A DNA stretch of 64,000 nucleotides from assembly GCA_025463135.1 (NCBI GenBank), contig JAOAPY010000043.1:1-64000 (forward strand). The letters are read 5' to 3'. The notes below the pieces were generated by a model, which worked only from the letters and a program-made list of their open reading frames with translations, did not search any database and had not been told where the DNA came from. Made by a program: the position numbers and the translations under genes. Every line of letters begins with the position of its first letter. Within the stretch, counting starts at the first letter, position 1. Positions 1 through 64,000 of the stretch are shown one piece after another. Origin of the DNA: Acidobacteriota bacterium. GTDB taxonomy: Bacteria > Acidobacteriota > Blastocatellia > Pyrinomonadales > Pyrinomonadaceae.

Positions 1-56
1 TGATGATGAACACCGAGCATTAATAACCGCACTCCGCGCCGCCATCGCGGAAGACC

Positions 57-125
57 GTTCATCTTCGCGTGAAATGAGTGTTCACCTTCACGTGAAATCA
101 CCGTTCATCTTCCGTGAAATACGCA
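57..125. mobile_element. Putative IS terminus with three 18-19-bp repeats
   Basis: Three near-identical repeats lie at 57-75 (GTTCATCTTCGCGTGAAAT), 80-98 (GTTCACCTTCACGTGAAAT) and 103-120 (GTTCATCTTCCGTGAAAT), at a regular 23-bp period, followed by ACGCA. Multiple short direct repeats near the terminus are a trait of IS21-family elements, so I infer the right end of such an element whose transposase genes lie left of the window. The repeats are seen directly; the family assignment is inference. Bases 2-75 are also open in a plus-strand frame that could be the tail of an off-window gene. Confidence 0.45.
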
Positions 126-790
126 CCGGGCAGACTGGAGTCGAGCGAATATTGGGCATCTTGAAGTCGCGGCTTTTCCCACTTGCGGTATTCATCAAGC
201 GCCTTACGCATCACATTTACTACATCAGGTGAGTAGTCAATACGAATATCGACGTATGCGCCCCACGGCTGGGGTTGGTCTGGCCTGACAACAATTAAGA
301 AACACGAGTAAGAGCCTCCGAGTTCACCACCCGCTTTGTCACCGGCAGCACATCCAGCAAGCAGTCGATCCGCCAGCTCGCCCGAAGCCGTTTGAAATCC
401 TTCTGACATTGCGCCTAACACCTCCTCTCCCGTCAGAACGTTCCCGGCTGCTATAAAGTCGGCTCCAGCTAAATGGCCCTTAAAGTCCTTCGTTGCACTA
501 CCCGTAAACGCTGCTCTTTCTCCATTGCCATCGATAATCGCGATTTGGCGACACTCAATGTTCGTATCATTCTCTCTTGTTGCCGCAAGACATTCTTCAG
601 GTGACAATCCTAGCGAGAGAAGCTTGATGCAATTTTCACCATGATATCGGTTAGACATTCCCTGTGTGGTGACCACGCCGACGCCTTTTAAGAAATGCGG
701 GCACCGTTGCCCGTGGGCAGGACTTGACGTCACTGAGCAGATCCCGATCGACCTCGTTGCTTCGTCGAAACCCAGAAGGGAGAAAGTCAT
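98..790 (-). CDS. DUF1028 family protein, 3' end inside IS-like repeats
   Basis: This 230-aa protein matches the DUF1028 family (predicted Ntn-hydrolase-like fold, function unknown). Visible family features are the N-terminal TFSLLGFDEATRSIG stretch, the VVTTQGMSN segment, the AAFTGSAT motif, the AGNVLTGEEV segment and a C-terminal YVDIRIDYSPDVV block. The core domain (about residues 1-205) seems complete. The last eight or so codons and the stop lie inside the third 18-bp repeat of the putative IS end, so the native C-terminus may have been replaced by the insertion. It is separated from the receiver-like gene at 881 by 90 bp and is on the same strand; a shared role is not implied. Confidence 0.8.
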   Translation of the reverse strand: MTFSLLGFDEATRSIGICSVTSSPAHGQRCPHFLKGVGVVTTQGMSNRYHGENCIKLLSLGLSPEECLAATRENDTNIECRQIAIIDGNGERAAFTGSATKDFKGHLAGADFIAAGNVLTGEEVLGAMSEGFQTASGELADRLLAGCAAGDKAGGELGGSYSCFLIVVRPDQPQPWGAYVDIRIDYSPDVVNVMRKALDEYRKWEKPRLQDAQYSLDSSLPGAYFTEDER

Positions 791-880
791 TCGTTTTTCC
801 TTATGCTTGCTTGTATTCGCTGCTTTCTATCGATGCGGACTACTTGGTTTTGCCGGATTGCAGTTGTTACTACCGGGATC

Positions 881-3334
881 TCACGGTCTCTTGAGCGAAT
901 GTTGCGCCATACGCTCAATCTGCCTCACGGTCGCAGCATCTAAGAAGCGTATCCCGTTATCAACTGCTTTAGTAGCGTACCAGAGCGTCGTGTATGCAAT
1001 GAAGTCGAGCCACGTAAGTCTAGCATCGGTGGTGAGTCTGTTCGGTTCCAGCGGCGATAACAGTCCAAAGAAATGCTTGTTGCGTCTCTGAATACGATTC
1101 CAGAGTTGATTGATCGTCGGTTGGATGGATTGCTCCGGCACCGAAGCCCCGCCGACGAAATCTAACAGCATAGAGAACTGAAGCAATGAAGCGATGCGGT
1201 AGTCATCTCTCTCTGCGTCGGTGACCGCAACTGGGGCGTTCCCGTGAGCTTTTTTGTGCCGTATGATCTCTAAAGCGCGCGCAATAAGGTTGCGCGTCTC
1301 GCGCGGAATTATTAGATCGGGAAAGAGGCCAAAATCAGGGTTCGTAATGTGAGGATCTCTGAGAATCTTTTTTGGGACAAGATTACCCTCTAGGATTTCC
1401 CATGGAATCGAAGCGAAATCAAAGTGCCGTGTGCCTTGGATGTAGTCCATGAAATGCTTGGCTAATAGAACTCGTAGGTCACGTCCGTCTAGGCGCGGGA
1501 GCATCCTACCAGAGTCAACACGGCGCGGTAGTAGAGACTTGTTGACGTGTCCGGACGGCGGAATATTATAAACTTTCAACACTCTTTCTCCTCCAGCTCT
1601 TCCTTTCGAGGAGCACTCAAATACCGGCGAAATCTTCCACGCGAAACCAATCAGTCGCGCCCATATCCCCCGTGCCTCGTGCAACTTGACAGCCCCGACA
1701 ATGGCACGCTTGAGATCTTCCACCGATTCAGCTGCTCCCCTCTCCTCTCCGTAACCGCTCAGTATGGGCTTTGCGAAATCTGCGAATATATTCTTTCGAT
1801 GTGAAATCATCTGAAGAATTGATCGCTGGTGAGTACTGCTAAACAGGATGATTGGAACTGAAGGATCGTAGTAGCTAAGCAACAGCGGCAGGAGAACAAG
1901 GGACTCAATTTCACTAGTACCAACATCCTGGGCATTTGCGATTGCCTCCGCCCGCTCAAAGGCTCTCTTAAATGCCGGGTCTGCCAAAGGTGTCCCACGG
2001 TTTCCCCTGTTCGAAGCCCCGAGCTTTTTGCATACCTCAATAAGCCGCGCAAGAAAGCGTCTTCGCTCCTTGGCATCTGTCCACAACCTCAGGTCCAGAA
2101 CGAGGATATCGACAGGAATGGAGAGTTGAAATAAACGAGGCTCAAGCCAATCGCTTACTGGAGCGGCCAGAGCAAGAGCCTCTATGATCGCTTCTGCAGT
2201 GGCTACACAACGCAGAGCGCCTTTAGTCTTTAACTCAAACCGCCATGAAGTACCATCGTCAACCGCTTTTGCCGGATCGTAGTGTTTGCCAAAAAGAATG
2301 GCGGAAAGTATGTGCTGATAGCCAAGACGGAACTGATCATCGACCAAAAGCACATTCACGTTTGAACGGCGGTCGAAGATGTCGGAATCGCTCTTCAAGG
2401 ACTGGAGTGTTCCTTGATCTGGCACGCCCGCCTTCTTCGTTGACGCCGCACCTTCCAATCCTATTACATCGACGAGTACTTTCAGTGCATTATGAAGAGA
2501 ATTGTTTTTGAGGAGGCTGTTCTCAATTTTCCTTTCCAAGTCACCCGGCAGTCCCTTTGCTAAGAGAACCGGCGCCAGGAGGTTACCGACGTGGTGCCTG
2601 TCGCCCGGACGAACCAAGCTGCTCTGCCACAGGTGTGTTAAGGAGTCAACAATTGGGGACCGATCGCGCTCGGTTTGGGCGGCTCGCAAAGAGAGGCTTC
2701 GGGAGGCCTCGCGACCTTCATCGTAGGTCAAAATATCGGCAAATAGCGTTTCGAAGCCGAGAGCCCCCGGGGCCAAGGCTGACCTAAGTTGAGCCATCGC
2801 TTCGTTGTCAATCGTTAGCAACGTCAACAATTCATGTCGATCTGTCTGAGTTGGCCGATAAACCTGAATCCACGGTAATGCATGGCCCACGGCCAAGAAC
2901 GTGTTGCAAGCGAATGCTCCAGAATGTTCTTGCGAATCTAAGTCAATTATAACGAGCCGCAGCAGAGGCAGAACAGCCGAACGGTCAGAAGCTCTACTGG
3001 CCGATAAGGTGATCTTAGAGCAAATGAAAGCCCAATCGAAAGGTGTCACATAGTCGGCGACGTTGATTGAAGTATCGGGCGATTCGGGTATCTTGTCCCA
3101 AACTACAAAAATGGTCCGCAGAGAATCGCCTCCGGATACTATCCAGTCGATAAGGCTTCCTTTATTGCTCCTGTCGAGTCGCCATAGGTCAGCAAAATCC
3201 TCACTGTACGATGTTATTAATATGTCTAAATTGGCTTGATGCTGTCGCTTTGCGACTCTGTTCGGGAAAATCGCCGCCAAGACGCTCGCGAATACTTCTG
3301 TTACCGGAGAGTTCCTCCACGTTGATGAATTCAT
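881..3334 (-). CDS. 817-aa protein with receiver-like core, last gene of five-gene operon
   Basis: I do not recognise the full protein. A receiver-like (CheY fold) core is visible from about residue 327: VLLVDDQ (acidic pair D332/D333), DILVLDLRL (candidate phospho-acceptor D414), PIILFSSTHQ (Ser/Thr switch) and FADFAKPI (conserved Lys). The distance between these motifs is larger than in a normal 120-aa receiver, so the fold has long insertions. The N-terminal 320 residues and the C-terminal 270 residues match nothing I know. It lies 85 nt downstream of the receiver-AAA+ gene and is probably co-transcribed. I infer a signalling or effector role in the operon; the output domain is unidentified. 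Confidence 0.6.
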   Translation of the reverse strand: MNSSTWRNSPVTEVFASVLAAIFPNRVAKRQHQANLDILITSYSEDFADLWRLDRSNKGSLIDWIVSGGDSLRTIFVVWDKIPESPDTSINVADYVTPFDWAFICSKITLSASRASDRSAVLPLLRLVIIDLDSQEHSGAFACNTFLAVGHALPWIQVYRPTQTDRHELLTLLTIDNEAMAQLRSALAPGALGFETLFADILTYDEGREASRSLSLRAAQTERDRSPIVDSLTHLWQSSLVRPGDRHHVGNLLAPVLLAKGLPGDLERKIENSLLKNNSLHNALKVLVDVIGLEGAASTKKAGVPDQGTLQSLKSDSDIFDRRSNVNVLLVDDQFRLGYQHILSAILFGKHYDPAKAVDDGTSWRFELKTKGALRCVATAEAIIEALALAAPVSDWLEPRLFQLSIPVDILVLDLRLWTDAKERRRFLARLIEVCKKLGASNRGNRGTPLADPAFKRAFERAEAIANAQDVGTSEIESLVLLPLLLSYYDPSVPIILFSSTHQRSILQMISHRKNIFADFAKPILSGYGEERGAAESVEDLKRAIVGAVKLHEARGIWARLIGFAWKISPVFECSSKGRAGGERVLKVYNIPPSGHVNKSLLPRRVDSGRMLPRLDGRDLRVLLAKHFMDYIQGTRHFDFASIPWEILEGNLVPKKILRDPHITNPDFGLFPDLIIPRETRNLIARALEIIRHKKAHGNAPVAVTDAERDDYRIASLLQFSMLLDFVGGASVPEQSIQPTINQLWNRIQRRNKHFFGLLSPLEPNRLTTDARLTWLDFIAYTTLWYATKAVDNGIRFLDAATVRQIERMAQHSLKRP

Positions 3335-3419
3335 TTCGTTTCTCGCTATTCCGAATCAACTCCCTTATCTACAAGCTAAGGGATCGACAGGGCTCCGCGC
3401 GCATTAATCGGTGAGACTA

Positions 3420-5288
3420 CTAGTGAAGTGAGTCAGGAGGCGTTTCAACTTTCTTCTTAGCTGCTCGTCGACGCTTCTTGGCCCAGAGGACGGCGAGTCC
3501 TACATTCGACGACTCTGAGGGTTCTTCAATAAAGATTTTAGAAAGCCTGAGTAAGTAGCTGGCGGCTTCAGTAGAAGGCAAGTCTTGCTTTCCCAGTAAC
3601 CGCTTCAGCGCACTCGTTGGCTGCAGATCTCCTTGTTGATCTTTTGTCTCCTCCAACGCGGCTTCGAGCAGGCGAATCATCAGACGAGCACTGGCATCTT
3701 GTACTTTGAAAAGTTTTCCGTGAAGACCATTCCGTGATCTTGATACTTCCGCTCCGTCCAAGACTCTAACTACTTCATCCAAACTAATTAGTACTTGGTT
3801 TGTGGGCTTCTCTGTTTCCTCAGGTTGCATCGTTGCGTTGGATTCTGATGTTTCCAGTATTGGTAAATGCCTGGAGTTGACTTCGTCCCAGTTCTTGCTG
3901 TTTTTTGCGACTTCTCGTGCCGCGCCTTTTAGTTGGGCGATGTTCCCCGGCCAGGTGTAGGCCTTCAGAATACTTATCAGCCCGTCGTTGACTTCCTTTG
4001 GCCAGACCCCGCCCAATTCGTTTGTAGCACCTTCGAGATAATGCATAAATAAGACGCCAATGTCGTCAGTACGCTGTCGCAGACTCGGAAATTGGATTGG
4101 TTTCTCATACTCTTCCGCAAGTCGATAATAAAGATCATCTCGGAAACCCGTGTCCTTTCGATAACTTGGGTCATCGATTCGAGCGTTCGTCGCGGAAATA
4201 AGAAAAACATCAACGCTAATTTCCTGGGTTTGACGGTTGTAGTCGCCAATCAAACTTTCATTCGCCTGCCTAACAAATTCGGCGCGAGTTGGAAAATTCC
4301 CCAAGCGCTTGAGCTTTCGCCGTCCGTCATTATGTAGCCGGCAGTACTCAAGAAGGAGTCCCTGACTAGGCTTGGGTAGGTTACCGATTTCATCGATCAA
4401 TAGTGTACCGCGATTGGCACGTTCTCCCTTTCCAGCCTCACTTTGGTCCGCAGACGTAAACGCGCCGTACCAATACCCGAACAACTCAGAATTCAGCCCA
4501 CTAGGTTCGTAACCCTCGCTAACTGTGAATTTCTGGAGTTCATTTCCGGAACGAGGCGAGTGCTTATGAATGTATTCTGCCAATACAGTTTTCCCTGAGC
4601 CAGTCTCACCTAGAACTAATAGATTGCCACGAGAGCTTCGAGCTACTTCTCTGGCCCTGCGAAGGGTTTTAAGCAGCGGAAGACTACGACCCACGAGTAG
4701 GTTTGAGTTATCTTCGACGAGCCCGTGCTCACCCAAAATGTCTTCAAACAGATCTTTGTTTAGATCGAGTTTCTCGATATAGGCGCGCGCGCCCGCTCTG
4801 CCCGCTGATCTGCTCGCCTCTTCCTTTGCAACTCTTGACAGCATAATGATAGGAACGTCGCAGTTTCCAGTTGCCGCGTCTGGATCTGGCCATTCTCTCG
4901 CGAGGCTTTCAAGGATTTCTAGACCAAACTTTCTGTTCGCTTGTTCAGGCCAGTTTGAAATAGGATCAACCGGACCGTCCGCGACCGTTCCCTCGTCAAA
5001 TTGAAGATCCAGAAGAACCAGAGCCCAATTACGATCCAAAGCAGAACGATCGTTCGAATTCCAACCTGTTGCGACAGCTCTTACCGCTTCTTCGGTGCTA
5101 TTAATGATCTCATTACCGATACGACGCTGTCCGGGCTGGAAAACCGCTTCTGCCACATAGTCACCGTCAAACCCTCCGCCTTGATCATCAGTCAGGTCCG
5201 CAAGCCCTAGTCTGTGGCACCAAAGACGTCTGTCCTCTTTGCTCCAAAAGAACAGATCATCGATCACAAGGATGCGCGGTAGATTCAC
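3420..5288 (-). CDS. Receiver-AAA+ (sigma54-activator-like) protein without a visible HTH
   Basis: This 622-aa protein has an N-terminal receiver with ILVIDD (D10/D11), LVLLDLQF (D94), an IIMLS switch Ser (S151) and YIEK (K173), so all phosphotransfer residues are present. A bEBP-type AAA+ domain follows: Walker A GETGSGKT (227-234), loop GAFTSA (275-280, canonical GAFTGA) and Walker B LLIDE (296-300). NtrC-family proteins normally end in a Fis-type HTH; here the last 150 residues end in a basic Lys/Arg-rich segment and show no clear HTH. The GTG start overlaps the upstream stop (GTGA), indicating coupling. It may activate sigma54-dependent transcription or be a repurposed AAA+ switch. Confidence 0.8.
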   Translation of the reverse strand: MNLPRILVIDDLFFWSKEDRRLWCHRLGLADLTDDQGGGFDGDYVAEAVFQPGQRRIGNEIINSTEEAVRAVATGWNSNDRSALDRNWALVLLDLQFDEGTVADGPVDPISNWPEQANRKFGLEILESLAREWPDPDAATGNCDVPIIMLSRVAKEEASRSAGRAGARAYIEKLDLNKDLFEDILGEHGLVEDNSNLLVGRSLPLLKTLRRAREVARSSRGNLLVLGETGSGKTVLAEYIHKHSPRSGNELQKFTVSEGYEPSGLNSELFGYWYGAFTSADQSEAGKGERANRGTLLIDEIGNLPKPSQGLLLEYCRLHNDGRRKLKRLGNFPTRAEFVRQANESLIGDYNRQTQEISVDVFLISATNARIDDPSYRKDTGFRDDLYYRLAEEYEKPIQFPSLRQRTDDIGVLFMHYLEGATNELGGVWPKEVNDGLISILKAYTWPGNIAQLKGAAREVAKNSKNWDEVNSRHLPILETSESNATMQPEETEKPTNQVLISLDEVVRVLDGAEVSRSRNGLHGKLFKVQDASARLMIRLLEAALEETKDQQGDLQPTSALKRLLGKQDLPSTEAASYLLRLSKIFIEEPSESSNVGLAVLWAKKRRRAAKKKVETPPDSLH

Positions 5289-5776
5289 GGAAACACAACC
5301 TCTCGTGGTAATTCTCTTAATGAATTTCTCAAACGTATCCCAGCGGCTTCCAAAGTATCAAGCAATCTCGATCTCGTTTCGACTCCGCATTGCCAATCTT
5401 GTCTGATTTGGTTAGCGATCTTGTCCACGTCATCCGCTGCGGCCCTAATTTCTTGAACCAAAGGTGGGACAATTCCGAGTTCAAGAAATGCGTGATGTAC
5501 AGCTTTCTTGATCAGATTTCTAAACTCCTCATTCAGTGAGGAAAGAGGGCCAATATCGACAAGTTGCGCAGGGCTAAGACCTTCGGTTGCGTCATCAGTA
5601 AGCTTGCGCACTTTTTCAAGTTGCTCATGAATGGAAGCGAGCACGGTGGGAAGCCTGTTATCCTCGGAATTCGCCCACATGTCTCGCATTGTTTGGATGT
5701 GCAGTAACAAATGGTTGTCTAGCCACGTATGCCCTAGAACCGCGCGACGCCCATCGATTTTACTCGGTATGAACAC
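5285..5776 (-). CDS. Small helical protein in receiver/kinase operon
   Basis: This is about 163 aa if the GTG at 5776 is used; a TTG at 5818 would overlap the upstream gene by 38 nt, and ATG codons at 5689 and 5680 are later options. No clear ribosome binding site decides the start. The sequence is predicted mostly helical with heptad-like stretches (for example IHEQLEKVRKL and EIRAAADDVDKIANQI), which would fit a four-helix or histidine-phosphotransfer-like bundle. A conserved HPt motif is not evident, although paired His residues (AVHHAFLELG) occur. Its stop overlaps the next gene's start. Function unknown. Confidence 0.55.
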   Translation of the reverse strand: MFIPSKIDGRRAVLGHTWLDNHLLLHIQTMRDMWANSEDNRLPTVLASIHEQLEKVRKLTDDATEGLSPAQLVDIGPLSSLNEEFRNLIKKAVHHAFLELGIVPPLVQEIRAAADDVDKIANQIRQDWQCGVETRSRLLDTLEAAGIRLRNSLRELPREVVFP

Positions 5777-5780
5777 ACAA

Positions 5781-6479
5781 TTAAGGATTAACTGAAAAAC
5801 TAGCTCGAAGCACTTCAAGAGCTTTGGCCACCGTTGATGAATTAGCTAGATCAAAATCGTTTCGTGAATCGTCCGTATCAGGTAACCCTGCAATCGTCCA
5901 CGCGGCCTTGTTCAAATTTCGTTCGTCGCAATACTCTACCCAAGCATTGGTTAATAATTGTCGTCGCCATTCAGGATCCAATTGACGCCAAGCGTCACGA
6001 ATATGTTCAGCCTCACTCGCTGAAGACTGAATAGCTACTAACAATAAATAGAGCGCGACAAGGTTCTCGGGCCATTTTTCTGGCTCAGCCTTTGACCAAG
6101 GAATAGCTTCCCCAGCTTCCAGTTTTTCCATGTCGAGCAAGAAATTACCTATTCGAGAGATAATCTTGTGTGACTCGCTCGAAACTGGGACTCTCAAGCA
6201 ATGTATACGCCGCTTATGCTTTCGTTCTAAAGCTTCGGCATCGGCCTCCGATTCTTCGCCTGCGTATCGTGTACCCTTTATGAATAGAATTCCTCCGCCG
6301 TTAGCTAAGCAGCGTTCAGCCTCTTTAACATAATCTGTATCAGTCAAAAAGTTGCTCGCGCTATCGGCCGGATGAACGACCCAGAACCAGGGATAAGCCG
6401 CCTCTTGCAGATCTACCCTAGCCTGTTCATAGTGCAATCCAGGCAAACGGCCCCCCACGCTTTCAAAGTATATCTTCAC
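5781..6479 (-). CDS. Unknown 232-aa protein, second gene of receiver/kinase operon
   Basis: The product is unrecognised. The GTG start lies 2 nt after the stop of the kinase-like gene, so translation is probably coupled. The N-terminal 100 residues alternate hydrophobic strands and helices (PWFWVVHP, GGGILFIKGTRY, RIHCLRVPV), which suggests a small alpha/beta, receiver-like or Rossmann-like domain. The Cys/Trp-containing C-terminal half is helical. No catalytic motif, signal peptide or membrane segment is seen. Position between a kinase-like protein and a receiver-AAA+ protein suggests an adaptor or sensor; this is inference. Confidence 0.55.
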   Translation of the reverse strand: MKIYFESVGGRLPGLHYEQARVDLQEAAYPWFWVVHPADSASNFLTDTDYVKEAERCLANGGGILFIKGTRYAGEESEADAEALERKHKRRIHCLRVPVSSESHKIISRIGNFLLDMEKLEAGEAIPWSKAEPEKWPENLVALYLLLVAIQSSASEAEHIRDAWRQLDPEWRRQLLTNAWVEYCDERNLNKAAWTIAGLPDTDDSRNDFDLANSSTVAKALEVLRASFSVNP

Positions 6480-6481
6480 GT

Positions 6482-8191
6482 TTAGCTCTCAATTGGTAAT
6501 CGAATCTCCAGAAGTCTTTCTTCCGTGCTAGATGGGGACACGGATCCTTTCAAGTTGTAGATCGAATGTAGGGAACTGGTAAAGTTGCCGCGCGACTTTC
6601 CCTGATCTTCCAATGGTCTGAAATTTAAAAGGTCTTCCTGAAATATTCTAAATGTGTCTTGGCTTGGCACTGGCAGGCTCACCTGCACAGTGACTAGTTT
6701 AGACCGCTCGTTTAGCACAGTCTGAATTTTCACACCAAACCGATTCCGGCTTTCAAACATAGCGGTTTGATTGTCATAAATGTCATCGAGCAATGAGTAT
6801 ATTTCCTGAAGCAGAGCCAAGTCAGGCCAGCCACTTCCTTGACGTGCTCGATCAGTAAAAAGCGCTTTTCGAACATCGGAGGTAATAGATTCCGGGCCAC
6901 CGTGTTCAATTGCCCAGAGTGCCAATAGTGGGCCTGTTAAGCGTTCCGGCAGTTCGGCCCCGAATTCATCTCTAGTTTTGAAGGGATAGTGAAAACATCC
7001 TTTGAGTGTTCGGAACACTCCAACGTCCTCTGAATCCCAAGAATTCACCTGCTCCTCATCTTCAAGCTTACTGAGAACAGTTTTGAGTGTTGGAATCAAA
7101 GTCAACAGATCTTCTATTTCACTTGTCTTCTCTTGTAACATGTACCAAGGTTCTTTCTTATTCCATTCCACACCATCAATCGGCAACGGCACATCAGCAC
7201 CGGCATAAGCAAGAAGGACGCAAGCTAACTGGGCTTTGAATGATTCAGGAGATTCAAGTATTTCGTTTACGCGCCAACCGTGCATAAACTCCCATCTACA
7301 GAAATATCTCATGTGATCTTTTTCAGGTATATAAGGCACCACCCGTCTGTAGGTTGAGATTAGCGCGTCAGGAACAGGTCGAAGTAACCTATTCAATTGG
7401 TCGAGGCGTTTAAAAGCTGGATCAAGATCTACTGCGAGTTGTCGAGCTATGTCATTCGCTCGCTTAAACCGGTCAAGCACTTTCTTCTGCTGCTCATGCA
7501 CAGCCTCTTTCCGTGCCATCTTTTCTCTGTCCTTAAGGAGTTGCGGATAGCCCCATGACATCTGAAACTTTATCGATAGTGCTTCTGTCAAATAGTATAA
7601 GTCTTTCAGCGCCTCGTATTTGGTTTGAGCGGTCGCAGGCAACTCGATCCCTATTACAAAAGCGGCTGCGTAATAAGCTCTCGGAAAGGCTCTCGGTACA
7701 GGCTGAGACAGCAAATACGGAGTTGTATACAAGAAGTCTTCCAAATCTATTTCTCGAGCAGTCGGTGTAACTGCGCCCGCCTGTGCTAACTCCTGGATGG
7801 TCTTAAACACGCGGGAGGTCTGGACGATATACGGTGCTATGAGGAGATCTCGGTTCTCCCGTTTATGCCACTTAGTCAGAGAACCAAGTCTTTCATGCAA
7901 CCAATCCATCAACTCAGTCTGCGGTGGAGCTTCAGGGAAGAACTCTTCCTTGCCAACGTCACTCCTAGATTTCCGCATGCAAAGCATCAGCGGTTCATTA
8001 CCTTGCACGTAGTTTGCGCAGGCCATGAATAAATCATCACCCCAAAACTCGAAGACTTTCTCCGCGAACGAACTGAAAGAATCAACTACAATCTCAGGTT
8101 CCGGAAAAAAAGGTTCTTCCAACGCCCCCATCTCCATTGTGAAGGCATCTTTCCGAATTAGGTCCCTGATCATTTGGGGGAAATATTTCAT
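6482..8191 (-). CDS. Degenerate histidine-kinase-like protein, first gene of five-gene operon
   Basis: 569 aa from the ATG at 8191, chosen because AAAGGCAGG-like purines precede it; an upstream in-frame start at 8263 would add 24 basic residues. The C-terminus resembles the end of a HATPase_c domain. The run TFRIFQ, a Gly-containing GKSRGNFTSSLHSI segment, LKGSVSPSS and a final LEIRLPIE correspond to the F-box, G-box and terminal strand of histidine kinases, but the standard DxGxG and GxGxG signatures are degenerate. A VHEQQKKVLDRF helix could be a diverged dimerisation helix. No membrane segment is visible, so it would be cytosolic. It heads the operon feeding two receiver proteins. Confidence 0.5.
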   Translation of the reverse strand: MKYFPQMIRDLIRKDAFTMEMGALEEPFFPEPEIVVDSFSSFAEKVFEFWGDDLFMACANYVQGNEPLMLCMRKSRSDVGKEEFFPEAPPQTELMDWLHERLGSLTKWHKRENRDLLIAPYIVQTSRVFKTIQELAQAGAVTPTAREIDLEDFLYTTPYLLSQPVPRAFPRAYYAAAFVIGIELPATAQTKYEALKDLYYLTEALSIKFQMSWGYPQLLKDREKMARKEAVHEQQKKVLDRFKRANDIARQLAVDLDPAFKRLDQLNRLLRPVPDALISTYRRVVPYIPEKDHMRYFCRWEFMHGWRVNEILESPESFKAQLACVLLAYAGADVPLPIDGVEWNKKEPWYMLQEKTSEIEDLLTLIPTLKTVLSKLEDEEQVNSWDSEDVGVFRTLKGCFHYPFKTRDEFGAELPERLTGPLLALWAIEHGGPESITSDVRKALFTDRARQGSGWPDLALLQEIYSLLDDIYDNQTAMFESRNRFGVKIQTVLNERSKLVTVQVSLPVPSQDTFRIFQEDLLNFRPLEDQGKSRGNFTSSLHSIYNLKGSVSPSSTEERLLEIRLPIES

Positions 8192-8469
8192 AGATTCGAC
8201 CTGCCTTTGACGATGGCTAACACCCGGTGATTGACGCACCGAGGCAAATGGCCCGCGCAGCAAGATTCCAAATCTTTCAGAGTGTAACTGCCACGACCCT
8301 GTGGGTTAGAGAATCGTCGTGTCGCTTCAGAACATTTTGTTCAGGCAATCAAGTCAACCGAACAAGCTGATGCCAGAACAAACCAAACGAGTTGAGAGGG
8401 AAAAATATACGCGGTTTCGCTATGAAGTCAAACCATTTAAGACGAGCGCATTAGCGAAGGTTAGTTTAG

Positions 8470-9345
8470 TCAGCTTACGATTCCGGCGGAAATCGCCTGT
8501 TTGAGCCGCTGGGTCAATGCAAGGAACTCCGGCTGTTGGCGTACCCAATCACCACGATGCCGAACAGAAATTTGAGAGGCGTTTGCTCCCGCCAGAGATT
8601 CGATTTCGGATAAAGCCTCGTATTGGGAAGGGTCGGCCGCCATTCGTTCAATAATCTTCTTCTCAAGTTCACGTTCGGTATCGCACTCGTAAATTACCCG
8701 GGCTGGCATTCGGCTTAGAACTAACACTCTCTCGCCCAAAAAAGCGGCTTCTGCGATATCATGCGTAACAAACAATATGGTGCGACCCGTTCGTTCCCAA
8801 ATGTCCACTAAATCTGCTTGCATCGTTTCCCGAGTTTGAGCATCGAGCGAAGCGAATGGCTCGTCCATCAGTATTATTTCGGGCTCTGCAGCCAGTGTTC
8901 GTGCGATCGCAACCCGCTGCTGCTGCCCACCTGATAGATCGCGAGGGAAGTCATCCCTGAAATCCTTCAGACCTACTTGGCCGAGATAAGCTTCGGCCCG
9001 CTTATACTGTTCTGTTTTGGGAAGATTCATGAATTGAAGTCCAAACCGCACGTTCTCTAAAGCAGTCAGCCACGGAAACGAAGTATAAGCTTGAAACACA
9101 ATATTTCGTTCCGGACTCGGGCCTTTAATTGAACGTCCATCGATCGTCAAGGTATAGTGATCGTCGTCTGGAGTAACTAGACCGGCAACAATTTTAAGGA
9201 GCGTTGTCTTCCCGCAGCCCGACGGTCCAAGGATAACCACAAATTGACCTGCGGGAATGCTCAAATCAATCCCCCCAAGCACAACTCTGACCCCCTCTCG
9301 GGCGAGGTATGTTTTCTTGATGTTCTTTAGAACTAGGGGTCCCAT
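8470..9345 (-). CDS. ABC transporter ATP-binding protein (NitT/TauT/SsuB type)
   Basis: 291 aa from the ATG at 9345, the usual family start ([12 protein letters not shown]); an in-frame TTG at 9408 would overlap the zinc-ribbon gene. Walker [10 protein letters not shown]-loop region ([18 protein letters not shown]), signature LSGGQQQR, Walker [13 protein letters not shown] and switch His (FVTHD) are all present. It energises import at the inner face of the cytoplasmic membrane. It is the last gene of the importer operon. The C-terminal 50 residues beyond the core include [13 protein letters not shown], seen in some family members. Substrate unknown; sulfonate, nitrate or thiamine-precursor type substrates are all possible. 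Confidence 0.9.
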
Positions 9346-9382
9346 GTGTAGAGCAGAGCGATCCTCAGAAAGTTGGGGAACT

Positions 9383-9559
9383 CTACTGCGCCTCTCCAAT
9401 CTTTTCAAAGTCGTCTGAATAACACTTAGGGCAGGTGTAATTACTTGCGCAACAGCGATCGCAGTATAGCTTTCCGCAATTGTTGCATTCGTAGATATTG
9501 CGAAAGGTTAGGCTGGTGGCAGTCGAATGACAGTTGGGGCAATGCCTATAATATGTCAT
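9383..9559 (-). CDS. 58-aa double zinc-ribbon protein inside ABC importer operon
   Basis: A short reading frame from ATG 9559 to TAG 9383 encodes a 58-aa protein starting [17 protein letters not shown]. It carries four Cys pairs: CPNC (7-10), CNNC (25-28), CDRC (33-36, with an extra Cys at 37) and CPKC (43-46). This spacing fits two zinc ribbons or one RING-like cross-brace. It lies 15 nt after the permease stop and 37 nt before the ATPase ATG, so it is part of the operon. A role as a zinc-binding adaptor is only a guess. Confidence 0.75.
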
Positions 9560-9574
9560 GGATCGCCTCCAGAT

Positions 9575-10528
9575 TTAGAGCCATCGGAATATCTTTTTCT
9601 TCGGCAACCTGAAGCAGAGGTCGAAGAAAAGGCCGATCATTCCGATCATCAGAATTCCGGCCATTACGCGAGATGTTTGGATATATCGTTGTGCCTGAAT
9701 AATGACATGTCCGATCCCTGACACCGCCGCGACCAGTTCCGCGATTACCAAATATCCCCAAGCCCACCCTAAGGCTACCCTAAGATGATCATAGATCGTG
9801 GGTGCGCACCATGGGAAAATTACTTTGGTAAGCGTTTGCCAACGCGAGGCGCCGGACGTGTAACCCAAGTCGATAAGGTTCCGGGGTACGTTTGCGGCGG
9901 TGTCGGCGACGAGGGGGATAACTTGGAACACAGTTCCTATGAAAATGATTAGTATCTTTTCGGCATCTCCAATTCCGACCCAAAGAATACATAGAGGAAT
10001 AAACGAAGGTACTGGAAGGTACCGTGTGAAGTCATTGATGGGTTGTACGAGCCGATCGATGAATCTTATCGATCCAGCGAGCAAGCCCAGCGGAACCGCG
10101 ACGAGTGCGGCCAAAAGAAACCCAGCTGTGACTCGATAGACGCTAGCGCCGATGTCTGCTATGAAGTTTTCATCTCTGAATAGCTCCCAGAGTGAACGGA
10201 TGACTGCTATCGGGGGCGGGAGAAAAACACTGCGAGGTCCAGATTCGGCACTCGAAAGCTGCCAAAGAACCAATACCAAAACAAACGGCACCGCCGCCGT
10301 AATAATCGGAGTCCATTTTCTCGCCATACGGAGTGATGAGACGTATCTGGGGGACGCGTGTCGTGTGCGTGTGGTTTCACTGCTGCGCGAGAGGTCCTCC
10401 GCATTCGTCAGCTCCGTTGTTTTTTGCGAGGACGTGGAGTTGTCCGAAATTATTTCCACTCCTATACTCGTATAACGACTGTTTATGAGTTGTTCCGGCG
10501 GGTGTGAGTCACTTTTTCGCCGCTTCAT
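9575..10528 (-). CDS. ABC transporter permease (NitT/TauT/SsuC type)
   Basis: 317 aa, with about six hydrophobic segments from residue 70 onward (ITAAVPFVLVLVLWQL, AGFLLAALVAVPLGLLAG, ILIIFIGTVFQVIPLV, YLVIAELVAAVSGIG and a C-terminal GILMIGMIGLFF). The cytoplasmic EAA-type loop lies around LGYTSGASRWQTLTKVIFPWCAP. The BPD_transp_1 family assignment follows. The first 68 residues are a polar, Ser/Thr-rich extension absent from typical SsuC/TauC proteins; translation from the internal Met at residue 68 would give a normal-length permease. The annotated start overlaps the binding-protein stop by 20 nt. Confidence 0.87.
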   Translation of the reverse strand: MKRRKSDSHPPEQLINSRYTSIGVEIISDNSTSSQKTTELTNAEDLSRSSETTRTRHASPRYVSSLRMARKWTPIITAAVPFVLVLVLWQLSSAESGPRSVFLPPPIAVIRSLWELFRDENFIADIGASVYRVTAGFLLAALVAVPLGLLAGSIRFIDRLVQPINDFTRYLPVPSFIPLCILWVGIGDAEKILIIFIGTVFQVIPLVADTAANVPRNLIDLGYTSGASRWQTLTKVIFPWCAPTIYDHLRVALGWAWGYLVIAELVAAVSGIGHVIIQAQRYIQTSRVMAGILMIGMIGLFFDLCFRLPKKKIFRWL

Positions 10529-11519
10529 TTAGGACATCAAAAGCGACAAGCGCCTTCGGATCTACGTCCTTCTTAATAACATCTGTCTTTCGCCATAACT
10601 GCGCAGCTGACTTGGTCGTCTTGTACATCTGGCCGGGATTATCGGAGGTACCGAAGAAAACTGCGTTCTCGGGGAGGGACATAAAGCCCATACCTGCGAC
10701 GGTGTCTCGCTCTTCTTCTGGTGAAAGTTTCCAAAACTTTGCCATTATTGCGTCGCCTTCATCTTTGTGAGTTGCGTACCAGTCTGTAGCCTTCCCCATC
10801 GCCCGAATTAGTTTTACAACATCTTCGTGCCGACTCTCAATCGTGCTTCTATTCATATAGAGCACGTCGATAATGAGTCCTGGTCGATCTTTGCTGGTTA
10901 TGAAGACTTTGCCGTCGGGTACCCCGCTTGCCTTACCGATCCATGGTTGCCAAGTAACAGCCGCGTCGACGTTGCCGGAGACGAAAGAACTGCCGGCTAA
11001 CCCAGTCTCCATCGGCACGATCTGCACGTCGCTTGGTTGCATCCCTGCTTCGTCCAATAAGGTTAGAAAGAAAAAGTGTCCGGTAAATCCGGGCTCCAAA
11101 GCGACTTTCTTACCTTTCAGATCTCTTATTGAATTCACATACTTCTTGGTCAGAATCCCGTCGGCACCCAAAGAACGATCGAAACAAAAGATGATCTGAC
11201 CGTCGACGCCGGAAGCGGCGCTAACTACAGCGGCGTCGGCGGTGTGGCCTACAGCGTCGACATCGCCTCGGATCAGTGCGGAGTTCTTTTCGCCGACGCC
11301 TTCCAAAAACGATATATCTGCGTCTATTCCTTCCTCTTTAAGGAAGCCCTTTTCCTTTGCGATTAAGAGCGGAGAGTAGCCGACCCAGGTGTTAAAAGCG
11401 ACTTTGAAAGGTTTACCGGGTCCGCTGCTCTTGGAATTCTTACAGGCGCCCCCGAGAAGGAACAAGCTGACAAGTATTAGCGCCAGTGCGCATATGATTC
11501 GTTTGCGGGGGATTGTCAT
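10509..11519 (-). CDS. ABC transporter substrate-binding lipoprotein (NMT1/SsuA type)
   Basis: 336 aa from the ATG at 11519, supported by AGGAGA about 10 nt upstream. The N-terminus is a lipoprotein signal with lipobox LGGAC (Cys26), so the protein is anchored at the periplasmic side of the inner membrane. The mature part has the NMT1/THI5-like fold signature (FNTWVGYSPLLIAKEKGFLKEEGID, then GDVDAVGHTADAAV). It is first of the three transporter genes and lies 14 nt after the 274-aa unknown. Ligand not predictable. Confidence 0.9.
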   Translation of the reverse strand: MTIPRKRIICALALILVSLFLLGGACKNSKSSGPGKPFKVAFNTWVGYSPLLIAKEKGFLKEEGIDADISFLEGVGEKNSALIRGDVDAVGHTADAAVVSAASGVDGQIIFCFDRSLGADGILTKKYVNSIRDLKGKKVALEPGFTGHFFFLTLLDEAGMQPSDVQIVPMETGLAGSSFVSGNVDAAVTWQPWIGKASGVPDGKVFITSKDRPGLIIDVLYMNRSTIESRHEDVVKLIRAMGKATDWYATHKDEGDAIMAKFWKLSPEEERDTVAGMGFMSLPENAVFFGTSDNPGQMYKTTKSAAQLWRKTDVIKKDVDPKALVAFDVLNEAAKK

Positions 11520-11533
11520 TGAAAGTTTGTCTC

Positions 11534-12358
11534 CTATCCGTGTGAGAGAGCACATTCTATGCCACGGTCCTCAGCAATGTCTCTGTGAGTTTTGTGGATC
11601 GGCTTGTAGCAGCCTAGTATGCGCTCAAGAACCAGTCTTACGGTGTAACCACGCTCTTGCAAATCTTCACTTAATCTCGTCGATACGAAGAGACGCCTAG
11701 CGATTGTTCGTGCCGTGGCTGGCGTGTCGTAGTAGGAAGTGCAGATCAGTTTTTGGTCCGTCCGACGGTTCTCGATCATCTTCTGCGAACGGTACTCGAT
11801 CGTCTGTTGCACATCGACGCCGTAAGTGCTTAGAATGCGCCCAGCTTCCTGCATGCTAATTCGCGGCGTCGTTTCCCACCCTTTGCGTTCAGTGTCCTTC
11901 TCCAAAATAAAGTGAATTTCAGAGTTTGGCGTATCGATAAATTTACCGTCTTGCAACTGGAGGTCTTCACGCGACCACCGTGGCGGTTCCGAAAAACTAA
12001 CGCTTGCTCCGCCGTCTCCGTCCTTCTTTCGTCGAGTCAAATAGCCGAAAACGCTTTCGATCTCGAGTCGAGCGTCTTTGATGTCCATGTTTGCGAGCGT
12101 GGAAATTACCCATTGTGCCTCGACTAGCAGATCGTGATCTGATTCGTCTTTTCGGAGTGAAAAGCTCTTTGAGATAAGATATCTCAAAGTTCCAGGTACG
12201 TTGTGAGGATCAACCTCGGCTGACTCGCTATATACCGCGTCGACCTCAGAGCAACTCCAACCTTCCTTTTCCTCTTTGTTAAGTTGAGCTACGAAGTCTT
12301 TGGCTGCTGTTTCCGAGTTCTCCGGAAAACCTACGTGCAACTCGAATTTGCGTGACAT
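11534..12358 (-). CDS. Unknown 274-aa protein upstream of ABC importer
   Basis: No family recognised. The protein is soluble, charged, without signal peptide or transmembrane segment. It contains a central helical part (ASTLANMDIKDARLEIESVFGYLTRRKKDG) and a C-terminal basic helical part with YYDTPATARTIARRLFVSTRLSEDL. It lies only 14 nt upstream of the binding-protein start, so it probably heads the same operon. A regulatory or enzyme role cannot be inferred from the sequence. Confidence 0.6.
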   Translation of the reverse strand: MSRKFELHVGFPENSETAAKDFVAQLNKEEKEGWSCSEVDAVYSESAEVDPHNVPGTLRYLISKSFSLRKDESDHDLLVEAQWVISTLANMDIKDARLEIESVFGYLTRRKKDGDGGASVSFSEPPRWSREDLQLQDGKFIDTPNSEIHFILEKDTERKGWETTPRISMQEAGRILSTYGVDVQQTIEYRSQKMIENRRTDQKLICTSYYDTPATARTIARRLFVSTRLSEDLQERGYTVRLVLERILGCYKPIHKTHRDIAEDRGIECALSHG

Positions 12359-12813
12359 GATTACACCCTCGTTCTGAAATAGCCGTCAAAGGCTATAAGC
12401 CAGCCCCTACCCGATTCTTCGTCGGGAGAGTCCAGCCTAAAGCTGGTTGACCCTATTGCATTCACTATGCCAAGGGTCTGGCATGGGCTATCAGGGAAGG
12501 CTTAGGCTGTGAGCCTGCACGCCCAAACCGCTAATACGAGCGTACTTGATGCTGACCGGAGCAGATCGAGATCAAGAATCTTTGCTGAAAACGAGGTCTA
12601 GACAAATCTCCTTCGACACTATCAGTAGCAATTTTGCTACTGAACGTAGCACAAGCTATGAAACCAGACGCGCTCCAGGCAGGACAGGGAAGATCACCAA
12701 AATCTAGTCTCCTTGCACTCTACCGGCACGCTGCCGACTTTGTTTACGAATTAGTTTATCCGCATAAGCGGTTGGGAAGGCTAAGCGAGGAAACGAGCCC
12801 CAAGAACGCCCTC
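12359..12813. other. Intergenic region with small palindromes, no gene seen
   Basis: This 455-bp gap separates the end of the eleven-gene operon from the importer operon. I see no convincing reading frame. It contains a perfect 9+2+9 palindrome CAGTAGCAATTTTGCTACTG at 12623-12642, and a hairpin ATGCCA(6)TGGCAT at 12467-12484. A GGCTTAGGCTGTGAGCCTGC motif at about 12502 resembles extragenic repeats elsewhere in the window. None has a T-run that would make a clear intrinsic terminator. Confidence 0.5.
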
Positions 12814-15800
12814 TCAAATCCTAAACAAAATGCCTCGGGCTTGGTGACCGGTAGAAAGCGAGATAGCAACTCCATATAGGCTCACTTGCTGGCGGTACTC
12901 ATCAAGCCGTTCTTTGATCTCAAAGTCAGTCTTGTAATCAATTACAATCCATGCACCGTCCTCATGATGGTCATGGAATGCGACGTCAACGATGCCTTCG
13001 ACCATTATCCCATCGTCAATCTTCAGAATCACCGGAACTTCTCGGCGGCAGTTACCTGAAGCCATGGCAGCGGCGGCACGCTGTAGGAGTGGATGTTGAA
13101 GAGCTCTTTGTGTCGTCTCGACCGCAGCCACAATTTCCTCGTCTGTTGCCCCTAATACTCGCCCTTGAACATGCGCAACCTCTTCAATGCCTTGGCGATC
13201 AGAATCCATCGGCACGACAGACAGCACAGCATGGACCAACGTGCCAAAACGTTTGCCGTGTGGTCGGGTAAAATCGATCTCGATCGTTTCAACCGTAACC
13301 TCTGGCATGAGTCGAGGTTCAGCGTCCTCCGTAACCTTTGGCTCTTCTCGCTCGACATCAGATGGCTTCTGAACGGCGAAAGTGGAGGCGTAAGAAGTCG
13401 CCGTTACAACATTCCATTGAGGCTTGGTCCCAAGTGCGCGAATACTCGCTCGTTGCGTCCGCCATTGTTCGTGCGCTCGAATTCCCTGCTCCGAACGAAC
13501 CTTGCTCTCATCCTCCTTGAGATAATTCGTCAACCGTGAGCTCGTGCGAGCCAGGGTGGTGGGTGCCGCCAGAATGGAAGGATCCCACCAAACAACACCA
13601 TGCTTGCCGGCCTGCGGCCGGTGCAGACCGGGGCTTACCGAACCCTTTGGACGCGCCGCGTTCTTGGGTCGCGCAACAACGGTGTCGTCTCCAAACTCAG
13701 GACTGCCTGGAGGCTGTTTTGTCTCGGGCTTAAAACTGAGAGCCTCGGCTGGATATAGCACCGGATTCAAGATGTCTAACCATCCCTCGTAGGGATGATC
13801 TCCTACTGCACAAACAACCAGGAGATCGCGAGCGCGAGTTGCTGCCACGTAAAGAACTCTCGCTGCCTCTTCCTGCTCGATCTTCATCTCTTCTTCGGCG
13901 TGTTCCTGAACCTCTATTGGTGTACAGCCAGCTAGCTTTGTAACACTTAGTCCAGCCGCCTGATCGACCCATTTCGATGGCTCACGCGTATCCTTGGCCG
14001 TGATGTCCACCAACACCACGACCGGAAACTCAAGCCCCTTCGCCTTGTGCACCGTCATGATTCGTACACCATCGACGCCCTCTTCCATGATCGGGGCATC
14101 TCCGACGTCACCGGACTCAGCCTGTTCGTCGAGCCAATCGACAAATGCGCGGAAAGAGATCAGTCCGTTGCGCTCGGCCCTGCGGGCCATGTCGGTAAGG
14201 CGCATGATGTTGGCCAACGCCTGCTCGCCAGTGGACCAGTTGGCAAATCCCGCATGGGCCCTAGTCGTAGCAAGCAGTGTGCTGATGGTCTCAGCAATCG
14301 GACGGCGATTTCGTTTGCGATGAAGCTCGCGAAGGATCGCAAATGCAGCAACAACTTCTGTCAACGATTCTGGCAGGTCATCCGGAGGTTGTTTGAAGGG
14401 ATGCAACGTCGAACATATCGTGCGATACGACAGCAACTGAGCGTCAGTGAAGGCGAAGAGCGGGCCGCGCAGGGTTGCAAAAACCGCGAGTTCATCATCC
14501 GGCCACTCCACTGCGGAGAGAACGTTGCGAATTGCCTCAACCTCTTCTCTTGAATGGAAGGAACTACCGCCAACCAGAAGGTGGGGGATTTTATAGGCTT
14601 CCAAAGCCTGCACGTACGCCCTGGTGGCATCGTACGGATATCTGCTTAGACGTTGGCGTCGAAACAGGAGACAGATGTGTCGTGCCTGCAAAGCTACTCG
14701 CTCTTCGGAGCGCCCACGCTCGGTTAGCGTCCAACCACTCTCGTTAATCAGCCAATTTACAAATGCTGCGACATCACCGGGCAACGACTTATCAATTTTC
14801 CAGTCAACAACGTTGCCGAAGTCGCCATACGGTTCAGAAACGGGCAAGGCAATAATCGCAGGTTGGGTATTAAGTCCAGTCCTACTGGGAGCCAGCGGAA
14901 CGTAATGGGCTTGTGTCAGTGATTCTTCTGCCATCTCTGGAGCAAAGGCGGCATTTACAGCCTCCTGAATTTCCGGCACCGCCCGAAAACTAACATTCAG
15001 ATCAACCAGCGCACCTCCCGATGCGATTACCTGTCGCTTCACCTCCTGATAAAGAGCTACGTCGGCGCGACGGAAGCGATAAATCGATTGTTTCGGATCG
15101 CCAACTATGAAAAGCTTGCCGGGAAGCGGACGGACTCGGCGCCAGTCCTGCTGATTCGGATCATCCGAGCCCAGCAGCATGAGAATCTCAGCCTGCAGAG
15201 GATCGGTATCCTGAAACTCATCCACGAAGATGTGGGTAAACCGTCGCTGGAGTTCAACTCGAATATCGCGGTCGTCTCGAACTAGATTACGAGCCCGCAA
15301 GAGCAAATCAAGAAAATCGAGCACGCCCGCACGCTCTTTGAGTTGTTCAAAGCCCTCGACCACCTGCCACAATTCTTCGCGGAGTCGTGGCGCCAGGTCA
15401 GCGCCTGCCATGTCGACAAACGCCTTGACGCGGGTCTTGAGCTCATCGCGACGATTCCTTAACTCATCGGCGGGAAAATCGTCTTTGGTGAAGTAGGCTT
15501 TCCAATCCTTTCCCCTGCCCCAGCCCCCGAGCAGACCAAACAAGTGTGCTTCGATCCCGTCATAATCTCGAGACTCGCCCAGCGACTCAACTCGCGTTGC
15601 TTCCGCAGCGAACCGTTTGAGGTAAGCGAGTGACTTTGTCAGCCATTGATCCTGCTGGCCTCTTTCAGACCAGTCGCCAAGGCCCTTAATTTCGACTATA
15701 AGCGCATCAATTTCGGAGTCGCGATCAAACCCCTCGTACCGTTTCCAGGGCGCAGTAAAGTCGCGTTCCTTTACCAACTCCAATGCGGCTCTTCGCAACA

Positions 15801-16401
15801 TCGGTTTCGGACCACTCTCACTCGGCCTACTGACTAATGTGGCACTGCGCCCACCTCCGAATTGTCGTCGCTGAGGGATTCTGAGAATCCTTCGCACGCC
15901 CTCCCCCGGATTCTCGAGCTGTTTTTCAAACCAGCGTTCAAAGGCCATATCAAAAAGCGGGTAAGTAATGTCCTCAGTCGCAACTTCAAACAACGGATCG
16001 ATTTGCGCCTCTACTGGATGCTCCCGCAAGAGGTCGGCGCAGAAGGAATGAATGGTTCCCATTCGCGCCTCTTCAAGTTCCTCCACGGCCTTATTCAGAT
16101 GCTTCGCTATCTCCGCCGAGCCTTCGTGTTGTTGACGCGCATCCTCGATTGCGGATCTGAGACGGAGTTTTAGTTCACCCGCTGCGAGCTCTGTGAAGGT
16201 CACAGCGGCGATGTTCGCAAGACTGACACGACCGGAAATGATGCCGGACAGAATCCGGCCGACGAGCGCGCTCGTTTTTCCAGTGCCGGCTGCTGCTTCA
16301 ACAACCAGGGTTGTATCCAGGTCGTCGCGTATTCGATCCCTCGCAGCCTGATCCGCGAGCGGAGCGGGAGCGGGAGGAATTTTCTTGACTCTTTTCGTCA
16401 T
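12814..16401 (-). CDS. AddA/RecB-like UvrD-family helicase-nuclease
   Basis: 1195 aa. Walker A AAAGTGKT (36-43) and motif Ia (NIAAVTFTELAAGELKLRLR) open a superfamily 1A helicase. Motif II appears as FVDEFQDTDPLQ, motif III/IV as IVGDPKQSIYRFRRAD, and motifs V/VI as VRIMTVHKAKGLEFPVV and VLYVAATRARD. The C-terminus carries a RecB-type PD-(D/E)XK nuclease: GIVDVAF, then WIVIDYKTD and YRQQVSLYGVA. This is the architecture of AddA. Its ATG overlaps the AddB-like stop (ATGA), so the pair is probably produced in fixed ratio. It is the last gene of the eleven-gene operon. It could serve general recombination or act as a defence effector degrading DNA ends. Confidence 0.9.
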   Translation of the reverse strand: MTKRVKKIPPAPAPLADQAARDRIRDDLDTTLVVEAAAGTGKTSALVGRILSGIISGRVSLANIAAVTFTELAAGELKLRLRSAIEDARQQHEGSAEIAKHLNKAVEELEEARMGTIHSFCADLLREHPVEAQIDPLFEVATEDITYPLFDMAFERWFEKQLENPGEGVRRILRIPQRRQFGGGRSATLVSRPSESGPKPMLRRAALELVKERDFTAPWKRYEGFDRDSEIDALIVEIKGLGDWSERGQQDQWLTKSLAYLKRFAAEATRVESLGESRDYDGIEAHLFGLLGGWGRGKDWKAYFTKDDFPADELRNRRDELKTRVKAFVDMAGADLAPRLREELWQVVEGFEQLKERAGVLDFLDLLLRARNLVRDDRDIRVELQRRFTHIFVDEFQDTDPLQAEILMLLGSDDPNQQDWRRVRPLPGKLFIVGDPKQSIYRFRRADVALYQEVKRQVIASGGALVDLNVSFRAVPEIQEAVNAAFAPEMAEESLTQAHYVPLAPSRTGLNTQPAIIALPVSEPYGDFGNVVDWKIDKSLPGDVAAFVNWLINESGWTLTERGRSEERVALQARHICLLFRRQRLSRYPYDATRAYVQALEAYKIPHLLVGGSSFHSREEVEAIRNVLSAVEWPDDELAVFATLRGPLFAFTDAQLLSYRTICSTLHPFKQPPDDLPESLTEVVAAFAILRELHRKRNRRPIAETISTLLATTRAHAGFANWSTGEQALANIMRLTDMARRAERNGLISFRAFVDWLDEQAESGDVGDAPIMEEGVDGVRIMTVHKAKGLEFPVVVLVDITAKDTREPSKWVDQAAGLSVTKLAGCTPIEVQEHAEEEMKIEQEEAARVLYVAATRARDLLVVCAVGDHPYEGWLDILNPVLYPAEALSFKPETKQPPGSPEFGDDTVVARPKNAARPKGSVSPGLHRPQAGKHGVVWWDPSILAAPTTLARTSSRLTNYLKEDESKVRSEQGIRAHEQWRTQRASIRALGTKPQWNVVTATSYASTFAVQKPSDVEREEPKVTEDAEPRLMPEVTVETIEIDFTRPHGKRFGTLVHAVLSVVPMDSDRQGIEEVAHVQGRVLGATDEEIVAAVETTQRALQHPLLQRAAAAMASGNCRREVPVILKIDDGIMVEGIVDVAFHDHHEDGAWIVIDYKTDFEIKERLDEYRQQVSLYGVAISLSTGHQARGILFRI

Positions 16402-19400
16402 GGCAAGTCTCGCAACGCTTTTAACTGCACCAATCGATCGCGGGGCTTAATGCGAGTTCGAGTTTCTTCGAACGTTCCACACACGGCAAGAAAATCACAC
16501 CAGTTACACGCGTCATCGTCTGGAGCGGCCGGGAGGAACGCGTCCGCGAGTCCCTGCCGAATCGCAATCAACACGGTATTGAGAATGTGCAGATTCTCTT
16601 CATCGAGAGTTACAACGCGCTCCTCATAACCCCCATCTGCCGTGCAGTAGTAGAGTCGACCCGACTCTACCCGTCCGTCGAGTAGTTCCTGACATGCAAG
16701 CGCGTAGAGCAAGGGTTGCAGGTATTTTCCGCCGCCGACGATGGTTTCTTTATCTGCTCGTGCCTTCCCCGTCTTGTGATCGGTGACGCGAAATCTGTCA
16801 CCCTGGCGTTCGACCATATCAATTGACCCTCGTAGCTTGAGGTCGCCGATTATTCCAACGGGATCGGCGACGCTCGCCGGGTCAGCCTCTCTTGGACCAC
16901 GGTCGCTCAGACCAAACGACAACTCAAACTTATCCGGTATCCATGCATGCTCGTCTGTCATGCGGCGCAGCCACTCTCGCAAATCAGCCCGAATACTGTT
17001 GATGCCGTCATGCCAAACCCGCGGGATCGCCGGTGCAAGCCGGTCCTCGTAGTCCGACGCTAAACGCCCAAGCCCACGATCAACCAAATCAAACGCCTTC
17101 CCCAGGGAGGCTGCCTGGAGCGGAAGCAATCCGGCAGCTCTTAAACCCGTCAACACCTCAAACTGCGTTTCATGAAACAACGAACCGCGCGTCAGAGGGT
17201 CGATCACTTCGATGGCCGCAGGCTCCTGGCGTAGATTGAAACGAAGGATCGCGCTAAGAAAGAACCTATAGGGACAACTGGCGTAGTTCTGAAGGGCTGT
17301 TGCTGAGAATGACCGCGCGGAGAATTGATGTTTCGCCAGACTCTCCCGGCCAAGTTCATCCACGTCAACTAAGCCGTCGTTTGGCGTCCACCGGCGTAGC
17401 CAGCGACGACTGCGAGCACGCAAAGCTCGAGCAAGGTGAGTGTTCGCTGTCAGCAAATAATGTGCTGCGCCCGTAGCCTCCTCCTTATTCGACTCAACCA
17501 AATTCGCAAGCAAAGCCAAGTCATACTCTGCCTCATCAATAGCAGCATTGGGGCGTTCTGGCGCAGGCCAACCAAGGCGCGCTCGCGTCTTTGACTCTGC
17601 CCGAGAGGCTATCTCCTCGAAACCAGGCAAGACCCCTTCGGCAGCGCGTAAAGCTTCCAGAGCATAGAAGGATGGAACTCGAGGTCTTGATTGCTGAACG
17701 TCAATACGCGGATATGAAAGATAAACCCGGTCTCGGGCGGCGCCGATAGCCAGCCTCAAAGCGAGACGCTCGACTTCCACTCGGTCACGTCGCGTTGGAA
17801 GTTCAGTGTCCTTCCGCTGCACGTCTGGCAAGATTGGATCTTCGACAATCTTTCGCGGAAAAATTCTTTCCGCCAAGCCGGGGATAAAAACTACCTGAAA
17901 GGAAAGCCCGCGGGCCGCGTCAACCGGTCCTATGAAGACACGACCATAACGCCGTTTTGGTGGCTCCACTCCCAAGTCGTGAAGGCGGGGCTCGAGAATG
18001 AGTTGCACTTCGTAGAGATCGACTGGCCCAACCGAGCCCATTGGCTCCAGTTCCGCGAGCGTAGCCATGACACCTCCAGGTTGGCGCAGAGCATTCACAG
18101 CCAACTCCCGTAGGTGCGCGAGCCACTCATTCCAATTCGCTTTGACTGGGAGGTCAGCTAACCGTCCAATAAGCGGCAAAGCATATTCTCGCAAAGCGTC
18201 GAGGTCGCGAATATCCCTTCTAATAGAATCAACGCGAGCCTCCTCTTCAGACGCAACGTCTTCAATCCGGAGACGAAACTCATTCGCGAGTCCTTCGAGT
18301 CGTCGTGCCCAGCGATCCTTGCCTCCGATCACGGCTGAATCGACGAGCAATCGCTCCCAACGCGCTGGGGCTCGCAAGGCTCCATCAACAACCGCACTCT
18401 TCTCGGGCTCAGCGACAAGATCCGAATCCTCGATCTCGTTTGCTGTCTCGCTGTTTTCAGCCTCTGTTGTACTTGCTGCCAGCTCATCGATCGGGGCGAC
18501 CCACTGGGATTCCACATCTTTCTTCGCTGCAGGCGCCGGCATTTGGCCCAGCGACAGGTACTCAGCAAACCGTTTCGCCGAGAGTCCATCAGCGGCGCAT
18601 GCCAGAAGCGCGAGCATGGCACGACCAGCCGGGTCGGGAGCGGTTGTGCCGCGCACGAAGTAAGCGGGAATTTCGGCCCGACTGAATGCCTCTTCGAGAT
18701 GAGATCTGTACTCGCCGGGCGAATTGAGCAGGACCGCCATTTGATCAAATGGCACGCCTCGCTCTGCCTCGGCCTGAATGCCTCTAACAATCTCAACACA
18801 TTCGCGCGGTTCCCCAGGCCAGTTCTGAATCGTCACACTCGACTCGAGCGGAGTAATCGGCGGGGAAGAATTCTCGAAGAGATGTTGTTTGGTGAGGGAG
18901 AGAGAATTTGTGCCACTCGTCGCACTTGCGTTGCCACGCTTGCAGCGAAATGACTCTTCCAATGATGAGACTGTACGCTCATCACCCTGCGGCACCGTTG
19001 CCAGCACACGCGGCGAACCAGCCGCCAGTTCCTGGACTAATCTGCTCTCCAAGCGGCCGCGTATAGCAACGTCGAGCAACAAAAGAGGCAGCCCGGCGTA
19101 GGGAGCGTTCTCTGGCGAGCTAATTGAATCAATAGCTGCCTTGTACAATGCGGCCCGGTCGGAGAGTTTCGACTCCAGTAGCTCCTGCTCGACGAGGTTT
19201 GCAATCGCAGCGAGATCTTTGCCCCCGCGATCTAGTCGCGCGATCGAGTCGGCGGCGACCTCATTCATGCGCAACTCTTCCAACGTCTTTGCGACTGCAA
19301 TGGGAAAGCCCGGCCGTGTTGCCACTCGCTCGAAGTAACTCAGTTCGCCTTCTGATTGGAGCGAATGAATAGCGCGCGCCACAACTGCCGTGAATGTGAG

Positions 19401-19667
19401 ATTACTAGCCGGTGCAGTGCCGGACGCAGCAAGAGCATGTTGTGCCAGCCGCGATGCAAGAACATTTAGAGTTAGACGTTTGATTCCAAACCAAGCTGCG
19501 GACGAGTTCACTACGCCGAGTTGAAAATCCGAAGCGGCTTCCGTTGAATTTGCAACAATGAGTATTTCAGTATCGGCGGGATAAGCTAGGACCCAGTTTC
19601 GAGCAGTTTGAAGGCGCGCGGCCGCATCACTGGAGACTTCGATTCGCTTTCTCGCGCTTTTAGTCAT
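16398..19667 (-). CDS. AddB-like nuclease subunit with Fe-S-type cysteines
   Basis: 1089 aa from the ATG at 19667; a longer in-frame form to 19718 would overlap the upstream gene. The N-terminus corresponds to the inactive helicase fold of AddB: the Walker A position reads ILIVANSTEAASD without a GKT. The C-terminal PD-(D/E)XK domain shows GSIDMVE and RVTDHKTGK with downstream YLQPLLYALACQ. A Cys in NYASCPYRFFLSAIL plus CNWCDFLAVC match the four-Cys Fe-S signature of AddB nucleases. The partner is the overlapping AddA-like gene. Confidence 0.88.
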   Translation of the reverse strand: MTKSARKRIEVSSDAAARLQTARNWVLAYPADTEILIVANSTEAASDFQLGVVNSSAAWFGIKRLTLNVLASRLAQHALAASGTAPASNLTFTAVVARAIHSLQSEGELSYFERVATRPGFPIAVAKTLEELRMNEVAADSIARLDRGGKDLAAIANLVEQELLESKLSDRAALYKAAIDSISSPENAPYAGLPLLLLDVAIRGRLESRLVQELAAGSPRVLATVPQGDERTVSSLEESFRCKRGNASATSGTNSLSLTKQHLFENSSPPITPLESSVTIQNWPGEPRECVEIVRGIQAEAERGVPFDQMAVLLNSPGEYRSHLEEAFSRAEIPAYFVRGTTAPDPAGRAMLALLACAADGLSAKRFAEYLSLGQMPAPAAKKDVESQWVAPIDELAASTTEAENSETANEIEDSDLVAEPEKSAVVDGALRAPARWERLLVDSAVIGGKDRWARRLEGLANEFRLRIEDVASEEEARVDSIRRDIRDLDALREYALPLIGRLADLPVKANWNEWLAHLRELAVNALRQPGGVMATLAELEPMGSVGPVDLYEVQLILEPRLHDLGVEPPKRRYGRVFIGPVDAARGLSFQVVFIPGLAERIFPRKIVEDPILPDVQRKDTELPTRRDRVEVERLALRLAIGAARDRVYLSYPRIDVQQSRPRVPSFYALEALRAAEGVLPGFEEIASRAESKTRARLGWPAPERPNAAIDEAEYDLALLANLVESNKEEATGAAHYLLTANTHLARALRARSRRWLRRWTPNDGLVDVDELGRESLAKHQFSARSFSATALQNYASCPYRFFLSAILRFNLRQEPAAIEVIDPLTRGSLFHETQFEVLTGLRAAGLLPLQAASLGKAFDLVDRGLGRLASDYEDRLAPAIPRVWHDGINSIRADLREWLRRMTDEHAWIPDKFELSFGLSDRGPREADPASVADPVGIIGDLKLRGSIDMVERQGDRFRVTDHKTGKARADKETIVGGGKYLQPLLYALACQELLDGRVESGRLYYCTADGGYEERVVTLDEENLHILNTVLIAIRQGLADAFLPAAPDDDACNWCDFLAVCGTFEETRTRIKPRDRLVQLKALRDLP

Positions 19668-19704
19668 GAGAACTCGGATTGCTCGACTACAGGGTAAAGG
19701 ACGT

Positions 19705-22575
19705 TCACGCGCCGTCAATGCTAAGGTTAAAACTTAGCTCTTCTGAAATAGCAGTAGGCAACTGTACGGCGCAACTCGACTCCGGCGTTATCAACCGAGC
19801 AACCGCATCCTGTCCCATTACTACGCGAAACCACCTCTCACGATCTGACATCACTCGATACTGCCGTTCGTCGGCTGTGCCTGCCAGGTATGGGAGATAC
19901 ACAACTATAGACTCCTTGCCTTCGGCTTTGCAGCCCAGCCGGTCAATACGTCCGGTACGCTGTTCGATGTTGCTCGGGTTCCAGGCTAGATCGTGGTGAA
20001 TAACGTGCCGGCAAAATCGCTGCAAGTCGACGCCCTCTCCCATCACTTCACTGCAAACAAAAATATCAGGGAAGAATGGAGTATTAAACGCTCGCATCAA
20101 GCGGGCCCGTGTTTCGCGCTTAGTCGTGCCGGTGGCTACCTGCACGTTGGCGAGCGTGAGTTTGTCACGATGAACATCGGTATTGCCATCCTCATCATCG
20201 GAAACTCCGATGGTTCCTGTTTCAGTTTTCAATGCCGCTTCCAAATAAGGCTCGCGCTCTGACTCAGAACATTGCTGAGTTAAGAAATCAATGAAGTTAT
20301 CAAAGCGCTCGCGCCAGGACCCTGCAGATCCCTCGACGTGATCCAAGGTTCTCGCCACCGCCTCGGCTGGCTTGATTCGATCAACGTCCGCTAGTGGAAA
20401 ACACCTAATTAGCGTGGTAGAAACGCGCATAAAGCGACGCATCACGGTTATGAGAGACTCGCGTTGCTCGTCAGACATCTCAACTTTATCAAGTGAAGCA
20501 AAATGCCGTTGCACAATCTTGCGGAGTGCACGATCAAGTGCTTTCCTACCGGGCGAATCAACATCGTCAAAGAAACGTTTTCGTATTCTCTCGAGGAGCC
20601 GCTCGACGTCGCCGTCGTTAATATCCTGGCCCGCAATCCGCAGTGCGTTTCGTGCGCGCACAGCTATGCGTCGCTCAATTTCATCGCTGATATGAATGCG
20701 TAGCGCGCGGCAGGTATGCCGATAAAACGCGAAAACAAGTACCTTCTCACCCCCCTCCCACAGATCGACAACCCTTCGCACCGTTGCAGAGATTTTTGGA
20801 TGGCCCGCACCACTTGTGCGTTCCAGCGCACTGTCAAATTCAGTTAGGTACCAGCGAGAGTGTGACAGGTCTGCCAGCCTGGAGGCGGCCTCCTCTTGTT
20901 CATCCAATCCAGCTTCCTTACTTTTCCGAGTAAATCGAAATGCCTCGTAGGAGGAACAGAGCGCTTCACCCAGCACATCCTTGCTGGGACGGGCTGCACT
21001 TCGCGCCGCGAGAAAGAAAGGCAGCAATTGCCCGGATGGGATTGTCAGGCCTCCTGTTTTCTCAAGTACGTCGATTGCGGCGCCATCTAATCGTTCGCGA
21101 CGACTAATCTCCGTATGTGGCCAACATGGAGTCTTGTTGTGTCGCACTATCCAGGGTCCCAAAGCTTTCTCTGCCCACTGTCGACTACTCTTTGCCGCTT
21201 CGTAAGCATCTACTACCGCGCTTTGATGATTAGTGAGAGATTCTCGCGGAGAACCAAGGAGAGACTTCCACCACAAGTCAACGTCATTGTCGACATCACA
21301 ATCTTCCGGCCGCAAGCAACTCCAACGTCGCTGCAATGCAATCGCGCTACGTTGGCTCGCGGTTAAACGCTCTCCCAAATTGTCTAGGGACTGTTGAAAA
21401 GCTTCGCGACTACCCAACTCAAGAGGTTCCCAACGTATTCCTCCGAACCTTTCCAGAACGCTCACCAGTTCATGATGTCCAAGTTGAAATGGCGTCGCAG
21501 TAAGGAAGAGCATTCGGTCAAAGGCATTTGCCATTGCTCCATCGCCGGTGTGCAGGTCGCGTTTTGAGTCTGGCGACTGGAGTTGGCGGGCGAGGGCCGT
21601 ACCAGGATTCTTCAGATGGTGCGCTTCATCAAGGACCAAAAGCGGCGACCGCCAGCGCGTCTGGGCAAGAACTGCATTCCAAAGCGTTTTCTCGACTTTC
21701 AGCAACGTTCTGCGCGCATCACTGATTCGCTCCGATAACCGCTCGCTTGTTCGCAATGGCATCTCTGCCAGCGCCTCCGCGATTGGCCTCAGATCAATCC
21801 TGCTGATCGCTCTACTCACCGATTTCGGAACAGGATCGTCTTGTAACTGGCGCCGTTCGTCTCGAAGCGTCGCGTTGTAAATGTCTTTCCAAGCTTCAGG
21901 ACCTGTTTGCAAGAGTTTCCGCCATAGCTCATCTCCCCAACCGTGAGCACGCTCTTCACCAATCGCCCACAGTAATTCACCCAGGAATCGAGGAATGTGT
22001 TTCTTAACTTGAATGAGTTTGTTCGCGTTGCCGCGAGCATGGCGCCGCAGAGCTTCCGCAATTAGCGACAGCCGAACCCACTTGTCTGACTGACTCCGAC
22101 TCATCGCGCCTTGGGCGAGAAAGATAAAGTGACAGCGCTCACGCGGTGAATCATCTAGCAATTTCATTAGATCCACGCTATGACGGGCCACTCCATATCG
22201 AACCGCTGTCGGACGTCTTAACTCCTTTAGTGTTGCTTCGCCTCTCTGTACAGGTTCGCGATCCTCAAGGTACAGACCGCAAAAAGCATTAAGGTCCTGG
22301 ACCCACTTATCGATAAGGTTAGCCGGTACCATGACAACTACTGGACCAGTCTTTTTTCGAACAGCGACGCCATAGGCACACCCCAATGCAACAAACGTCT
22401 TTCCCATGCCCACTTCATCGGCCAGGATTACCCCCGGCTGACGACGAAGCCGTCGCATAATCTCTTCCACCTCTCTCCGTTGCCGCCTTTGATCAGCTTC
22501 AGGCACCCGCTCGTTTATTCGAGTGCCCAAGACCAATTCGGATGGAATATCGAATAATCTTTCTATCCGTGACAT
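19705..22575 (-). CDS. SNF2/RapA-type helicase (DrmD/DpdE-like)
   Basis: 956 aa superfamily 2 ATPase. Walker A is DEVGMGKT (53-60), motif II is LLVLDEAHHLKN and motif III is FLTATPFQ. The C-terminal RecA lobe has VLVFAFYRHTCRALRIHI, FVCSEVMGEGVDLQ and QRTGRIDRLG. This layout resembles RapA and the SNF2-like proteins of defence systems such as DrmD (DISARM) and DpdE. The start overlaps the PLD gene's stop by 13 nt. I infer a DNA or RNA translocase working with the adjacent PLD nuclease. Confidence 0.87.
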   Translation of the reverse strand: MSRIERLFDIPSELVLGTRINERVPEADQRRQRREVEEIMRRLRRQPGVILADEVGMGKTFVALGCAYGVAVRKKTGPVVVMVPANLIDKWVQDLNAFCGLYLEDREPVQRGEATLKELRRPTAVRYGVARHSVDLMKLLDDSPRERCHFIFLAQGAMSRSQSDKWVRLSLIAEALRRHARGNANKLIQVKKHIPRFLGELLWAIGEERAHGWGDELWRKLLQTGPEAWKDIYNATLRDERRQLQDDPVPKSVSRAISRIDLRPIAEALAEMPLRTSERLSERISDARRTLLKVEKTLWNAVLAQTRWRSPLLVLDEAHHLKNPGTALARQLQSPDSKRDLHTGDGAMANAFDRMLFLTATPFQLGHHELVSVLERFGGIRWEPLELGSREAFQQSLDNLGERLTASQRSAIALQRRWSCLRPEDCDVDNDVDLWWKSLLGSPRESLTNHQSAVVDAYEAAKSSRQWAEKALGPWIVRHNKTPCWPHTEISRRERLDGAAIDVLEKTGGLTIPSGQLLPFFLAARSAARPSKDVLGEALCSSYEAFRFTRKSKEAGLDEQEEAASRLADLSHSRWYLTEFDSALERTSGAGHPKISATVRRVVDLWEGGEKVLVFAFYRHTCRALRIHISDEIERRIAVRARNALRIAGQDINDGDVERLLERIRKRFFDDVDSPGRKALDRALRKIVQRHFASLDKVEMSDEQRESLITVMRRFMRVSTTLIRCFPLADVDRIKPAEAVARTLDHVEGSAGSWRERFDNFIDFLTQQCSESEREPYLEAALKTETGTIGVSDDEDGNTDVHRDKLTLANVQVATGTTKRETRARLMRAFNTPFFPDIFVCSEVMGEGVDLQRFCRHVIHHDLAWNPSNIEQRTGRIDRLGCKAEGKESIVVYLPYLAGTADERQYRVMSDRERWFRVVMGQDAVARLITPESSCAVQLPTAISEELSFNLSIDGA

Positions 22576-24668
22576 TCTTCCAACACTCTTTCCCAGAAAC
22601 GAATCAGATCTTCCGCAATTCGGTGACGTTGCGGCTCGATCAGGGAGCGAAGCTTACTCGCTAGCGAGCCGAGAAAAGGACGGTATTCTTTCTTAAACTC
22701 AGATTCAGATAAGGAGCCTTCGGCCGGCTGATACTTCACTTCACGCAGCACGATAAGGAAATCAACGAGAGTCAATACTCCCTCATCGATTGGTCCATCG
22801 GCAGTTACGACCTCACGCACCAGGCGGTCCGCCAACGGCTCAACACCCAACAAACCTCGCAGCCTCCATTCCAACGCCAGACGACCGTAGACAGGCCGTT
22901 CCAAATTGGCGCGAAGCTGTGCGAGGATCCGCGCCCGTCGACGGACCCGATGCAGAAACGTAGCCTGCAGGTCATATCGCCGAAGTGGATCCAAGTCTAT
23001 CGGGGTCGCCGAGTCGAGATCGGCATCAAAACCTTCAGGTGGTTGTTGCTCTTTAGCCCAGGCACGGAACGCCGCGCTAGGATCGGCTGCCGCGATAATC
23101 AATAGCATGTCATCGGCGGTCATGTTCTCCAGTTCCGCGGGTGGCGGCAGTGCCTGACTATCTTCGACATTGAGTGACAAGAAGGCCTCTCCTTCAGCCC
23201 ACCTCACCAACAGTCTCGGCGGTGGTTGAACTTCCTTCCATGCAAGTTCGACTACGGCTGCGCTGCTTCTTTCTCGCCAGCCTCCGGCCACTAGCAATTC
23301 TCGCTCTCCCGATCCGGTCACGTAAATTTGCCATTCTTCAGGCAGACGATCAGAGTCGAGATGTAGAATGATTACGCGTTCGTCACCCGCTCGATATGTC
23401 GCCGAAAGAAATCCTGCAGGTAACAACGGGGCCTTCGCCGTTTCTTCCTCGTCGAGTTCTGGTCTAGGACCCAGCCACTCCGCGGATTCTGGATCGAGAA
23501 CCTGCTCCATCTCGGGCCAAACCGAGTCCAGTTGCACTGCCTCACCTTTATTCGTCACGCGATTTACAACGGTGAGAAGATTTGCCTCGGCATTACGGTA
23601 CCGATCCACGCCCATGCCGGCACAAGTGAAATTGGACGAGCCAATCATCAGGGCGGAGTAATGCTCTGAGTGAAACGCTACCAGTTTGGCGTGCCATGGG
23701 CGCGAGTTCTTATCTCCGTCAAGCGCCGGCAGCATCTCGACTGTCACATCGCCTTGATAGGACAACGGTATAAGGAGGAGAGATTTTGGCGCGGCGAGAC
23801 GCGGCAAGGCAGATGGGTCACTATCGCGGATTGCGGGAACGCAGAATGCGAGTTTCCGTCGCACGCCGCGCGCCATAAATTTGCACAATGCCGCCGTTAC
23901 TCGACTTGATTCATCATAGACATCGAAGAATGGTGAAGCGATCCAGGCAGTACTCGGTGAGGACCCGCGACTCCGGCAAACCTGAATCGCTTGTTCGAGA
24001 CTACTCTGCGCTGGCTGTGCTGGTTCCACAGATGGAAGTGTAAAAACGAGTTGTCGCCGGATGGGCTGACGCTGCCTGTTTGGTTTCCACTCACCAATCA
24101 GTCTTTCTATCTGATCTAGAAACGATTGAGCTCGTTGAACTTCAGGCAGCCGATCGCTGGCGCCAGGAACAAGTCCGAGTAGGCTTCTCAGGAATCCTGT
24201 TGCCTGCGTGAATATCTCGACATTTCCATCGGCCGGCGTAAGATCAACGCTGCCGGCAATCTCCTGATTAAACCTATAACCAAATTCCGTGAGATTAGCC
24301 GATGCAACCATGATGCGCACGTGGTGATTCCAAGCAAGCAGGCTAAGCTTAGAGTGCTGTTTGCCCGATCTGAGCCGCACCCGCAACACATCCCAGCGTA
24401 GTGAGTGTTCAACTCCACCCTGCGTGTGATCCACCAATACGCCGGCGTAGACACCACCTAGCCGGGACTCACGCTCGAGAAGGAACGCGAGATCCTCGCG
24501 GTCCGGCTCGGATTCAATGTCAAGAAAACGGCCAAGGCACTGTTCATCAAAGAGGCCGGGATCAAAAGTATAAGTGGAAGCAAGGCAACCGATCGGATCG
24601 CCTGCATCTTGCGGCGGCCGCCACAGATCAAGCATGGCTCCGCTGACGGATGTCTTGCGCTTGCTCAT
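22563..24668 (-). CDS. Phospholipase D-like (Tdp1-type two-HxK) protein
   Basis: 701 aa with two PLD half-sites: HSKLSL (H105, K107) followed by ASANLTEFGYRFNQE, and HAKLVA (H326, K328) followed by GSSNFTCAGMG and an NAEANLL element. The HxK followed by an S/N-rich stretch is the active-site pattern of PLD-superfamily nucleases and Tdp1. The C-terminal 330 residues are unassigned. In DISARM and Dpd, PLD proteins (DrmC, DpdK) sit beside SNF2 and DEAD helicases, as here. ATG overlaps the upstream stop (ATGA). Confidence 0.83.
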   Translation of the reverse strand: MSKRKTSVSGAMLDLWRPPQDAGDPIGCLASTYTFDPGLFDEQCLGRFLDIESEPDREDLAFLLERESRLGGVYAGVLVDHTQGGVEHSLRWDVLRVRLRSGKQHSKLSLLAWNHHVRIMVASANLTEFGYRFNQEIAGSVDLTPADGNVEIFTQATGFLRSLLGLVPGASDRLPEVQRAQSFLDQIERLIGEWKPNRQRQPIRRQLVFTLPSVEPAQPAQSSLEQAIQVCRSRGSSPSTAWIASPFFDVYDESSRVTAALCKFMARGVRRKLAFCVPAIRDSDPSALPRLAAPKSLLLIPLSYQGDVTVEMLPALDGDKNSRPWHAKLVAFHSEHYSALMIGSSNFTCAGMGVDRYRNAEANLLTVVNRVTNKGEAVQLDSVWPEMEQVLDPESAEWLGPRPELDEEETAKAPLLPAGFLSATYRAGDERVIILHLDSDRLPEEWQIYVTGSGERELLVAGGWRERSSAAVVELAWKEVQPPPRLLVRWAEGEAFLSLNVEDSQALPPPAELENMTADDMLLIIAAADPSAAFRAWAKEQQPPEGFDADLDSATPIDLDPLRRYDLQATFLHRVRRRARILAQLRANLERPVYGRLALEWRLRGLLGVEPLADRLVREVVTADGPIDEGVLTLVDFLIVLREVKYQPAEGSLSESEFKKEYRPFLGSLASKLRSLIEPQRHRIAEDLIRFWERVLEECHG

Positions 24669-26020
24669 GTGAGGTCGCTATGGAAGCGTTGGATGGGCAC
24701 GCTCCTGTAATCATGAAGATACTTGTTCGGTTGAATATCGCGTCTTTTCTCACGATAGGCATGTCGCATGTAGATACGATCCGGGCCAAGTCGATCGAAC
24801 CAGGACCTCTTACCATTGGCAGATTTGCCGCGCTGAATCTCTTCGTGATGCGCGCACAGAGCCAAGGCGCAAGCGCCGGCATCGATCGGCTCTGCAAAAA
24901 CCCCAAATCGATCATCGAAGAGATTCTGAGCCGACACGCTGGTTATCTTTATTTCACCAAGGGCATGATGTGCCGTCGCGAATCGCTTGTGTAAATCTTT
25001 CACGCTTTGTAGAAAATCGGGATCATTGGCGATAGCAGTGACTTCGAACCCACGCGCATCAAGGCTGGTTGCCGCAGCTCTCATGAGATCAAATGCATCT
25101 TGTAAGGAACGAGCGAATGCTTCATAACTTCGAATCGCGTGTAAGAGTGAAGCACACGCCGGCTCGCGCTCTTCCAGTAAGTCGTGCAACGACTCTTCCG
25201 GTAACTCTCTATTCTCTGACTGTGAAAGGAGTTCCCAGATGGTTGGTAAAACTCCCAGTCGTCGATCGCTATCGGCAGTTAGCAGATTGCGCAGGGATCG
25301 TTTCTCTTGAAACTTGGCACGGGCGGGTGCGAATGCCTCCGCCAACTCCGTCCATGCTTCATTTGTCCAATTTGGTTTCGTGCGAGGCGGCTTCTCATTG
25401 AGACTGCGTCTTACTGCTGCAGTCCATCTCGAGAGAATTGGTTTAGTCTCACTCAGCCCACGTAGTCCTAAACCACGCGCCCAGGCGTCGACTAACCCCG
25501 CGGCATTCGGACCCGCACCGAGGTGCACATCTACAATTCCGAGGCGTATGGCCAGCCGTTTGTAAACGCCATGAAAGCCAAAAATTCGAGGTGTCTTTAA
25601 ATAACTTCGGGAGTCAAGATACCCATGTTGATTAAGCGCACGCCGCGCGACCAATGTCCCCGGTATTCCCCAAATCCCCGGATCTTCTCCTTTGGTTCGA
25701 ATCAACGCTTCTACAACTAGCCACTCCCACAGAAGGTAAGGCGAAGCATCACGAAGTTCTGGTTTGTCCTCAAGGTCTTCGGTTACGAGCGAACCTACAG
25801 CCATCGCGGTAAGAAAACGAATTCGTTGCATCCGTTCCCGCACACCCGGCACTAGTTGCACGGCTAACTGGTCGGCAATCTGATAAAGTCCCAGCGGATC
25901 AAGCGTACCCTCGCTCGCGCCTGGAGGATCGTAGCTGGAAAGAAATGGGAAGGCGGAGAACATGTGCTTTTGATCCATCGACGTTGTTACCAGTCCTTCA
26001 GGGTACTCATGGATCACCAT
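24665..26020 (-). CDS. Unknown 451-aa protein, operon partner of PLD and SNF2 genes
   Basis: I do not recognise the family. The protein is mainly helical and basic, with no membrane segment. The N-terminal half contains WEWLVVEALIRTKGEDPGIWGIPGTL; the C-terminal quarter contains ALALCAHHEEIQRGKSANGKRSWFD and a Tyr/Arg-rich end. The order 702-aa UvrD gene, this gene, PLD gene is tight (28-nt gap before, 4-nt overlap after), so an integral role in the system is likely. Confidence 0.65.
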   Translation of the reverse strand: MVIHEYPEGLVTTSMDQKHMFSAFPFLSSYDPPGASEGTLDPLGLYQIADQLAVQLVPGVRERMQRIRFLTAMAVGSLVTEDLEDKPELRDASPYLLWEWLVVEALIRTKGEDPGIWGIPGTLVARRALNQHGYLDSRSYLKTPRIFGFHGVYKRLAIRLGIVDVHLGAGPNAAGLVDAWARGLGLRGLSETKPILSRWTAAVRRSLNEKPPRTKPNWTNEAWTELAEAFAPARAKFQEKRSLRNLLTADSDRRLGVLPTIWELLSQSENRELPEESLHDLLEEREPACASLLHAIRSYEAFARSLQDAFDLMRAAATSLDARGFEVTAIANDPDFLQSVKDLHKRFATAHHALGEIKITSVSAQNLFDDRFGVFAEPIDAGACALALCAHHEEIQRGKSANGKRSWFDRLGPDRIYMRHAYREKRRDIQPNKYLHDYRSVPIQRFHSDLT

Positions 26021-26048
26021 AAGGCGGCGCCCAGGCAGAGGCCGCTGC

Positions 26049-28157
26049 CTACGCTGATGCTGGCAGGAACCGTAGGAACGGGCTGGGGCTGCCGAAAGAG
26101 GTAATGATCAATCTGTCACGGGCTCGCGTAGCTGCGACAAACAGGAGACATCTTTCTCTGACATCGTTTTCAGTTCTCGCAGTGGCGTCATCTTTGAAAG
26201 ACGGGGACCAACGCGGCAGCACTCCGTCGTTCATTCCGGCTAAGAGTATGCAGGGGAATTCCAGCCCTTTAATGCGGTGCATCGTGGACAACCGAATGCC
26301 GGGAGTTTCTTCCTCGTCAGCGTTGCCCAGTACGTAAAAGGGAATGCTCATTTCTTGCATGAAAGACTTATAGGTCTTCACCGCAGCGTTACTTCTCGCT
26401 ACAATGCACACGTTCTCTGGTGAGCGCTCCTCAAGCAACACTCTTATCGTCTTTTTGACAAAGTCACCCTCCGCCTCCGCAGTTTCAAAGTGACTCACCT
26501 CCGGTGTCGGCCCGGAAAGCAGTGATATGTATCCGTTGAGGTCGTCGCTCCCACCGTCGAGATTGTCGAAGTCGGTTTTCCCGAGCAGTTTGACCGCCCA
26601 GTCGCGGATTTGCTCGGTTGTTCGGTAATTTATGTTCAGCCTGCTGATCCTACCGAGCACGTCAATGCCACACTTTCCCAGAACTGACTTTCGGTCATAG
26701 ATGCGCTGGTGGGCGTCACCTACCATAAAAAGGTCATTGGGACCTTCGCGTACTAACCGCCGTATAAGTCGGAGCTCCTCGGGATGCAGATCCTGCGTCT
26801 CGTCGACGACCACAGCGCGGTACGGAAGAACTGGCTTGTTTTTTTCCAGGTAAATGCGTGTATCTCTGATCACGTCGAGCCAGTCACATTTGCCCGACGC
26901 ATTGATAATCTCCTGAAAACGTTCGAACACCTGCCAGATTCGTGCGCGGTCGGGTCTTGGAAGCGCCTTGCTGCTTCCGACGCGTGAGAACCGCAGATAC
27001 TCGTCTTTGCTCCTTATATCATTTGCTCTAACGATGCGTTCCCATTCTTGCCGAATGAAAGCCACGTCCCAGACCTGCGCACCGCAGTCTTCTACAGCTT
27101 GCTGCCAAGCCAGTCGTAGATCATCTTCGTTAACGATTTCAAACTTGGCCCCCATGCCACGCATGAAACCAACAGCCCATGAGTGAAGATTGGTGACTTC
27201 GATTCTTGAGGCATAGCTTCCACACAAACTTTTAACATTCTGTTCGACGTTTTTCGCCAAGTTGATGGAATAAGTCACGAACAGGACACGGTCTTCCGAC
27301 GCGGGAAAAACGCGAGACGCCAGGTATTTGGCACGGTGCATGGCTACAATGGTTTTACCTGTACCCGCGCCTCCAAGCACTAATGCTGGTCCTGAGAAGT
27401 TCGCATTCACTAAATAGACTTGGCTGGGGTGAAGGAAAACTCTCCACTTTTCCAAAGGCGCGTCGAGCATCGCGGATAAGTCGTATTGCGACTCAACCGT
27501 GGTAAACCTCCGACGCGTGTCTGGATTTTGTAGCGCCTTGTCAAAGTCTTCAGTATCGATCTTCTCCGTGGGCGCTGTCCTGAGTGCCGCACGCACTTCG
27601 TCGGGAGGAACGCCTTCGGATAACCATATCAGGGCCTCTGCAGCCTCGGTAGGGATGTGCTGCGTCAACGCAAGCATTTCTTCTTTTGTTCGCACAGCGC
27701 GCACCGTGGGAATCAACACCCTTGGCACGCCGAATGAGAGTAGAAGCTTGGAGCTAAACTGCGGGAGCAATCCGTGCTGGCTCGGTTCCGACGGGCGGCT
27801 GATTGGTACGATAGTTTCAACGGCTGAGACGCTATACACCTGCAAGGCGCCCGTAGATGGATTAATCTCGAAACTCTTATCCTTGGCCCAGGCCATCGCC
27901 TCGTCATGGTGGTCCACCCAAACCAGCACGTAGACATCGCCGGTTTCGGGGTGCAGGACAATTGCCCGGTAGCTTAGACTGATCCGAACTGTGCGGACCC
28001 TCTTGTCTTTCACCCCGTGGATCTTCTCGTAGTTAATGCTTGGGGCTTTCGGGTTGGTACGGAACTTCTCAGTGAATTCTCGGACCTTCTTCTGCTGCGA
28101 GAGGGGGATCCGCGCCAAGGAGTTAAGGAAATCCACCGATAGCGCTACCGTCGGCAT
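26049..28157 (-). CDS. RelE-like domain fused to UvrD-type helicase
   Basis: 702 aa. Residues 1 to about 95 resemble a RelE/ParE fold (FLNSLARIPLSQQKKVREFTEKF, KRVRTVRISLSYRAIV, DVYVLVWVDHHDEAMAWA). The remainder is a UvrD/PcrA-type helicase: Walker A GGAGTGKT (262-269), VVDETQDLHPEE, MVGDAHQRIYDRK, LSTMHRIKGLEFPCILL and LFVAATRARDRL. No nuclease domain follows. A purine-rich AAGGAAG precedes the ATG, which begins 1 nt after the preceding stop. The RelE-like part may be a nucleic-acid-binding module rather than a toxin, since no antitoxin gene is adjacent. Confidence 0.83.
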   Translation of the reverse strand: MPTVALSVDFLNSLARIPLSQQKKVREFTEKFRTNPKAPSINYEKIHGVKDKRVRTVRISLSYRAIVLHPETGDVYVLVWVDHHDEAMAWAKDKSFEINPSTGALQVYSVSAVETIVPISRPSEPSQHGLLPQFSSKLLLSFGVPRVLIPTVRAVRTKEEMLALTQHIPTEAAEALIWLSEGVPPDEVRAALRTAPTEKIDTEDFDKALQNPDTRRRFTTVESQYDLSAMLDAPLEKWRVFLHPSQVYLVNANFSGPALVLGGAGTGKTIVAMHRAKYLASRVFPASEDRVLFVTYSINLAKNVEQNVKSLCGSYASRIEVTNLHSWAVGFMRGMGAKFEIVNEDDLRLAWQQAVEDCGAQVWDVAFIRQEWERIVRANDIRSKDEYLRFSRVGSSKALPRPDRARIWQVFERFQEIINASGKCDWLDVIRDTRIYLEKNKPVLPYRAVVVDETQDLHPEELRLIRRLVREGPNDLFMVGDAHQRIYDRKSVLGKCGIDVLGRISRLNINYRTTEQIRDWAVKLLGKTDFDNLDGGSDDLNGYISLLSGPTPEVSHFETAEAEGDFVKKTIRVLLEERSPENVCIVARSNAAVKTYKSFMQEMSIPFYVLGNADEEETPGIRLSTMHRIKGLEFPCILLAGMNDGVLPRWSPSFKDDATARTENDVRERCLLFVAATRARDRLIITSFGSPSPFLRFLPASA

Positions 28158-28158
28158 T

Positions 28159-31100
28159 TCAGTTTTCTTCCTTCAGGTGTGTCGCCAGTAAGGAAATGTT
28201 TGCGGCGATATCGGCGAGCATAAGGATTTTCCAACCTTTGGCTTCAAAGGCGGGTGTAGACTCAGACTGTTCTGGAAGGAGTACCGCAAGCTTCTTGTCT
28301 AACCAGGCGAGTTCTGCTTGGCCCATGACGGACCCGTTTGCATCTACCAGTTCATACCCGACGTCCGGAAATGGAAGCCCATTGTGTGAGCAATAGTTGA
28401 TAGCGTTATGGCATCGCTCGTCGCAGTAGGTTCGTAACTCCACGGTTCCCTCTCGCTGGTCAGATCCATTTGCGTTAGCCCATTGAGGCGTTTCAATTCC
28501 AATGAACCCGCCGAGCCACTCGAAGACTTTGCTACGCTTCAAGCGGTCCCAGTAGAACTGATTGCTGTAGCTCCTTAGGCAGGTGTAGCAACTCCCTTCA
28601 GCGTCGCAGAGCGGATTATCGCAGGAGCGAGTTCGCTCAAGCGAGCGCTCAAGAATTCTCGGCAAGCGCTCGATGATACGCCGAACGTAACCCGCGCCAC
28701 CCGGGACTCGGTCATAAACGATTAGCTCGCCCGAAAGGCTGGTACTTGATTGCGATTGGTAGGTGGAGTCAAGGTCTGATCTCGGAATCGATAGGACTTC
28801 CGCCGCCGCAGATACGAACGCCGTCTGGAATGAAAGCCAGAAGTCACGGTCCGTCACATCAGGGGTATGAAGGCGCTCCGCAGCAAAGCGCAATTGCAGT
28901 GTGTCGGTTTCGAACTCGTGCGCTAGGTGGGTGCGGAAAATGATCCCGCTGCAATTAGTACCCCAAGGAGTCTGATGCGGACGGGCAGGTGTCTTGATAT
29001 TCTCCTCAAAGTGAACGCCGCAGGTTTTGCAGAGGCGGAACTGCTGGAAACGGTAACCCGGGTTAGCACGAAAGAGCTTGCCGTCCTTCCGATACCCGAA
29101 TGTGATACCGATGCCGCTATCGTGTTCTTTGAAATCCTCCGGTCTAGCTCCACTCACAAGGAACAATTCTGTATTTGAAGGAGGGCGTCTTCGATATAGG
29201 TTTGGCTCTGGTACGTCGTCGGAGTAGAACGTCTGAAAGCCTTGAGGCTTAATGTAAATTTGCGGCTGCGAAGGAAGTCCGCATTCACAAACTCGGTCCA
29301 TTGACTCGCTTTCAAGTTTGGTGACCAGGCGCCGACATTGCCTGCAGTAGCTATACTTCCGCACATCAAATCCCTGCGTCGGTCGAAGCACGCCACGACT
29401 AGCAAAGAGCCGACCGTCCGCAATGATCTCGGCACCTGGAGCATATTCCGAAATCCCTACTTCACGGTCCCGCTCTAATCTCATCTTATTTGACCAATCC
29501 TTCTGGCGCACAAGGAGACGGATCGTGTCCTGGGGAAAAGCGTAACTAGGAAGCCAATGAGCACTTGAGAGAAAGTCTATCAAGAACTCCGCCTTCAGCT
29601 GACTTATTAGTCTCTCCACCGACTCTTTGGCCCCTGCGATTCTCCTCAGTTCCTGAGTGGCGGCTTGGCCCTGCTTTGTTGTGAGTTCAGCGAGCTGCAG
29701 CTCAAATTCCGCTAACGGTCCGAGGACTCTTTCCTGATTAACCGATTCCATTTGCCAGCACGACTTTTCAAGACAGTCGTTTGGCGTAAGGTCTGAGCCT
29801 TCGGGCAAAATTCGTCGAACGGAATCCGCAAGCGGCGTACGATTATTTTCCACGTAAGCCCTAAATCGCGCCGCTGGAGCCTCGCACTGATTCGCAGCGC
29901 AGAAGAAGTCGGCAACCTTTTCTCCTAGCTTAGGATTTGCAAGTTCGCGAAGGTAGTGACCTAACAGAAATGAATTTACATGTCTTTGCGCAAGTCTTGT
30001 GTTGTTCAAATTGATTACGGGTGCCGGCACCCTGCCACGAACGATGTCACGGGGGTTGTGGTAATAATACTGATCATGAGGAATAGAGCGCGAGTAGGTT
30101 ACAGCGTAAGCGGCACCGTCACATCGTCGTCCCGCTCGTCCCGCCCGCTGAATGTAGTTGCTTGCCGTAGGTGGGACGTTTCGTAGGAAAACAGCTTTGA
30201 GCGCGCCGACATCCACACCCATTTCGAAGGTCGTGGAGCTGCTGAGAACATTGATCTCACCTTTGACAAATTTCTCCTGGTACTTCTGCCCATGGATGTT
30301 GGTCAACTGCGCCGTGTGTTCAGCCACTTCGAGGGCTAGCGGCTCCTTGTTGAGGAGGCGGTGGCGGTAATGATGATTCGCAAACTTCTTCTCGAGTTCA
30401 GTAGCATTGTACGGTTGTAGTTGGCCTTCACATCCGGGAGCGACACACGACCCAGCGACGTTGAAGATGGTAGTCCGGCCACAGGAGTCGCAGACTAACC
30501 AAGGCTTGGCCGTCGTCACATTGATTCTCTCAGAGTCAACTTGGTATTCGCCGCCAAAGCTTGTTTCCATCAACACCGTAACCCGAAGAGAGTCCCATAT
30601 TTTTTGCATCAATCCGTCGAGCTGCCGCTCGTCCGCCTCCAAGTCGAGCCCGAAGAACTTGGCACAAACATTCGCAATGAAACTTGTGGGGATCGTCCGC
30701 TTGGTGCGGCGCTTAGCTGTGTAGGGGTTCCAACGGTACCGAGCTCTCCCTTCAACCCTGTTGTTGAATTCGTAGTGGAACGCCGCGAAACTCGGCCCTT
30801 CGCCGATGTCTTCAATCAAAATACCTGGCTCATCAATGTGGAGAGCGCGACGCATCAGGAAGAGCTGCAGTAGTTGCTGGATAAAATCGAAACCAGATTC
30901 CTCACCCCGTTCGAATACTTCAGGCAGTTGGGCCGGAAGATCTTCGATGTTCCCGTCGGTCAAATAAATCTGCGCAGCAGCGATGCCCACGCCTGGCATG
31001 TTTAGCCGCTGCCGTGTTGAAGCGCAGAAATGCTGAAGAAGCGACACGTAAGCTTGACGGCGCAGATTCTTCTTGTCGGCTGGGAGCAGTTGTCGCGTAG

Positions 31101-33312
31101 GCTTGATCTCATAGCTCAAGACATCGCGCTCCCGATCGTAAGACCGTATCAAAACCAACTGGCGCTTGACCGCCTGACTTACGAACTGGTTTGCCACGTC
31201 GCTCAAGCCCACGGGAAGACCCCCGTTCAATTGCTCCTCCAACTTCACCGCGTCACATAAAGGCTTCATGTACTCAGTCTCGGCGGTGGTTCGCTTCAGA
31301 TAGGGCGCGAAGAAAGCGGCACGCTGCCGGCTGTCGGAGAAAGCGAGAAGACGCCGACCTCTAGCAGGAAGGCTTTCAGGGCGTTCTTCATCTTCGGGCA
31401 GATTCCGCATGACTTCCTCAGCCAGTACCGCTGTGGCCGCATCCTCACCGCTTCGGAAATCGCGGAGCACGCTTGGGTAAGGACGTGAAGTGGTTCCGCA
31501 GCGCGAGCAGACCTTCAGTTCGCCACCCTTTGGAGTCAAGTTACGCAGACTCACCCTAACGGGAGACTTGCAGCACGCTTTGCCTTTCTCCCCCTCATTG
31601 AAGCAACCGCAACTCAAGCAAAGCTCGACCTGATCCCCCCCTGAAGATTCAGCTTCTTCATCTGCTCCCGCTTCCGAAATGGAATTGTCCCAGGTCAGCG
31701 AGAGGCGGCGGGCGGCCTCTTCCGGTTGGTCAGACGGCGGCAAGGCCTGCCAAGTGCTTTCCTCGGTAACGTAGACAGAGACAGCCGGCATGCCACACTG
31801 GAAACAGGTGCTAACTGGCACGAGCAAGCTTCCGCAGTTCTCTTCACATCGCGCCCGGCTTTCGAGGTACAAGCGACTCCAGAAAGTTTTTGGATGGTGT
31901 TGCCGCCCATTGCAGGATGGCGCTATGCACAGCGAAGCCCCACTCAACCCGCGAAAGAAGAAATGGAACCTTGCCGGAACCAAGGGCGGCGCATCATCGC
32001 GCTCACGGGCATGAGAGCTGAGAATGAGCAACCACTCCAATGCAAGATGAGTTCGATCGCTATCTTCCCCCCATAGGAGTTGACAAAGCGCACCCAAACT
32101 ATGCGGCCTCTCGCAAACGGCGTCATGGATCTTTTTCAATGGCAGCCAGTCCGCAAACAACCGATGCAACATATGGTAGCTGGAGGCTTCGGCGACTGCC
32201 TGGTCGCTGTTTGGCAGGGTGGAATTCTCTATTAGTTTCCGTAGTTGAGTCGGCTCATCGAGCGCCGCGATCCATTTGACCAGAGATGCTTCGTCAGGAA
32301 CCACCTCAAAGATTTCCTCAGGTTTCACCTCGGACAGTTCAGCAGTAAAACTGTGAACGGTCTTTCCAAAGATGACATCATCAGGTTCGAACTTGGTACC
32401 AGTTATCGACTGGCCGAATTCCACAATCGCCGCTCGCGACTCGGCGCTGTCTCCCTCTGAGAGAGTTGCGCTCGTCAATATGAATTGAAGGTTCCTCTTC
32501 TGGTACGTTTGCCGTAGCCGTCGCATGAGCAGTGAAACGTCAATTCCCTGCGCACCTGTATAAGTGTGCGCCTCGTCAAGCACCACATACCTCAGAGATT
32601 GGTGGCGGAATAGATCGGCATCCCCGGGCCTCAGCAGAAGGTATTCCAACATCGCGAAGTTAGTAAGTAGGATATGTGGCGGCTGTTCGCGAATTTCGTT
32701 GCGTGAATATCTCTCGTTGCGGGCTAACTTGCCTTTCGCATCCTCTGATAGCTTCAATCGATCCCAGGGAGTGTCGCCGGTGTAACGGCCAAAAGTGATC
32801 TCAGGCAGGTCACGAAGCAGTTTCCTCATTCGATCGAGCTGGTCGTTCGCAAGGGCGTTCATCGGATAAATGACGATAGCCCGTACTCCCTCACCCGGAT
32901 TCCTCATAACGTCATCGAGGATTGGGAGCAAGAAACACTCCGTTTTGCCGCTGCCCGTCCCGGTGGCGACAATTAGATTACGGCCTTGCTGGGCCTTCTC
33001 GATAGCTACCGCCTGGTGTTCGTAAAGCGACCGCGTCAAGTCGAATTCTCTTTGGTTGAGTCTCTCAAGTCCTTTCGCAAACCGAGGTACCTCCTTGCGA
33101 CCAATTAAGTCCACACCGGTGGGGCCTTGTTTGTACGCGGGAATGCTTGTCACCAAAGGACGTAGTGAGAACACATCTTCCTGTTGGAGTGCCTCCCAAA
33201 AAGCTTGGCGCAACTCAGGCTCCGAGTCGGCCACCATATTGGTCGTGAAGAGATAACGTCGGTATGTATCGATCAGCGCGCTTGAAAACTGGTGGACATT
33301 AATTTCGCGCAT
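28159..33312 (-). CDS. Giant DEAH helicase with DUF1998/MrfA-like C-terminus
   Basis: 1717 aa. Walker A ATGTGSGKT (116-124), DEAH (246-249), motif III FILTSATLSEG, and motifs V/VI as TTFEMGVDVGALKAVFLR and QRAGRAGRR. Two Cys-rich insertions (around residues 460-600, with CFQCGMP and CLSCGCF pairs, and around CDSCGRTTIF) suggest zinc-ribbon insertions. Near the C-terminus VPGGAGYVRRI precedes CDNPLCDAEGSCYTCLRSY, the four-Cys signature of DUF1998/MrfA helicases. Related parts occur in DrmA/DrmB, DpdJ and DruE, but here helicase and DUF1998-like region are in one chain. Probably the motor of the operon. Confidence 0.9.
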   Translation of the reverse strand: MREINVHQFSSALIDTYRRYLFTTNMVADSEPELRQAFWEALQQEDVFSLRPLVTSIPAYKQGPTGVDLIGRKEVPRFAKGLERLNQREFDLTRSLYEHQAVAIEKAQQGRNLIVATGTGSGKTECFLLPILDDVMRNPGEGVRAIVIYPMNALANDQLDRMRKLLRDLPEITFGRYTGDTPWDRLKLSEDAKGKLARNERYSRNEIREQPPHILLTNFAMLEYLLLRPGDADLFRHQSLRYVVLDEAHTYTGAQGIDVSLLMRRLRQTYQKRNLQFILTSATLSEGDSAESRAAIVEFGQSITGTKFEPDDVIFGKTVHSFTAELSEVKPEEIFEVVPDEASLVKWIAALDEPTQLRKLIENSTLPNSDQAVAEASSYHMLHRLFADWLPLKKIHDAVCERPHSLGALCQLLWGEDSDRTHLALEWLLILSSHARERDDAPPLVPARFHFFFRGLSGASLCIAPSCNGRQHHPKTFWSRLYLESRARCEENCGSLLVPVSTCFQCGMPAVSVYVTEESTWQALPPSDQPEEAARRLSLTWDNSISEAGADEEAESSGGDQVELCLSCGCFNEGEKGKACCKSPVRVSLRNLTPKGGELKVCSRCGTTSRPYPSVLRDFRSGEDAATAVLAEEVMRNLPEDEERPESLPARGRRLLAFSDSRQRAAFFAPYLKRTTAETEYMKPLCDAVKLEEQLNGGLPVGLSDVANQFVSQAVKRQLVLIRSYDRERDVLSYEIKPTRQLLPADKKNLRRQAYVSLLQHFCASTRQRLNMPGVGIAAAQIYLTDGNIEDLPAQLPEVFERGEESGFDFIQQLLQLFLMRRALHIDEPGILIEDIGEGPSFAAFHYEFNNRVEGRARYRWNPYTAKRRTKRTIPTSFIANVCAKFFGLDLEADERQLDGLMQKIWDSLRVTVLMETSFGGEYQVDSERINVTTAKPWLVCDSCGRTTIFNVAGSCVAPGCEGQLQPYNATELEKKFANHHYRHRLLNKEPLALEVAEHTAQLTNIHGQKYQEKFVKGEINVLSSSTTFEMGVDVGALKAVFLRNVPPTASNYIQRAGRAGRRCDGAAYAVTYSRSIPHDQYYYHNPRDIVRGRVPAPVINLNNTRLAQRHVNSFLLGHYLRELANPKLGEKVADFFCAANQCEAPAARFRAYVENNRTPLADSVRRILPEGSDLTPNDCLEKSCWQMESVNQERVLGPLAEFELQLAELTTKQGQAATQELRRIAGAKESVERLISQLKAEFLIDFLSSAHWLPSYAFPQDTIRLLVRQKDWSNKMRLERDREVGISEYAPGAEIIADGRLFASRGVLRPTQGFDVRKYSYCRQCRRLVTKLESESMDRVCECGLPSQPQIYIKPQGFQTFYSDDVPEPNLYRRRPPSNTELFLVSGARPEDFKEHDSGIGITFGYRKDGKLFRANPGYRFQQFRLCKTCGVHFEENIKTPARPHQTPWGTNCSGIIFRTHLAHEFETDTLQLRFAAERLHTPDVTDRDFWLSFQTAFVSAAAEVLSIPRSDLDSTYQSQSSTSLSGELIVYDRVPGGAGYVRRIIERLPRILERSLERTRSCDNPLCDAEGSCYTCLRSYSNQFYWDRLKRSKVFEWLGGFIGIETPQWANANGSDQREGTVELRTYCDERCHNAINYCSHNGLPFPDVGYELVDANGSVMGQAELAWLDKKLAVLLPEQSESTPAFEAKGWKILMLADIAANISLLATHLKEEN

Positions 33313-33315
33313 AAT

Positions 33316-33879
33316 TCAATCCTGATGCTTGAGGCCATAAACGATGAAGGCTGATAGTTCGCTGTCGGAGTACAGCCAGTCGGCTGTTGGTGCCACCCGC
33401 ACAACGATCCTCGTTCTAGGTTGTTCCGTTGAAAACTCCGGCAGCACCCCACGACATGATTGGATGGCACCAGAGAGAATCTGCTCCCACCCGGTGGTCC
33501 GTGGGTGGCCGGCTAGTATCGAATCCGGAATGAGAACTGATCTCACTGGTGTTGAGGATTGTGCACAGCCCGGTTCGCTGCACCGGAATTCAACAACATC
33601 ACGAAAGCTGACTCCAATGGGGATACAGTCGCACCGAATACAGCGCAGCTCCCACTTGATTGTGTTCAGTTGGCGCTGAGTCAACTTATTCTGACGGAAC
33701 AGCGCAATAACCTCTGAGTCACTGTGACGGCGGTGTCCAGCGGGTATTCCATACATACCTAGTAGCTTCCCAACGGCACTCTCGCCTCGTACCTGCCCTA
33801 GGAAGGCCTCATCATTCTGCAAGGCGACCGACCTCTTACGCAGATAGACGTTGGATCTTAGCTTCAGATTTGATCTCAA
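33316..33879 (-). CDS. Small Cys-rich protein between Hsp70 and helicase genes
   Basis: 187 aa starting at TTG (33879), supported by AGGAG six nt upstream; the start overlaps the Hsp70 stop (TTGA). A putative zinc site is formed by CIRCDC and FRCSEPGC (residues about 79-105). The first 60 residues are basic. No recognised family. The position immediately before the giant helicase suggests a specificity or adaptor subunit, by inference. Confidence 0.6.
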   Translation of the reverse strand: MRSNLKLRSNVYLRKRSVALQNDEAFLGQVRGESAVGKLLGMYGIPAGHRRHSDSEVIALFRQNKLTQRQLNTIKWELRCIRCDCIPIGVSFRDVVEFRCSEPGCAQSSTPVRSVLIPDSILAGHPRTTGWEQILSGAIQSCRGVLPEFSTEQPRTRIVVRVAPTADWLYSDSELSAFIVYGLKHQD

Positions 33880-35339
33880 GGGTTCTCCTGCGAAATGTCA
33901 GAACCGGGTACTTCATACATCCATCGAAGCATGTCATATTTGAAGGACCGCTTCCGTTGAGGTTTTGCTTCGCTATCGGCGTTCGCTTCGAAGACCAGAT
34001 CCGAGGTAATGTGGCAATCCAATTCTATGAGTTCATCACGGAAGCCAAAACACGGTGTGTGCAGCTCACCAATGTGGGTTGCTCTCTCATCGCCATTGCG
34101 AGCAGCGAAGTTAAAAGTAGCTGTGGTGGCGTCCTCTACCAAACCAAAGTGCAATGTTGAACGCGCGCTTTCTTGTTTGGTATTAACAGGGAAGATAGCG
34201 TGGAATTGGTCATCTGACAGAACGACGCCGATGCTCTCTGCCATCCGGTAGCAGCCCGGATGGGCCGCCACCCAGGCGGCACCGCGCGCTATATCCCAGT
34301 CAGCTTCTCGAGGAAAGATGATGTTCGGGTGCGGCCAACGCTGCCGCAGCTCTCGCTGCAGCAGGCTTAGTTGACTAGTGCCGCCCACAACAATCAGTCT
34401 GCCGATCTCTTCCTGCGAGACTCGGGCCGCCTCCACACACTGCAGTAGCATCTCGAGAGCGCCCGAGACGACATCCTCGAGAATACTGTTAAGCGTCGCT
34501 TTCGTGAGAGTCTGAGCGACGAGTGTTAAGCCCGCGTAGCGCCCCAGTTCAATCACCGCCTGCGTGGCATCTTCTTGCTGCAATTGCCGTTTCGCCTTTT
34601 CAGACTCATTTAGCAGGATGTGGCGCTCTTCGGGAGCGACATTGTCGAAACCGATAGTCAGGCCATGTGTCTCGGAAATTTGGCTATGAAGCCATCGCGC
34701 TAGCAGATCATCGATGTAATCACCTGCCTTGGGCGAGCCCGCAGTATACCGTTCGATGATGCAGCCACTCTTCACCTCGAGGACTGATATGTCCAGCGTA
34801 CCGCCGCCCCAGTCAAAAACCACCGCGTATCGACAGTGGCGCAATTCCCCAGAGTGGGCAATGAAGGCGGCTGTGGGCTCGGAGATGAATGAAAGGACTT
34901 TGACGCCGGCAGAGTCCGCAGCACTTCGCAAGGTGGCACGTTTGTCCGCATTCATCCCGATCGGAATGGCGACCACAGCCTCGCGGAGCGGTGGATTGTT
35001 GTCCTCTTCGGCGCGTTGCGCCAAAGCCCTGAACAGCTCACTGGCAATATCTCCGGCGCGCCACGTTCTGGCGGGAGTGGTCCACAACTGGTCTGAGTCG
35101 AGAATGGTTTTCACCGACTCAATTACGAGGTGCATACCGCCTTCGCGAAGGGTAATGATCTGGTCTTTGACCTTTTGCCCTGCAGAGACTTCTTGGGTGA
35201 GGTTGTCGACTGCGATCACGGAGGGAAATGGGATTGGACCCTTTTCGCCAATTCTAGTAAAGGACTTTCGCTGGTCATCGTAGACCACAACCGCGCTGTT
35301 AGTAGTTCCAAAATCGATGCCGAAGTGTTTTGCCATCAC
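33876..35339 (-). CDS. Hsp70-like protein lacking the alpha-helical lid
   Basis: 487 aa. The nucleotide-binding domain is complete: GIDFGTTNSAV (7-17), AVVAIPIGM, EPTAAF, VFDWGGGTLDIS and VVGGTSQLSLLQ. After about residue 375 only some 110 residues remain, enough for a short beta region but not for the C-terminal helical lid of DnaK (about 640 aa). There is no adjacent DnaJ or GrpE by sequence, but a coiled-coil gene lies directly upstream with overlap. Start is GTG 35339 or the next codon ATG. Confidence 0.9.
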   Translation of the reverse strand: MMAKHFGIDFGTTNSAVVVYDDQRKSFTRIGEKGPIPFPSVIAVDNLTQEVSAGQKVKDQIITLREGGMHLVIESVKTILDSDQLWTTPARTWRAGDIASELFRALAQRAEEDNNPPLREAVVAIPIGMNADKRATLRSAADSAGVKVLSFISEPTAAFIAHSGELRHCRYAVVFDWGGGTLDISVLEVKSGCIIERYTAGSPKAGDYIDDLLARWLHSQISETHGLTIGFDNVAPEERHILLNESEKAKRQLQQEDATQAVIELGRYAGLTLVAQTLTKATLNSILEDVVSGALEMLLQCVEAARVSQEEIGRLIVVGGTSQLSLLQRELRQRWPHPNIIFPREADWDIARGAAWVAAHPGCYRMAESIGVVLSDDQFHAIFPVNTKQESARSTLHFGLVEDATTATFNFAARNGDERATHIGELHTPCFGFRDELIELDCHITSDLVFEANADSEAKPQRKRSFKYDMLRWMYEVPGSDISQENP

Positions 35340-36886
35340 GCGTCCTTCGAGATGTCCACACCCGCCTGGTTAAGCTGCGCCTCGACCTGGCCCAACCAAC
35401 TTCGCAGGAACTCTGAAAGGCGTGAACTCGGCTCTTGGTCGTCGGTAGTCCTCTTGTTCTTAAAAACTGGGCGCAGAGACCGCGCCAGTTGCGCCTTGAA
35501 GCCCTCAAGTCTTACCGCAGCTGTACGTTCGATCTCGTCCTCAAGCTCTCGTCTCTCGCTCGCCCCGGCCAGTTTCTCTTCGTCAAGTGCTTGCTGCACC
35601 TCTTCCCTCTCATGGGCCAGAGAACGCGAAAGCGCCTCAGCAGTCTGTTGAGCTTTCCGGGTCGACGCAAGCTCGGCCTCAAGCCGTGAAATCGCTGCCC
35701 GTAGACCGTCCGCCTTGAGTCTAATTTGTTTGAGTTCGGATTCAAGCTGGTCCTTACCCGCCTCTGAGTTTTCCAACGCTTGAAGCATTTGCTCTAGTAG
35801 TTCAATTTCGCTTGTCACATAACGAACGTCGTTCTGCAATAGCTCAACACTGGAGTTTCGCAGCTTAACTTCAGTTTGCTTGCGAGTTATTAGTGCGGTC
35901 ACAGCGGAACGGAATGACTCTTCGAAAGCAGAATCTGGCGTGCCAGCCTCAGGTACAGGCGCCTCTGATGTTGAAGCATCTGGTAAAGCGTCTGTCGTTA
36001 CTTGCTGAGCAGTCGTGCGAGTCTCGTCGAGGTCAGGTGCGACATTATCTAAATTGGACACGCCTCGTTGGTCCACATCGCTCGGAGAAGGCAAACGGCG
36101 AGTCATCTCTGAAGGTACTTCTGCAGTCAGCTTCGCCAGCTCCGTCTTCCATTGCTGAGGAAAGTCTTTCGCTATCTCCTTCACCTTTTTCGTCACAAGT
36201 TCCCGATCAGCAATATCTATGCTGATGCGTTTCACATTTGATAGAGCCCACCTAGAAAAATCATACGCAGGACGCTGACTCTTCTTCGCCTTTCCCCCAT
36301 CCGGCTCAGTCATGGCCTCAACAAAACCCGCCATCAAAACTCGCATCAGAGGCTCTTCCGGCTCGTCGAAATAAACCCACTCTTTATTTCCGAAACGGCC
36401 TCGAAGCAGCTCCTTTTTTTCCTTTGACAGTTGTGGCCAGAAGTCCTCCTCCTTGCCTTTCTTGCCTCTTGAAATCAGACCTTGGAGTATGTATGCGGCG
36501 CTTCGGCGGTCGGTTCGCGCGACCTTGTCCGCAACGGCTGCTTGTCTAGTTTGACTTTTCTCCGAGGTTAGCTTGAGCAACTCGGAAACGAGTTGATCTT
36601 TTCTATCCGCTGGCAAACTCTGCCAGTGTTTCTCAAACAGAGACTCAACAATTGGGATCGGCAGATCCTGCGCCAGTGAAAGGATGTTGCCTAGCTCCGC
36701 TTGGGTAGATGTGGGAGAGAGCAGAGCCGCAGCCATCATCTCCTCCGCAGCTTTCGCCGATTCGGGTGGCCATGTCCGTTTTCCACGCGAGACCTCAATC
36801 AGAGCGTGCAGCTTGGACAGTGTGGTGTCGTCAGTTGCAACTTGCGCAGTAGAGGTTGGTTCCGCCGCGACGTTCGATTCAATCAT
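35336..36886 (-). CDS. Coiled-coil protein paired with Hsp70
   Basis: 516 aa. Residues 1-250 are helical and charged, 250-320 are low-complexity Ser/Thr/Pro/Asp, and about 325-470 form a strong coiled coil (for example ELLEQMLQALENSEAGKDQLESEL and SRSLAHEREEVQQALDEEK). The end has SEFLRSWLGQVEAQLNQ. A long coiled coil next to an Hsp70 gene recalls GrpE, but I see no GrpE beta domain. Its start overlaps the 990-aa gene by 8 nt and its end overlaps the Hsp70 gene by 4 nt. Confidence 0.7.
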   Translation of the reverse strand: MIESNVAAEPTSTAQVATDDTTLSKLHALIEVSRGKRTWPPESAKAAEEMMAAALLSPTSTQAELGNILSLAQDLPIPIVESLFEKHWQSLPADRKDQLVSELLKLTSEKSQTRQAAVADKVARTDRRSAAYILQGLISRGKKGKEEDFWPQLSKEKKELLRGRFGNKEWVYFDEPEEPLMRVLMAGFVEAMTEPDGGKAKKSQRPAYDFSRWALSNVKRISIDIADRELVTKKVKEIAKDFPQQWKTELAKLTAEVPSEMTRRLPSPSDVDQRGVSNLDNVAPDLDETRTTAQQVTTDALPDASTSEAPVPEAGTPDSAFEESFRSAVTALITRKQTEVKLRNSSVELLQNDVRYVTSEIELLEQMLQALENSEAGKDQLESELKQIRLKADGLRAAISRLEAELASTRKAQQTAEALSRSLAHEREEVQQALDEEKLAGASERRELEDEIERTAAVRLEGFKAQLARSLRPVFKNKRTTDDQEPSSRLSEFLRSWLGQVEAQLNQAGVDISKDA

Positions 36887-39851
36887 GGAGCAGTGCCTCC
36901 TCTAACTCGATGTCTTTCTCATGTGGTGTAATGTCTGACAAGCCGAGAGAATCTTTGTCAGAGTCATAATCGCTGTTGTTTCCACTAAGCTTGCTAAGAA
37001 CGATATGCAGTTTACCCCAGTGACTGCCTAGTTGGCCCACCAGCTTCTGAGACTCAGAAAAGAATTGCGGATGATGGGTGTGAAAAAAGATCATCAAGCG
37101 CAACGCCGAAGCAATTTCCCAAACGAGCCCCTCAACCGCCACATTGCAGGTCAACTCAAGATCCCTAATCGAGCTAAAGAAGTACTCATTAGATTTCTCA
37201 ACACTGTGGTTGCTGCGGCCTTCGAGGGCATAGTGGTAGTCTTCAGCCGCTTTGGTTAGGATCTGCCCACCTTGCAATCGACCAATTCTGCTTTGTCTAG
37301 CGGCTTGCCAGCGCTGCCGCCTGCAGTGACCGGTCCATTCCACGACCATGCGCTTGTAATCGCCGAAGCTTCTGCGGTTCCGTAAAGCTCTTATGACTTG
37401 CGCGCAGTTGTTGCGCCAGCGCCAGTTCGGCGTGCTTCTGGATTTGGCGATGACGCGACGCAGTTGAGGCCTGCGACTAAGCAGTAGAGCTGCCATGGCT
37501 GGGTTGACGTGCCTATCCTCCTCGACAAAATAACGAGCCTCAACATACCAAGTCAGCGAGCTGCGCAGATCCCCCTCCAGGAGATTAGAGAGTTCCTCCG
37601 ACCCTTGCTGCCAATCTAAGATCCGGGCACAGATTTCATAGAAAAGCAGGAAGACATGCAATTGCTCTGGAATCACCAGACCCTGGAGCGAGAAAGGCTT
37701 CACAGGCTTCGAGTGCATGTCCCTCATGGCATTAAGAACGACCCGTAGATCGTGTGGAACACACTCAATCCAAGAACCAAATTCCTCGTCAGGGTCATCG
37801 AAAAGTCGTTTCTCGATCAACCTGTCATGGAGAAAAACGATGTCTGAGCAAACAACTCGATCGTGAGAAACCCGAACTGCTAAGCGCCCTGCGAGACGGG
37901 CGCGCGTTTGGAAAGCATCTCTAATCGAATCGGTTGATACTTCAAGCCGGGAGTTGCGAGGGACGGGTCCCAGGTCGATGCACTTCACAAAACCTTGCCG
38001 GTCCGCAACCCCAAGATCAATTCTTCGGCCGCACTCCGCCGAAGACAGCGAAAGAGAGACAGTCGAGCGGTCCCTCAGACGATCCTGCCAGACTACTTGT
38101 CCTTGAACGATATCGCCTTGAACCGTAAATCTGTGAACTGCCCCAGCAACGTGAAAGCTAACCGAATTCTGGTATGTGATCTGTCCATCGACGAAATCCA
38201 ACTTTGGAGGGACTCGCCACTGTCCAGGCCCAATTCTTTCGACGGAGATCTGCTGCCACTCTGCCCGGAATTTGTCGCCTGGTTCAAGCTCGATAATCAG
38301 CGACTGGTCAGGACCATTGAGGCCTATGGGCCACACGAGTTTGGCCTTCGGTAGAAGGACGTAATCTATTGGGCTTTGCCAAAAGCCTTTCGGAGTTCTT
38401 CCCTTAGGCTCAATGTAGATTCGGCCTTGGAGCGGTGGCGAGCCTAACGGTAGATGAAAAGTGTCTTGTGAACGGTACAAATGCTCGGGTACTCGATGCT
38501 GCCTGGTACCGTCCTCCTGAATTAACACATACCTCTCCGCAAAACCGAGGTTCCAGTGCTCGATCCTGATTTCCGGCAGTTCCCCGACGAACGCATTGGT
38601 CGTATGGGGCAACGGAGGGATCGAGGAGACGAAGCTCAATTCCGGAAAACACTCAGACACCGAGTCGCCTACCGCGAAACCAATCGACGGCAGCTCAAAA
38701 CCAGGTGGCAGATCACAATCAAAGACCTTCATGACTAAATGATGAAAACCTGGCAAGTAGAGATCACCTAAAACCTCGATCACAAACTCCTCAGGAATAG
38801 ACTCTGCTTCCGGCAAGGCAACAAGGTGTCGGCCCGCCCGAACCTTTCGCATGTTAGAGTCGATCGAAGATATCTCAAGGCTGCCGTCGTTATTGCGAAA
38901 CACTGCCCACGATCGCTCTTCAGGCCGCCAGGGCACCATCTTCCAAGTCTCAGTTTTACCGCTAGGATAAACAATCTTGCCGCCCAGCGAGCCTCCAAAG
39001 TCATGCTCCTTGAGCATGTATCGCTTAGCTCTGACTTTGGTGCCGTCGAGCCACTGATATCTGCCTTCTAGTCCTTTCTCGGAGAACTCAAGTGCCAACC
39101 TGAGATTGATTCTGTCCAAAACAAATCTAGGCATCGGGAGGTTGTCAGAGCTTGCGGCAACTGACGGGAGGCGCGCCATCACCATTCGTATTTTCTTCAC
39201 CGTCAGCCTAAAGCGAGGCATTAACGTCGAAACGTCAGATTCGTCGAATATACCCTTTTCGAGGTTGCTGATAATCCGTGCCACGTCTCGACAGTACTCC
39301 CAGCCGTTAGTTCGCAAGAAGCTTTTGAGCCAAGGTGACTGCACCGTGGTCTTATCGCAGCCCTCCCTGTAATCACTTTCTGAAAACCGAATGCCGTAGG
39401 TGCGGATGAGTTCGACAAAGAAGGCGGCGAAAGCGTTCCCCAGTCTGGCCGGCACTCCTGCCTGTAGCATGATTGGTCTGACGTAGCGGAAAGGTCCGGG
39501 GAGATCTTCAACGTAAAAGTGTCGGCTTAGCAGCCTAAGGATCGGTCCTCCAATTTCTTCCTGCCAGAGATTGACGTCTTGCAAGGGGCGGCCGAATAAC
39601 TTGTGAAGCACTTGCCAACGAAAGCCTTCTTCGATTTCATCGGGTGAGTAGTAGGCTAAATTCACGACAACAACTGCTAAGGCCGCACAAATCTCGTCAT
39701 CCCAGCCCGCACGCCCAGTGTACTTACCCACCGAGGGAGCCAGTTCACTGATCTCGTGTTCTGAAACCTCTAGGTCGCCGACGAACCCTACATCACGGAA
39801 CCGGCTAATCCACTCCTGTCCGCGGGTCTTTATTGTAGCCAGGTCGTACAA
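36879..39851 (-). CDS. Unknown 990-aa protein, first large gene of the eleven-gene operon
   Basis: No family recognised. The start is TTG at 39851, preceded by GGAG at six nt. Residues 1-250 are helical, 250-700 are rich in beta-strand segments typical of stacked Ig-like or beta-sandwich domains, and 700-990 are helical and basic (Arg/Lys/Trp-rich around WRWRNNCAQVIRALRNRR), ending in an acidic tail. No signal peptide or ATPase motif. Given the modular build and leading position, it may be the recognition or scaffold subunit; this is inference only. Confidence 0.65.
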   Translation of the reverse strand: MYDLATIKTRGQEWISRFRDVGFVGDLEVSEHEISELAPSVGKYTGRAGWDDEICAALAVVVVNLAYYSPDEIEEGFRWQVLHKLFGRPLQDVNLWQEEIGGPILRLLSRHFYVEDLPGPFRYVRPIMLQAGVPARLGNAFAAFFVELIRTYGIRFSESDYREGCDKTTVQSPWLKSFLRTNGWEYCRDVARIISNLEKGIFDESDVSTLMPRFRLTVKKIRMVMARLPSVAASSDNLPMPRFVLDRINLRLALEFSEKGLEGRYQWLDGTKVRAKRYMLKEHDFGGSLGGKIVYPSGKTETWKMVPWRPEERSWAVFRNNDGSLEISSIDSNMRKVRAGRHLVALPEAESIPEEFVIEVLGDLYLPGFHHLVMKVFDCDLPPGFELPSIGFAVGDSVSECFPELSFVSSIPPLPHTTNAFVGELPEIRIEHWNLGFAERYVLIQEDGTRQHRVPEHLYRSQDTFHLPLGSPPLQGRIYIEPKGRTPKGFWQSPIDYVLLPKAKLVWPIGLNGPDQSLIIELEPGDKFRAEWQQISVERIGPGQWRVPPKLDFVDGQITYQNSVSFHVAGAVHRFTVQGDIVQGQVVWQDRLRDRSTVSLSLSSAECGRRIDLGVADRQGFVKCIDLGPVPRNSRLEVSTDSIRDAFQTRARLAGRLAVRVSHDRVVCSDIVFLHDRLIEKRLFDDPDEEFGSWIECVPHDLRVVLNAMRDMHSKPVKPFSLQGLVIPEQLHVFLLFYEICARILDWQQGSEELSNLLEGDLRSSLTWYVEARYFVEEDRHVNPAMAALLLSRRPQLRRVIAKSRSTPNWRWRNNCAQVIRALRNRRSFGDYKRMVVEWTGHCRRQRWQAARQSRIGRLQGGQILTKAAEDYHYALEGRSNHSVEKSNEYFFSSIRDLELTCNVAVEGLVWEIASALRLMIFFHTHHPQFFSESQKLVGQLGSHWGKLHIVLSKLSGNNSDYDSDKDSLGLSDITPHEKDIELEEALLHD

Positions 39852-40131
39852 CTACGTCTCCAGTAAGAGTAAACAGCACGCAATTCAACAACACGATGAG
39901 ACGATCCTTTGGCTCGTTAGTCAAAAGACCCGTGGAATTTTTCCGCACCAAGCGGAGCGCCTGTGCTAGCCAATCGGAGAAGACATGATAGCGGTAAGGC
40001 GCACGCCCAAATCCCAATTACCGCTCTCCTGCAACCCTGGAGAAATCAATATTCTCTAGGTGACAACCATCAAGCGCGACCCATTGCCTTAAGTATTCGT
40101 CGCGGGTGCGGATTAATCCGAGCGCGTTCAT
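39805..40131 (-). pseudogene. Small frame split by one in-frame TAA, upstream of operon
   Basis: A frame beginning at ATG 40131 reads 37 protein-like residues (NALGLIRTRDEYLRQWVAL...), hits TAA at 40020-40018, and resumes immediately in the same frame at TTG 40017 for 70 residues (including SDWLAQALRLVRKNSTGLL). It ends at 39805, inside the 990-aa gene. The best ribosome site (GGAGGG) is six nt before another ATG at 40141 in a different frame, whose peptide is only 23 aa. The pattern fits a decayed gene, or two short genes. Readthrough is possible but unsupported. Confidence 0.35.
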
Positions 40132-40571
40132 CGTCGTTCATGGTGAACCCTCCAATTCCGTTCAGCTTAGCACCCGTCGGGCTACCCCGCGCATTAGGGA
40201 AGCAGCCGAAGCGCAACTACATCGAGTTGGTGAATTGAATTCATCTGTAATCTCCGTTATCGAGACGACGCGTTTCTATTCGACTCTCCCCCCATCATCC
40301 GATAACAGCAGATTTCGTCCTCCCCAGGAAGGCGCCTGGACGGTTGCCCTCGCTCGCTTCCCTCCCGCTCGGCGCGCTTCGCAGGGCAACACTTCGCTGA
40401 CGCTCTCGCTGCCCAGTTGCTGATTCTCTCCAGCGATCAAAAATTAAGCGGAAGCCAAGGCAATGGACACTTTCGAACAAATCGAAGGGTCAGGGGAGAT
40501 CCGTCTTCCAAAAGACAAAACTCTGAAAACAGCTAATGGAGTTCTCACTGAGAACTCAGCATCGAGGACAA
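40132..40571. promoter_or_regulatory. Divergent intergenic region with operator-like palindrome
   Basis: This region lies between the divergent minus-strand operon and the plus-strand TOPRIM gene. A perfect palindrome GAGTTCTC-ACT-GAGAACTC lies at 40539-40557, 14 bp before the preferred ATG at 40572. It could be a repressor operator for the TOPRIM gene. A 131-codon frame starting at 40463 overlaps that gene in another frame and is probably not coding. Confidence 0.4.
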
Positions 40572-41804
40572 ATGTCAGTTCATATTTCTACCAACCAATG
40601 CAGGATCCTCAACTTTCCGCAGCGGCAACGAATCGCTATCAACGGCTTTTGTCGAGTCAACAAACACCGACGATGCCGGGTTTGCAGGAAACCCGACTGG
40701 TGCGGTTTCACCTCCGACGAACAGACCTCCATTTGCATGCGGATCAGCAATGGCTCCAAGGGCACTGCTCGCAATGGCGGCAATATTTTCCACCACAACC
40801 GTCTCTTCCTGGTTGCCAGCCCTCGATTAGCCAGAAAGCAAGCGCCGCCTCCAATTGAAATCGCTCCAATCGAGGTTCGAAATGCGGTATACCAAGAACT
40901 GATTCGAAGGTCGCCTGCTCTGAAGTGCTATTCCCAGCTTATCCATGGACCAGGAGGGCTCTTATCAAGAGGACTGCGTGAACCAGAAGCCCAAAACTAC
41001 GGGGCTCTTCCTCGCACGCAGAAGGAACGTGCGAGTCTGGCTAGTACACTGAACCAATTTGTTAAGGTCAGGTTTCCTGAGTACGCGCGTCGGAGTACGC
41101 TCGTTGCCATAATCGGTGTGCCAGGATTTTCGCAAGACGAAGCAGGCAACGTTCAATTATGGAGACCACATAACTACAACATGCCGCTGCTAGTCATCCC
41201 CTACCGTGACGATCAAAGCCGAATCCAAGCCTGCCAACTCCGGCTTCATCAAAACGATCTTCGCACCGGCGAAAAGAAATACCGATGGCTCGCATGCCCG
41301 TTTCCATTTCGGGGCGCGAGTTCGGGGACGCCAATCCACTTCACCTTTAAGCCGGCTGATTTGTTGTCGGGGAAAACGGTCATCATTACCGAAGGAGCTC
41401 TCAAAGCTGAGGTCCTGATATGTCTCAGACCGAAGGCGCGCGTTATTGCTACCAGCGGCGTTAGCTGCTCCCACGGGGAAATTATCGAGGCGGCCCGCCC
41501 TTATAACGCGCTAATCGCCTTTGACGCTGACTATAAAACCAACCCAGCAGTGGCACGGCAACTCGCCCGACTGATTGCAGCCAGGGAACAGGACATCGCG
41601 GTCCGCAACCTCAAAGCCACTACGAGAATCGTCACCTGGCAACGATACAAAGGGATTGATGACGCCATTCTTGCCAACACCTCAATCGAGACAGTGAATA
41701 TTCTTCAATGGATTTCGACTCTCGAAGGGAGAGCGCGCAAGGAAGTGCAAGAAGTCTGGGAACACATGCGGTACAGGCCGGCACCAGTTACACCGACCAA
41801 TTAG
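40572..41804 (+). CDS. TOPRIM/DUF3854-type primase-like protein of mobile element
   Basis: 410 aa from ATG 40572 (AGGA just upstream); ATG 40536 is an alternative. The N-terminus has CRVCRKPDWC and a further Cys about 15 residues later, a zinc site typical of element-borne primases. The middle part (PLLVIPYRDDQSRIQACQLR) is followed by a TOPRIM-like core: VIITEGALKAEV (catalytic Glu) and NALIAFDADY (DxD). DUF3854-type proteins of this build occur on plasmids and integrative elements and probably act in element replication or DNA transfer. Consistent with the integrase nearby. Confidence 0.7.
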   Translation: MSVHISTNQCRILNFPQRQRIAINGFCRVNKHRRCRVCRKPDWCGFTSDEQTSICMRISNGSKGTARNGGNIFHHNRLFLVASPRLARKQAPPPIEIAPIEVRNAVYQELIRRSPALKCYSQLIHGPGGLLSRGLREPEAQNYGALPRTQKERASLASTLNQFVKVRFPEYARRSTLVAIIGVPGFSQDEAGNVQLWRPHNYNMPLLVIPYRDDQSRIQACQLRLHQNDLRTGEKKYRWLACPFPFRGASSGTPIHFTFKPADLLSGKTVIITEGALKAEVLICLRPKARVIATSGVSCSHGEIIEAARPYNALIAFDADYKTNPAVARQLARLIAAREQDIAVRNLKATTRIVTWQRYKGIDDAILANTSIETVNILQWISTLEGRARKEVQEVWEHMRYRPAPVTPTN

Positions 41805-41875
41805 GATCATCCTCGCGATTCAGATGAATCAAAGATTGCGAAAATGCCCTCGGAGTTTTGTGTATAGAGTGGAAG

Positions 41876-41937
41876 TAGGCGGTTTCAGCCTAATGAGCCT
41901 GAGTATTCTTGTGTATTGATAGGCGGTTTCAGCCTAT
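41876..41937. repeat. Two direct copies of a TAGGC(7)GCCTA hairpin
   Basis: AGGCGGTTTCAGCCTA occurs at 41877-41892 and 41921-41936, each preceded by T and forming a short stem-loop. They lie in the convergent gap between the TOPRIM gene and the GNAT gene, together with other small unassigned sequence; no gene is seen between 41805 and 42092. They could be bidirectional termination aids or extragenic repeats. Confidence 0.6.
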
Positions 41938-42092
41938 ACATAATCAGATTCTAAATGCCTTCTTCACTCTACTTTTTTAAAAGACAGGTGGAATCGGTAA
42001 GGTGCGGGGTTTCCCCCCAATGGCTAAGTCGTAAATTGCGGGGATTTCACGCAGTGGTCGCCAATTCGAGCGCCGGTGTGAACACTATTCAG

Positions 42093-42722
42093 CTAGGCCA
42101 CCATGATGTCAGTTCCTGGTATGACCTTGAATCCGAGCGAGGCATAATATTTTTTCAGTTTCGCTAGACTCCTCTTATGATCTCTGCTGAGCTTTCCGAT
42201 CTGCATCTTTCTGCGCCAAGCAGGATCGTCCAGTTCCGCACCCTCGAATTGTAAGGGAAAACACTTTAGGGCCACGACGCCGCACCCGTGAGCATACTGT
42301 TGCAAACACCGCCGCAGGCACTCCAGTCCAATGTTATTCCCTCTAAACTCTGGAAGAATTTCAATGCGATCAATGATAAGTAGGTTCAAATCGATAATGT
42401 AATCGCCCAGGATTTCTTCCAAATCTGATTTGAATTCCTTAGTGTCATGATCGATTAGGGCTGAATAGAACGGCTCTGTTTCTCCCCGAATATCAAAAAG
42501 GTCAAAGAGACCAATATTCGTTTCGAGTATGGCACCCATATCCAGATAGTAGAGTCGGACTTTACCCACGAGCGTGTCCTCATCGCTCGTTTCCTCATAA
42601 CAGCTAATAGTGCCCTCAATAGAGGTTGCGTAATCCTCGATCTCGTCTCCGGTAGTCGTTGACGAACTAAAGTGGATCTGCACGTCAGAAACTGTCCGCG
42701 CTGTTGTTGCGGTGTTACTCAT
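42093..42722 (-). CDS. GNAT-like acetyltransferase domain protein
   Basis: 209 aa. The C-terminal half shows GNAT motif A as IDRIEILPEFRGNNIGLECLRRCLQQ (acetyl-CoA pyrophosphate loop R-G-x-x-I-G), then VALKCFPLQ and the typical closing AKLKKYYASLGFKVIPG of motif B. The N-terminal half is acidic and probably forms the start of the same fold. Substrate unknown. It lies between the TOPRIM gene and the integrase block. Confidence 0.75.
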   Translation of the reverse strand: MSNTATTARTVSDVQIHFSSSTTTGDEIEDYATSIEGTISCYEETSDEDTLVGKVRLYYLDMGAILETNIGLFDLFDIRGETEPFYSALIDHDTKEFKSDLEEILGDYIIDLNLLIIDRIEILPEFRGNNIGLECLRRCLQQYAHGCGVVALKCFPLQFEGAELDDPAWRRKMQIGKLSRDHKRSLAKLKKYYASLGFKVIPGTDIMVA

Positions 42723-43096
42723 TTGTTTGTTTCTCCCGTTCGAATGGAACTTTCAAGAGCGCCGGTCTTTGACCGGCTGTGATCGGCTAGCACATTCCGT
42801 GCCAGTTCATCAGCTCCCTCGACAGCAGAGAGAAGAAGCGGAAATTGCAGGAAAAACCAATGGTGAGCTTGAACACGGATCCAAAAAGCAAGTCCCATAG
42901 CGGGTTTTCCCCGCACACCGAATCAGCCCACTTCCTAGATCGAGGCTTTTAACCTCCGTGCCTGAAGGTCGAGCGACCCTTCCCTAACCCAAAAGCTCCG
43001 CTTATCAGGTGCCGGGCTTCTCCAACGGCCAAGAAGAAAAGGGGCGGCTGGTTAAATCCGAATTTCAGATTAACCAGAAAGATGGAGGACAAACAG
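42723..43096. promoter_or_regulatory. Intergenic region before xis/int with a hairpin operator candidate
   Basis: No convincing gene is seen in this 374-bp region. An inverted repeat CTGGTTAA...TTAACCAG (43048-43077, 8-bp perfect arms) lies immediately upstream of the GGAGG ribosome site of the excisionase-like gene. This is a plausible autoregulatory or recombination-directionality site. A 62-codon frame at 42712-42900 has a protein-like tail but no support. Confidence 0.4.
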
Positions 43097-43330
43097 ATGA
43101 ATGAATCACTTCTTATGAGCTTTGAAGAGGCCGCACGGTTACTCGGAGGGCTACACCCAAACACTCTGCGCCAGCGTAAGGCGGGCACGGAGAACCTTAC
43201 ACACGTTACAGGTTTCGGCAGGCGAATAATGCTGCTTCGGGAAGAAGTTAACGCTCTGATTGAGCTGAAGATTTCCCAAGCACATGCCGGTGAAAGAGAT
43301 CGTCGGAAAATTCTTCGTATGGTGAGCTAG
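43097..43330 (+). CDS. Excisionase-like small HTH protein
   Basis: 77 aa from ATG 43097, fixed by GGAGG eight nt upstream. The sequence LLMSFEEAARLLGGLHPNTLRQRKAG followed by GRRIMLLREEVNALIELK matches the winged-helix MerR/excisionase-type DNA-binding pattern. It lies 17 nt upstream of the integrase ATG and is probably co-transcribed. Likely controls recombination directionality or integrase expression. Confidence 0.75.
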   Translation: MNESLLMSFEEAARLLGGLHPNTLRQRKAGTENLTHVTGFGRRIMLLREEVNALIELKISQAHAGERDRRKILRMVS

Positions 43331-43347
43331 TCCAAGGAGGAGCCATC

Positions 43348-44442
43348 ATGATCAAACAAGTCTATTCCCGTCGACTCAAGAAAAACGTTTACCGGCTTGA
43401 TACGCGGCTGACTCATGGGATCAGGTTTCGGAGATTCTTTCTGAAGCGTTCCGACGCTGAGGCTGTCGCCTACAAGATCAAACACGACGCGACAACGCGA
43501 CGTTTTGGATTATCCGTAGCCTTAGATCGCCCGATGATGTCCGAGCTGGCCGAGCGATACGCCGACGACATTCAGAACCCTCGCGAGCAACAGAGGGCAA
43601 AGCGAGTACTTGCGGATTTCTGCAAACTACTCACGCCTGGTCTCTGCGTTGATGAGGTTACGAAGGCTGATTGCAAGAGGTACATCGACAAGCGAATGCG
43701 AGATGACTTGAAGCCGCAATCAATCGATCGGGAACTAAGTATTGTTGTGGCTATGTTCAATCAAGCGGAGAACTACTTCCCTGCCCTGGACCAATGGCGA
43801 CCGCCACGAATTCCCAGACCAAAGATCATCGACGGTCGGAGAGAAAGAACGTGGAGCGAACATGAAATCAAAGTGGTCCTGGGCGAGCTGTTTGCACCCA
43901 AGCGCGAGGATGAAAACGTGCAGTCAGCGATTGCCCGCAATAGGGTTGGCCGCAAAGTTCAGTTCTGTCTCTTGAATGGAGTGCGACATAGTGAGATGAA
44001 TCTCATACCGAAGACGGGCATTGATTGGGAAGCTCGCCAGGTGCGAATCAGACAGGGCAAGACCGGCAACTACAAAATCATCGGTCCGCTTGGGCCAACT
44101 TCGATGGAAATTCTGCGCGAGTTCTACGACGCATCGAAAACAGATCTGGTGTTTTCACGTAGCGCCAACATCACGCCAAAGTTCTACCGGATTCTCCGAG
44201 AGGCTTGTGAACGCGCAGGCGTTCCATACGGCCGTGGCACGCGTGATGGCTTGGTCCTTCACGATGCCAGACACACCGCCACAACTCATCTGCTTGAAAG
44301 CAATGTCAGTCCTAAGACCGTTCAGGAGTGGATGGGCTGGTCCGACAAGGCTTTTGTTCTCTATTACTCGCACGCCAGTAAAGGATCCAGAGAACAAGCC
44401 GGGCAATCGCTGGAGAGGCTTGCAGGGCGGAAGACCGCATGA
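43348..44442 (+). CDS. Tyrosine recombinase (phage-type integrase)
   Basis: 364 aa with AAGGAGG just before the ATG. The N-terminal arm-binding part (RLKKNVYRLDTRL) and core-binding helices (EVTKADCKRYIDKRM) precede a catalytic domain with Arg213 (NGVRHSE), Lys238 (QGKTGN), His305/Arg308 (LHDARHT), Trp331 in the His/Trp position (MGWSDKA) and the nucleophile Tyr340 (YYSH). All five key residues are present, so the enzyme looks active. It lies about 4.6 kb from tRNA-Leu and is the probable integrase of the island or of the right-hand element. Confidence 0.92.
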   Translation: MIKQVYSRRLKKNVYRLDTRLTHGIRFRRFFLKRSDAEAVAYKIKHDATTRRFGLSVALDRPMMSELAERYADDIQNPREQQRAKRVLADFCKLLTPGLCVDEVTKADCKRYIDKRMRDDLKPQSIDRELSIVVAMFNQAENYFPALDQWRPPRIPRPKIIDGRRERTWSEHEIKVVLGELFAPKREDENVQSAIARNRVGRKVQFCLLNGVRHSEMNLIPKTGIDWEARQVRIRQGKTGNYKIIGPLGPTSMEILREFYDASKTDLVFSRSANITPKFYRILREACERAGVPYGRGTRDGLVLHDARHTATTHLLESNVSPKTVQEWMGWSDKAFVLYYSHASKGSREQAGQSLERLAGRKTA

Positions 44443-44525
44443 GAATTGCGGGCGGATAAGAGCGCGGCTCCAAACGCTTTCTCCGATAACAATCTTGGCC
44501 CGAGAGACAAAGGGAAACTCACAGT

Positions 44526-45857
44526 TCACCAATAGATTGCCACAAACTCTGAATCCAAGAATCGCTTTTCAGAAACGTCGGGCGAGGTGCTGTCAGCTAA
44601 TCCCAATGAAGTAGGCTTTCCCGACAAATCCAGACCGGCATCTACAAGAGCGACAGCACGGTACTGTGCGATAACTATTCGGTCCAGCTCAAGGTTAAGA
44701 CGGGCACTTAGGAATGTTGCGATCGAATCGAATGCGTTGCGTCTCTCTTCCAGACTGCCAAAGGAATTGCATTGCTTCTCTGAGAGAAGGCCAGCTTGTG
44801 ATAGTTCGTTGTCACTAATAGTTTGCCCCTGATGGTCTGCCAACAACTTGGCATAACCGATCAGAGCATCGCGCATGAGCTTTTTGCGGTCAGTATTTTG
44901 CTCCGTCTTACTAGCGTTCACCATAGAAGCGAGCACAACCGAACCAAGGTTGTCTACTTCCTTGCCCAATCCAGGTCTTATTAAGTCAAGAATGTGCGCA
45001 AGCTTTACCGGCGTCCATGAATTCTGAATGTCATTTTGCGCTAACCTACAAAGAACCCTAAAACGAGCATTAGCAAATAAGATGCGCCGGACGTCTTTCC
45101 AGAAGAGTGTTTGATCTGCAACGCCAACCAAATACAGTGGACGCGTAGACAGTGCTTCGGTTTCTGATAGTGCTTTTAGTAGGTTCCGATGAACAATCCA
45201 TTCTCGATCATCGAACTTCAAGACCATATAATCGACAGCCAAGCCTCTGAGCGGTACGAGACCTACAAGTAATTTTTCGAGAACGCGCCCTACAGCTTTC
45301 GCTTGAGCTACATTCTTATTTTCAACTCCGAACATTTCGGGATTTGTTTCAATAATTTCTAGAATAGCTGAAACCACTGAACTCACCCGAAAAATGTCTT
45401 CCGCTTCAAGTTGAACCTCAACTTCTAACAACTGCCCTCTCGCGAGTTTCGACGGATCTACTATCCAACCTTCAGCTGCTAGTATTTCCCTCTGGTACAT
45501 AAGGTCATTCAGACTATTCACTTTGGGCGGCCTCTGCTTTTCAGTGATCGGCCGCATCGCGAATGAGTTCATTTCAAGTTCATAGAGTTCCTTAAAGGTG
45601 GTCTGTACGGTAGACTTTCGCAATACTTGAGAACCGAGTTCATAACTACCACCCGCACCCGCAACTTCCGCCTTCAAGGATGCTCGTTCGGTTTCGGTAA
45701 ATTCCGTCGCCACAGGGCCTAGGCGGGACGCGATCAGACTAAATACGCTTATTTCGTCCAGGTAAACGAATTCGCGTAGCATCGCTTGCTGTCTCTTGGC
45801 TGCGTGCTTTCGCCGTCGTCGTCGTAGCCAAGCCCGGAAACCAGTAATCCAACTCAA
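44526..45857 (-). CDS. DUF6414-type protein paired with AAA+ ATPase
   Basis: 443 aa. The N-terminal motif LREFVYLDEISVFSLIASRLG, followed by a stretch ending in EFTETERASLKAEV, matches my memory of the DUF6414 family. A basic leader (WLRRRRRKHAAKRQQ) precedes it; whether this is membrane-associated or nucleic-acid-binding is unclear. The start overlaps the AAA+ stop by 4 nt, so the two proteins almost certainly work together. Function not established; a two-gene conflict module is my inference. Confidence 0.7.
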   Translation of the reverse strand: MSWITGFRAWLRRRRRKHAAKRQQAMLREFVYLDEISVFSLIASRLGPVATEFTETERASLKAEVAGAGGSYELGSQVLRKSTVQTTFKELYELEMNSFAMRPITEKQRPPKVNSLNDLMYQREILAAEGWIVDPSKLARGQLLEVEVQLEAEDIFRVSSVVSAILEIIETNPEMFGVENKNVAQAKAVGRVLEKLLVGLVPLRGLAVDYMVLKFDDREWIVHRNLLKALSETEALSTRPLYLVGVADQTLFWKDVRRILFANARFRVLCRLAQNDIQNSWTPVKLAHILDLIRPGLGKEVDNLGSVVLASMVNASKTEQNTDRKKLMRDALIGYAKLLADHQGQTISDNELSQAGLLSEKQCNSFGSLEERRNAFDSIATFLSARLNLELDRIVIAQYRAVALVDAGLDLSGKPTSLGLADSTSPDVSEKRFLDSEFVAIYW

Positions 45858-47086
45858 GTGAGATCACCTCCCAGCACTAGTAGACCTAGTCGGTTCCTAT
45901 GAGCAGAAACCCGCTCAAAGCCGCCGACGTAATCCTCGGCAATAATCACCGAGCGGCTATCCTGAACGGCAAGAAGGGCTGCCTCGCTCCAGATTGCTGC
46001 GAGTTCTGCTGCCGACCAAGACTCCGTGTTTTGGGCGACTTGCCTATGAGGAAGAAATCCGTTGATCTTTAGATTGCGAGCTGACGTCTGAAGAATGGCT
46101 TCGCGGTCATTACAATTAGGCCAAGGGAAATTAACTTCCCAATCCAATCGACCCGGTCGTCGAAGAGCTGGATCTATGTCGTGCGGACGGTTGGTTGCAG
46201 CAATCACGATGACGTTGTCATTTGGAGTAAAGCCATCCATGAGTGTAAGGAGTTGAGCGACAACTCTCCGCGAGGCCTCGTGAGAGTCATCGTCACGTTT
46301 GCCCGCGACACTGTCAATTTCGTCGAAGAAGATAATCGCTCTACTTTGCTTAGCTGCATCAGCGAACAACATCCGGAGTATCTCTTCGCTCTGACCGTAC
46401 CATTTGCTGAAAATCTCGGGACCACTTATCTCGTAAAATACCGCATCCGTGCAATTCGCGATGATTCGTGCAAGCATTGTCTTCCCTGTTCCAGGCGGGC
46501 CTGTAAAAAGAACTCCTTTAATTGGCCGAGCACCAATTGTTGACAATTCACCCTTGTACTTAAGGGGTATCTCAATGAGTTCTCTAGCTCGATCAACCAC
46601 TTGTTGAAGCCCGCCGAAATCTTCAAAAGATTCCCGCTTAGATTCAACCTGCGACCTGAACCTAGCGATAGTAGACTCATCGACAGCCGGCAGGTCGACA
46701 TACCTGATTGGGTCTTCCGCAAGAACTCGCAATATTCCAGAATCACGACACTCAACAGTGTTACCCTCACGGTATGTGACATCGTTGCTTGTCGGAAGCA
46801 TCTTCCAACGTCCATTGGCATCTACAACTGTATTATCCGGTCGCTTCACCTTAACCACGCCGACCCACGTTTCCTCTGGCCATAGCTCATTCGGCGCTAA
46901 CTCAATGTGGTTATCTTCGTGCCGAACGAGTACTACGGAACCGACATCAAACCCATCGACTTGGCTGCCATGGGCCGTAGCATTTAGCCCATTGCGAAAC
47001 TCTAAGTAGAGGATTTCACCATTGGGATCAATTGCTCGGACGCGCGCCACAGTGCTTGACGGGCTTATCTCTTCAAACGTGCTCAT
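45854..47086 (-). CDS. AAA+ ATPase, proteasome-regulatory/Cdc48-like
   Basis: 410 aa. The N-terminal 130 residues are beta-rich, as in OB-containing PAN/ARC N-domains. The AAA+ domain has FGGL (157-160), Walker A GPPGTGKT (196-203), pore-loop-like SKWYGQSEE, Walker B FFDEID (253-258) and the second region of homology AATNRPHDIDPALRRPGRLD with arginine fingers. It resembles single-ring unfoldases. No protease gene is adjacent; the overlapping DUF6414 gene is the likely partner. Confidence 0.88.
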   Translation of the reverse strand: MSTFEEISPSSTVARVRAIDPNGEILYLEFRNGLNATAHGSQVDGFDVGSVVLVRHEDNHIELAPNELWPEETWVGVVKVKRPDNTVVDANGRWKMLPTSNDVTYREGNTVECRDSGILRVLAEDPIRYVDLPAVDESTIARFRSQVESKRESFEDFGGLQQVVDRARELIEIPLKYKGELSTIGARPIKGVLFTGPPGTGKTMLARIIANCTDAVFYEISGPEIFSKWYGQSEEILRMLFADAAKQSRAIIFFDEIDSVAGKRDDDSHEASRRVVAQLLTLMDGFTPNDNVIVIAATNRPHDIDPALRRPGRLDWEVNFPWPNCNDREAILQTSARNLKINGFLPHRQVAQNTESWSAAELAAIWSEAALLAVQDSRSVIIAEDYVGGFERVSAHRNRLGLLVLGGDLT

Positions 47087-47160
47087 GGTATTGATGTCTT
47101 ATCGAGCGCAATTCAACCAGCCTATTCGCGAGTTCGGTGTCAGGGCTACGTCACCATGAA

Positions 47161-47523
47161 TTACTGTGCACGGTGAGTTTTCCAAGTCTTAAGCTCAAAG
47201 AGTACCGCGCAATCGCCATCCTTATTCCAGATTGTTCTTCCTAATTTCCAATAGAACGTATGCGTGCTGGTCGCTCTATCATTAGGAGTTGTCGTGTTTT
47301 GACCGTCCTTTGTGCGCAGGGCAAGCCAATCGCCCTTCTTAACCAACTTGGTAGGGAACCAGTAAATGTGCCGAAGCTCGTTTGATATATGACTGCTGTC
47401 GGTGTAGGTAGTGTCGCAAATCATGTAATACGAGAGGTCGTGAACGTCTTCAATCACTTCTAACCAGACGACCTCCTCATCCAAATTACCTTTGTCCGCA
47501 ATTGAATGGATCCTAATGTTCAC
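47161..47523 (-). CDS. Lamin-tail-like small protein
   Basis: 120 aa from GTG 47523, which has GGAGG eight nt upstream; the frame stays open to 47589. The sequence is beta-rich with WLEVIEDVHDLSYYMICD, KGDWLALRTKDGQN and HTFYWKLGRTIWNKDGD, which resembles lamin-tail (Ig-like) domain proteins found beside conflict genes. It lies 74 nt downstream... in genome coordinates left-adjacent to none and immediately after the AAA+ gene's 5' side, on the same strand upstream of it. Function unknown. Confidence 0.6.
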   Translation of the reverse strand: MNIRIHSIADKGNLDEEVVWLEVIEDVHDLSYYMICDTTYTDSSHISNELRHIYWFPTKLVKKGDWLALRTKDGQNTTTPNDRATSTHTFYWKLGRTIWNKDGDCAVLFELKTWKTHRAQ

Positions 47524-47746
47524 CTTTACAACCTCCGTTTTGAAAGACTGATATATCACACGCTCGCTGTGGATGCAACGCCGTTGCATGAGTGCAACGT
47601 GGGCTTCGCTCTTCGAAAAGGAATCCGCGCTTACCCGGATACTATGTCGAGCTGTTTGTTGATCTAAGCTAGTTCTTCTCGCTGAGATGGTTGGATCTCT
47701 GAAGCTTTGTGAAGTAACGAGTACTTGATCGACTTACTTCGATTCG

Positions 47747-48622
47747 ATGTATCCTCCAAGCGATGGATCGGGTTTGGATTTGATGAATGCCACTCATATG
47801 ACTTTTCAACTCGGCGATAGGATTATTTCTGACCGACACCTTAAACTTGCGGGCCGTCTTTCGGTGTGTCGGAAGCATTACCAGAAAGCTGGCTTCTTGG
47901 ATGACAATCAACCCGACAGTCCGCTAGCGCAGCATTTCCAATCGAGTCAAGATGCACTTCGACGCGGGGCACTCGACATCGCCGAAGTGGAGATATTCAA
48001 TTTGGCAGCAAAGTTGATGGAGCTTGGCCAGGTAGGAAAGTATGATCCCCAACTCTTAAGGCGATTCAAGCAGCGTCTAAGAACCCACAGGCTCGATGAT
48101 TATCTGGGGGTTCAGTGCGAGATTGCCGTTGCTAGCCTTCTACTCGCGAAGAGATTTCAGTTCACTTGTCCCGATCCTCCAGATTTTCAAATCAAAGTGG
48201 AGGGCTCAGAACAACCTGCATGTATTGAGTGCACGAGCGTTCATATTGAAACGGATTCGGATAGAGAACTCATCTACAAAGTAGGCTCGGCGATTAACGC
48301 CAAAAAGAAAAAAGAATATTGCCGGGCAGACAGCGCCTTGGTCGTAGACATCACTAATGTCATGTATCACAGCCATAAGGCCGGATGGAACTTGAACCCC
48401 AATGCTATCAAGGAAAACTTTGCCGACCTCGCCTCGGATTCTGGATTTGGGGCAGTTTTGATTTTGTGCGAGGTTGGAAATCTTGAGAAGGGCCGCATGG
48501 AAACTCTATATTCGCGACTGGCCATCGAAAGCCCTTCAGTCGAATTGCAGACTGTACTCGATCAGTGTTTCACCGACGGAGAATACTTTGTCACACAAGC
48601 GGTGTTCCCTCGAATCAGCTGA
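47747..48622 (+). CDS. Unknown 291-aa protein with nuclease-like motif
   Basis: No family recognised. The segment CEIAVASLLLAKRF, then PPDFQI, then ACIECTSVHIE resembles the E...PD...ExT pattern of PD-(D/E)XK-type nucleases, with the Lys replaced. The N-terminal 100 residues are helical. Alternative starts exist at 47783 and 47798; no ribosome site decides. It is the only gene between the lamin-tail-like gene and the tRNA and is on the opposite strand. Nuclease function is inference. Confidence 0.5.
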   Translation: MYPPSDGSGLDLMNATHMTFQLGDRIISDRHLKLAGRLSVCRKHYQKAGFLDDNQPDSPLAQHFQSSQDALRRGALDIAEVEIFNLAAKLMELGQVGKYDPQLLRRFKQRLRTHRLDDYLGVQCEIAVASLLLAKRFQFTCPDPPDFQIKVEGSEQPACIECTSVHIETDSDRELIYKVGSAINAKKKKEYCRADSALVVDITNVMYHSHKAGWNLNPNAIKENFADLASDSGFGAVLILCEVGNLEKGRMETLYSRLAIESPSVELQTVLDQCFTDGEYFVTQAVFPRIS

Positions 48623-49004
48623 ACTTGCTAGTGTCACCGCCGGCACGCGCGGAATGCCGTCACTCCTTCACTAATCGATTCGAGTCCTACAGCTTTAAGA
48701 AGCTGGGAGAGTCCCACTGGGGGACTCGAAATAAAAATTTAAGCGTTGGCGCTAAAGAGACTTAGAGGATCGGCAACTTTTGCGTGTCACAACTGAGTCA
48801 CACGATTTTGGGTACGGAAAGCACACAATGCACGTAATGCTCTTAAAGCACGTGTTTGGGAACTCTTTTCGAGTCCCCCTGTCGGACTCGCATGCCAATC
48901 CAGAAAAGTCCGCACAAAATTCGCCCTGAAAGGTGACACAAATGGGCACTAAGCGGACACTAGATTGAAATTTATGCGATTTTGCTGAGGAAAATGAAGA
49001 TTTA
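48623..49004. repeat. Island edge with copies of the tRNA-Leu T-arm sequence
   Basis: No gene seen. GGGGGACTCGAA at 48719-48730 equals 12 nt of the tRNA-Leu T arm (49016-49027). TTCGAGTCCCCC at 48868-48879 is the same sequence inverted, followed by TGTCGGACTCG, which partly continues like a tRNA 3' end. TTCGAGTCC at 48679-48687 pairs with GGACTCGAA at 48722-48730. These look like attachment-site or tRNA-end remnants left by repeated integration. Confidence 0.5.
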
Positions 49005-49089
49005 TGGTGCCGAAGGGGGGACTCGAACCCCCACGAGTTACCTCACACGCCCCTCAAACGTGCGCGTCTGCCAGTTCCGCCACTTCGGC
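49005..49089 (-). tRNA. tRNA-Leu(GAG)
   Basis: The minus strand reads GCCGAAG (acceptor) to CTTCGGC plus discriminator A and an encoded CCA at 49007-49005. The anticodon stem CACGT/GCGTG encloses loop TTGAGGG with anticodon GAG. A long variable arm, as expected for a class II leucine tRNA, and a T arm GGGGG-TTCGAGT-CCCCC follow. It lies downstream of secG, a common bacterial arrangement. Its 3' end faces the accessory region, making it the probable integration target. Confidence 0.93.
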
Positions 49090-49195
49090 TTAGGTTGTCA
49101 GATATCTATTGCAAGAGCCATCTACGAATCGACCTGAACTCTGGTGAGGAGTTGTACTGCCTGCCTACCTTGATTTACTGCCTGCGACCATTAGC

Positions 49196-49275
49196 GATTG
49201 ATACCGTTGCTACTTAGGCGATGTCTTAGGCGATGCTACTTAGGCGATGTCTTTGGCGATGCCTTGGGCGATGCC
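49196..49275. repeat. 12-bp tandem repeats spanning the secG stop
   Basis: The plus strand repeats units of the type CTTAGGCGATGT / CTTTGGCGATGC / CTTGGGCGATGC about six times. Half of them encode the SPK tail of SecG; after the TAG stop the sequence ACATCGCCTAAGTAG is duplicated with its own in-frame-looking stop. This suggests slippage-driven changes in tail length. Confidence 0.7.
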
Positions 49276-49679
49276 TTTGCTGCCGGGCTGGCCGCTGGAG
49301 TCGACGCCGGTTTCTTGTTGGCATCGGCCGCAACTGACGCTGTCGGAGAGGGCGACGCTATGGTTGCCGGAATGGTTGCCGGAGCTACAGACGGCTTTGG
49401 CGACGGTGACGCCACCGGCACACTTTCCGACTGCAAAACTGAATGCGTGCCGTTTACTCCCGGCAGCGACAGCGTCAAGGCAATCAACATAAATGCGATC
49501 GCAGCACCAATAGTGACCTTCGCCAAAATGTTTTGCGTGCCGCGCGGGCCAAACGCCGTGCTCGAGACGCTGCTCGTAAACAGAGCGCCGGCATCCGCCT
49601 TGCCCGGTTGCAGCAGTATTACAACGATAAGCACCGCACAGGAAAGGATAAACAAAGCGAATAAGGTATAAGCTAACAA
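49236..49679 (-). CDS. secG: Preprotein translocase subunit SecG
   Basis: 147 aa starting at TTG 49679 with AGGAG six nt upstream. SecG features: a first membrane helix (LFALFILSCAVLIVVILLQ), the conserved loop GKADAGALF...STAFGPRGTQN, and a second helix (VTIGAAIAFMLIALTLSL). It assists SecYEG-mediated export in the inner membrane. The tail after residue 80 is a long Ser/Pro/Ala/Lys extension ending in KASPKASPKTSPK, longer than in typical SecG. The 12-bp unit encoding ASPK-type repeats continues past the stop codon. Confidence 0.95.
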   Translation of the reverse strand: MLAYTLFALFILSCAVLIVVILLQPGKADAGALFTSSVSSTAFGPRGTQNILAKVTIGAAIAFMLIALTLSLPGVNGTHSVLQSESVPVASPSPKPSVAPATIPATIASPSPTASVAADANKKPASTPAASPAAKASPKASPKTSPK

Positions 49680-49699
49680 CTGATTCTCCTAAATGCCGG

Positions 49700-49890
49700 A
49701 AACTGGAAGCCGTGAACCGTAACAAGCCGATCCTAAGCGCTGTGAACGGTGAACGGGAAACCGTAGAAGCCGATCTCAAACCTAATGTCGTGCAAGCCGC
49801 TCAAAAATCTCGCTATTTCCGTTACCCGTATCCGGCTTGTCACCGTTTACGGTTTACGGTTTATTGCTCGTCACGATTCACGGTAATTCA
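49700..49890. repeat. Inverted arrays of short GTGAACGG-type repeats
   Basis: Units such as GTGAACCGT and GTGAACGGTGAACGGGAAACCGT lie at 49711-49765, and the complementary type (CCGTTTACGGTTTACGGTTT, TCACGATTCACGG) lies at 49842-49885. The arrays are inverted relative to each other in the secG-tpiA spacer and extend to the tpiA stop. Confidence 0.6.
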
Positions 49891-50632
49891 CTATCTGCGC
49901 GAAGCTGTCGGCTTTCAAGCTGGCGCCCCCAACGAGTGCCCCGTCGATGTCCTCCTGGGCCATCAACGCGCCAACGTTATCAGGCTTTACCGAACCACCG
50001 TAAAGTATTCTTAGAGCCTGGGCCGCGTCTCTAGAGTGCCCTTCCGCGAAAACGCGCCGGATAAACGCGTGCATTTCCTGCGCTTGCTCCGGCGTCGCTG
50101 TACGTCCCGTACCAATTGCCCAAACAGGCTCGTAGGCAACGATAATACGGTCGAGGTCTGAGGCTGTCAACCCGCTAAGTCCGCCAGTTAACTGGCCCTT
50201 AACCACGGCTTCGGCCGTTCCCTGGTCACGCTGTCCCAGGCTTTCGCCGACGCACATGATAGCTGTCAGGCCGGAAGAAATTGCCGCCTGGACCTTGCGC
50301 CGGACCATTGTGTCGGTCTCCGAATAATGTTGGCGGCGTTCGGAATGCCCAATAATCACGTAGGCCGCTCCCACATCGCGCAGCATGAATGGCGCAATCT
50401 CTCCGGTGTGGGCACCCTCTTCAACTTCAGTGGAGCAGTTCTGTCCGGCGACCTTGATGTTCGAACCATCGAGTCGATCGACGACTGTTTTAAGGGCGGT
50501 AAAAACCGGAGCGATGATTACTTCGCAGTGATTGGCGTTGGCCACCAGCGGTTTTAGGGCAAGTGCCGTTTGCACCGATTCACCCACGGTCTTGTACATC
50601 TTCCAGTTACCAGCAATCACGGGCTTGCGCAT
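49871..50632 (-). CDS. tpiA: Triose-phosphate isomerase
   Basis: 253 aa, normal family length. Catalytic residues are visible in GNWKMYK (Asn/Lys), IGHSERR (His) and [11 protein letters not shown] (Glu), with the phosphate-binding GGSVKPDN near the C-terminus. It interconverts dihydroxyacetone phosphate and glyceraldehyde 3-phosphate in cytosolic glycolysis. AAAGGA lies about nine nt before the ATG. Part of the gapA-pgk-tpiA-secG series; repeat-filled spacers separate the genes. Confidence 0.97.
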
Positions 50633-50648
50633 AGTAGGAAATCCTTTT

Positions 50649-50690
50649 CGATCTTTGGTCTTTGGTCTTTGAGTTTTGAGTTTTGTCAGC
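50649..50690. repeat. CTTTGGT heptamer array (left arm, tpiA-pgk spacer)
   Basis: CTTTGGTCTTTGGTCTTTGAGTTTTGAGTTTTG is a degenerate heptamer array. Its inverted counterpart (ACCAAAGATCAACGACCCAAGATCAAAGACC) lies at about 50843-50875, so the two arms flank the 100-bp palindromic element at 50717. Confidence 0.65.
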
Positions 50691-50716
50691 AGGCGGTACT
50701 GACCTCACCGCTCTCA

Positions 50717-50816
50717 GTTTAGAAATCGCACTTGTGCGCCCCGTTATGCAAGAAACACAAGAGGGACCGAAAATGCATCCTTCCCACTGCCTGGCGGACA
50801 AGTCCGCTTCCTAAAC
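50717..50816. repeat. MITE-like element, copy 1
   Basis: Bounded by GTTTAG (50717) and CTAAAC (50811). Internal CGCACTTGTGCG palindrome, a GTTATGC block, and GGCGGACAAGTCCGC near the right end. Shares these blocks in the same order with elements at 52143 and 62774. No coding capacity. Confidence 0.65.
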
Positions 50817-50888
50817 AAAATTCAAATCTCCACGCGTTCAAGAAACCAAAGATCAACGACCCAAGATCAAAGACCTGAAATCTCAATT

Positions 50889-52100
50889 TCACTCTTTCTC
50901 GCTCAACGCATTGACACCTGGCAGCTCTTCTCCCGCCAGGAATTCGAGCGTGGCGCCGCCGCCGGTGGAAATGTGTGTGATGCGATCGGCGACGCCGGCT
51001 TTGGTCACCGCTGCTACCGAATCTCCCCCGCCCACAATCACAGTCGCGCCGCGATCCGCCGCTTCAGCGACGGCGTGCGCAATGCCGATAGTCCCCTGAT
51101 CAAAAGGCGGCTCCTCAAAGACGCCCATCGGCCCATTCCAAATGATGGTGCGCGCGTCGCGTAGCGCATTGGCAAAGTGCACCACCGTCTCCACGCCAAT
51201 GTCCAGGCCCGCATGTCCGGCGTTGGTGAACTCGATGGGGATGGTCTTGGAGAGAATCTGTTGTCCCTTGATTGGCTCGTAACTATCCACGACCTGATGA
51301 TCAGTGGGCAAGAGCAAGTCGACCCCAGCGGCTTTTGCGCGCTGTTGGATTTGCGCCGCGGTGTCGAGCATCTCGTTTTCGACCAGCGATTTTCCCACCG
51401 TAAACCCTTCAGCCTTAAAAAAAGTGTAGGCCATCGCGCCGCCGATGAGCAGGCGATCAACCTTCCGATCGATTAGAGCGTTAAGTACAGGAATCTTGTC
51501 GGACACTTTGGCGCCGCCGAGAATTGCGACGAACGGATGTTCGGGATTGTTGATAACGCGCCCCAGATACTCGAGCTCCTTTTCCATCAAGAGCCCGGCT
51601 GCCGACTGCGAAACAAACTTTGTAATACCGACAGTTGAAGCATGAGCGCGATGCGCGGCGCCGAAAGCATCATTGACGTACAGATCGCAGAGGCTTGCCA
51701 GCTGTTGCGCGAACGTATCGTCGTTCTTTTCTTCTTCGGCATGAAAGCGCAGGTTCTCAAGCAGGCAGACATCCCCATCCTGCAAGGCCTTTACTTTTGC
51801 TTGCGCCGCGTCGCCAACACAATCCTCGGCGAAGGCGACCTGGCGACCAAGCAGTTCCGAAAGGTGCGCGGCTACCGGCCGCAAACTGTATTTATCGACG
51901 CGCTGTCCTTTGGGCCGGCCCAGATGCGACGCGAGAATAACTCGTGCGCCCTGTTCGATGGCATAGTTAATCGTAGGCACGGCGGCGCGAATGCGCGTGT
52001 CATCGTCAACCTTGCCATCATGTAACGGCACATTAAAATCCACGCGAATGAAAACGCGTTGATGGTGAAGGTTGAGATCCTTAATTGAGAGTTTTTGCAT
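50889..52100 (-). CDS. pgk: Phosphoglycerate kinase
   Basis: 403 aa, full length. Family motifs: RVDFNVPL near the N-terminus, [23 protein letters not shown], the [12 protein letters not shown] segment, and the C-terminal [13 protein letters not shown] and [13 protein letters not shown]. It transfers phosphate from 1,3-bisphosphoglycerate to ADP in glycolysis. It lies between gapA and tpiA on the same strand; each spacer is about 220-260 bp and carries repeats, so separate promoters are possible. Confidence 0.97.
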
Positions 52101-52142
52101 TAGGACTTTTGTCTTTGGCTCTTCCGTTCTTGACGGCTCTCA

Positions 52143-52232
52143 GTTTAGAGAGCGCACTTGTGCGCACGTCGCACGCAATATGTTATGCGGTATGGCATCC
52201 GCCGGTTGGCGGACAAGTCTGATGTTCTAAAC
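52143..52232. repeat. MITE-like element, copy 2
   Basis: Bounded by GTTTAG (52143) and CTAAAC (52227). Contains GCGCACTTGTGCGC, GTTATGC and GGCGGACAAGTC in the same order as copy 1. It sits in the pgk-gapA spacer; weaker CTTTGG- and CCAAA-type words flank it at about 52111 and 52285. Confidence 0.65.
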
Positions 52233-52325
52233 GAAACAAAACCTCAAAACGATAACAGCCCCAGCGCCAGACCCGGAACACAAGAACAAAGGCCAAATAC
52301 CTGAGATCAAACCAAGCCCTGCCGT

Positions 52326-53333
52326 TTACAGACCCTTTTCCGCAACGTACTTGATCAAATCCCTTACGCGGCACGAATAGCCCCACTCGTTGTCATACCA
52401 CGAAAGGATCTTGATCATGTTGCCGCCGATCACCTTGGTGTATTCCGCATCGACAATCGAAGAGTGCGAATTGCCTTTGAAGTCAGCAGAGACCAACGGC
52501 TCTTCGCAAAACGAAAGTATGCCGCGCAGTTCGCCCTCGGCGGCCGCCTTCAGCGCCGCGTTGACCTCTTCGGTGGTGGTGTCCCTCTCAACGTCAATGA
52601 CAACGTCAACCAGGGAAACATTCGGGGTCGGCACGCGCACCGAAATCCCGTCAAACTTTCCCTTTAGTTCGGGCAGCACGAGGGCCACCGCCTTTGCCGC
52701 TCCCGTCGAAGTGGGAATCATTGAGAGCGCTGCTGCTCGCGCGCGCCGCAAATCTTTGTGGGGCAGATCCAGCAATTGCTGGTCGTTGGTATAGGAATGA
52801 ATGGTCGTCATCTGCGCCGATCGGATGCCAAACTTTTCGTGAATTACTTTGGCCACAGGCGCCAAACAGTTGGTCGTACACGAAGCGTTGGAGATGATAT
52901 GGTGCTCGGCCGCATTGTACTTTTCCTGGTTGACACCCAGCACAATCGTGATGTCTTCGTCCTTGGCAGGCGCGCTGATGATCACTTTCTTTACGCTGCC
53001 ATGCAGATGTTTCCTCGCCTCTTCCGCTTTCGTAAAGATGCCGGTCGATTCAATCACAATTTCCGCGCCCACCGATTCCCAATCAATAGCTGCGGGGTCG
53101 CGCTGGGAAAAGACTCGAAACTCTTCTCCTTCCACGTTGATCCCTGTTTCCGTGGCCCTTATGTCGTGATTAAGGTTGCCGTGCACTGAATCGTACTTGA
53201 GCAGATGGGCCAGTGTCCTGGTATCCGTCAGATCATTCACCGCTACAAAATCGATGTCGGAATCTCCCAGCGACGCGCGAAGCACGTTGCGACCAATGCG
53301 TCCGAATCCATTGATACCAACCTTGACTGCCAT
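52326..53333 (-). CDS. gapA: Type I glyceraldehyde-3-phosphate dehydrogenase
   Basis: 335 aa. The N-terminal [10 protein letters not shown] binds NAD; the catalytic Cys is in [12 protein letters not shown], and WYDNEWGYS closes the C-terminus. AAGGAG seven nt before the ATG supports the start. It oxidatively phosphorylates glyceraldehyde 3-phosphate in the cytosol. First gene of the gapA-pgk-tpiA-secG series. Confidence 0.97.
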
Positions 53334-53893
53334 TCTTTTTCTCCTTTACCGATCTATCTGAAACGATCCTTAGCGCAATCTGACGAGCCACATCCCGGAA
53401 ACGGGACGTCTTACATCCCAATTCCGAGATTCGAAAGCCGGATGGGAAATCTGCGTTGAAAGATAAGCAGGAAGATTATTCGTCACATCTGCGAGTGTCA
53501 AGTGAGGTCTCGGTGCGGCTCAAGGCGCTAATTTTCCGAGCCTCAGTAGTGCGCGGTCGACCTTGCGACTCAGACGCACGAATAATCAGCAGAACGTTCT
53601 GAGTGGCTCGACCCTTCCGTCGGCAGGGTTTGCACGACATGGGCCGAGAGCACACCATCCGCAGAATTTGGATCAAGGCCCGCCATGTCTCCAACAGTGC
53701 AAACAACGTGTATATTGAGGTGAACTGTCATTGGCACGCAGGGTGCTGTTGGGATCGCCTGGTGCGGCATGTTTTTGAAACCGCAACAGTGTATTAAGCG
53801 TAGTATGACTTGATTCAGCGGACTCTGTCAGCGCTGAGCGTATCCCTGACAGCACCCGCTTTTCCATCATTGATTCCAAGGAGTTTCGGTCCG
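53334..53893. promoter_or_regulatory. Divergent gapA / outer-membrane-protein spacer
   Basis: This 560-bp region separates divergent genes and must hold promoters for both. I see no convincing small gene and could not place promoter boxes with confidence. An AAGGAG ribosome site (53878) serves the plus-strand gene. Confidence 0.4.
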
Positions 53894-55831
53894 ATGCATA
53901 TGTTTGAACCAGGTAAAGTAATCAGAGTGTTTGTTGCCAGTGCGGTGCTGCTTGTGCCGAACGCCGGTGTACTTGCGCAAACTCCGTCAGCTACACCACC
54001 GCCGCGCAACCCTGCGCAACGCGATGCGACGCGCCCGCCGGGCTCGGAACAGAACCCCACAACTCCGCCGGAAACGCGCCCTAACACTCAGAATCCAGCG
54101 ACACCTCCGGGTTCACAGCAGCCGGCGCCGCAGACGCCGCCAGGATCAACTATTCCACCACAGACTCCGACGCAACAGAATCAACCGGCGACGGTGCAAC
54201 CAAATGCTGTTCCCGGGGCGACCCCTTTGCCGGCAGATCAAGTAACCCAGGAACCCGTGGAACCAAATTTTCCATCGGTGGAACCGCGACCATTACCGCC
54301 CATGCCGAATCTGACGCGACTGGGTGTGGTGAGCGGAAACGTGGTGACCATTTCTCTTAACGAGGCGATACGTCTGGCGCTTGCCAATAATAATGATATT
54401 GAAGTTTCGCGCGATGATGTGCGCATCGCGGAATCACAACTGCGCGCTTTTGAAGGTGTCTACGATCCGTTCTTTACCATCACACCGCAGATCGATACTC
54501 GTGTCACGCCAATTCAGAACGTTTTCAGTGGTGCGCCCACAGGCAAGTTGTCAACGAGCGTTTTCTCGCTGAGCCCGGCAGTCACCAAGTCATTCAGCAG
54601 GGGTGGTGGAACCTACGAACTAAGTTTCAGCAATAACAGGAATACGACCAGCGCCACCAGCAGCACGTTGAATCCCTACTACTCTTCTAATCTGGCTTTG
54701 ACGGTCAGTCAGCCACTGCTGCGTAATCGCTCAATCGACAATAATCGGCGCCAGATCAGAATACAAAAGAAGCGCGTCGAACAATCGGATGCTGACTTTC
54801 GGCGGCGCACCATCGATGTGATTGCCCAGGTGCAGAGTGCGTATTGGGATCTCGTGTTTGCGATGCGCGATCAGCAGGTCCAGTTGGACAATGTCAATCT
54901 CTCGAGAGAGAACCTGCGACAAATTGAAGCGCAAATCTCGGCTGGAGCCAAGGCCCCGCTTGATCGCTCTGAGGTTCTGACCGAACTTGCAAATCGTGAA
55001 TCGGCGCTTTTATCGGCTACGCAGACAGTGTCGATCGCCGAGAATACTTTGAAGCAGTTGATGCTCAAAGATCCCACGGCCCCGCAGTGGTCCGCACAGA
55101 TTACGCCGACAGATACACCGGTGGTCGACACGAACCCGGTAAATCTGAATGACGCCATTACCGAAGCGCGCAAGAACCGCCCCGAACTGCAGCGCCTGCG
55201 CCTGCAACGCGACATCAACGGCATCGACTTGCAGTATTTTAGAAATCAGATCAGGCCGCAGGTTGACCTGGTGGCCACGGTGGCCTCGACGGGACTGGCT
55301 GGAACGCCATGTAACGCTGCGGTGACTACTTGTTCCGGAAGTCCACCACCGTTTTTGGTTGGTGGTTACTTTAAGGACTTGGGAAATCTGGCCAAGTTTC
55401 AAACGCGCAACATCACGGTCGGCGTGGCGATTCAGATTCCGCTCCATAACACAACGGCGAAAGCAAATCTGGCAGGCGCGCACATTCAACAGGAGCAGCT
55501 CGAGGCTTCGGTGCGCTCGACTGAACAAGTGGTCGAGGTAGACGTGCGCAACGCAGCGCAGAGTGTTGAGTCCGCCAGGCTGCAAGTGCTCACCGCCCGT
55601 GATGCGCGGCGCAATGCTGAAATTCAACTCGAGGGTGAACAACGACTCTATTCAGTCGGCCGCTCGACCACCTATTTATTGATCCAGCGTCAGAATGCGC
55701 TGGCCAACGCGCGTGATGCTGAAGTGAGAGCTGAAACCGGTTACAGCAAAGCAGTCTCGAGCCTCCAGCACGCGACCTCAACTACCCTGCATGCCAACAA
55801 CGTGATCGTGGACAACCCACTTAAGCCATAG
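53894..55831 (+). CDS. TolC-family outer membrane protein
   Basis: 645 aa from ATG 53894 (AAGGAG ten nt upstream); the frame is open to 53810. Signal peptide residues 1-28 or so (VIRVFVASAVLLVPNAGVLA). A Pro/Thr/Gln-rich low-complexity linker of about 110 residues follows, which is unusual for TolC proteins. Then two OEP repeats: ISLNEAIRLALANNNDIEVSRDDVRIAESQL and LNDAITEARKNRPELQRLRLQRDINGID. It should form a trimeric outer-membrane channel for efflux or secretion; no inner-membrane pump gene is adjacent. Confidence 0.88.
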   Translation: MHMFEPGKVIRVFVASAVLLVPNAGVLAQTPSATPPPRNPAQRDATRPPGSEQNPTTPPETRPNTQNPATPPGSQQPAPQTPPGSTIPPQTPTQQNQPATVQPNAVPGATPLPADQVTQEPVEPNFPSVEPRPLPPMPNLTRLGVVSGNVVTISLNEAIRLALANNNDIEVSRDDVRIAESQLRAFEGVYDPFFTITPQIDTRVTPIQNVFSGAPTGKLSTSVFSLSPAVTKSFSRGGGTYELSFSNNRNTTSATSSTLNPYYSSNLALTVSQPLLRNRSIDNNRRQIRIQKKRVEQSDADFRRRTIDVIAQVQSAYWDLVFAMRDQQVQLDNVNLSRENLRQIEAQISAGAKAPLDRSEVLTELANRESALLSATQTVSIAENTLKQLMLKDPTAPQWSAQITPTDTPVVDTNPVNLNDAITEARKNRPELQRLRLQRDINGIDLQYFRNQIRPQVDLVATVASTGLAGTPCNAAVTTCSGSPPPFLVGGYFKDLGNLAKFQTRNITVGVAIQIPLHNTTAKANLAGAHIQQEQLEASVRSTEQVVEVDVRNAAQSVESARLQVLTARDARRNAEIQLEGEQRLYSVGRSTTYLLIQRQNALANARDAEVRAETGYSKAVSSLQHATSTTLHANNVIVDNPLKP

Positions 55832-55867
55832 CGGTACCGCGATCCCAAAGCGGCGCTCTTTGATCTT

Positions 55868-55915
55868 GGAGTGCGAAGACAACAGTCCGTTGCCTTCGCA
55901 CTCCATTATTTTGTG
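55868..55915 (+). terminator. Rho-independent terminator after the TolC-like gene
   Basis: GGAGTGCGAAG (55868-55878) and CTTCGCACTCC (55894-55904) form a perfect 11-bp stem that extends by an inner CAAC/GTTG pair around a short loop. ATTATTTTGT follows. Position 37 nt after the stop codon fits. Confidence 0.75.
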
Positions 55916-56191
55916 TAGGGGTCGTGGTCGAGGCTGTGTCAAGATTCTCTCTGATTCGTGGGACAATGGAACTGCCCAGTACCACCTGCGCAAGCGGGTG
56001 TGTCAAGCGATTTGTGAATTACGAATGCGGAATTGTGATTAACTTAAAGAAACGAACAATCCGAAACCGGTATGAAGACTTCTTTAAGCTGGATCGTTTT
56101 GCCTTTGCGCATCACACTCACGCTCTTTAATTGAATCACGCGAAAGAAGATAGTAGGCAGTCTGCATCGGCCGATATACAATGCTTCAGGA
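55916..56191. other. Intergenic, no gene seen
   Basis: No convincing reading frame or repeat is visible between the terminator and the prepilin peptidase gene. It probably contains the promoter of the downstream gene. Confidence 0.4.
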
Positions 56192-57082
56192 ATGAATCCA
56201 TCTTTGTCATCGCTTCTACCCGACACGCCACTTCCCTTGCCTTTCCTGTTCATAATAACCGGCGTTTTTGGCGCCATCATCGGCAGTTTCCTGAATGTGG
56301 TAATCCATCGATTGCCGCAGGAAGAGTCGATCGTCTTTCCCAACTCGCGTTGCCCTTCGTGTACGGCGGCCATAGCCTGGTACGACAACATTCCTGTCTT
56401 AAGTTATCTGTTGCTGCGGGGCCAATGCCGCTCATGCAAAACGGGGATCGCGATTCGTTATCCGGCGGTAGAGTTATTGACGGCCTTGCTATATGTAGCT
56501 GTCACCTGGCGTGACGGCCTTTCTTTAGCGCTGCCGTTTGATTTGATCTTCGTGAGCGCGCTGGTCGCGCTAATTTTCATCGACGCCGAACACATGTTGC
56601 TCCCCAACGCGATCACTTATCCGGGGGTAATCTTCGCTTTGGTGGCGCGGCTGGTGATTCCTCTAGGCGGCGGCGCGCCGCACTTTGACGATCTGGAGCC
56701 CTTAACCCGAGGCTTCCTGCACGGCATGCCTTTGTGGGCCGCTTCCGTAATCGGCGCTGTAATTGGTGGACTAATCGGTGGCGGTTCCCTTTGGCTGATG
56801 GGTTGGACCTGGGAAAAACTCCGCGGCATCGAAGCAATGGGACTAGGCGACGTCAAGATGATGTTTATGGTGGGCGCTTATCTTGGCTGGCGTTTGACGA
56901 TTCTGACAATCTTTTTCGGGGTGCTGTCGGGCTCGCTGATTGGGATTGCTTTGATGGTGCGCCAGGGAAGACGGAATATGCAGATGCTTCTGCCCTTCGG
57001 TGTCTTTCTCGGCATCGGCGCTATTGCCGCCCTGCTTATCGGCTCGCAAGTAGTCGTGTGGTATGCGGGACAGTTTGGGTAG
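56192..57082 (+). CDS. Prepilin leader peptidase / N-methyltransferase (PilD type)
   Basis: 296 aa integral membrane protein. N-terminal GAIIGSFLNVVIHRLP, then a zinc-binding region with two Cys pairs (CPSC, CRSC) surrounding DNIPVLSYLLLRG and RYPAVE. The two catalytic aspartates of the A24 family are in FIDAEHMLLPN and GLGDVKMM. It cleaves and methylates type IV prepilins or type II secretion pseudopilins at the inner membrane. No pilin gene is nearby in the window. Confidence 0.95.
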   Translation: MNPSLSSLLPDTPLPLPFLFIITGVFGAIIGSFLNVVIHRLPQEESIVFPNSRCPSCTAAIAWYDNIPVLSYLLLRGQCRSCKTGIAIRYPAVELLTALLYVAVTWRDGLSLALPFDLIFVSALVALIFIDAEHMLLPNAITYPGVIFALVARLVIPLGGGAPHFDDLEPLTRGFLHGMPLWAASVIGAVIGGLIGGGSLWLMGWTWEKLRGIEAMGLGDVKMMFMVGAYLGWRLTILTIFFGVLSGSLIGIALMVRQGRRNMQMLLPFGVFLGIGAIAALLIGSQVVVWYAGQFG

Positions 57083-57090
57083 GAAGGTCA

Positions 57091-57141
57091 TTGGACTTTG
57101 GACTTTGGTCTTTGGTCTTTGGTCTTTGGTTTTTGGTTTTT
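57091..57141. repeat. CTTTGGT heptamer array (left arm, pilD-kinase spacer)
   Basis: About seven heptamer units of type ACTTTGG/TCTTTGG. The inverted array of type AAAGACC/ACCAAAG lies at 57241-57298, ending one base before the kinase ATG. The two arms could pair over a loop of about 100 nt in RNA. Confidence 0.75.
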
Positions 57142-57240
57142 GAATAGACGGCGCGAGGTCATTTTTTAGATTGTGTGTTTATCCCGTTGCGTTCAGTCAA
57201 TACTATTTGCATCCGCGGGTGGATCTAAACCTGGGGGAAT

Positions 57241-57298
57241 CCAAAAGACCAAAGGCCTAAAACCAAAGACCAAAGACCTAAGACCCAAGACCTAAAAT
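57241..57298. repeat. ACCAAAG heptamer array (right arm, pilD-kinase spacer)
   Basis: Units such as AAAGACC, AAAGGCC, TAAAACC, AAAGACC and TAAGACC are in tandem, complementary to the array at 57091. They occupy the whole untranslated leader just before the kinase start, where a ribosome binding site would be expected, and no good Shine-Dalgarno is visible. Confidence 0.75.
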
Positions 57299-57300
57299 CA

Positions 57301-58743
57301 ATGTCCCGCCGCACAACATTTGGCGCTTCGCTGCTAACCGTCTTCTTTATCCTCGCGGCAACGTTTGCGGTCTTCCTTTACGCGTACGCGCCGGCAACGC
57401 CGAATGTACGTGGTCCAATTCTGTTATCGGCATTCGTAATAATTCTGATTGCCAGCCTGCTTTGCATCCTCTTCTTCCTGCGCTGGATGCTGCGCCCTTA
57501 CCGGCAACTGGTCGGCGAGGCCGAGCGGGCGCCCGTCACCTCTCACGCCCACAAGTCGCAGGACGAAGCGCAGTTTGTGCTGGAGACCTTCCAGTCAATC
57601 GTGGCCCAACTTCAGGCCCAGCAAAAAGAGCTCGAACGATTGAGCGAACAAGCCAGCCAGCGCGCCGATTCAGCCGAGCGCTTCAGCGAGCGAATCGTGG
57701 CCAGCGTTCCCTCGGGTCTTATTGCTTTCGACGGCACTGGTCACTCGCTGGTAATCAATGGACCGGGCCGGGCGCTGTTGGAAATCGAGGGAGAAGGTGT
57801 CGGTCAACCTGTTAAAGAGTTATTGAGAAGCCTGCCGCAGCTGGCTGATATCGTCGAGACCTGTCTGCAGACGGGCATGCTTTTTCGCCGCGAAGAAATC
57901 CAAACAATCTCTGAAAGTGGTACCGCCAGGCGATTGGGAGCGACTGTTGCTCCCATCGATCTTACCTCCGAGCGCGGCGCCCTCTGCCTGTTGACAGATA
58001 TTACGGAGGTGACCCAACTGCGAGAGCAGGTGGCGCTCAAACGAAATCTCGAAAGCCTGGGCGAGATGTCGGCCGGCCTGGCTCATGAATTCAAGAATGC
58101 GATCGCCACACTACACGGCTATGCTCAGCTATTGCAGAACCTCGACTTAGACAACGCGGGTCGCTCGGCAACTTCATCACTGCTCAATGAGGTCCGTAAC
58201 CTTTCCGAGATGGTTACGTCTTTTCTGAACTTTGCGCGCCCACAGCCGCTCCAGCTCGAAGAAATTTCGCTGGCGGAACTGCTGGAAGGCTGCGCCCTGG
58301 AATTGAAACCGCTTTACGATACGCAGCGGATAGCATTGAGAATGGAAGCGGTGTCCACAAACCAGGCGCGACAAATCGTCATACACGCGGACGAGCGCAT
58401 GCTGCGCCAGGCATTATTGAACCTTTTGCGCAACGGCGCCGAAGCGATTCCCGAAAACGCAATTGAACGGCAGGTGGTTGTCACGTACTCCAGCGGCCAA
58501 GATGCGGGCGGTAATTCATCCGTGGTGCTTGAAATCAAAGACACCGGCACAGGGATTCCGGCTACAGATCTGCAACGCATCTTTTTCCCTTTTGTCACCA
58601 CCAAAGCCAACGGGCACGGTATCGGTCTGGCGCTCGCTCACCGTGTAATCACCGAACACGGCGGAACGTTAACCGCGGCGAATGGGAAAGAAGGCGGCGC
58701 CGTATTCACCATTCGCCTGCCAGCGTCGCCTTTGGCAGGTTAG
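57301..58743 (+). CDS. Membrane sensor histidine kinase (NtrB-like)
   Basis: 480 aa. Two N-terminal membrane helices (LLTVFFILAATFAVFLYAY and LSAFVIILIASLLCILFFL) enclose a very short periplasmic loop. A coiled linker (residues 85-125) and a PAS domain (about 130-240) follow. HisKA has phospho-His262 in GLAHEFKNAIATLHGY. The HATPase domain has an N-box (LLNLLRNGAEAIP), DTGTGIP, FPFVTTK and GHGIGLALAHRV. No response regulator is adjacent on the same strand. Confidence 0.94.
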   Translation: MSRRTTFGASLLTVFFILAATFAVFLYAYAPATPNVRGPILLSAFVIILIASLLCILFFLRWMLRPYRQLVGEAERAPVTSHAHKSQDEAQFVLETFQSIVAQLQAQQKELERLSEQASQRADSAERFSERIVASVPSGLIAFDGTGHSLVINGPGRALLEIEGEGVGQPVKELLRSLPQLADIVETCLQTGMLFRREEIQTISESGTARRLGATVAPIDLTSERGALCLLTDITEVTQLREQVALKRNLESLGEMSAGLAHEFKNAIATLHGYAQLLQNLDLDNAGRSATSSLLNEVRNLSEMVTSFLNFARPQPLQLEEISLAELLEGCALELKPLYDTQRIALRMEAVSTNQARQIVIHADERMLRQALLNLLRNGAEAIPENAIERQVVVTYSSGQDAGGNSSVVLEIKDTGTGIPATDLQRIFFPFVTTKANGHGIGLALAHRVITEHGGTLTAANGKEGGAVFTIRLPASPLAG

Positions 58744-58792
58744 CAGGGATTTCATTCTGGTCACTGATCCTGTTAGAAGCTCACACAAGGGG

Positions 58793-59785
58793 TTACCCTG
58801 GGCTAAGATTTGCGAACGCCTTCGGCGCAAGCGAAGGCCGTACTTGTACGGTGAGTAAAACAATTTCGGGAACCACGCGAAACCGCACAGGCAAAATGCT
58901 GGTGCCGATGCCGGTCGTTACAAATAGGTGATGTTGGTTCTCAAAGACATGGCCCGCCGCATAACGCTGTCCAAAATTTGACGGTTCGACCGGTCTTCCA
59001 ATAAAGGGAAAGCTAACCTGGCCGCCATGCGTATGTCCGGCCAACGACAAAGGCACGCTTTTAGGCAGGCGCGGAAAGATGTCGGGATTGTGGGTTAACG
59101 CGATCACCGCCGCACCCCTGGGAACTTTGTCTATCGTTTCCTGTATGTGTTGTGGTCGCGTCCACAAATCGGCGAGACCGGCAAGCCAAAGAGAAGTGCC
59201 GCCCGTTTTCAACTCCAGGACTTCGTCGTCAAGGACCTTGATTCCCTGGTCCTCGAGGGCCCGTCGCACTTTCGTGCCGTTGTACCACCAATCATGGTTT
59301 CCCAAAACTGAGTAGACACCGAGCGGCGCGTGCAGGTCTTTCAAGAATGCCGCAGTTACTTCGGGCTCGACGCGGTGGCTGTGCCAACTGTTCGGCGACA
59401 TATAGTCACCAAGCAGCACTATCAGATCAGGTTGCAGTTGATTTGTTCGGGCAACGATCTGCCGCAGCTTCTGATCGTTGATGAAGGGACCGCCCGTATG
59501 AATATCTGAAATGATCGCTATCTTGAGACCGCCAAGCTCTGGCGGCCAATTCGCGATTTGGACTGTCTCCTGATGTATGATGAGGCGGTTAGGTTCGATC
59601 AGAAAAGCATAGAAGGCCAGGCCGCCAAGCAACACCAGAATCGTCGCCAGCGCTACTCGAATTCTTTTTTTCCACACCGGAGGGCGGCCCCATTCGGACG
59701 GCCCGGGCCGGCTACGCAGCTCATGAAGAAGAAAAAGTACCAATCCCAGCAGACCGGCGACGCCGATTACAAACGGAATGGTCAT
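58793..59785 (-). CDS. Membrane-anchored metallophosphoesterase (YaeI-like)
   Basis: 330 aa. Two N-terminal membrane helices (residues 3-20 and 45-62) anchor a calcineurin-like phosphoesterase domain with the metal-binding motifs SDIHTGG, LLGDYMS, LGNHDWW, ALTHNPD and AGHTHGG. Members of this family act on phospholipid-type phosphodiesters such as UDP-diacylglucosamine. Convergent with the kinase gene. Confidence 0.92.
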   Translation of the reverse strand: MTIPFVIGVAGLLGLVLFLLHELRSRPGPSEWGRPPVWKKRIRVALATILVLLGGLAFYAFLIEPNRLIIHQETVQIANWPPELGGLKIAIISDIHTGGPFINDQKLRQIVARTNQLQPDLIVLLGDYMSPNSWHSHRVEPEVTAAFLKDLHAPLGVYSVLGNHDWWYNGTKVRRALEDQGIKVLDDEVLELKTGGTSLWLAGLADLWTRPQHIQETIDKVPRGAAVIALTHNPDIFPRLPKSVPLSLAGHTHGGQVSFPFIGRPVEPSNFGQRYAAGHVFENQHHLFVTTGIGTSILPVRFRVVPEIVLLTVQVRPSLAPKAFANLSPG

Positions 59786-59810
59786 AACAATTCAAGGCCG
59801 CCTGAATGTT

Positions 59811-60118
59811 CGACAAACTTCGGTTTGTCGCGGAGTCGCAGCGGCTTCCAATCCAAACTCACACGATTAACAACCTCATCATGGACAAACTGAAGTTTGT
59901 CGCGGAGTCGCAGCGGCTTCCAATTCAAACTCACACGATTAACAACCTCACCATCGACAAACTGAAGTTTGTCGCGGAGTCGCAGCGGCTTCCAATCCAA
60001 ACTCACACGATTAACAACCTCACCATCGACAAACTGAAGTTTGTCGCGGAGTCGCAGCGGCTTCCAATCCAAACTCACACGATTAACAACCTCATCATCG
60101 ACAAACTGAAGTTTGTCG
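59811..60118. repeat. 72-bp tandem repeat array built on 20-bp palindromes
   Basis: Five palindromes of the type CGACAAACTGAAGTTTGTCG start at 59811, 59883, 59955, 60027 and 60099, exactly 72 bp apart; the 52-bp spacers are nearly identical (CGGAGTCGCAGCGGCTTCCA... CAACCTCA). Because 72 is a multiple of three, open frames exist on both strands, but they are artefacts of the repeat. The array lies between the ubiD-like gene's stop and the metallophosphoesterase start. Confidence 0.9.
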
Positions 60119-60135
60119 GACACTAACCAAAATTT

Positions 60136-61896
60136 TTAAAGCCCGTTCGGAAAGTATTCACGCCAGCGATCATCTACCCGTTCCCTGATATCGTCGCGCA
60201 CCAATAACTCATCGGGAAATCCGGGCTTGGTGCGCGCGTCGATGATTATGGGTCCACTGTAGGCGAGGTGATGCCGGACCACCGTAGCTTTGGCAGAATG
60301 AATATCCGCCGCCGGTTCGAAGCGCGTCCAGGTGGTCCACAAAAAATCTATGGTCGAGTGGGCCACGGCCACATCATCATGCAGCACCAACAGCGGCCAC
60401 TGGGCAAACGCAGGTTCTTTGACCAGCCGCGCCGCCTGGTCCGGGTCTTGATCGTACGGAACTCCCTGAAGCACCAGACAGCCCGCACAAAACGCCGCGG
60501 CTTTGGAGACGGCGTGCGGCAACTCACCATGAAACTCTCGCGGCAATTCGCGCCGTGCCGCACCGAGCCCGAGCATGATCGCCTTACTGCCCTCGTTCAC
60601 CTGGCCGCTGGTGTAGTCGAGAGTGTCCATGGAAACGTTTGCCAGGACGAACAGATCCGTTTCCGGAATAAATCGAGCCAGCACATGCTCAAGCAAGGCA
60701 GGAAAATTTCGCAGATCCTGCTGCGTGTCGGTCAGGATCAAAAACTTCGTCAAGGAAAGTTGACCCTCTCCCAGGATCCGAAATGCCGACACCAATGCTT
60801 CTCGCCCGTAACGCTCCTGGACCACCGCCGCGCATAACGAATGGAAACCGGTTTCACCATAGGTCCAAAGGTCGCGCACGCTCGGCATCACCAAAGGGAA
60901 CAGGGGCGACAACAGTTCCTGAAGATAATCGCCGATAAAGAAATCCTCCTGTCGCGGTTTCCCTACCACGGTCGCGGGATAGATCGCATCATGACGATGA
61001 AAGACGGCGTCGACGTGAAAGACCGGATAGTCATGTCTTAAGGAGTAGTAGCCGTAGTGGTCGCCAAATGGTCCTTCCGCTTTGCGCTCATGCGGTCCTA
61101 CCTGACCAACGAGGGCGAATTCCGCTTCGGCAGCTAAGCGGTGCGCCCCACCTAAAGGGTTCTTTGTCATCCTGATTTTTTCACCAGCGAGCAACGAAGC
61201 CAGCACCAGTTCCGGTACGTCTTCCGGCAAAGGCGCAATCGCCGCGAGGATCAGCGCGGGTGGACCACCGAGAAAGACCGTCACGGGCAAGGGCTGGCCC
61301 AACCTTTCACTTTCGTTGTAATGAAAGCCTCCACCCTTTTGAATCTGCCAGTGCAGACCGGTTGACTGCGAGTCGTACACCTGCATTCGATAAATGCCCA
61401 GATTGTGTTTTTTGGTGGCTGGATTTTCGGTATAGACAAGCGGCAGAGTAATGAACGGTCCGCCGTCTTCCTGCCAGGTAGTCAGAACAGGAAGCTCATC
61501 AAGTCGCGCCGGCCTGTCGACTACTTCGGTGACAGGCGCACGCGAGGTGTTGCGCGTTCCCAGTTTGAGAAACTCAACCGCCAGCGAACGGTGCTGCCAA
61601 AGCTCAGCCGGTCTTGGAGGCAGCAGGGACTCGGCAATCTGGACCATCTCGCGCACCAACCGTTGAGGCTTGGGGCCAAAAGCCAGATCAATTCGTTTCC
61701 TGGTACCGAAGAGATTGGTAACAACCGGAAAGCGACTTCCTTTCACTTTCGTGAACAGCAAGGCCGGGCCGCCTTGTTCAATTACACGGCGGTGGACTTC
61801 AGCAAGTTCGAGATAAGGATCGATTTCGGCTTCAATAGTTACGATGTCTTTTTCGTGAGCGAGGACGTCGAGATATGTGCGAAGACTGCGGTGCAT
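60136..61896 (-). CDS. UbiD-family decarboxylase
   Basis: 586 aa from ATG 61896 (MHRSLRTYLDVL); a longer frame begins at a TTG inside the upstream palindrome and is unlikely. Family features: GGPALLF near the N-terminus, TKKHNLGIYRMQV, FHYNESERLGQPLPVTVFLGGPP, EAEFALVGQV, EGPFGDHYGYYS and GKPRQEDFFIGDYLQELL. UbiD enzymes use prenylated FMN to decarboxylate aromatic or unsaturated acids; length is larger than the usual 490-500 aa. The gene is flanked on both sides by the same palindrome family. No ubiX is in the window. Confidence 0.9.
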   Translation of the reverse strand: MHRSLRTYLDVLAHEKDIVTIEAEIDPYLELAEVHRRVIEQGGPALLFTKVKGSRFPVVTNLFGTRKRIDLAFGPKPQRLVREMVQIAESLLPPRPAELWQHRSLAVEFLKLGTRNTSRAPVTEVVDRPARLDELPVLTTWQEDGGPFITLPLVYTENPATKKHNLGIYRMQVYDSQSTGLHWQIQKGGGFHYNESERLGQPLPVTVFLGGPPALILAAIAPLPEDVPELVLASLLAGEKIRMTKNPLGGAHRLAAEAEFALVGQVGPHERKAEGPFGDHYGYYSLRHDYPVFHVDAVFHRHDAIYPATVVGKPRQEDFFIGDYLQELLSPLFPLVMPSVRDLWTYGETGFHSLCAAVVQERYGREALVSAFRILGEGQLSLTKFLILTDTQQDLRNFPALLEHVLARFIPETDLFVLANVSMDTLDYTSGQVNEGSKAIMLGLGAARRELPREFHGELPHAVSKAAAFCAGCLVLQGVPYDQDPDQAARLVKEPAFAQWPLLVLHDDVAVAHSTIDFLWTTWTRFEPAADIHSAKATVVRHHLAYSGPIIIDARTKPGFPDELLVRDDIRERVDDRWREYFPNGL

Positions 61897-61927
61897 TAAG
61901 TGAGGGAGTATACCCGCTGCCAAAATG

Positions 61928-62042
61928 TCCGACAAACTTCAGCTTGTCGTTGAATGTACTACAGGCTGCCAGCCTGTAGTTGGACCCTGCACCGATGCTG
62001 CTGCCTATATTGCTCAAATCGACAAACTGAAGTTTGTCGGAC
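61928..62042. repeat. REPIN-like element with 16-bp terminal inverted repeats
   Basis: GTCCGACAAACTTCAG (61928-61943) and CTGAAGTTTGTCGGAC (62027-62042) are perfect inverted repeats bounding a 115-bp element. Each end extends to the 20-bp palindrome seen in the 59811 array. In the middle is a second palindrome ACTACAGGCT-GCC-AGCCTGTAGT (61958-61980). Confidence 0.85.
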
Positions 62043-62049
62043 GTTTCAT

Positions 62050-62679
62050 CTATGGCTGATCCGGAGTGCCGATGGTGCGCGGCCGGGTCTTGGCCGGCGG
62101 CTGGGTTTCATCCAAACGATGCTGAATCATCCTCGTCGACGTTCGGGCGGCGTCTGAGATTTTCGGATCGAACGAATCGTTAAACGGTTTGATTTGATCA
62201 AGCGTTTCCGCATTGCCTAATCGGCCTAGAACGTCCAGCAACCGCGGCAGAACTTTCGGCGGAACGTTTTCCTGTTGCAAAAAGGGATAGAGAAGCGCGG
62301 GACTCTCGAGCTGAGTCAAATATCCGGCGGCCTGCTCATGCCGTGATGAATCGAGATCGCGGACAATCTGAATGAGCACGAGTGACTTGCCCATGCGGTA
62401 CAAAGCCCAGTTGAGGGCCAGCCGCACACGCTTGTCTTTCTCCTGCAGCGCATAACCCTCGACCAACTTCTTTTGTTCGAGCGCAACGAGACGGGCCAGC
62501 GCTTCTGCAGCCGCCTGACGGGTGGCCGGATCGAGGCTCGCAAGTTCTTTGGCATATCGCCCAGAAGCGTTTTGATCAGCCGCGTCATCTTGCCACGTCG
62601 AGCGGGCGCGCGCAGCAAACGCCGAAGAGAACAGCAGCAACCCGATCAGGAAGTAAGAAACCCAACCTTTCGTTTTCAT
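62050..62679 (-). CDS. Small exported HEAT-like repeat protein
   Basis: 209 aa from ATG 62679, preceded by GGAGAAG; the frame is open further upstream but without a signal. The signal peptide (residues 1-22 or so, KGWVSYFLIGLLLFSSAFAARA) is followed by helical pairs such as DPATRQAAAEALARLVALEQ and PRLLDVLGRLGNAETLDQI, typical of HEAT/PBS-lyase-like repeats. The C-terminus is Pro/Arg/Thr-rich. Probably a periplasmic interaction protein. Confidence 0.7.
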   Translation of the reverse strand: MKTKGWVSYFLIGLLLFSSAFAARARSTWQDDAADQNASGRYAKELASLDPATRQAAAEALARLVALEQKKLVEGYALQEKDKRVRLALNWALYRMGKSLVLIQIVRDLDSSRHEQAAGYLTQLESPALLYPFLQQENVPPKVLPRLLDVLGRLGNAETLDQIKPFNDSFDPKISDAARTSTRMIQHRLDETQPPAKTRPRTIGTPDQP

Positions 62680-62773
62680 AAGAATCTTCTCCGGGAATAA
62701 GGCAGTTAGTTGGTGGCGCTCGGTTGGATGCCGAAAACGGTACCAGCGATAGCAACTCCGCAGTACGCTGGCC

Positions 62774-62838
62774 GTTAGATAGCACACTTGTGCGCCTAAC
62801 GTTGAATGCCGTGCAAGCCAGGCGGACGCTTGCTAAAC
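62774..62838. repeat. MITE-like element, copy 3 (short)
   Basis: Begins GTTAGAT (62774), contains GCACACTTGTGCGC and AGGCGGACGCTTG, and ends CTAAAC (62838). Same block order as the elements at 50717 and 52143 but with a shorter centre. It lies between the HEAT-like gene and the M16 peptidase gene. Confidence 0.55.
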
Positions 62839-62848
62839 GAAATTTATT

Positions 62849-64000
62849 CTATCTCCCAATCTTACTCGCACGGGTCCGGCTCTTGCGCAGGCCGGCGCTG
62901 TTCAAATCAAGCTCTGCGATGGGGATGACCTCGACACCCTTGAACTGTTTTTTTAGCTGCGGCAGAAACTCTTTGGCGTTACCCACCACTACTATACTTG
63001 CTTCGCCGGCCTTCAGGTGCGTGGCTGCGAATCTCTGCACGTCACTCGCGCTGACGGCTTGCACGTTATTTACGAACTGATTGGTCTCATCGAGCGAAAG
63101 GCCCAGCATGGCGAGAAACCCCACGTCGTTCACCAATCCATTTAGCTGTTCCAGCTCGCGCGAAAAATTTCCAACCAGCACAGCTTTGCGCGGTACTAAC
63201 TCAGTTTCAGAAATTGGCGCCGTTGCTAAACGGTTCAACTCACCCAACAGTAATTCTGCCACTTGCGCGCCGGCGTCGTTCCTGGTTTGCGCGGACGCTA
63301 CAAAGGGGCCGACTTCGCGGCGCGAGTCAAGGCCGCTCCCAACGCTGTAACTGAGTCCGCGTTTGATGCGAATCTCCTGATTGAGACGCCCCGAATATCC
63401 ATCCAGAACCGAGTTGGTAACGATGCCGCTAAAGTAATCCGGATCGCGGCGACTAATGCCGGCGCGCGTCACGACAATGGCGGCTTGCTCGGCATCAGGC
63501 TTATCGATTACCAGCACCCGGGCTTTGCCGTTCAGCGAACGCCCTGCATGCTGTTGACCACTCGGTCTTAACCGCAGGGCCGGCCTCTTCCAGTCGCCGA
63601 AATACTTGCGCGCGAAACTGAAAGCAAGGTCTGCGCGAATGTCCCCTCCGATCATCAGAATCGCGTTGTCAGGCCGGTAGAGGTTCCGGTGCAGGCCGAC
63701 AATGTCCGCGCGCTTAATCCGCGTCAACGATTCGGGAGTGCCGCCCAGTGGATGGCCATAAGGTGCGGCGCCGTAGAGAACACGAGCCGCGACAAAACTG
63801 GCGATGGCGCCCGGCTCGCTGAGTTGAACATTGAGATAGTCGATGTATTGCTGTCGCAACCTTTCGATCTCGTCAGCTTTGAAAGTCGGATGGCGGACCG
63901 CATCGGCGAGTATCTCCAGCGCCGGACTTATCTTTGACGACATTACGCCGACTGAGGCAGCCGAGGCATCCCAGCCGGCTTCGGACGATTGCGATCCCCC
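62849..64000 (-). CDS. M16 family peptidase-like protein, 5' end outside window
   Basis: The frame is open from the stop at 62849 to the window edge (383 codons); an internal Met at 63943 is not the start, since 19 upstream codons (ending GWDASAASVGV) continue the M16 fold. Visible parts are the end of the N-terminal domain, the linker and the C-terminal domain (ISRRDPDYFSGIVTNSVLDGYSGRLNQEIRIKRGLSYSVGSGLDSRREVGPF, with the R/Y pair of the second domain). The HxxEH zinc site would lie outside the window, so activity cannot be judged. Confidence 0.87.
   Translation of the reverse strand, partial: GGSQSSEAGWDASAASVGVMSSKISPALEILADAVRHPTFKADEIERLRQQYIDYLNVQLSEPGAIASFVAARVLYGAAPYGHPLGGTPESLTRIKRADIVGLHRNLYRPDNAILMIGGDIRADLAFSFARKYFGDWKRPALRLRPSGQQHAGRSLNGKARVLVIDKPDAEQAAIVVTRAGISRRDPDYFSGIVTNSVLDGYSGRLNQEIRIKRGLSYSVGSGLDSRREVGPFVASAQTRNDAGAQVAELLLGELNRLATAPISETELVPRKAVLVGNFSRELEQLNGLVNDVGFLAMLGLSLDETNQFVNNVQAVSASDVQRFAATHLKAGEASIVVVGNAKEFLPQLKKQFKGVEVIPIAELDLNSAGLRKSRTRASKIGR

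Follow-up and report, generated by a model that had tools for sequence, protein, structure and literature searches.

A lidless Hsp70 and its coiled-coil partner in a YprA-helicase operon: a candidate ATP switch of bacterial defence

In the first 64,000 nucleotides of an Acidobacteriota contig (JAOAPY010000043.1; the window, below), the gene for an Hsp70 that ends before the helical lid and the gene for a long coiled-coil protein lie side by side in an operon whose centrepiece is a giant helicase of the YprA (DruE) family. The reading that we propose, at a probability of about 0.5, is that this pair is the regulatory half of an anti-phage system built on that helicase and carried by an integrated element, where it would act as a tethered ATP switch. 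The presence of a lidless Hsp70 and a coiled-coil partner within operons of giant anti-phage-type helicases suggests that bacterial immunity has taken over an Hsp70 as a dedicated control part driven by ATP. Why should that matter? YprA/DruE helicases are the common core of several defence families and their trigger is largely open. A recurring Hsp70-based part would offer a trigger or timer that can be put to the test, and an example from bacteria of Hsp70 as an immune switch.

The Hsp70 gene (33876-35339, on the reverse strand like all operon genes given here) encodes 487 aa from a GTG start and overlaps the coiled-coil gene (35336-36886) by 4 nt, as the earlier note had reported; the next codon is ATG and a start there would leave an overlap of 1 nt. 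The product matches Pfam HSP70 with E 1.9e-37 and has the actin-like ATPase fold, the phosphate-1, phosphate-2 and adenosine motifs and the catalytic Lys, Glu, Asp and Thr of the superfamily. In alignment, D8, T11, K70, E171, D194 and T199 of DnaK correspond to its D9, T12, K77, E154, D176 and T181, in agreement with the earlier claim that all nucleotide-binding motifs are retained. That the protein is too short for a lid also holds: its AlphaFold model (pLDDT 87.1, pTM 0.87, built on a seven-sequence alignment, a two-sequence one having given pLDDT 35) consists of a nucleotide-binding domain, residues 1-360 (34260-35339), and a substrate-binding beta domain, residues 364-476 (33912-34250), with strands only, and no lid helices, beyond residue 364. 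Among the chains ranked by Foldseek, which alone make up the structure comparison list (VIA-align), residues 3-472 superpose on 2-505 of DnaK (7krv_B, Z 40.5, rmsd 3.0, 452 residues). The earlier note had passed over two features: the beta domain has been retained, and the canonical LLLD linker is not present, there being a gap opposite DnaK 390-393 in this and the other defence-linked rows printed. A natural Hsp70 that lacks lid and canonical linker and has, to judge by its residues, an intact ATPase site should be useful for questions of Hsp70 allostery.

The first gene of the operon (36879-39851) encodes a protein of 990 aa, g990, which has no Pfam, PADLOC or NCBIfam match. A hidden Markov model of 24 proteins encoded just upstream of DruE-like helicases matches it (E 1.5e-7, 28.4 bits), making it a distant member of that large-protein family, through whose profile alone it is linked to its planctomycete counterpart, direct similarity not being significant. 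Identification of g990 with DruH was considered and is unsupported, as there is no PADLOC DruH match and the model misses E. coli DruH itself. Beyond the Hsp70 come a gene for a protein of 187 aa with cysteine pairs (33316-33879, TTG start, 4-nt overlap with the Hsp70 gene), the helicase of 1717 aa with its MZB (DUF1998) domain (28159-33312; PADLOC DruE1 3e-211; Pfam DEAD, Helicase_C and MZB; placed also by its tree) and a UvrD-type helicase of 702 aa (26049-28157). The last is homologous, over its full length, to the gene after YprA in ARMADA-II-like loci, with 34-45% identity to those of L099, L100, L101, L103, L104 and L107. Five more co-directional genes (12814-26020), for a 451-aa protein of unknown function, a PLD protein (701 aa), an SNF2/DrmD-like protein (956), an AddB-like nuclease (1106) and an AddA/RecB-like protein (1195), are probably in the same transcript and perhaps constitute a second system. 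A tyrosine integrase gene (43348-44442, forward strand) marks the presumed carrying element, and a tRNA-Leu gene stands at 49005-49089, where a search for attachment-site repeats found only one of 12 bases. From this gene content and the element, we infer that the operon serves defence.

Could the pair simply assist folding of the helicase (1717-1947 aa) or of g990, with no sensing involved? Very large proteins do stand alongside it in the window and in the planctomycete contigs L139 and L195, and the retained beta domain would suit a dedicated chaperone. However, the lid and the canonical linker, both of which DnaK requires for efficient client cycling, are missing, the operon has no DnaJ-domain gene, and most relatives of the same helicase manage without an Hsp70. 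A purely folding role is thus unlikely, if well worth keeping in mind.

The two planctomycete contigs have the same order of five genes: large protein, coiled coil, Hsp70, small protein and DruE/YprA helicase. In L198, a contig from a viral collection, a coiled coil-Hsp70 pair is directly upstream of the DISARM class 2 set DrmA/DrmB/DrmMII, and its Hsp70 is 36-37% identical to that of the window over the full length; the pair therefore accompanies two kinds of YprA-family system. Sister Hsp70s, also lidless, adjoin BREX genes (in L203 a sister triad stands between PglX and PglZ) and McrBC genes (L199). Occurrence of the pair, and likewise of the sister set, ahead of different systems is what would be expected if coiled coil and Hsp70 were an independent two-gene unit merely hitch-hiking within defence islands. 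Against this, the pair is fixed between first gene and helicase in three distant genomes, gene overlaps in the window are 4-8 nt, and the triad in L203 has PglX on one side and PglZ on the other, all of which makes such a passenger improbable. A gene also occupies the small-gene position in L139 and L195, and in L198 the counterpart is the N-terminus of a UvrD fusion; homology among these is not significant. In the tree of YprA proteins the branch of the window helicase is long and its fork open, and a single tight clade of Hsp70-linked YprAs is not supported.

A recognition part directed at RNA or the ribosome, the role suggested for CnuD (the Hsp70-like protein of CoCoNuT), is a further alternative, and quite an improbable one. 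Hsp70-like units and coiled coils do occur together in such operons, where the CoCoNuT authors, in the relevant passages of their paper, favour RNA binding (PMC11090510), and one sister Hsp70 does adjoin McrBC. However, the argument made in those passages starts from ATPase motifs that are mostly degenerate, those of the window being intact, and neither an RNase nor an McrB gene is recognised in the 11-gene operon, the recognisable neighbours being DNA-acting.

Finally, that this is a diverged housekeeping DnaK paralogue is extremely doubtful: Pfam and PDB sequence searches do match Hsp70/DnaK best, but the canonical DnaK, HscA and HscC rows cluster at support 97/94 with the window protein outside, two ordinary genes of DnaK type lie elsewhere in the genome, one of them next to a GrpE gene, and in the 119 family genomes searched, the window's own gene excepted, there are DnaK-level matches only, with nothing above that level in the 118 others. 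The earlier note had held that the protein is no housekeeping chaperone, and had named placement in a normal clade without operon-linked homologues as what would overturn this; tree separation, a defence-type operon and operon-linked homologues are what was found.

What of the partner? The 516-aa coiled-coil protein has weak coiled-coil matches only in Pfam, and its counterparts in L198, L139 and L195 are recognised by position and C-terminus. Its C-terminal ~130 aa (35339-35728) form, by profile, a coiled coil and helix pair like the stalk and bundle of GrpE. When a four-member partner profile was run against 8621 ORFs, GrpE ranked straight after the profile's own members (best E 8.9e-5) and did not do so with the reversed profile. 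E. coli GrpE itself scored E 1.1, and single partner sequences gave no significant match to GrpE; because the coil decoys were few (16), the resemblance stays suggestive. There is no PF01025 match, and these proteins stop at the helix pair, before the beta domain that, in the account of PMC10803776 drawn on here, GrpE wedges into the nucleotide cleft to open it. Of the earlier proposal of an ATP switch with its own exchange factor, the switch is plausible given the intact active site, and the exchange factor survives in part: the helical elements match in register in the profile comparison, and the wedge is missing. The partners of the sister Hsp70s beside BREX and McrBC were dropped as GrpE-like candidates, as GrpE scores much the same with their profile as with that profile reversed.

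For the tethered switch, the following sequence of events may be envisaged. The coiled-coil protein would keep hold of the Hsp70, forming a long-lived complex. The Hsp70 would bind ATP and hydrolyse it slowly, and its lidless beta domain might sample an exposed segment either of a phage protein or of a partner (the small protein, g990 or the helicase). Together, occupancy of that domain and nucleotide state would then license the giant helicase to load or assemble on infecting DNA. By analogy, it would behave as Ssz1 does with Zuo1, and not as a folding chaperone. The recurrence of the gene order and of the pair ahead of DISARM genes, the full-length likeness to the L198 Hsp70, the intact site in a lidless fold that splits from DnaK, HscA and HscC, the overlapping genes, the wedgeless GrpE-like terminus, the family membership of g990 and the precedent of Ssz1, as far as PMC8476630 is drawn on here, all argue for this switch. 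Against it stand the absence of an Hsp70 from the DNA examined around most DruE-like loci (18 of 18 in one set, 96 of 97 in another), the rarity of the module at strict cut-offs (0/341, 0/251 and 0/185 genomes), a GrpE likeness that comes from the family profile, ATPase residues that are intact where Ssz1 hydrolyses weakly, and the lack of significant homology between small genes. As to spread, g990 is absent from 161 other genomes of the class, plasmid searches with it, the coiled coil, the PLD gene and the 451-aa gene gave no matches, one with the Hsp70 gave 203 records, DnaK-level, all below 60% identity and with a widest coverage of 26%, and a viral scan with the L195 Hsp70 yielded nothing. 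A wider proposal, put forward tentatively and at somewhat less than even odds, is that a distinct lidless Hsp70 clade and a GrpE-derived coiled-coil partner without exchange wedge form a portable ATP-timed control cassette in four or more unrelated immune systems that target DNA (DruE/YprA, DISARM, BREX and McrBC), sensing phage proteins or timing effector assembly. Involvement of chaperones in bacterial immunity has a parallel in bNACHT25, which, according to the part of PMC12169576 used here, needs host DnaJ.

How does the window compare with what is known? With DnaK-GrpE it shares the nucleotide-binding and beta-domain fold and perhaps, to judge by the profile match, the coil and bundle of GrpE, and differs in lacking lid, LLLD linker and GrpE beta domain. 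With Druantia and other YprA-family systems it shares the DruE-type MZB helicase and the large upstream protein; yet PADLOC finds no DruA-D, DruF/G/M, DruH or DruK among g990, coiled coil, Hsp70 and small gene, g990 and the small gene matching nothing and the coiled coil giving only weak LmuB/PbeC matches. The words hsp70, dnak and chaperone are absent from the text of the YprA preprint, and in the literature searched Hsp70 is tied to such systems in the CoCoNuT papers only. DISARM class 2 is joined to the pair through L198, the window having no DrmA/DrmB/DrmMII set; to our knowledge, Hsp70 is not a described part of DISARM. ARMADA type II has the same succession of YprA and UvrD-type helicases, but the window YprA falls outside its clade and no PglX-like methylase is among the 11 operon genes. 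CoCoNuT, compared through the description of CnuD in part of PMC11090510 and not its sequence, likewise places an Hsp70-like protein (nucleotide- and substrate-binding domains) and coiled coils in a restriction-type operon of McrBC type, whereas the window operon has no McrB-like GTPase, McrC or HEAT repeats. Ssz1-Zuo1, of the yeast ribosome-associated complex, differs in being eukaryotic, in its J-protein partner and in its weak ATPase, Ssz1 binding ATP with little or no hydrolysis in the portion of PMC8476630 cited, so the comparison is one of working only; Ssz1, at rank 31 in the fold search with the Hsp70 model, is nonetheless an Hsp70 with a substrate-binding beta domain, without lid (SBD-alpha), and tied to a partner, as we infer for the window pair.

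Is the Hsp70 lidless in fold as well as short in length? Its ORF and that of the 516-aa coiled-coil protein lie where the earlier note placed them, at 33876-35339 and 35336-36886 of the minus strand, and, given a GTG start for the Hsp70, they overlap by 4 nt. The 487-aa protein matches Pfam HSP70 (1.9e-37), its closest solved structure by sequence is DnaK (residues 2-338 covered), and the nucleotide-binding motifs that it was said to keep are there, D9, T12, K77, E154, D176 and T181 all being present when it is aligned to DnaK, HscA and HscC of E. coli. An AlphaFold2 model with seven Hsp70 sequences as input, from the window and related loci (pLDDT 87.1, pTM 0.87), has an ATPase domain at residues 1-360 and a beta domain at 364-476, with no helix thereafter, and VIA-align places residues 3-472 onto DnaK 2-505 (7krv_B; Z 40.5, rmsd 3.0, 452 residues), which is the nucleotide-binding domain (NBD) plus the substrate-binding beta domain. 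Because model and fold match give these two domains only, the protein is, as had been claimed, without the helical lid, with its substrate-binding beta domain retained. The LLLD linker of DnaK is aligned with a gap in it and in the other defence-linked Hsp70s displayed.

That this is not a housekeeping chaperone is borne out by phylogeny. In a tree of 24 Hsp70s, whose root is uncertain, with four rows on long branches, the canonical rows (DnaK, HscA, HscC and haloarchaeal) cluster at 97/94 with the window protein outside, nine defence-linked rows cluster at 91/90 (not a starred value), and the window Hsp70 is paired at 100/100 with that of the viral-collection contig L198. Two full DnaK-type genes are present elsewhere in the genome (8e-265 and 2.3e-240), a GrpE gene adjoining a DnaK-type gene on contig C51, and among 119 family genomes the window's gene alone lies above DnaK-level similarity.

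Operon-linked homologues are found at three loci. Among 97 helicase-based loci (17 viral-collection and 80 genome contigs) an Hsp70 is near the helicase in one, L139 from a Gemmataceae MAG, where a 1046-aa protein leads and coiled coil, Hsp70, small protein and helicase come after it in that order. Among 297 genomes of the class of L139, one Hsp70 was found in addition to its own; it belongs to a second planctomycete locus, L195, which adjoins a restriction island and repeats the five-gene order, the two Hsp70s being 51% identical to each other and about 24-28% to that of the window. In L198, whose Hsp70 is 37% identical to the window's in alignment, coiled coil, Hsp70 and UvrD fusion precede DrmA (1.7e-235), DrmB (1.8e-82), a NERD helicase and DrmMII (1e-87), and thus the pair accompanies YprA-family systems of two kinds. 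The pair is rare: 0/341, 0/251 and 0/185 genomes had it in scans at strict cut-offs (1e-55, 1e-52 and 1e-52, respectively) that divergent members would escape, and none of the 18 helicase loci of the window's phylum has it. The main rival explanation, that the pair helps the giant helicase to fold, meets here a counterpoint, though a weak one, in that most such helicases manage without it.

The first operon gene (990 aa; 36879-39851, minus strand) has no library match, nor significant similarity to the planctomycete first genes in direct comparison. An HMM of 24 proteins encoded immediately 5′ of DruE-like helicases, searched against 8621 ORFs, matches it at 1.5e-7; it also matches the first genes of L139 (1.3e-9) and L195 (2e-6) and two cyanobacterial proteins (6.3e-13 and 8.8e-11). 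E. coli DruH is not matched. Downstream of the Hsp70 come a 187-aa gene with cysteine pairs, the small genes of the loci showing no significant similarity when compared, and a 1717-aa helicase (PADLOC DruE 3e-211; MZB domain). There follow a UvrD-type helicase (26049-28157), a 451-aa unknown, a PLD protein, a SNF2 helicase nearest DrmD and, at 12814-19718, an AddB-like nuclease and then an AddA/RecB-like helicase, junctions ranging between a 14-nt overlap and a 28-nt gap. On the opposite side are an integrase, a DUF3854 protein and a tRNA-Leu, and therefore the operon is likely on an integrated element.

Some further features of the element and its relatives deserve record. The AddB-like and AddA/RecB-like pair, with the PLD and SNF2 proteins, is possibly a second, recombination-type defence unit, and a DUF6414 gene with an adjoining AAA ATPase (44526-47086), between integrase and tRNA-Leu, is likely another two-gene cargo unit. 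The UvrD-type helicase has 34-45% full-length identity to the helicase after YprA in ARMADA-II-like viral-collection loci, despite which the window YprA falls outside that clade. Within the family to which the window belongs, the DruE-like helicases closest to its own (L070:1-14177, L075:1-14564) follow a ~1000-aa partner, and their neighbours are putative type I CRISPR-Cas parts, one following ORF resembling Cas4-Cas1.

A sister Hsp70 set is found with other systems. In a BREX locus (L203:193-16188) BrxB, BrxC and PglX are followed by C2H2 zinc-finger, ~400-aa coiled-coil and Hsp70 genes, inserted before PglZ and BrxL, that Hsp70 being lidless-type with a C-terminal cysteine motif; at L199:4348-11935 an McrB-like AAA gene and McrC precede C2H2 protein, partner and Hsp70. 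In a search reaching little of the subscription literature, only CoCoNuT papers linked Hsp70 with Druantia, DISARM or BREX, and the YprA preprint text has no mention of Hsp70, DnaK or chaperone.

Is the coiled-coil protein an exchange factor, as proposed? With a profile built from the C-terminal 130 residues of the four coiled-coil proteins, GrpE loci rank immediately below the members of the profile itself (best E 8.9e-5, the next from 0.0048 upwards), a ranking not given by the reversed profile. The match covers E. coli GrpE residues 35-142, though that score alone is E 1.1. Against it, Pfam finds no GrpE in the coiled-coil proteins, single-sequence comparisons are not significant (window segment best GrpE E 2.0), the background was enriched in GrpE loci, and coil decoys numbered only 16. 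The proteins stop at about the end of the match, short of the GrpE beta domain. In the M. tuberculosis complex the GrpE beta sheet is wedged between IB and IIB and the long helices contact NBD and SBD (PMC10803776). By inference, a partner that has the helices and lacks the wedge would act more as a tether than as an exchange factor. The likeness of the C-terminus to GrpE is thus suggestive, and the exchange-factor proposal half supported.

The earlier observation is thus confirmed and its interpretation partly supported. We favour the pair being a tethered ATP switch, in which the coiled-coil protein would hold the Hsp70, its open beta domain would meet a segment of partner or phage, and its nucleotide state would license the helicase. 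We read the operon as a novel form of the YprA-type defence systems already known, behind which a wider Hsp70 cassette may stand. The nearest working model for such a switch is Ssz1-Zuo1, Ssz1 being without the lid and Zuo1-bound (PMC8476630). For Druantia III, a sensor role has been proposed for DruH and an effector role, as helicase-nuclease, for DruE (PMC13192584); the window's extra genes would serve as the regulatory counterpart.
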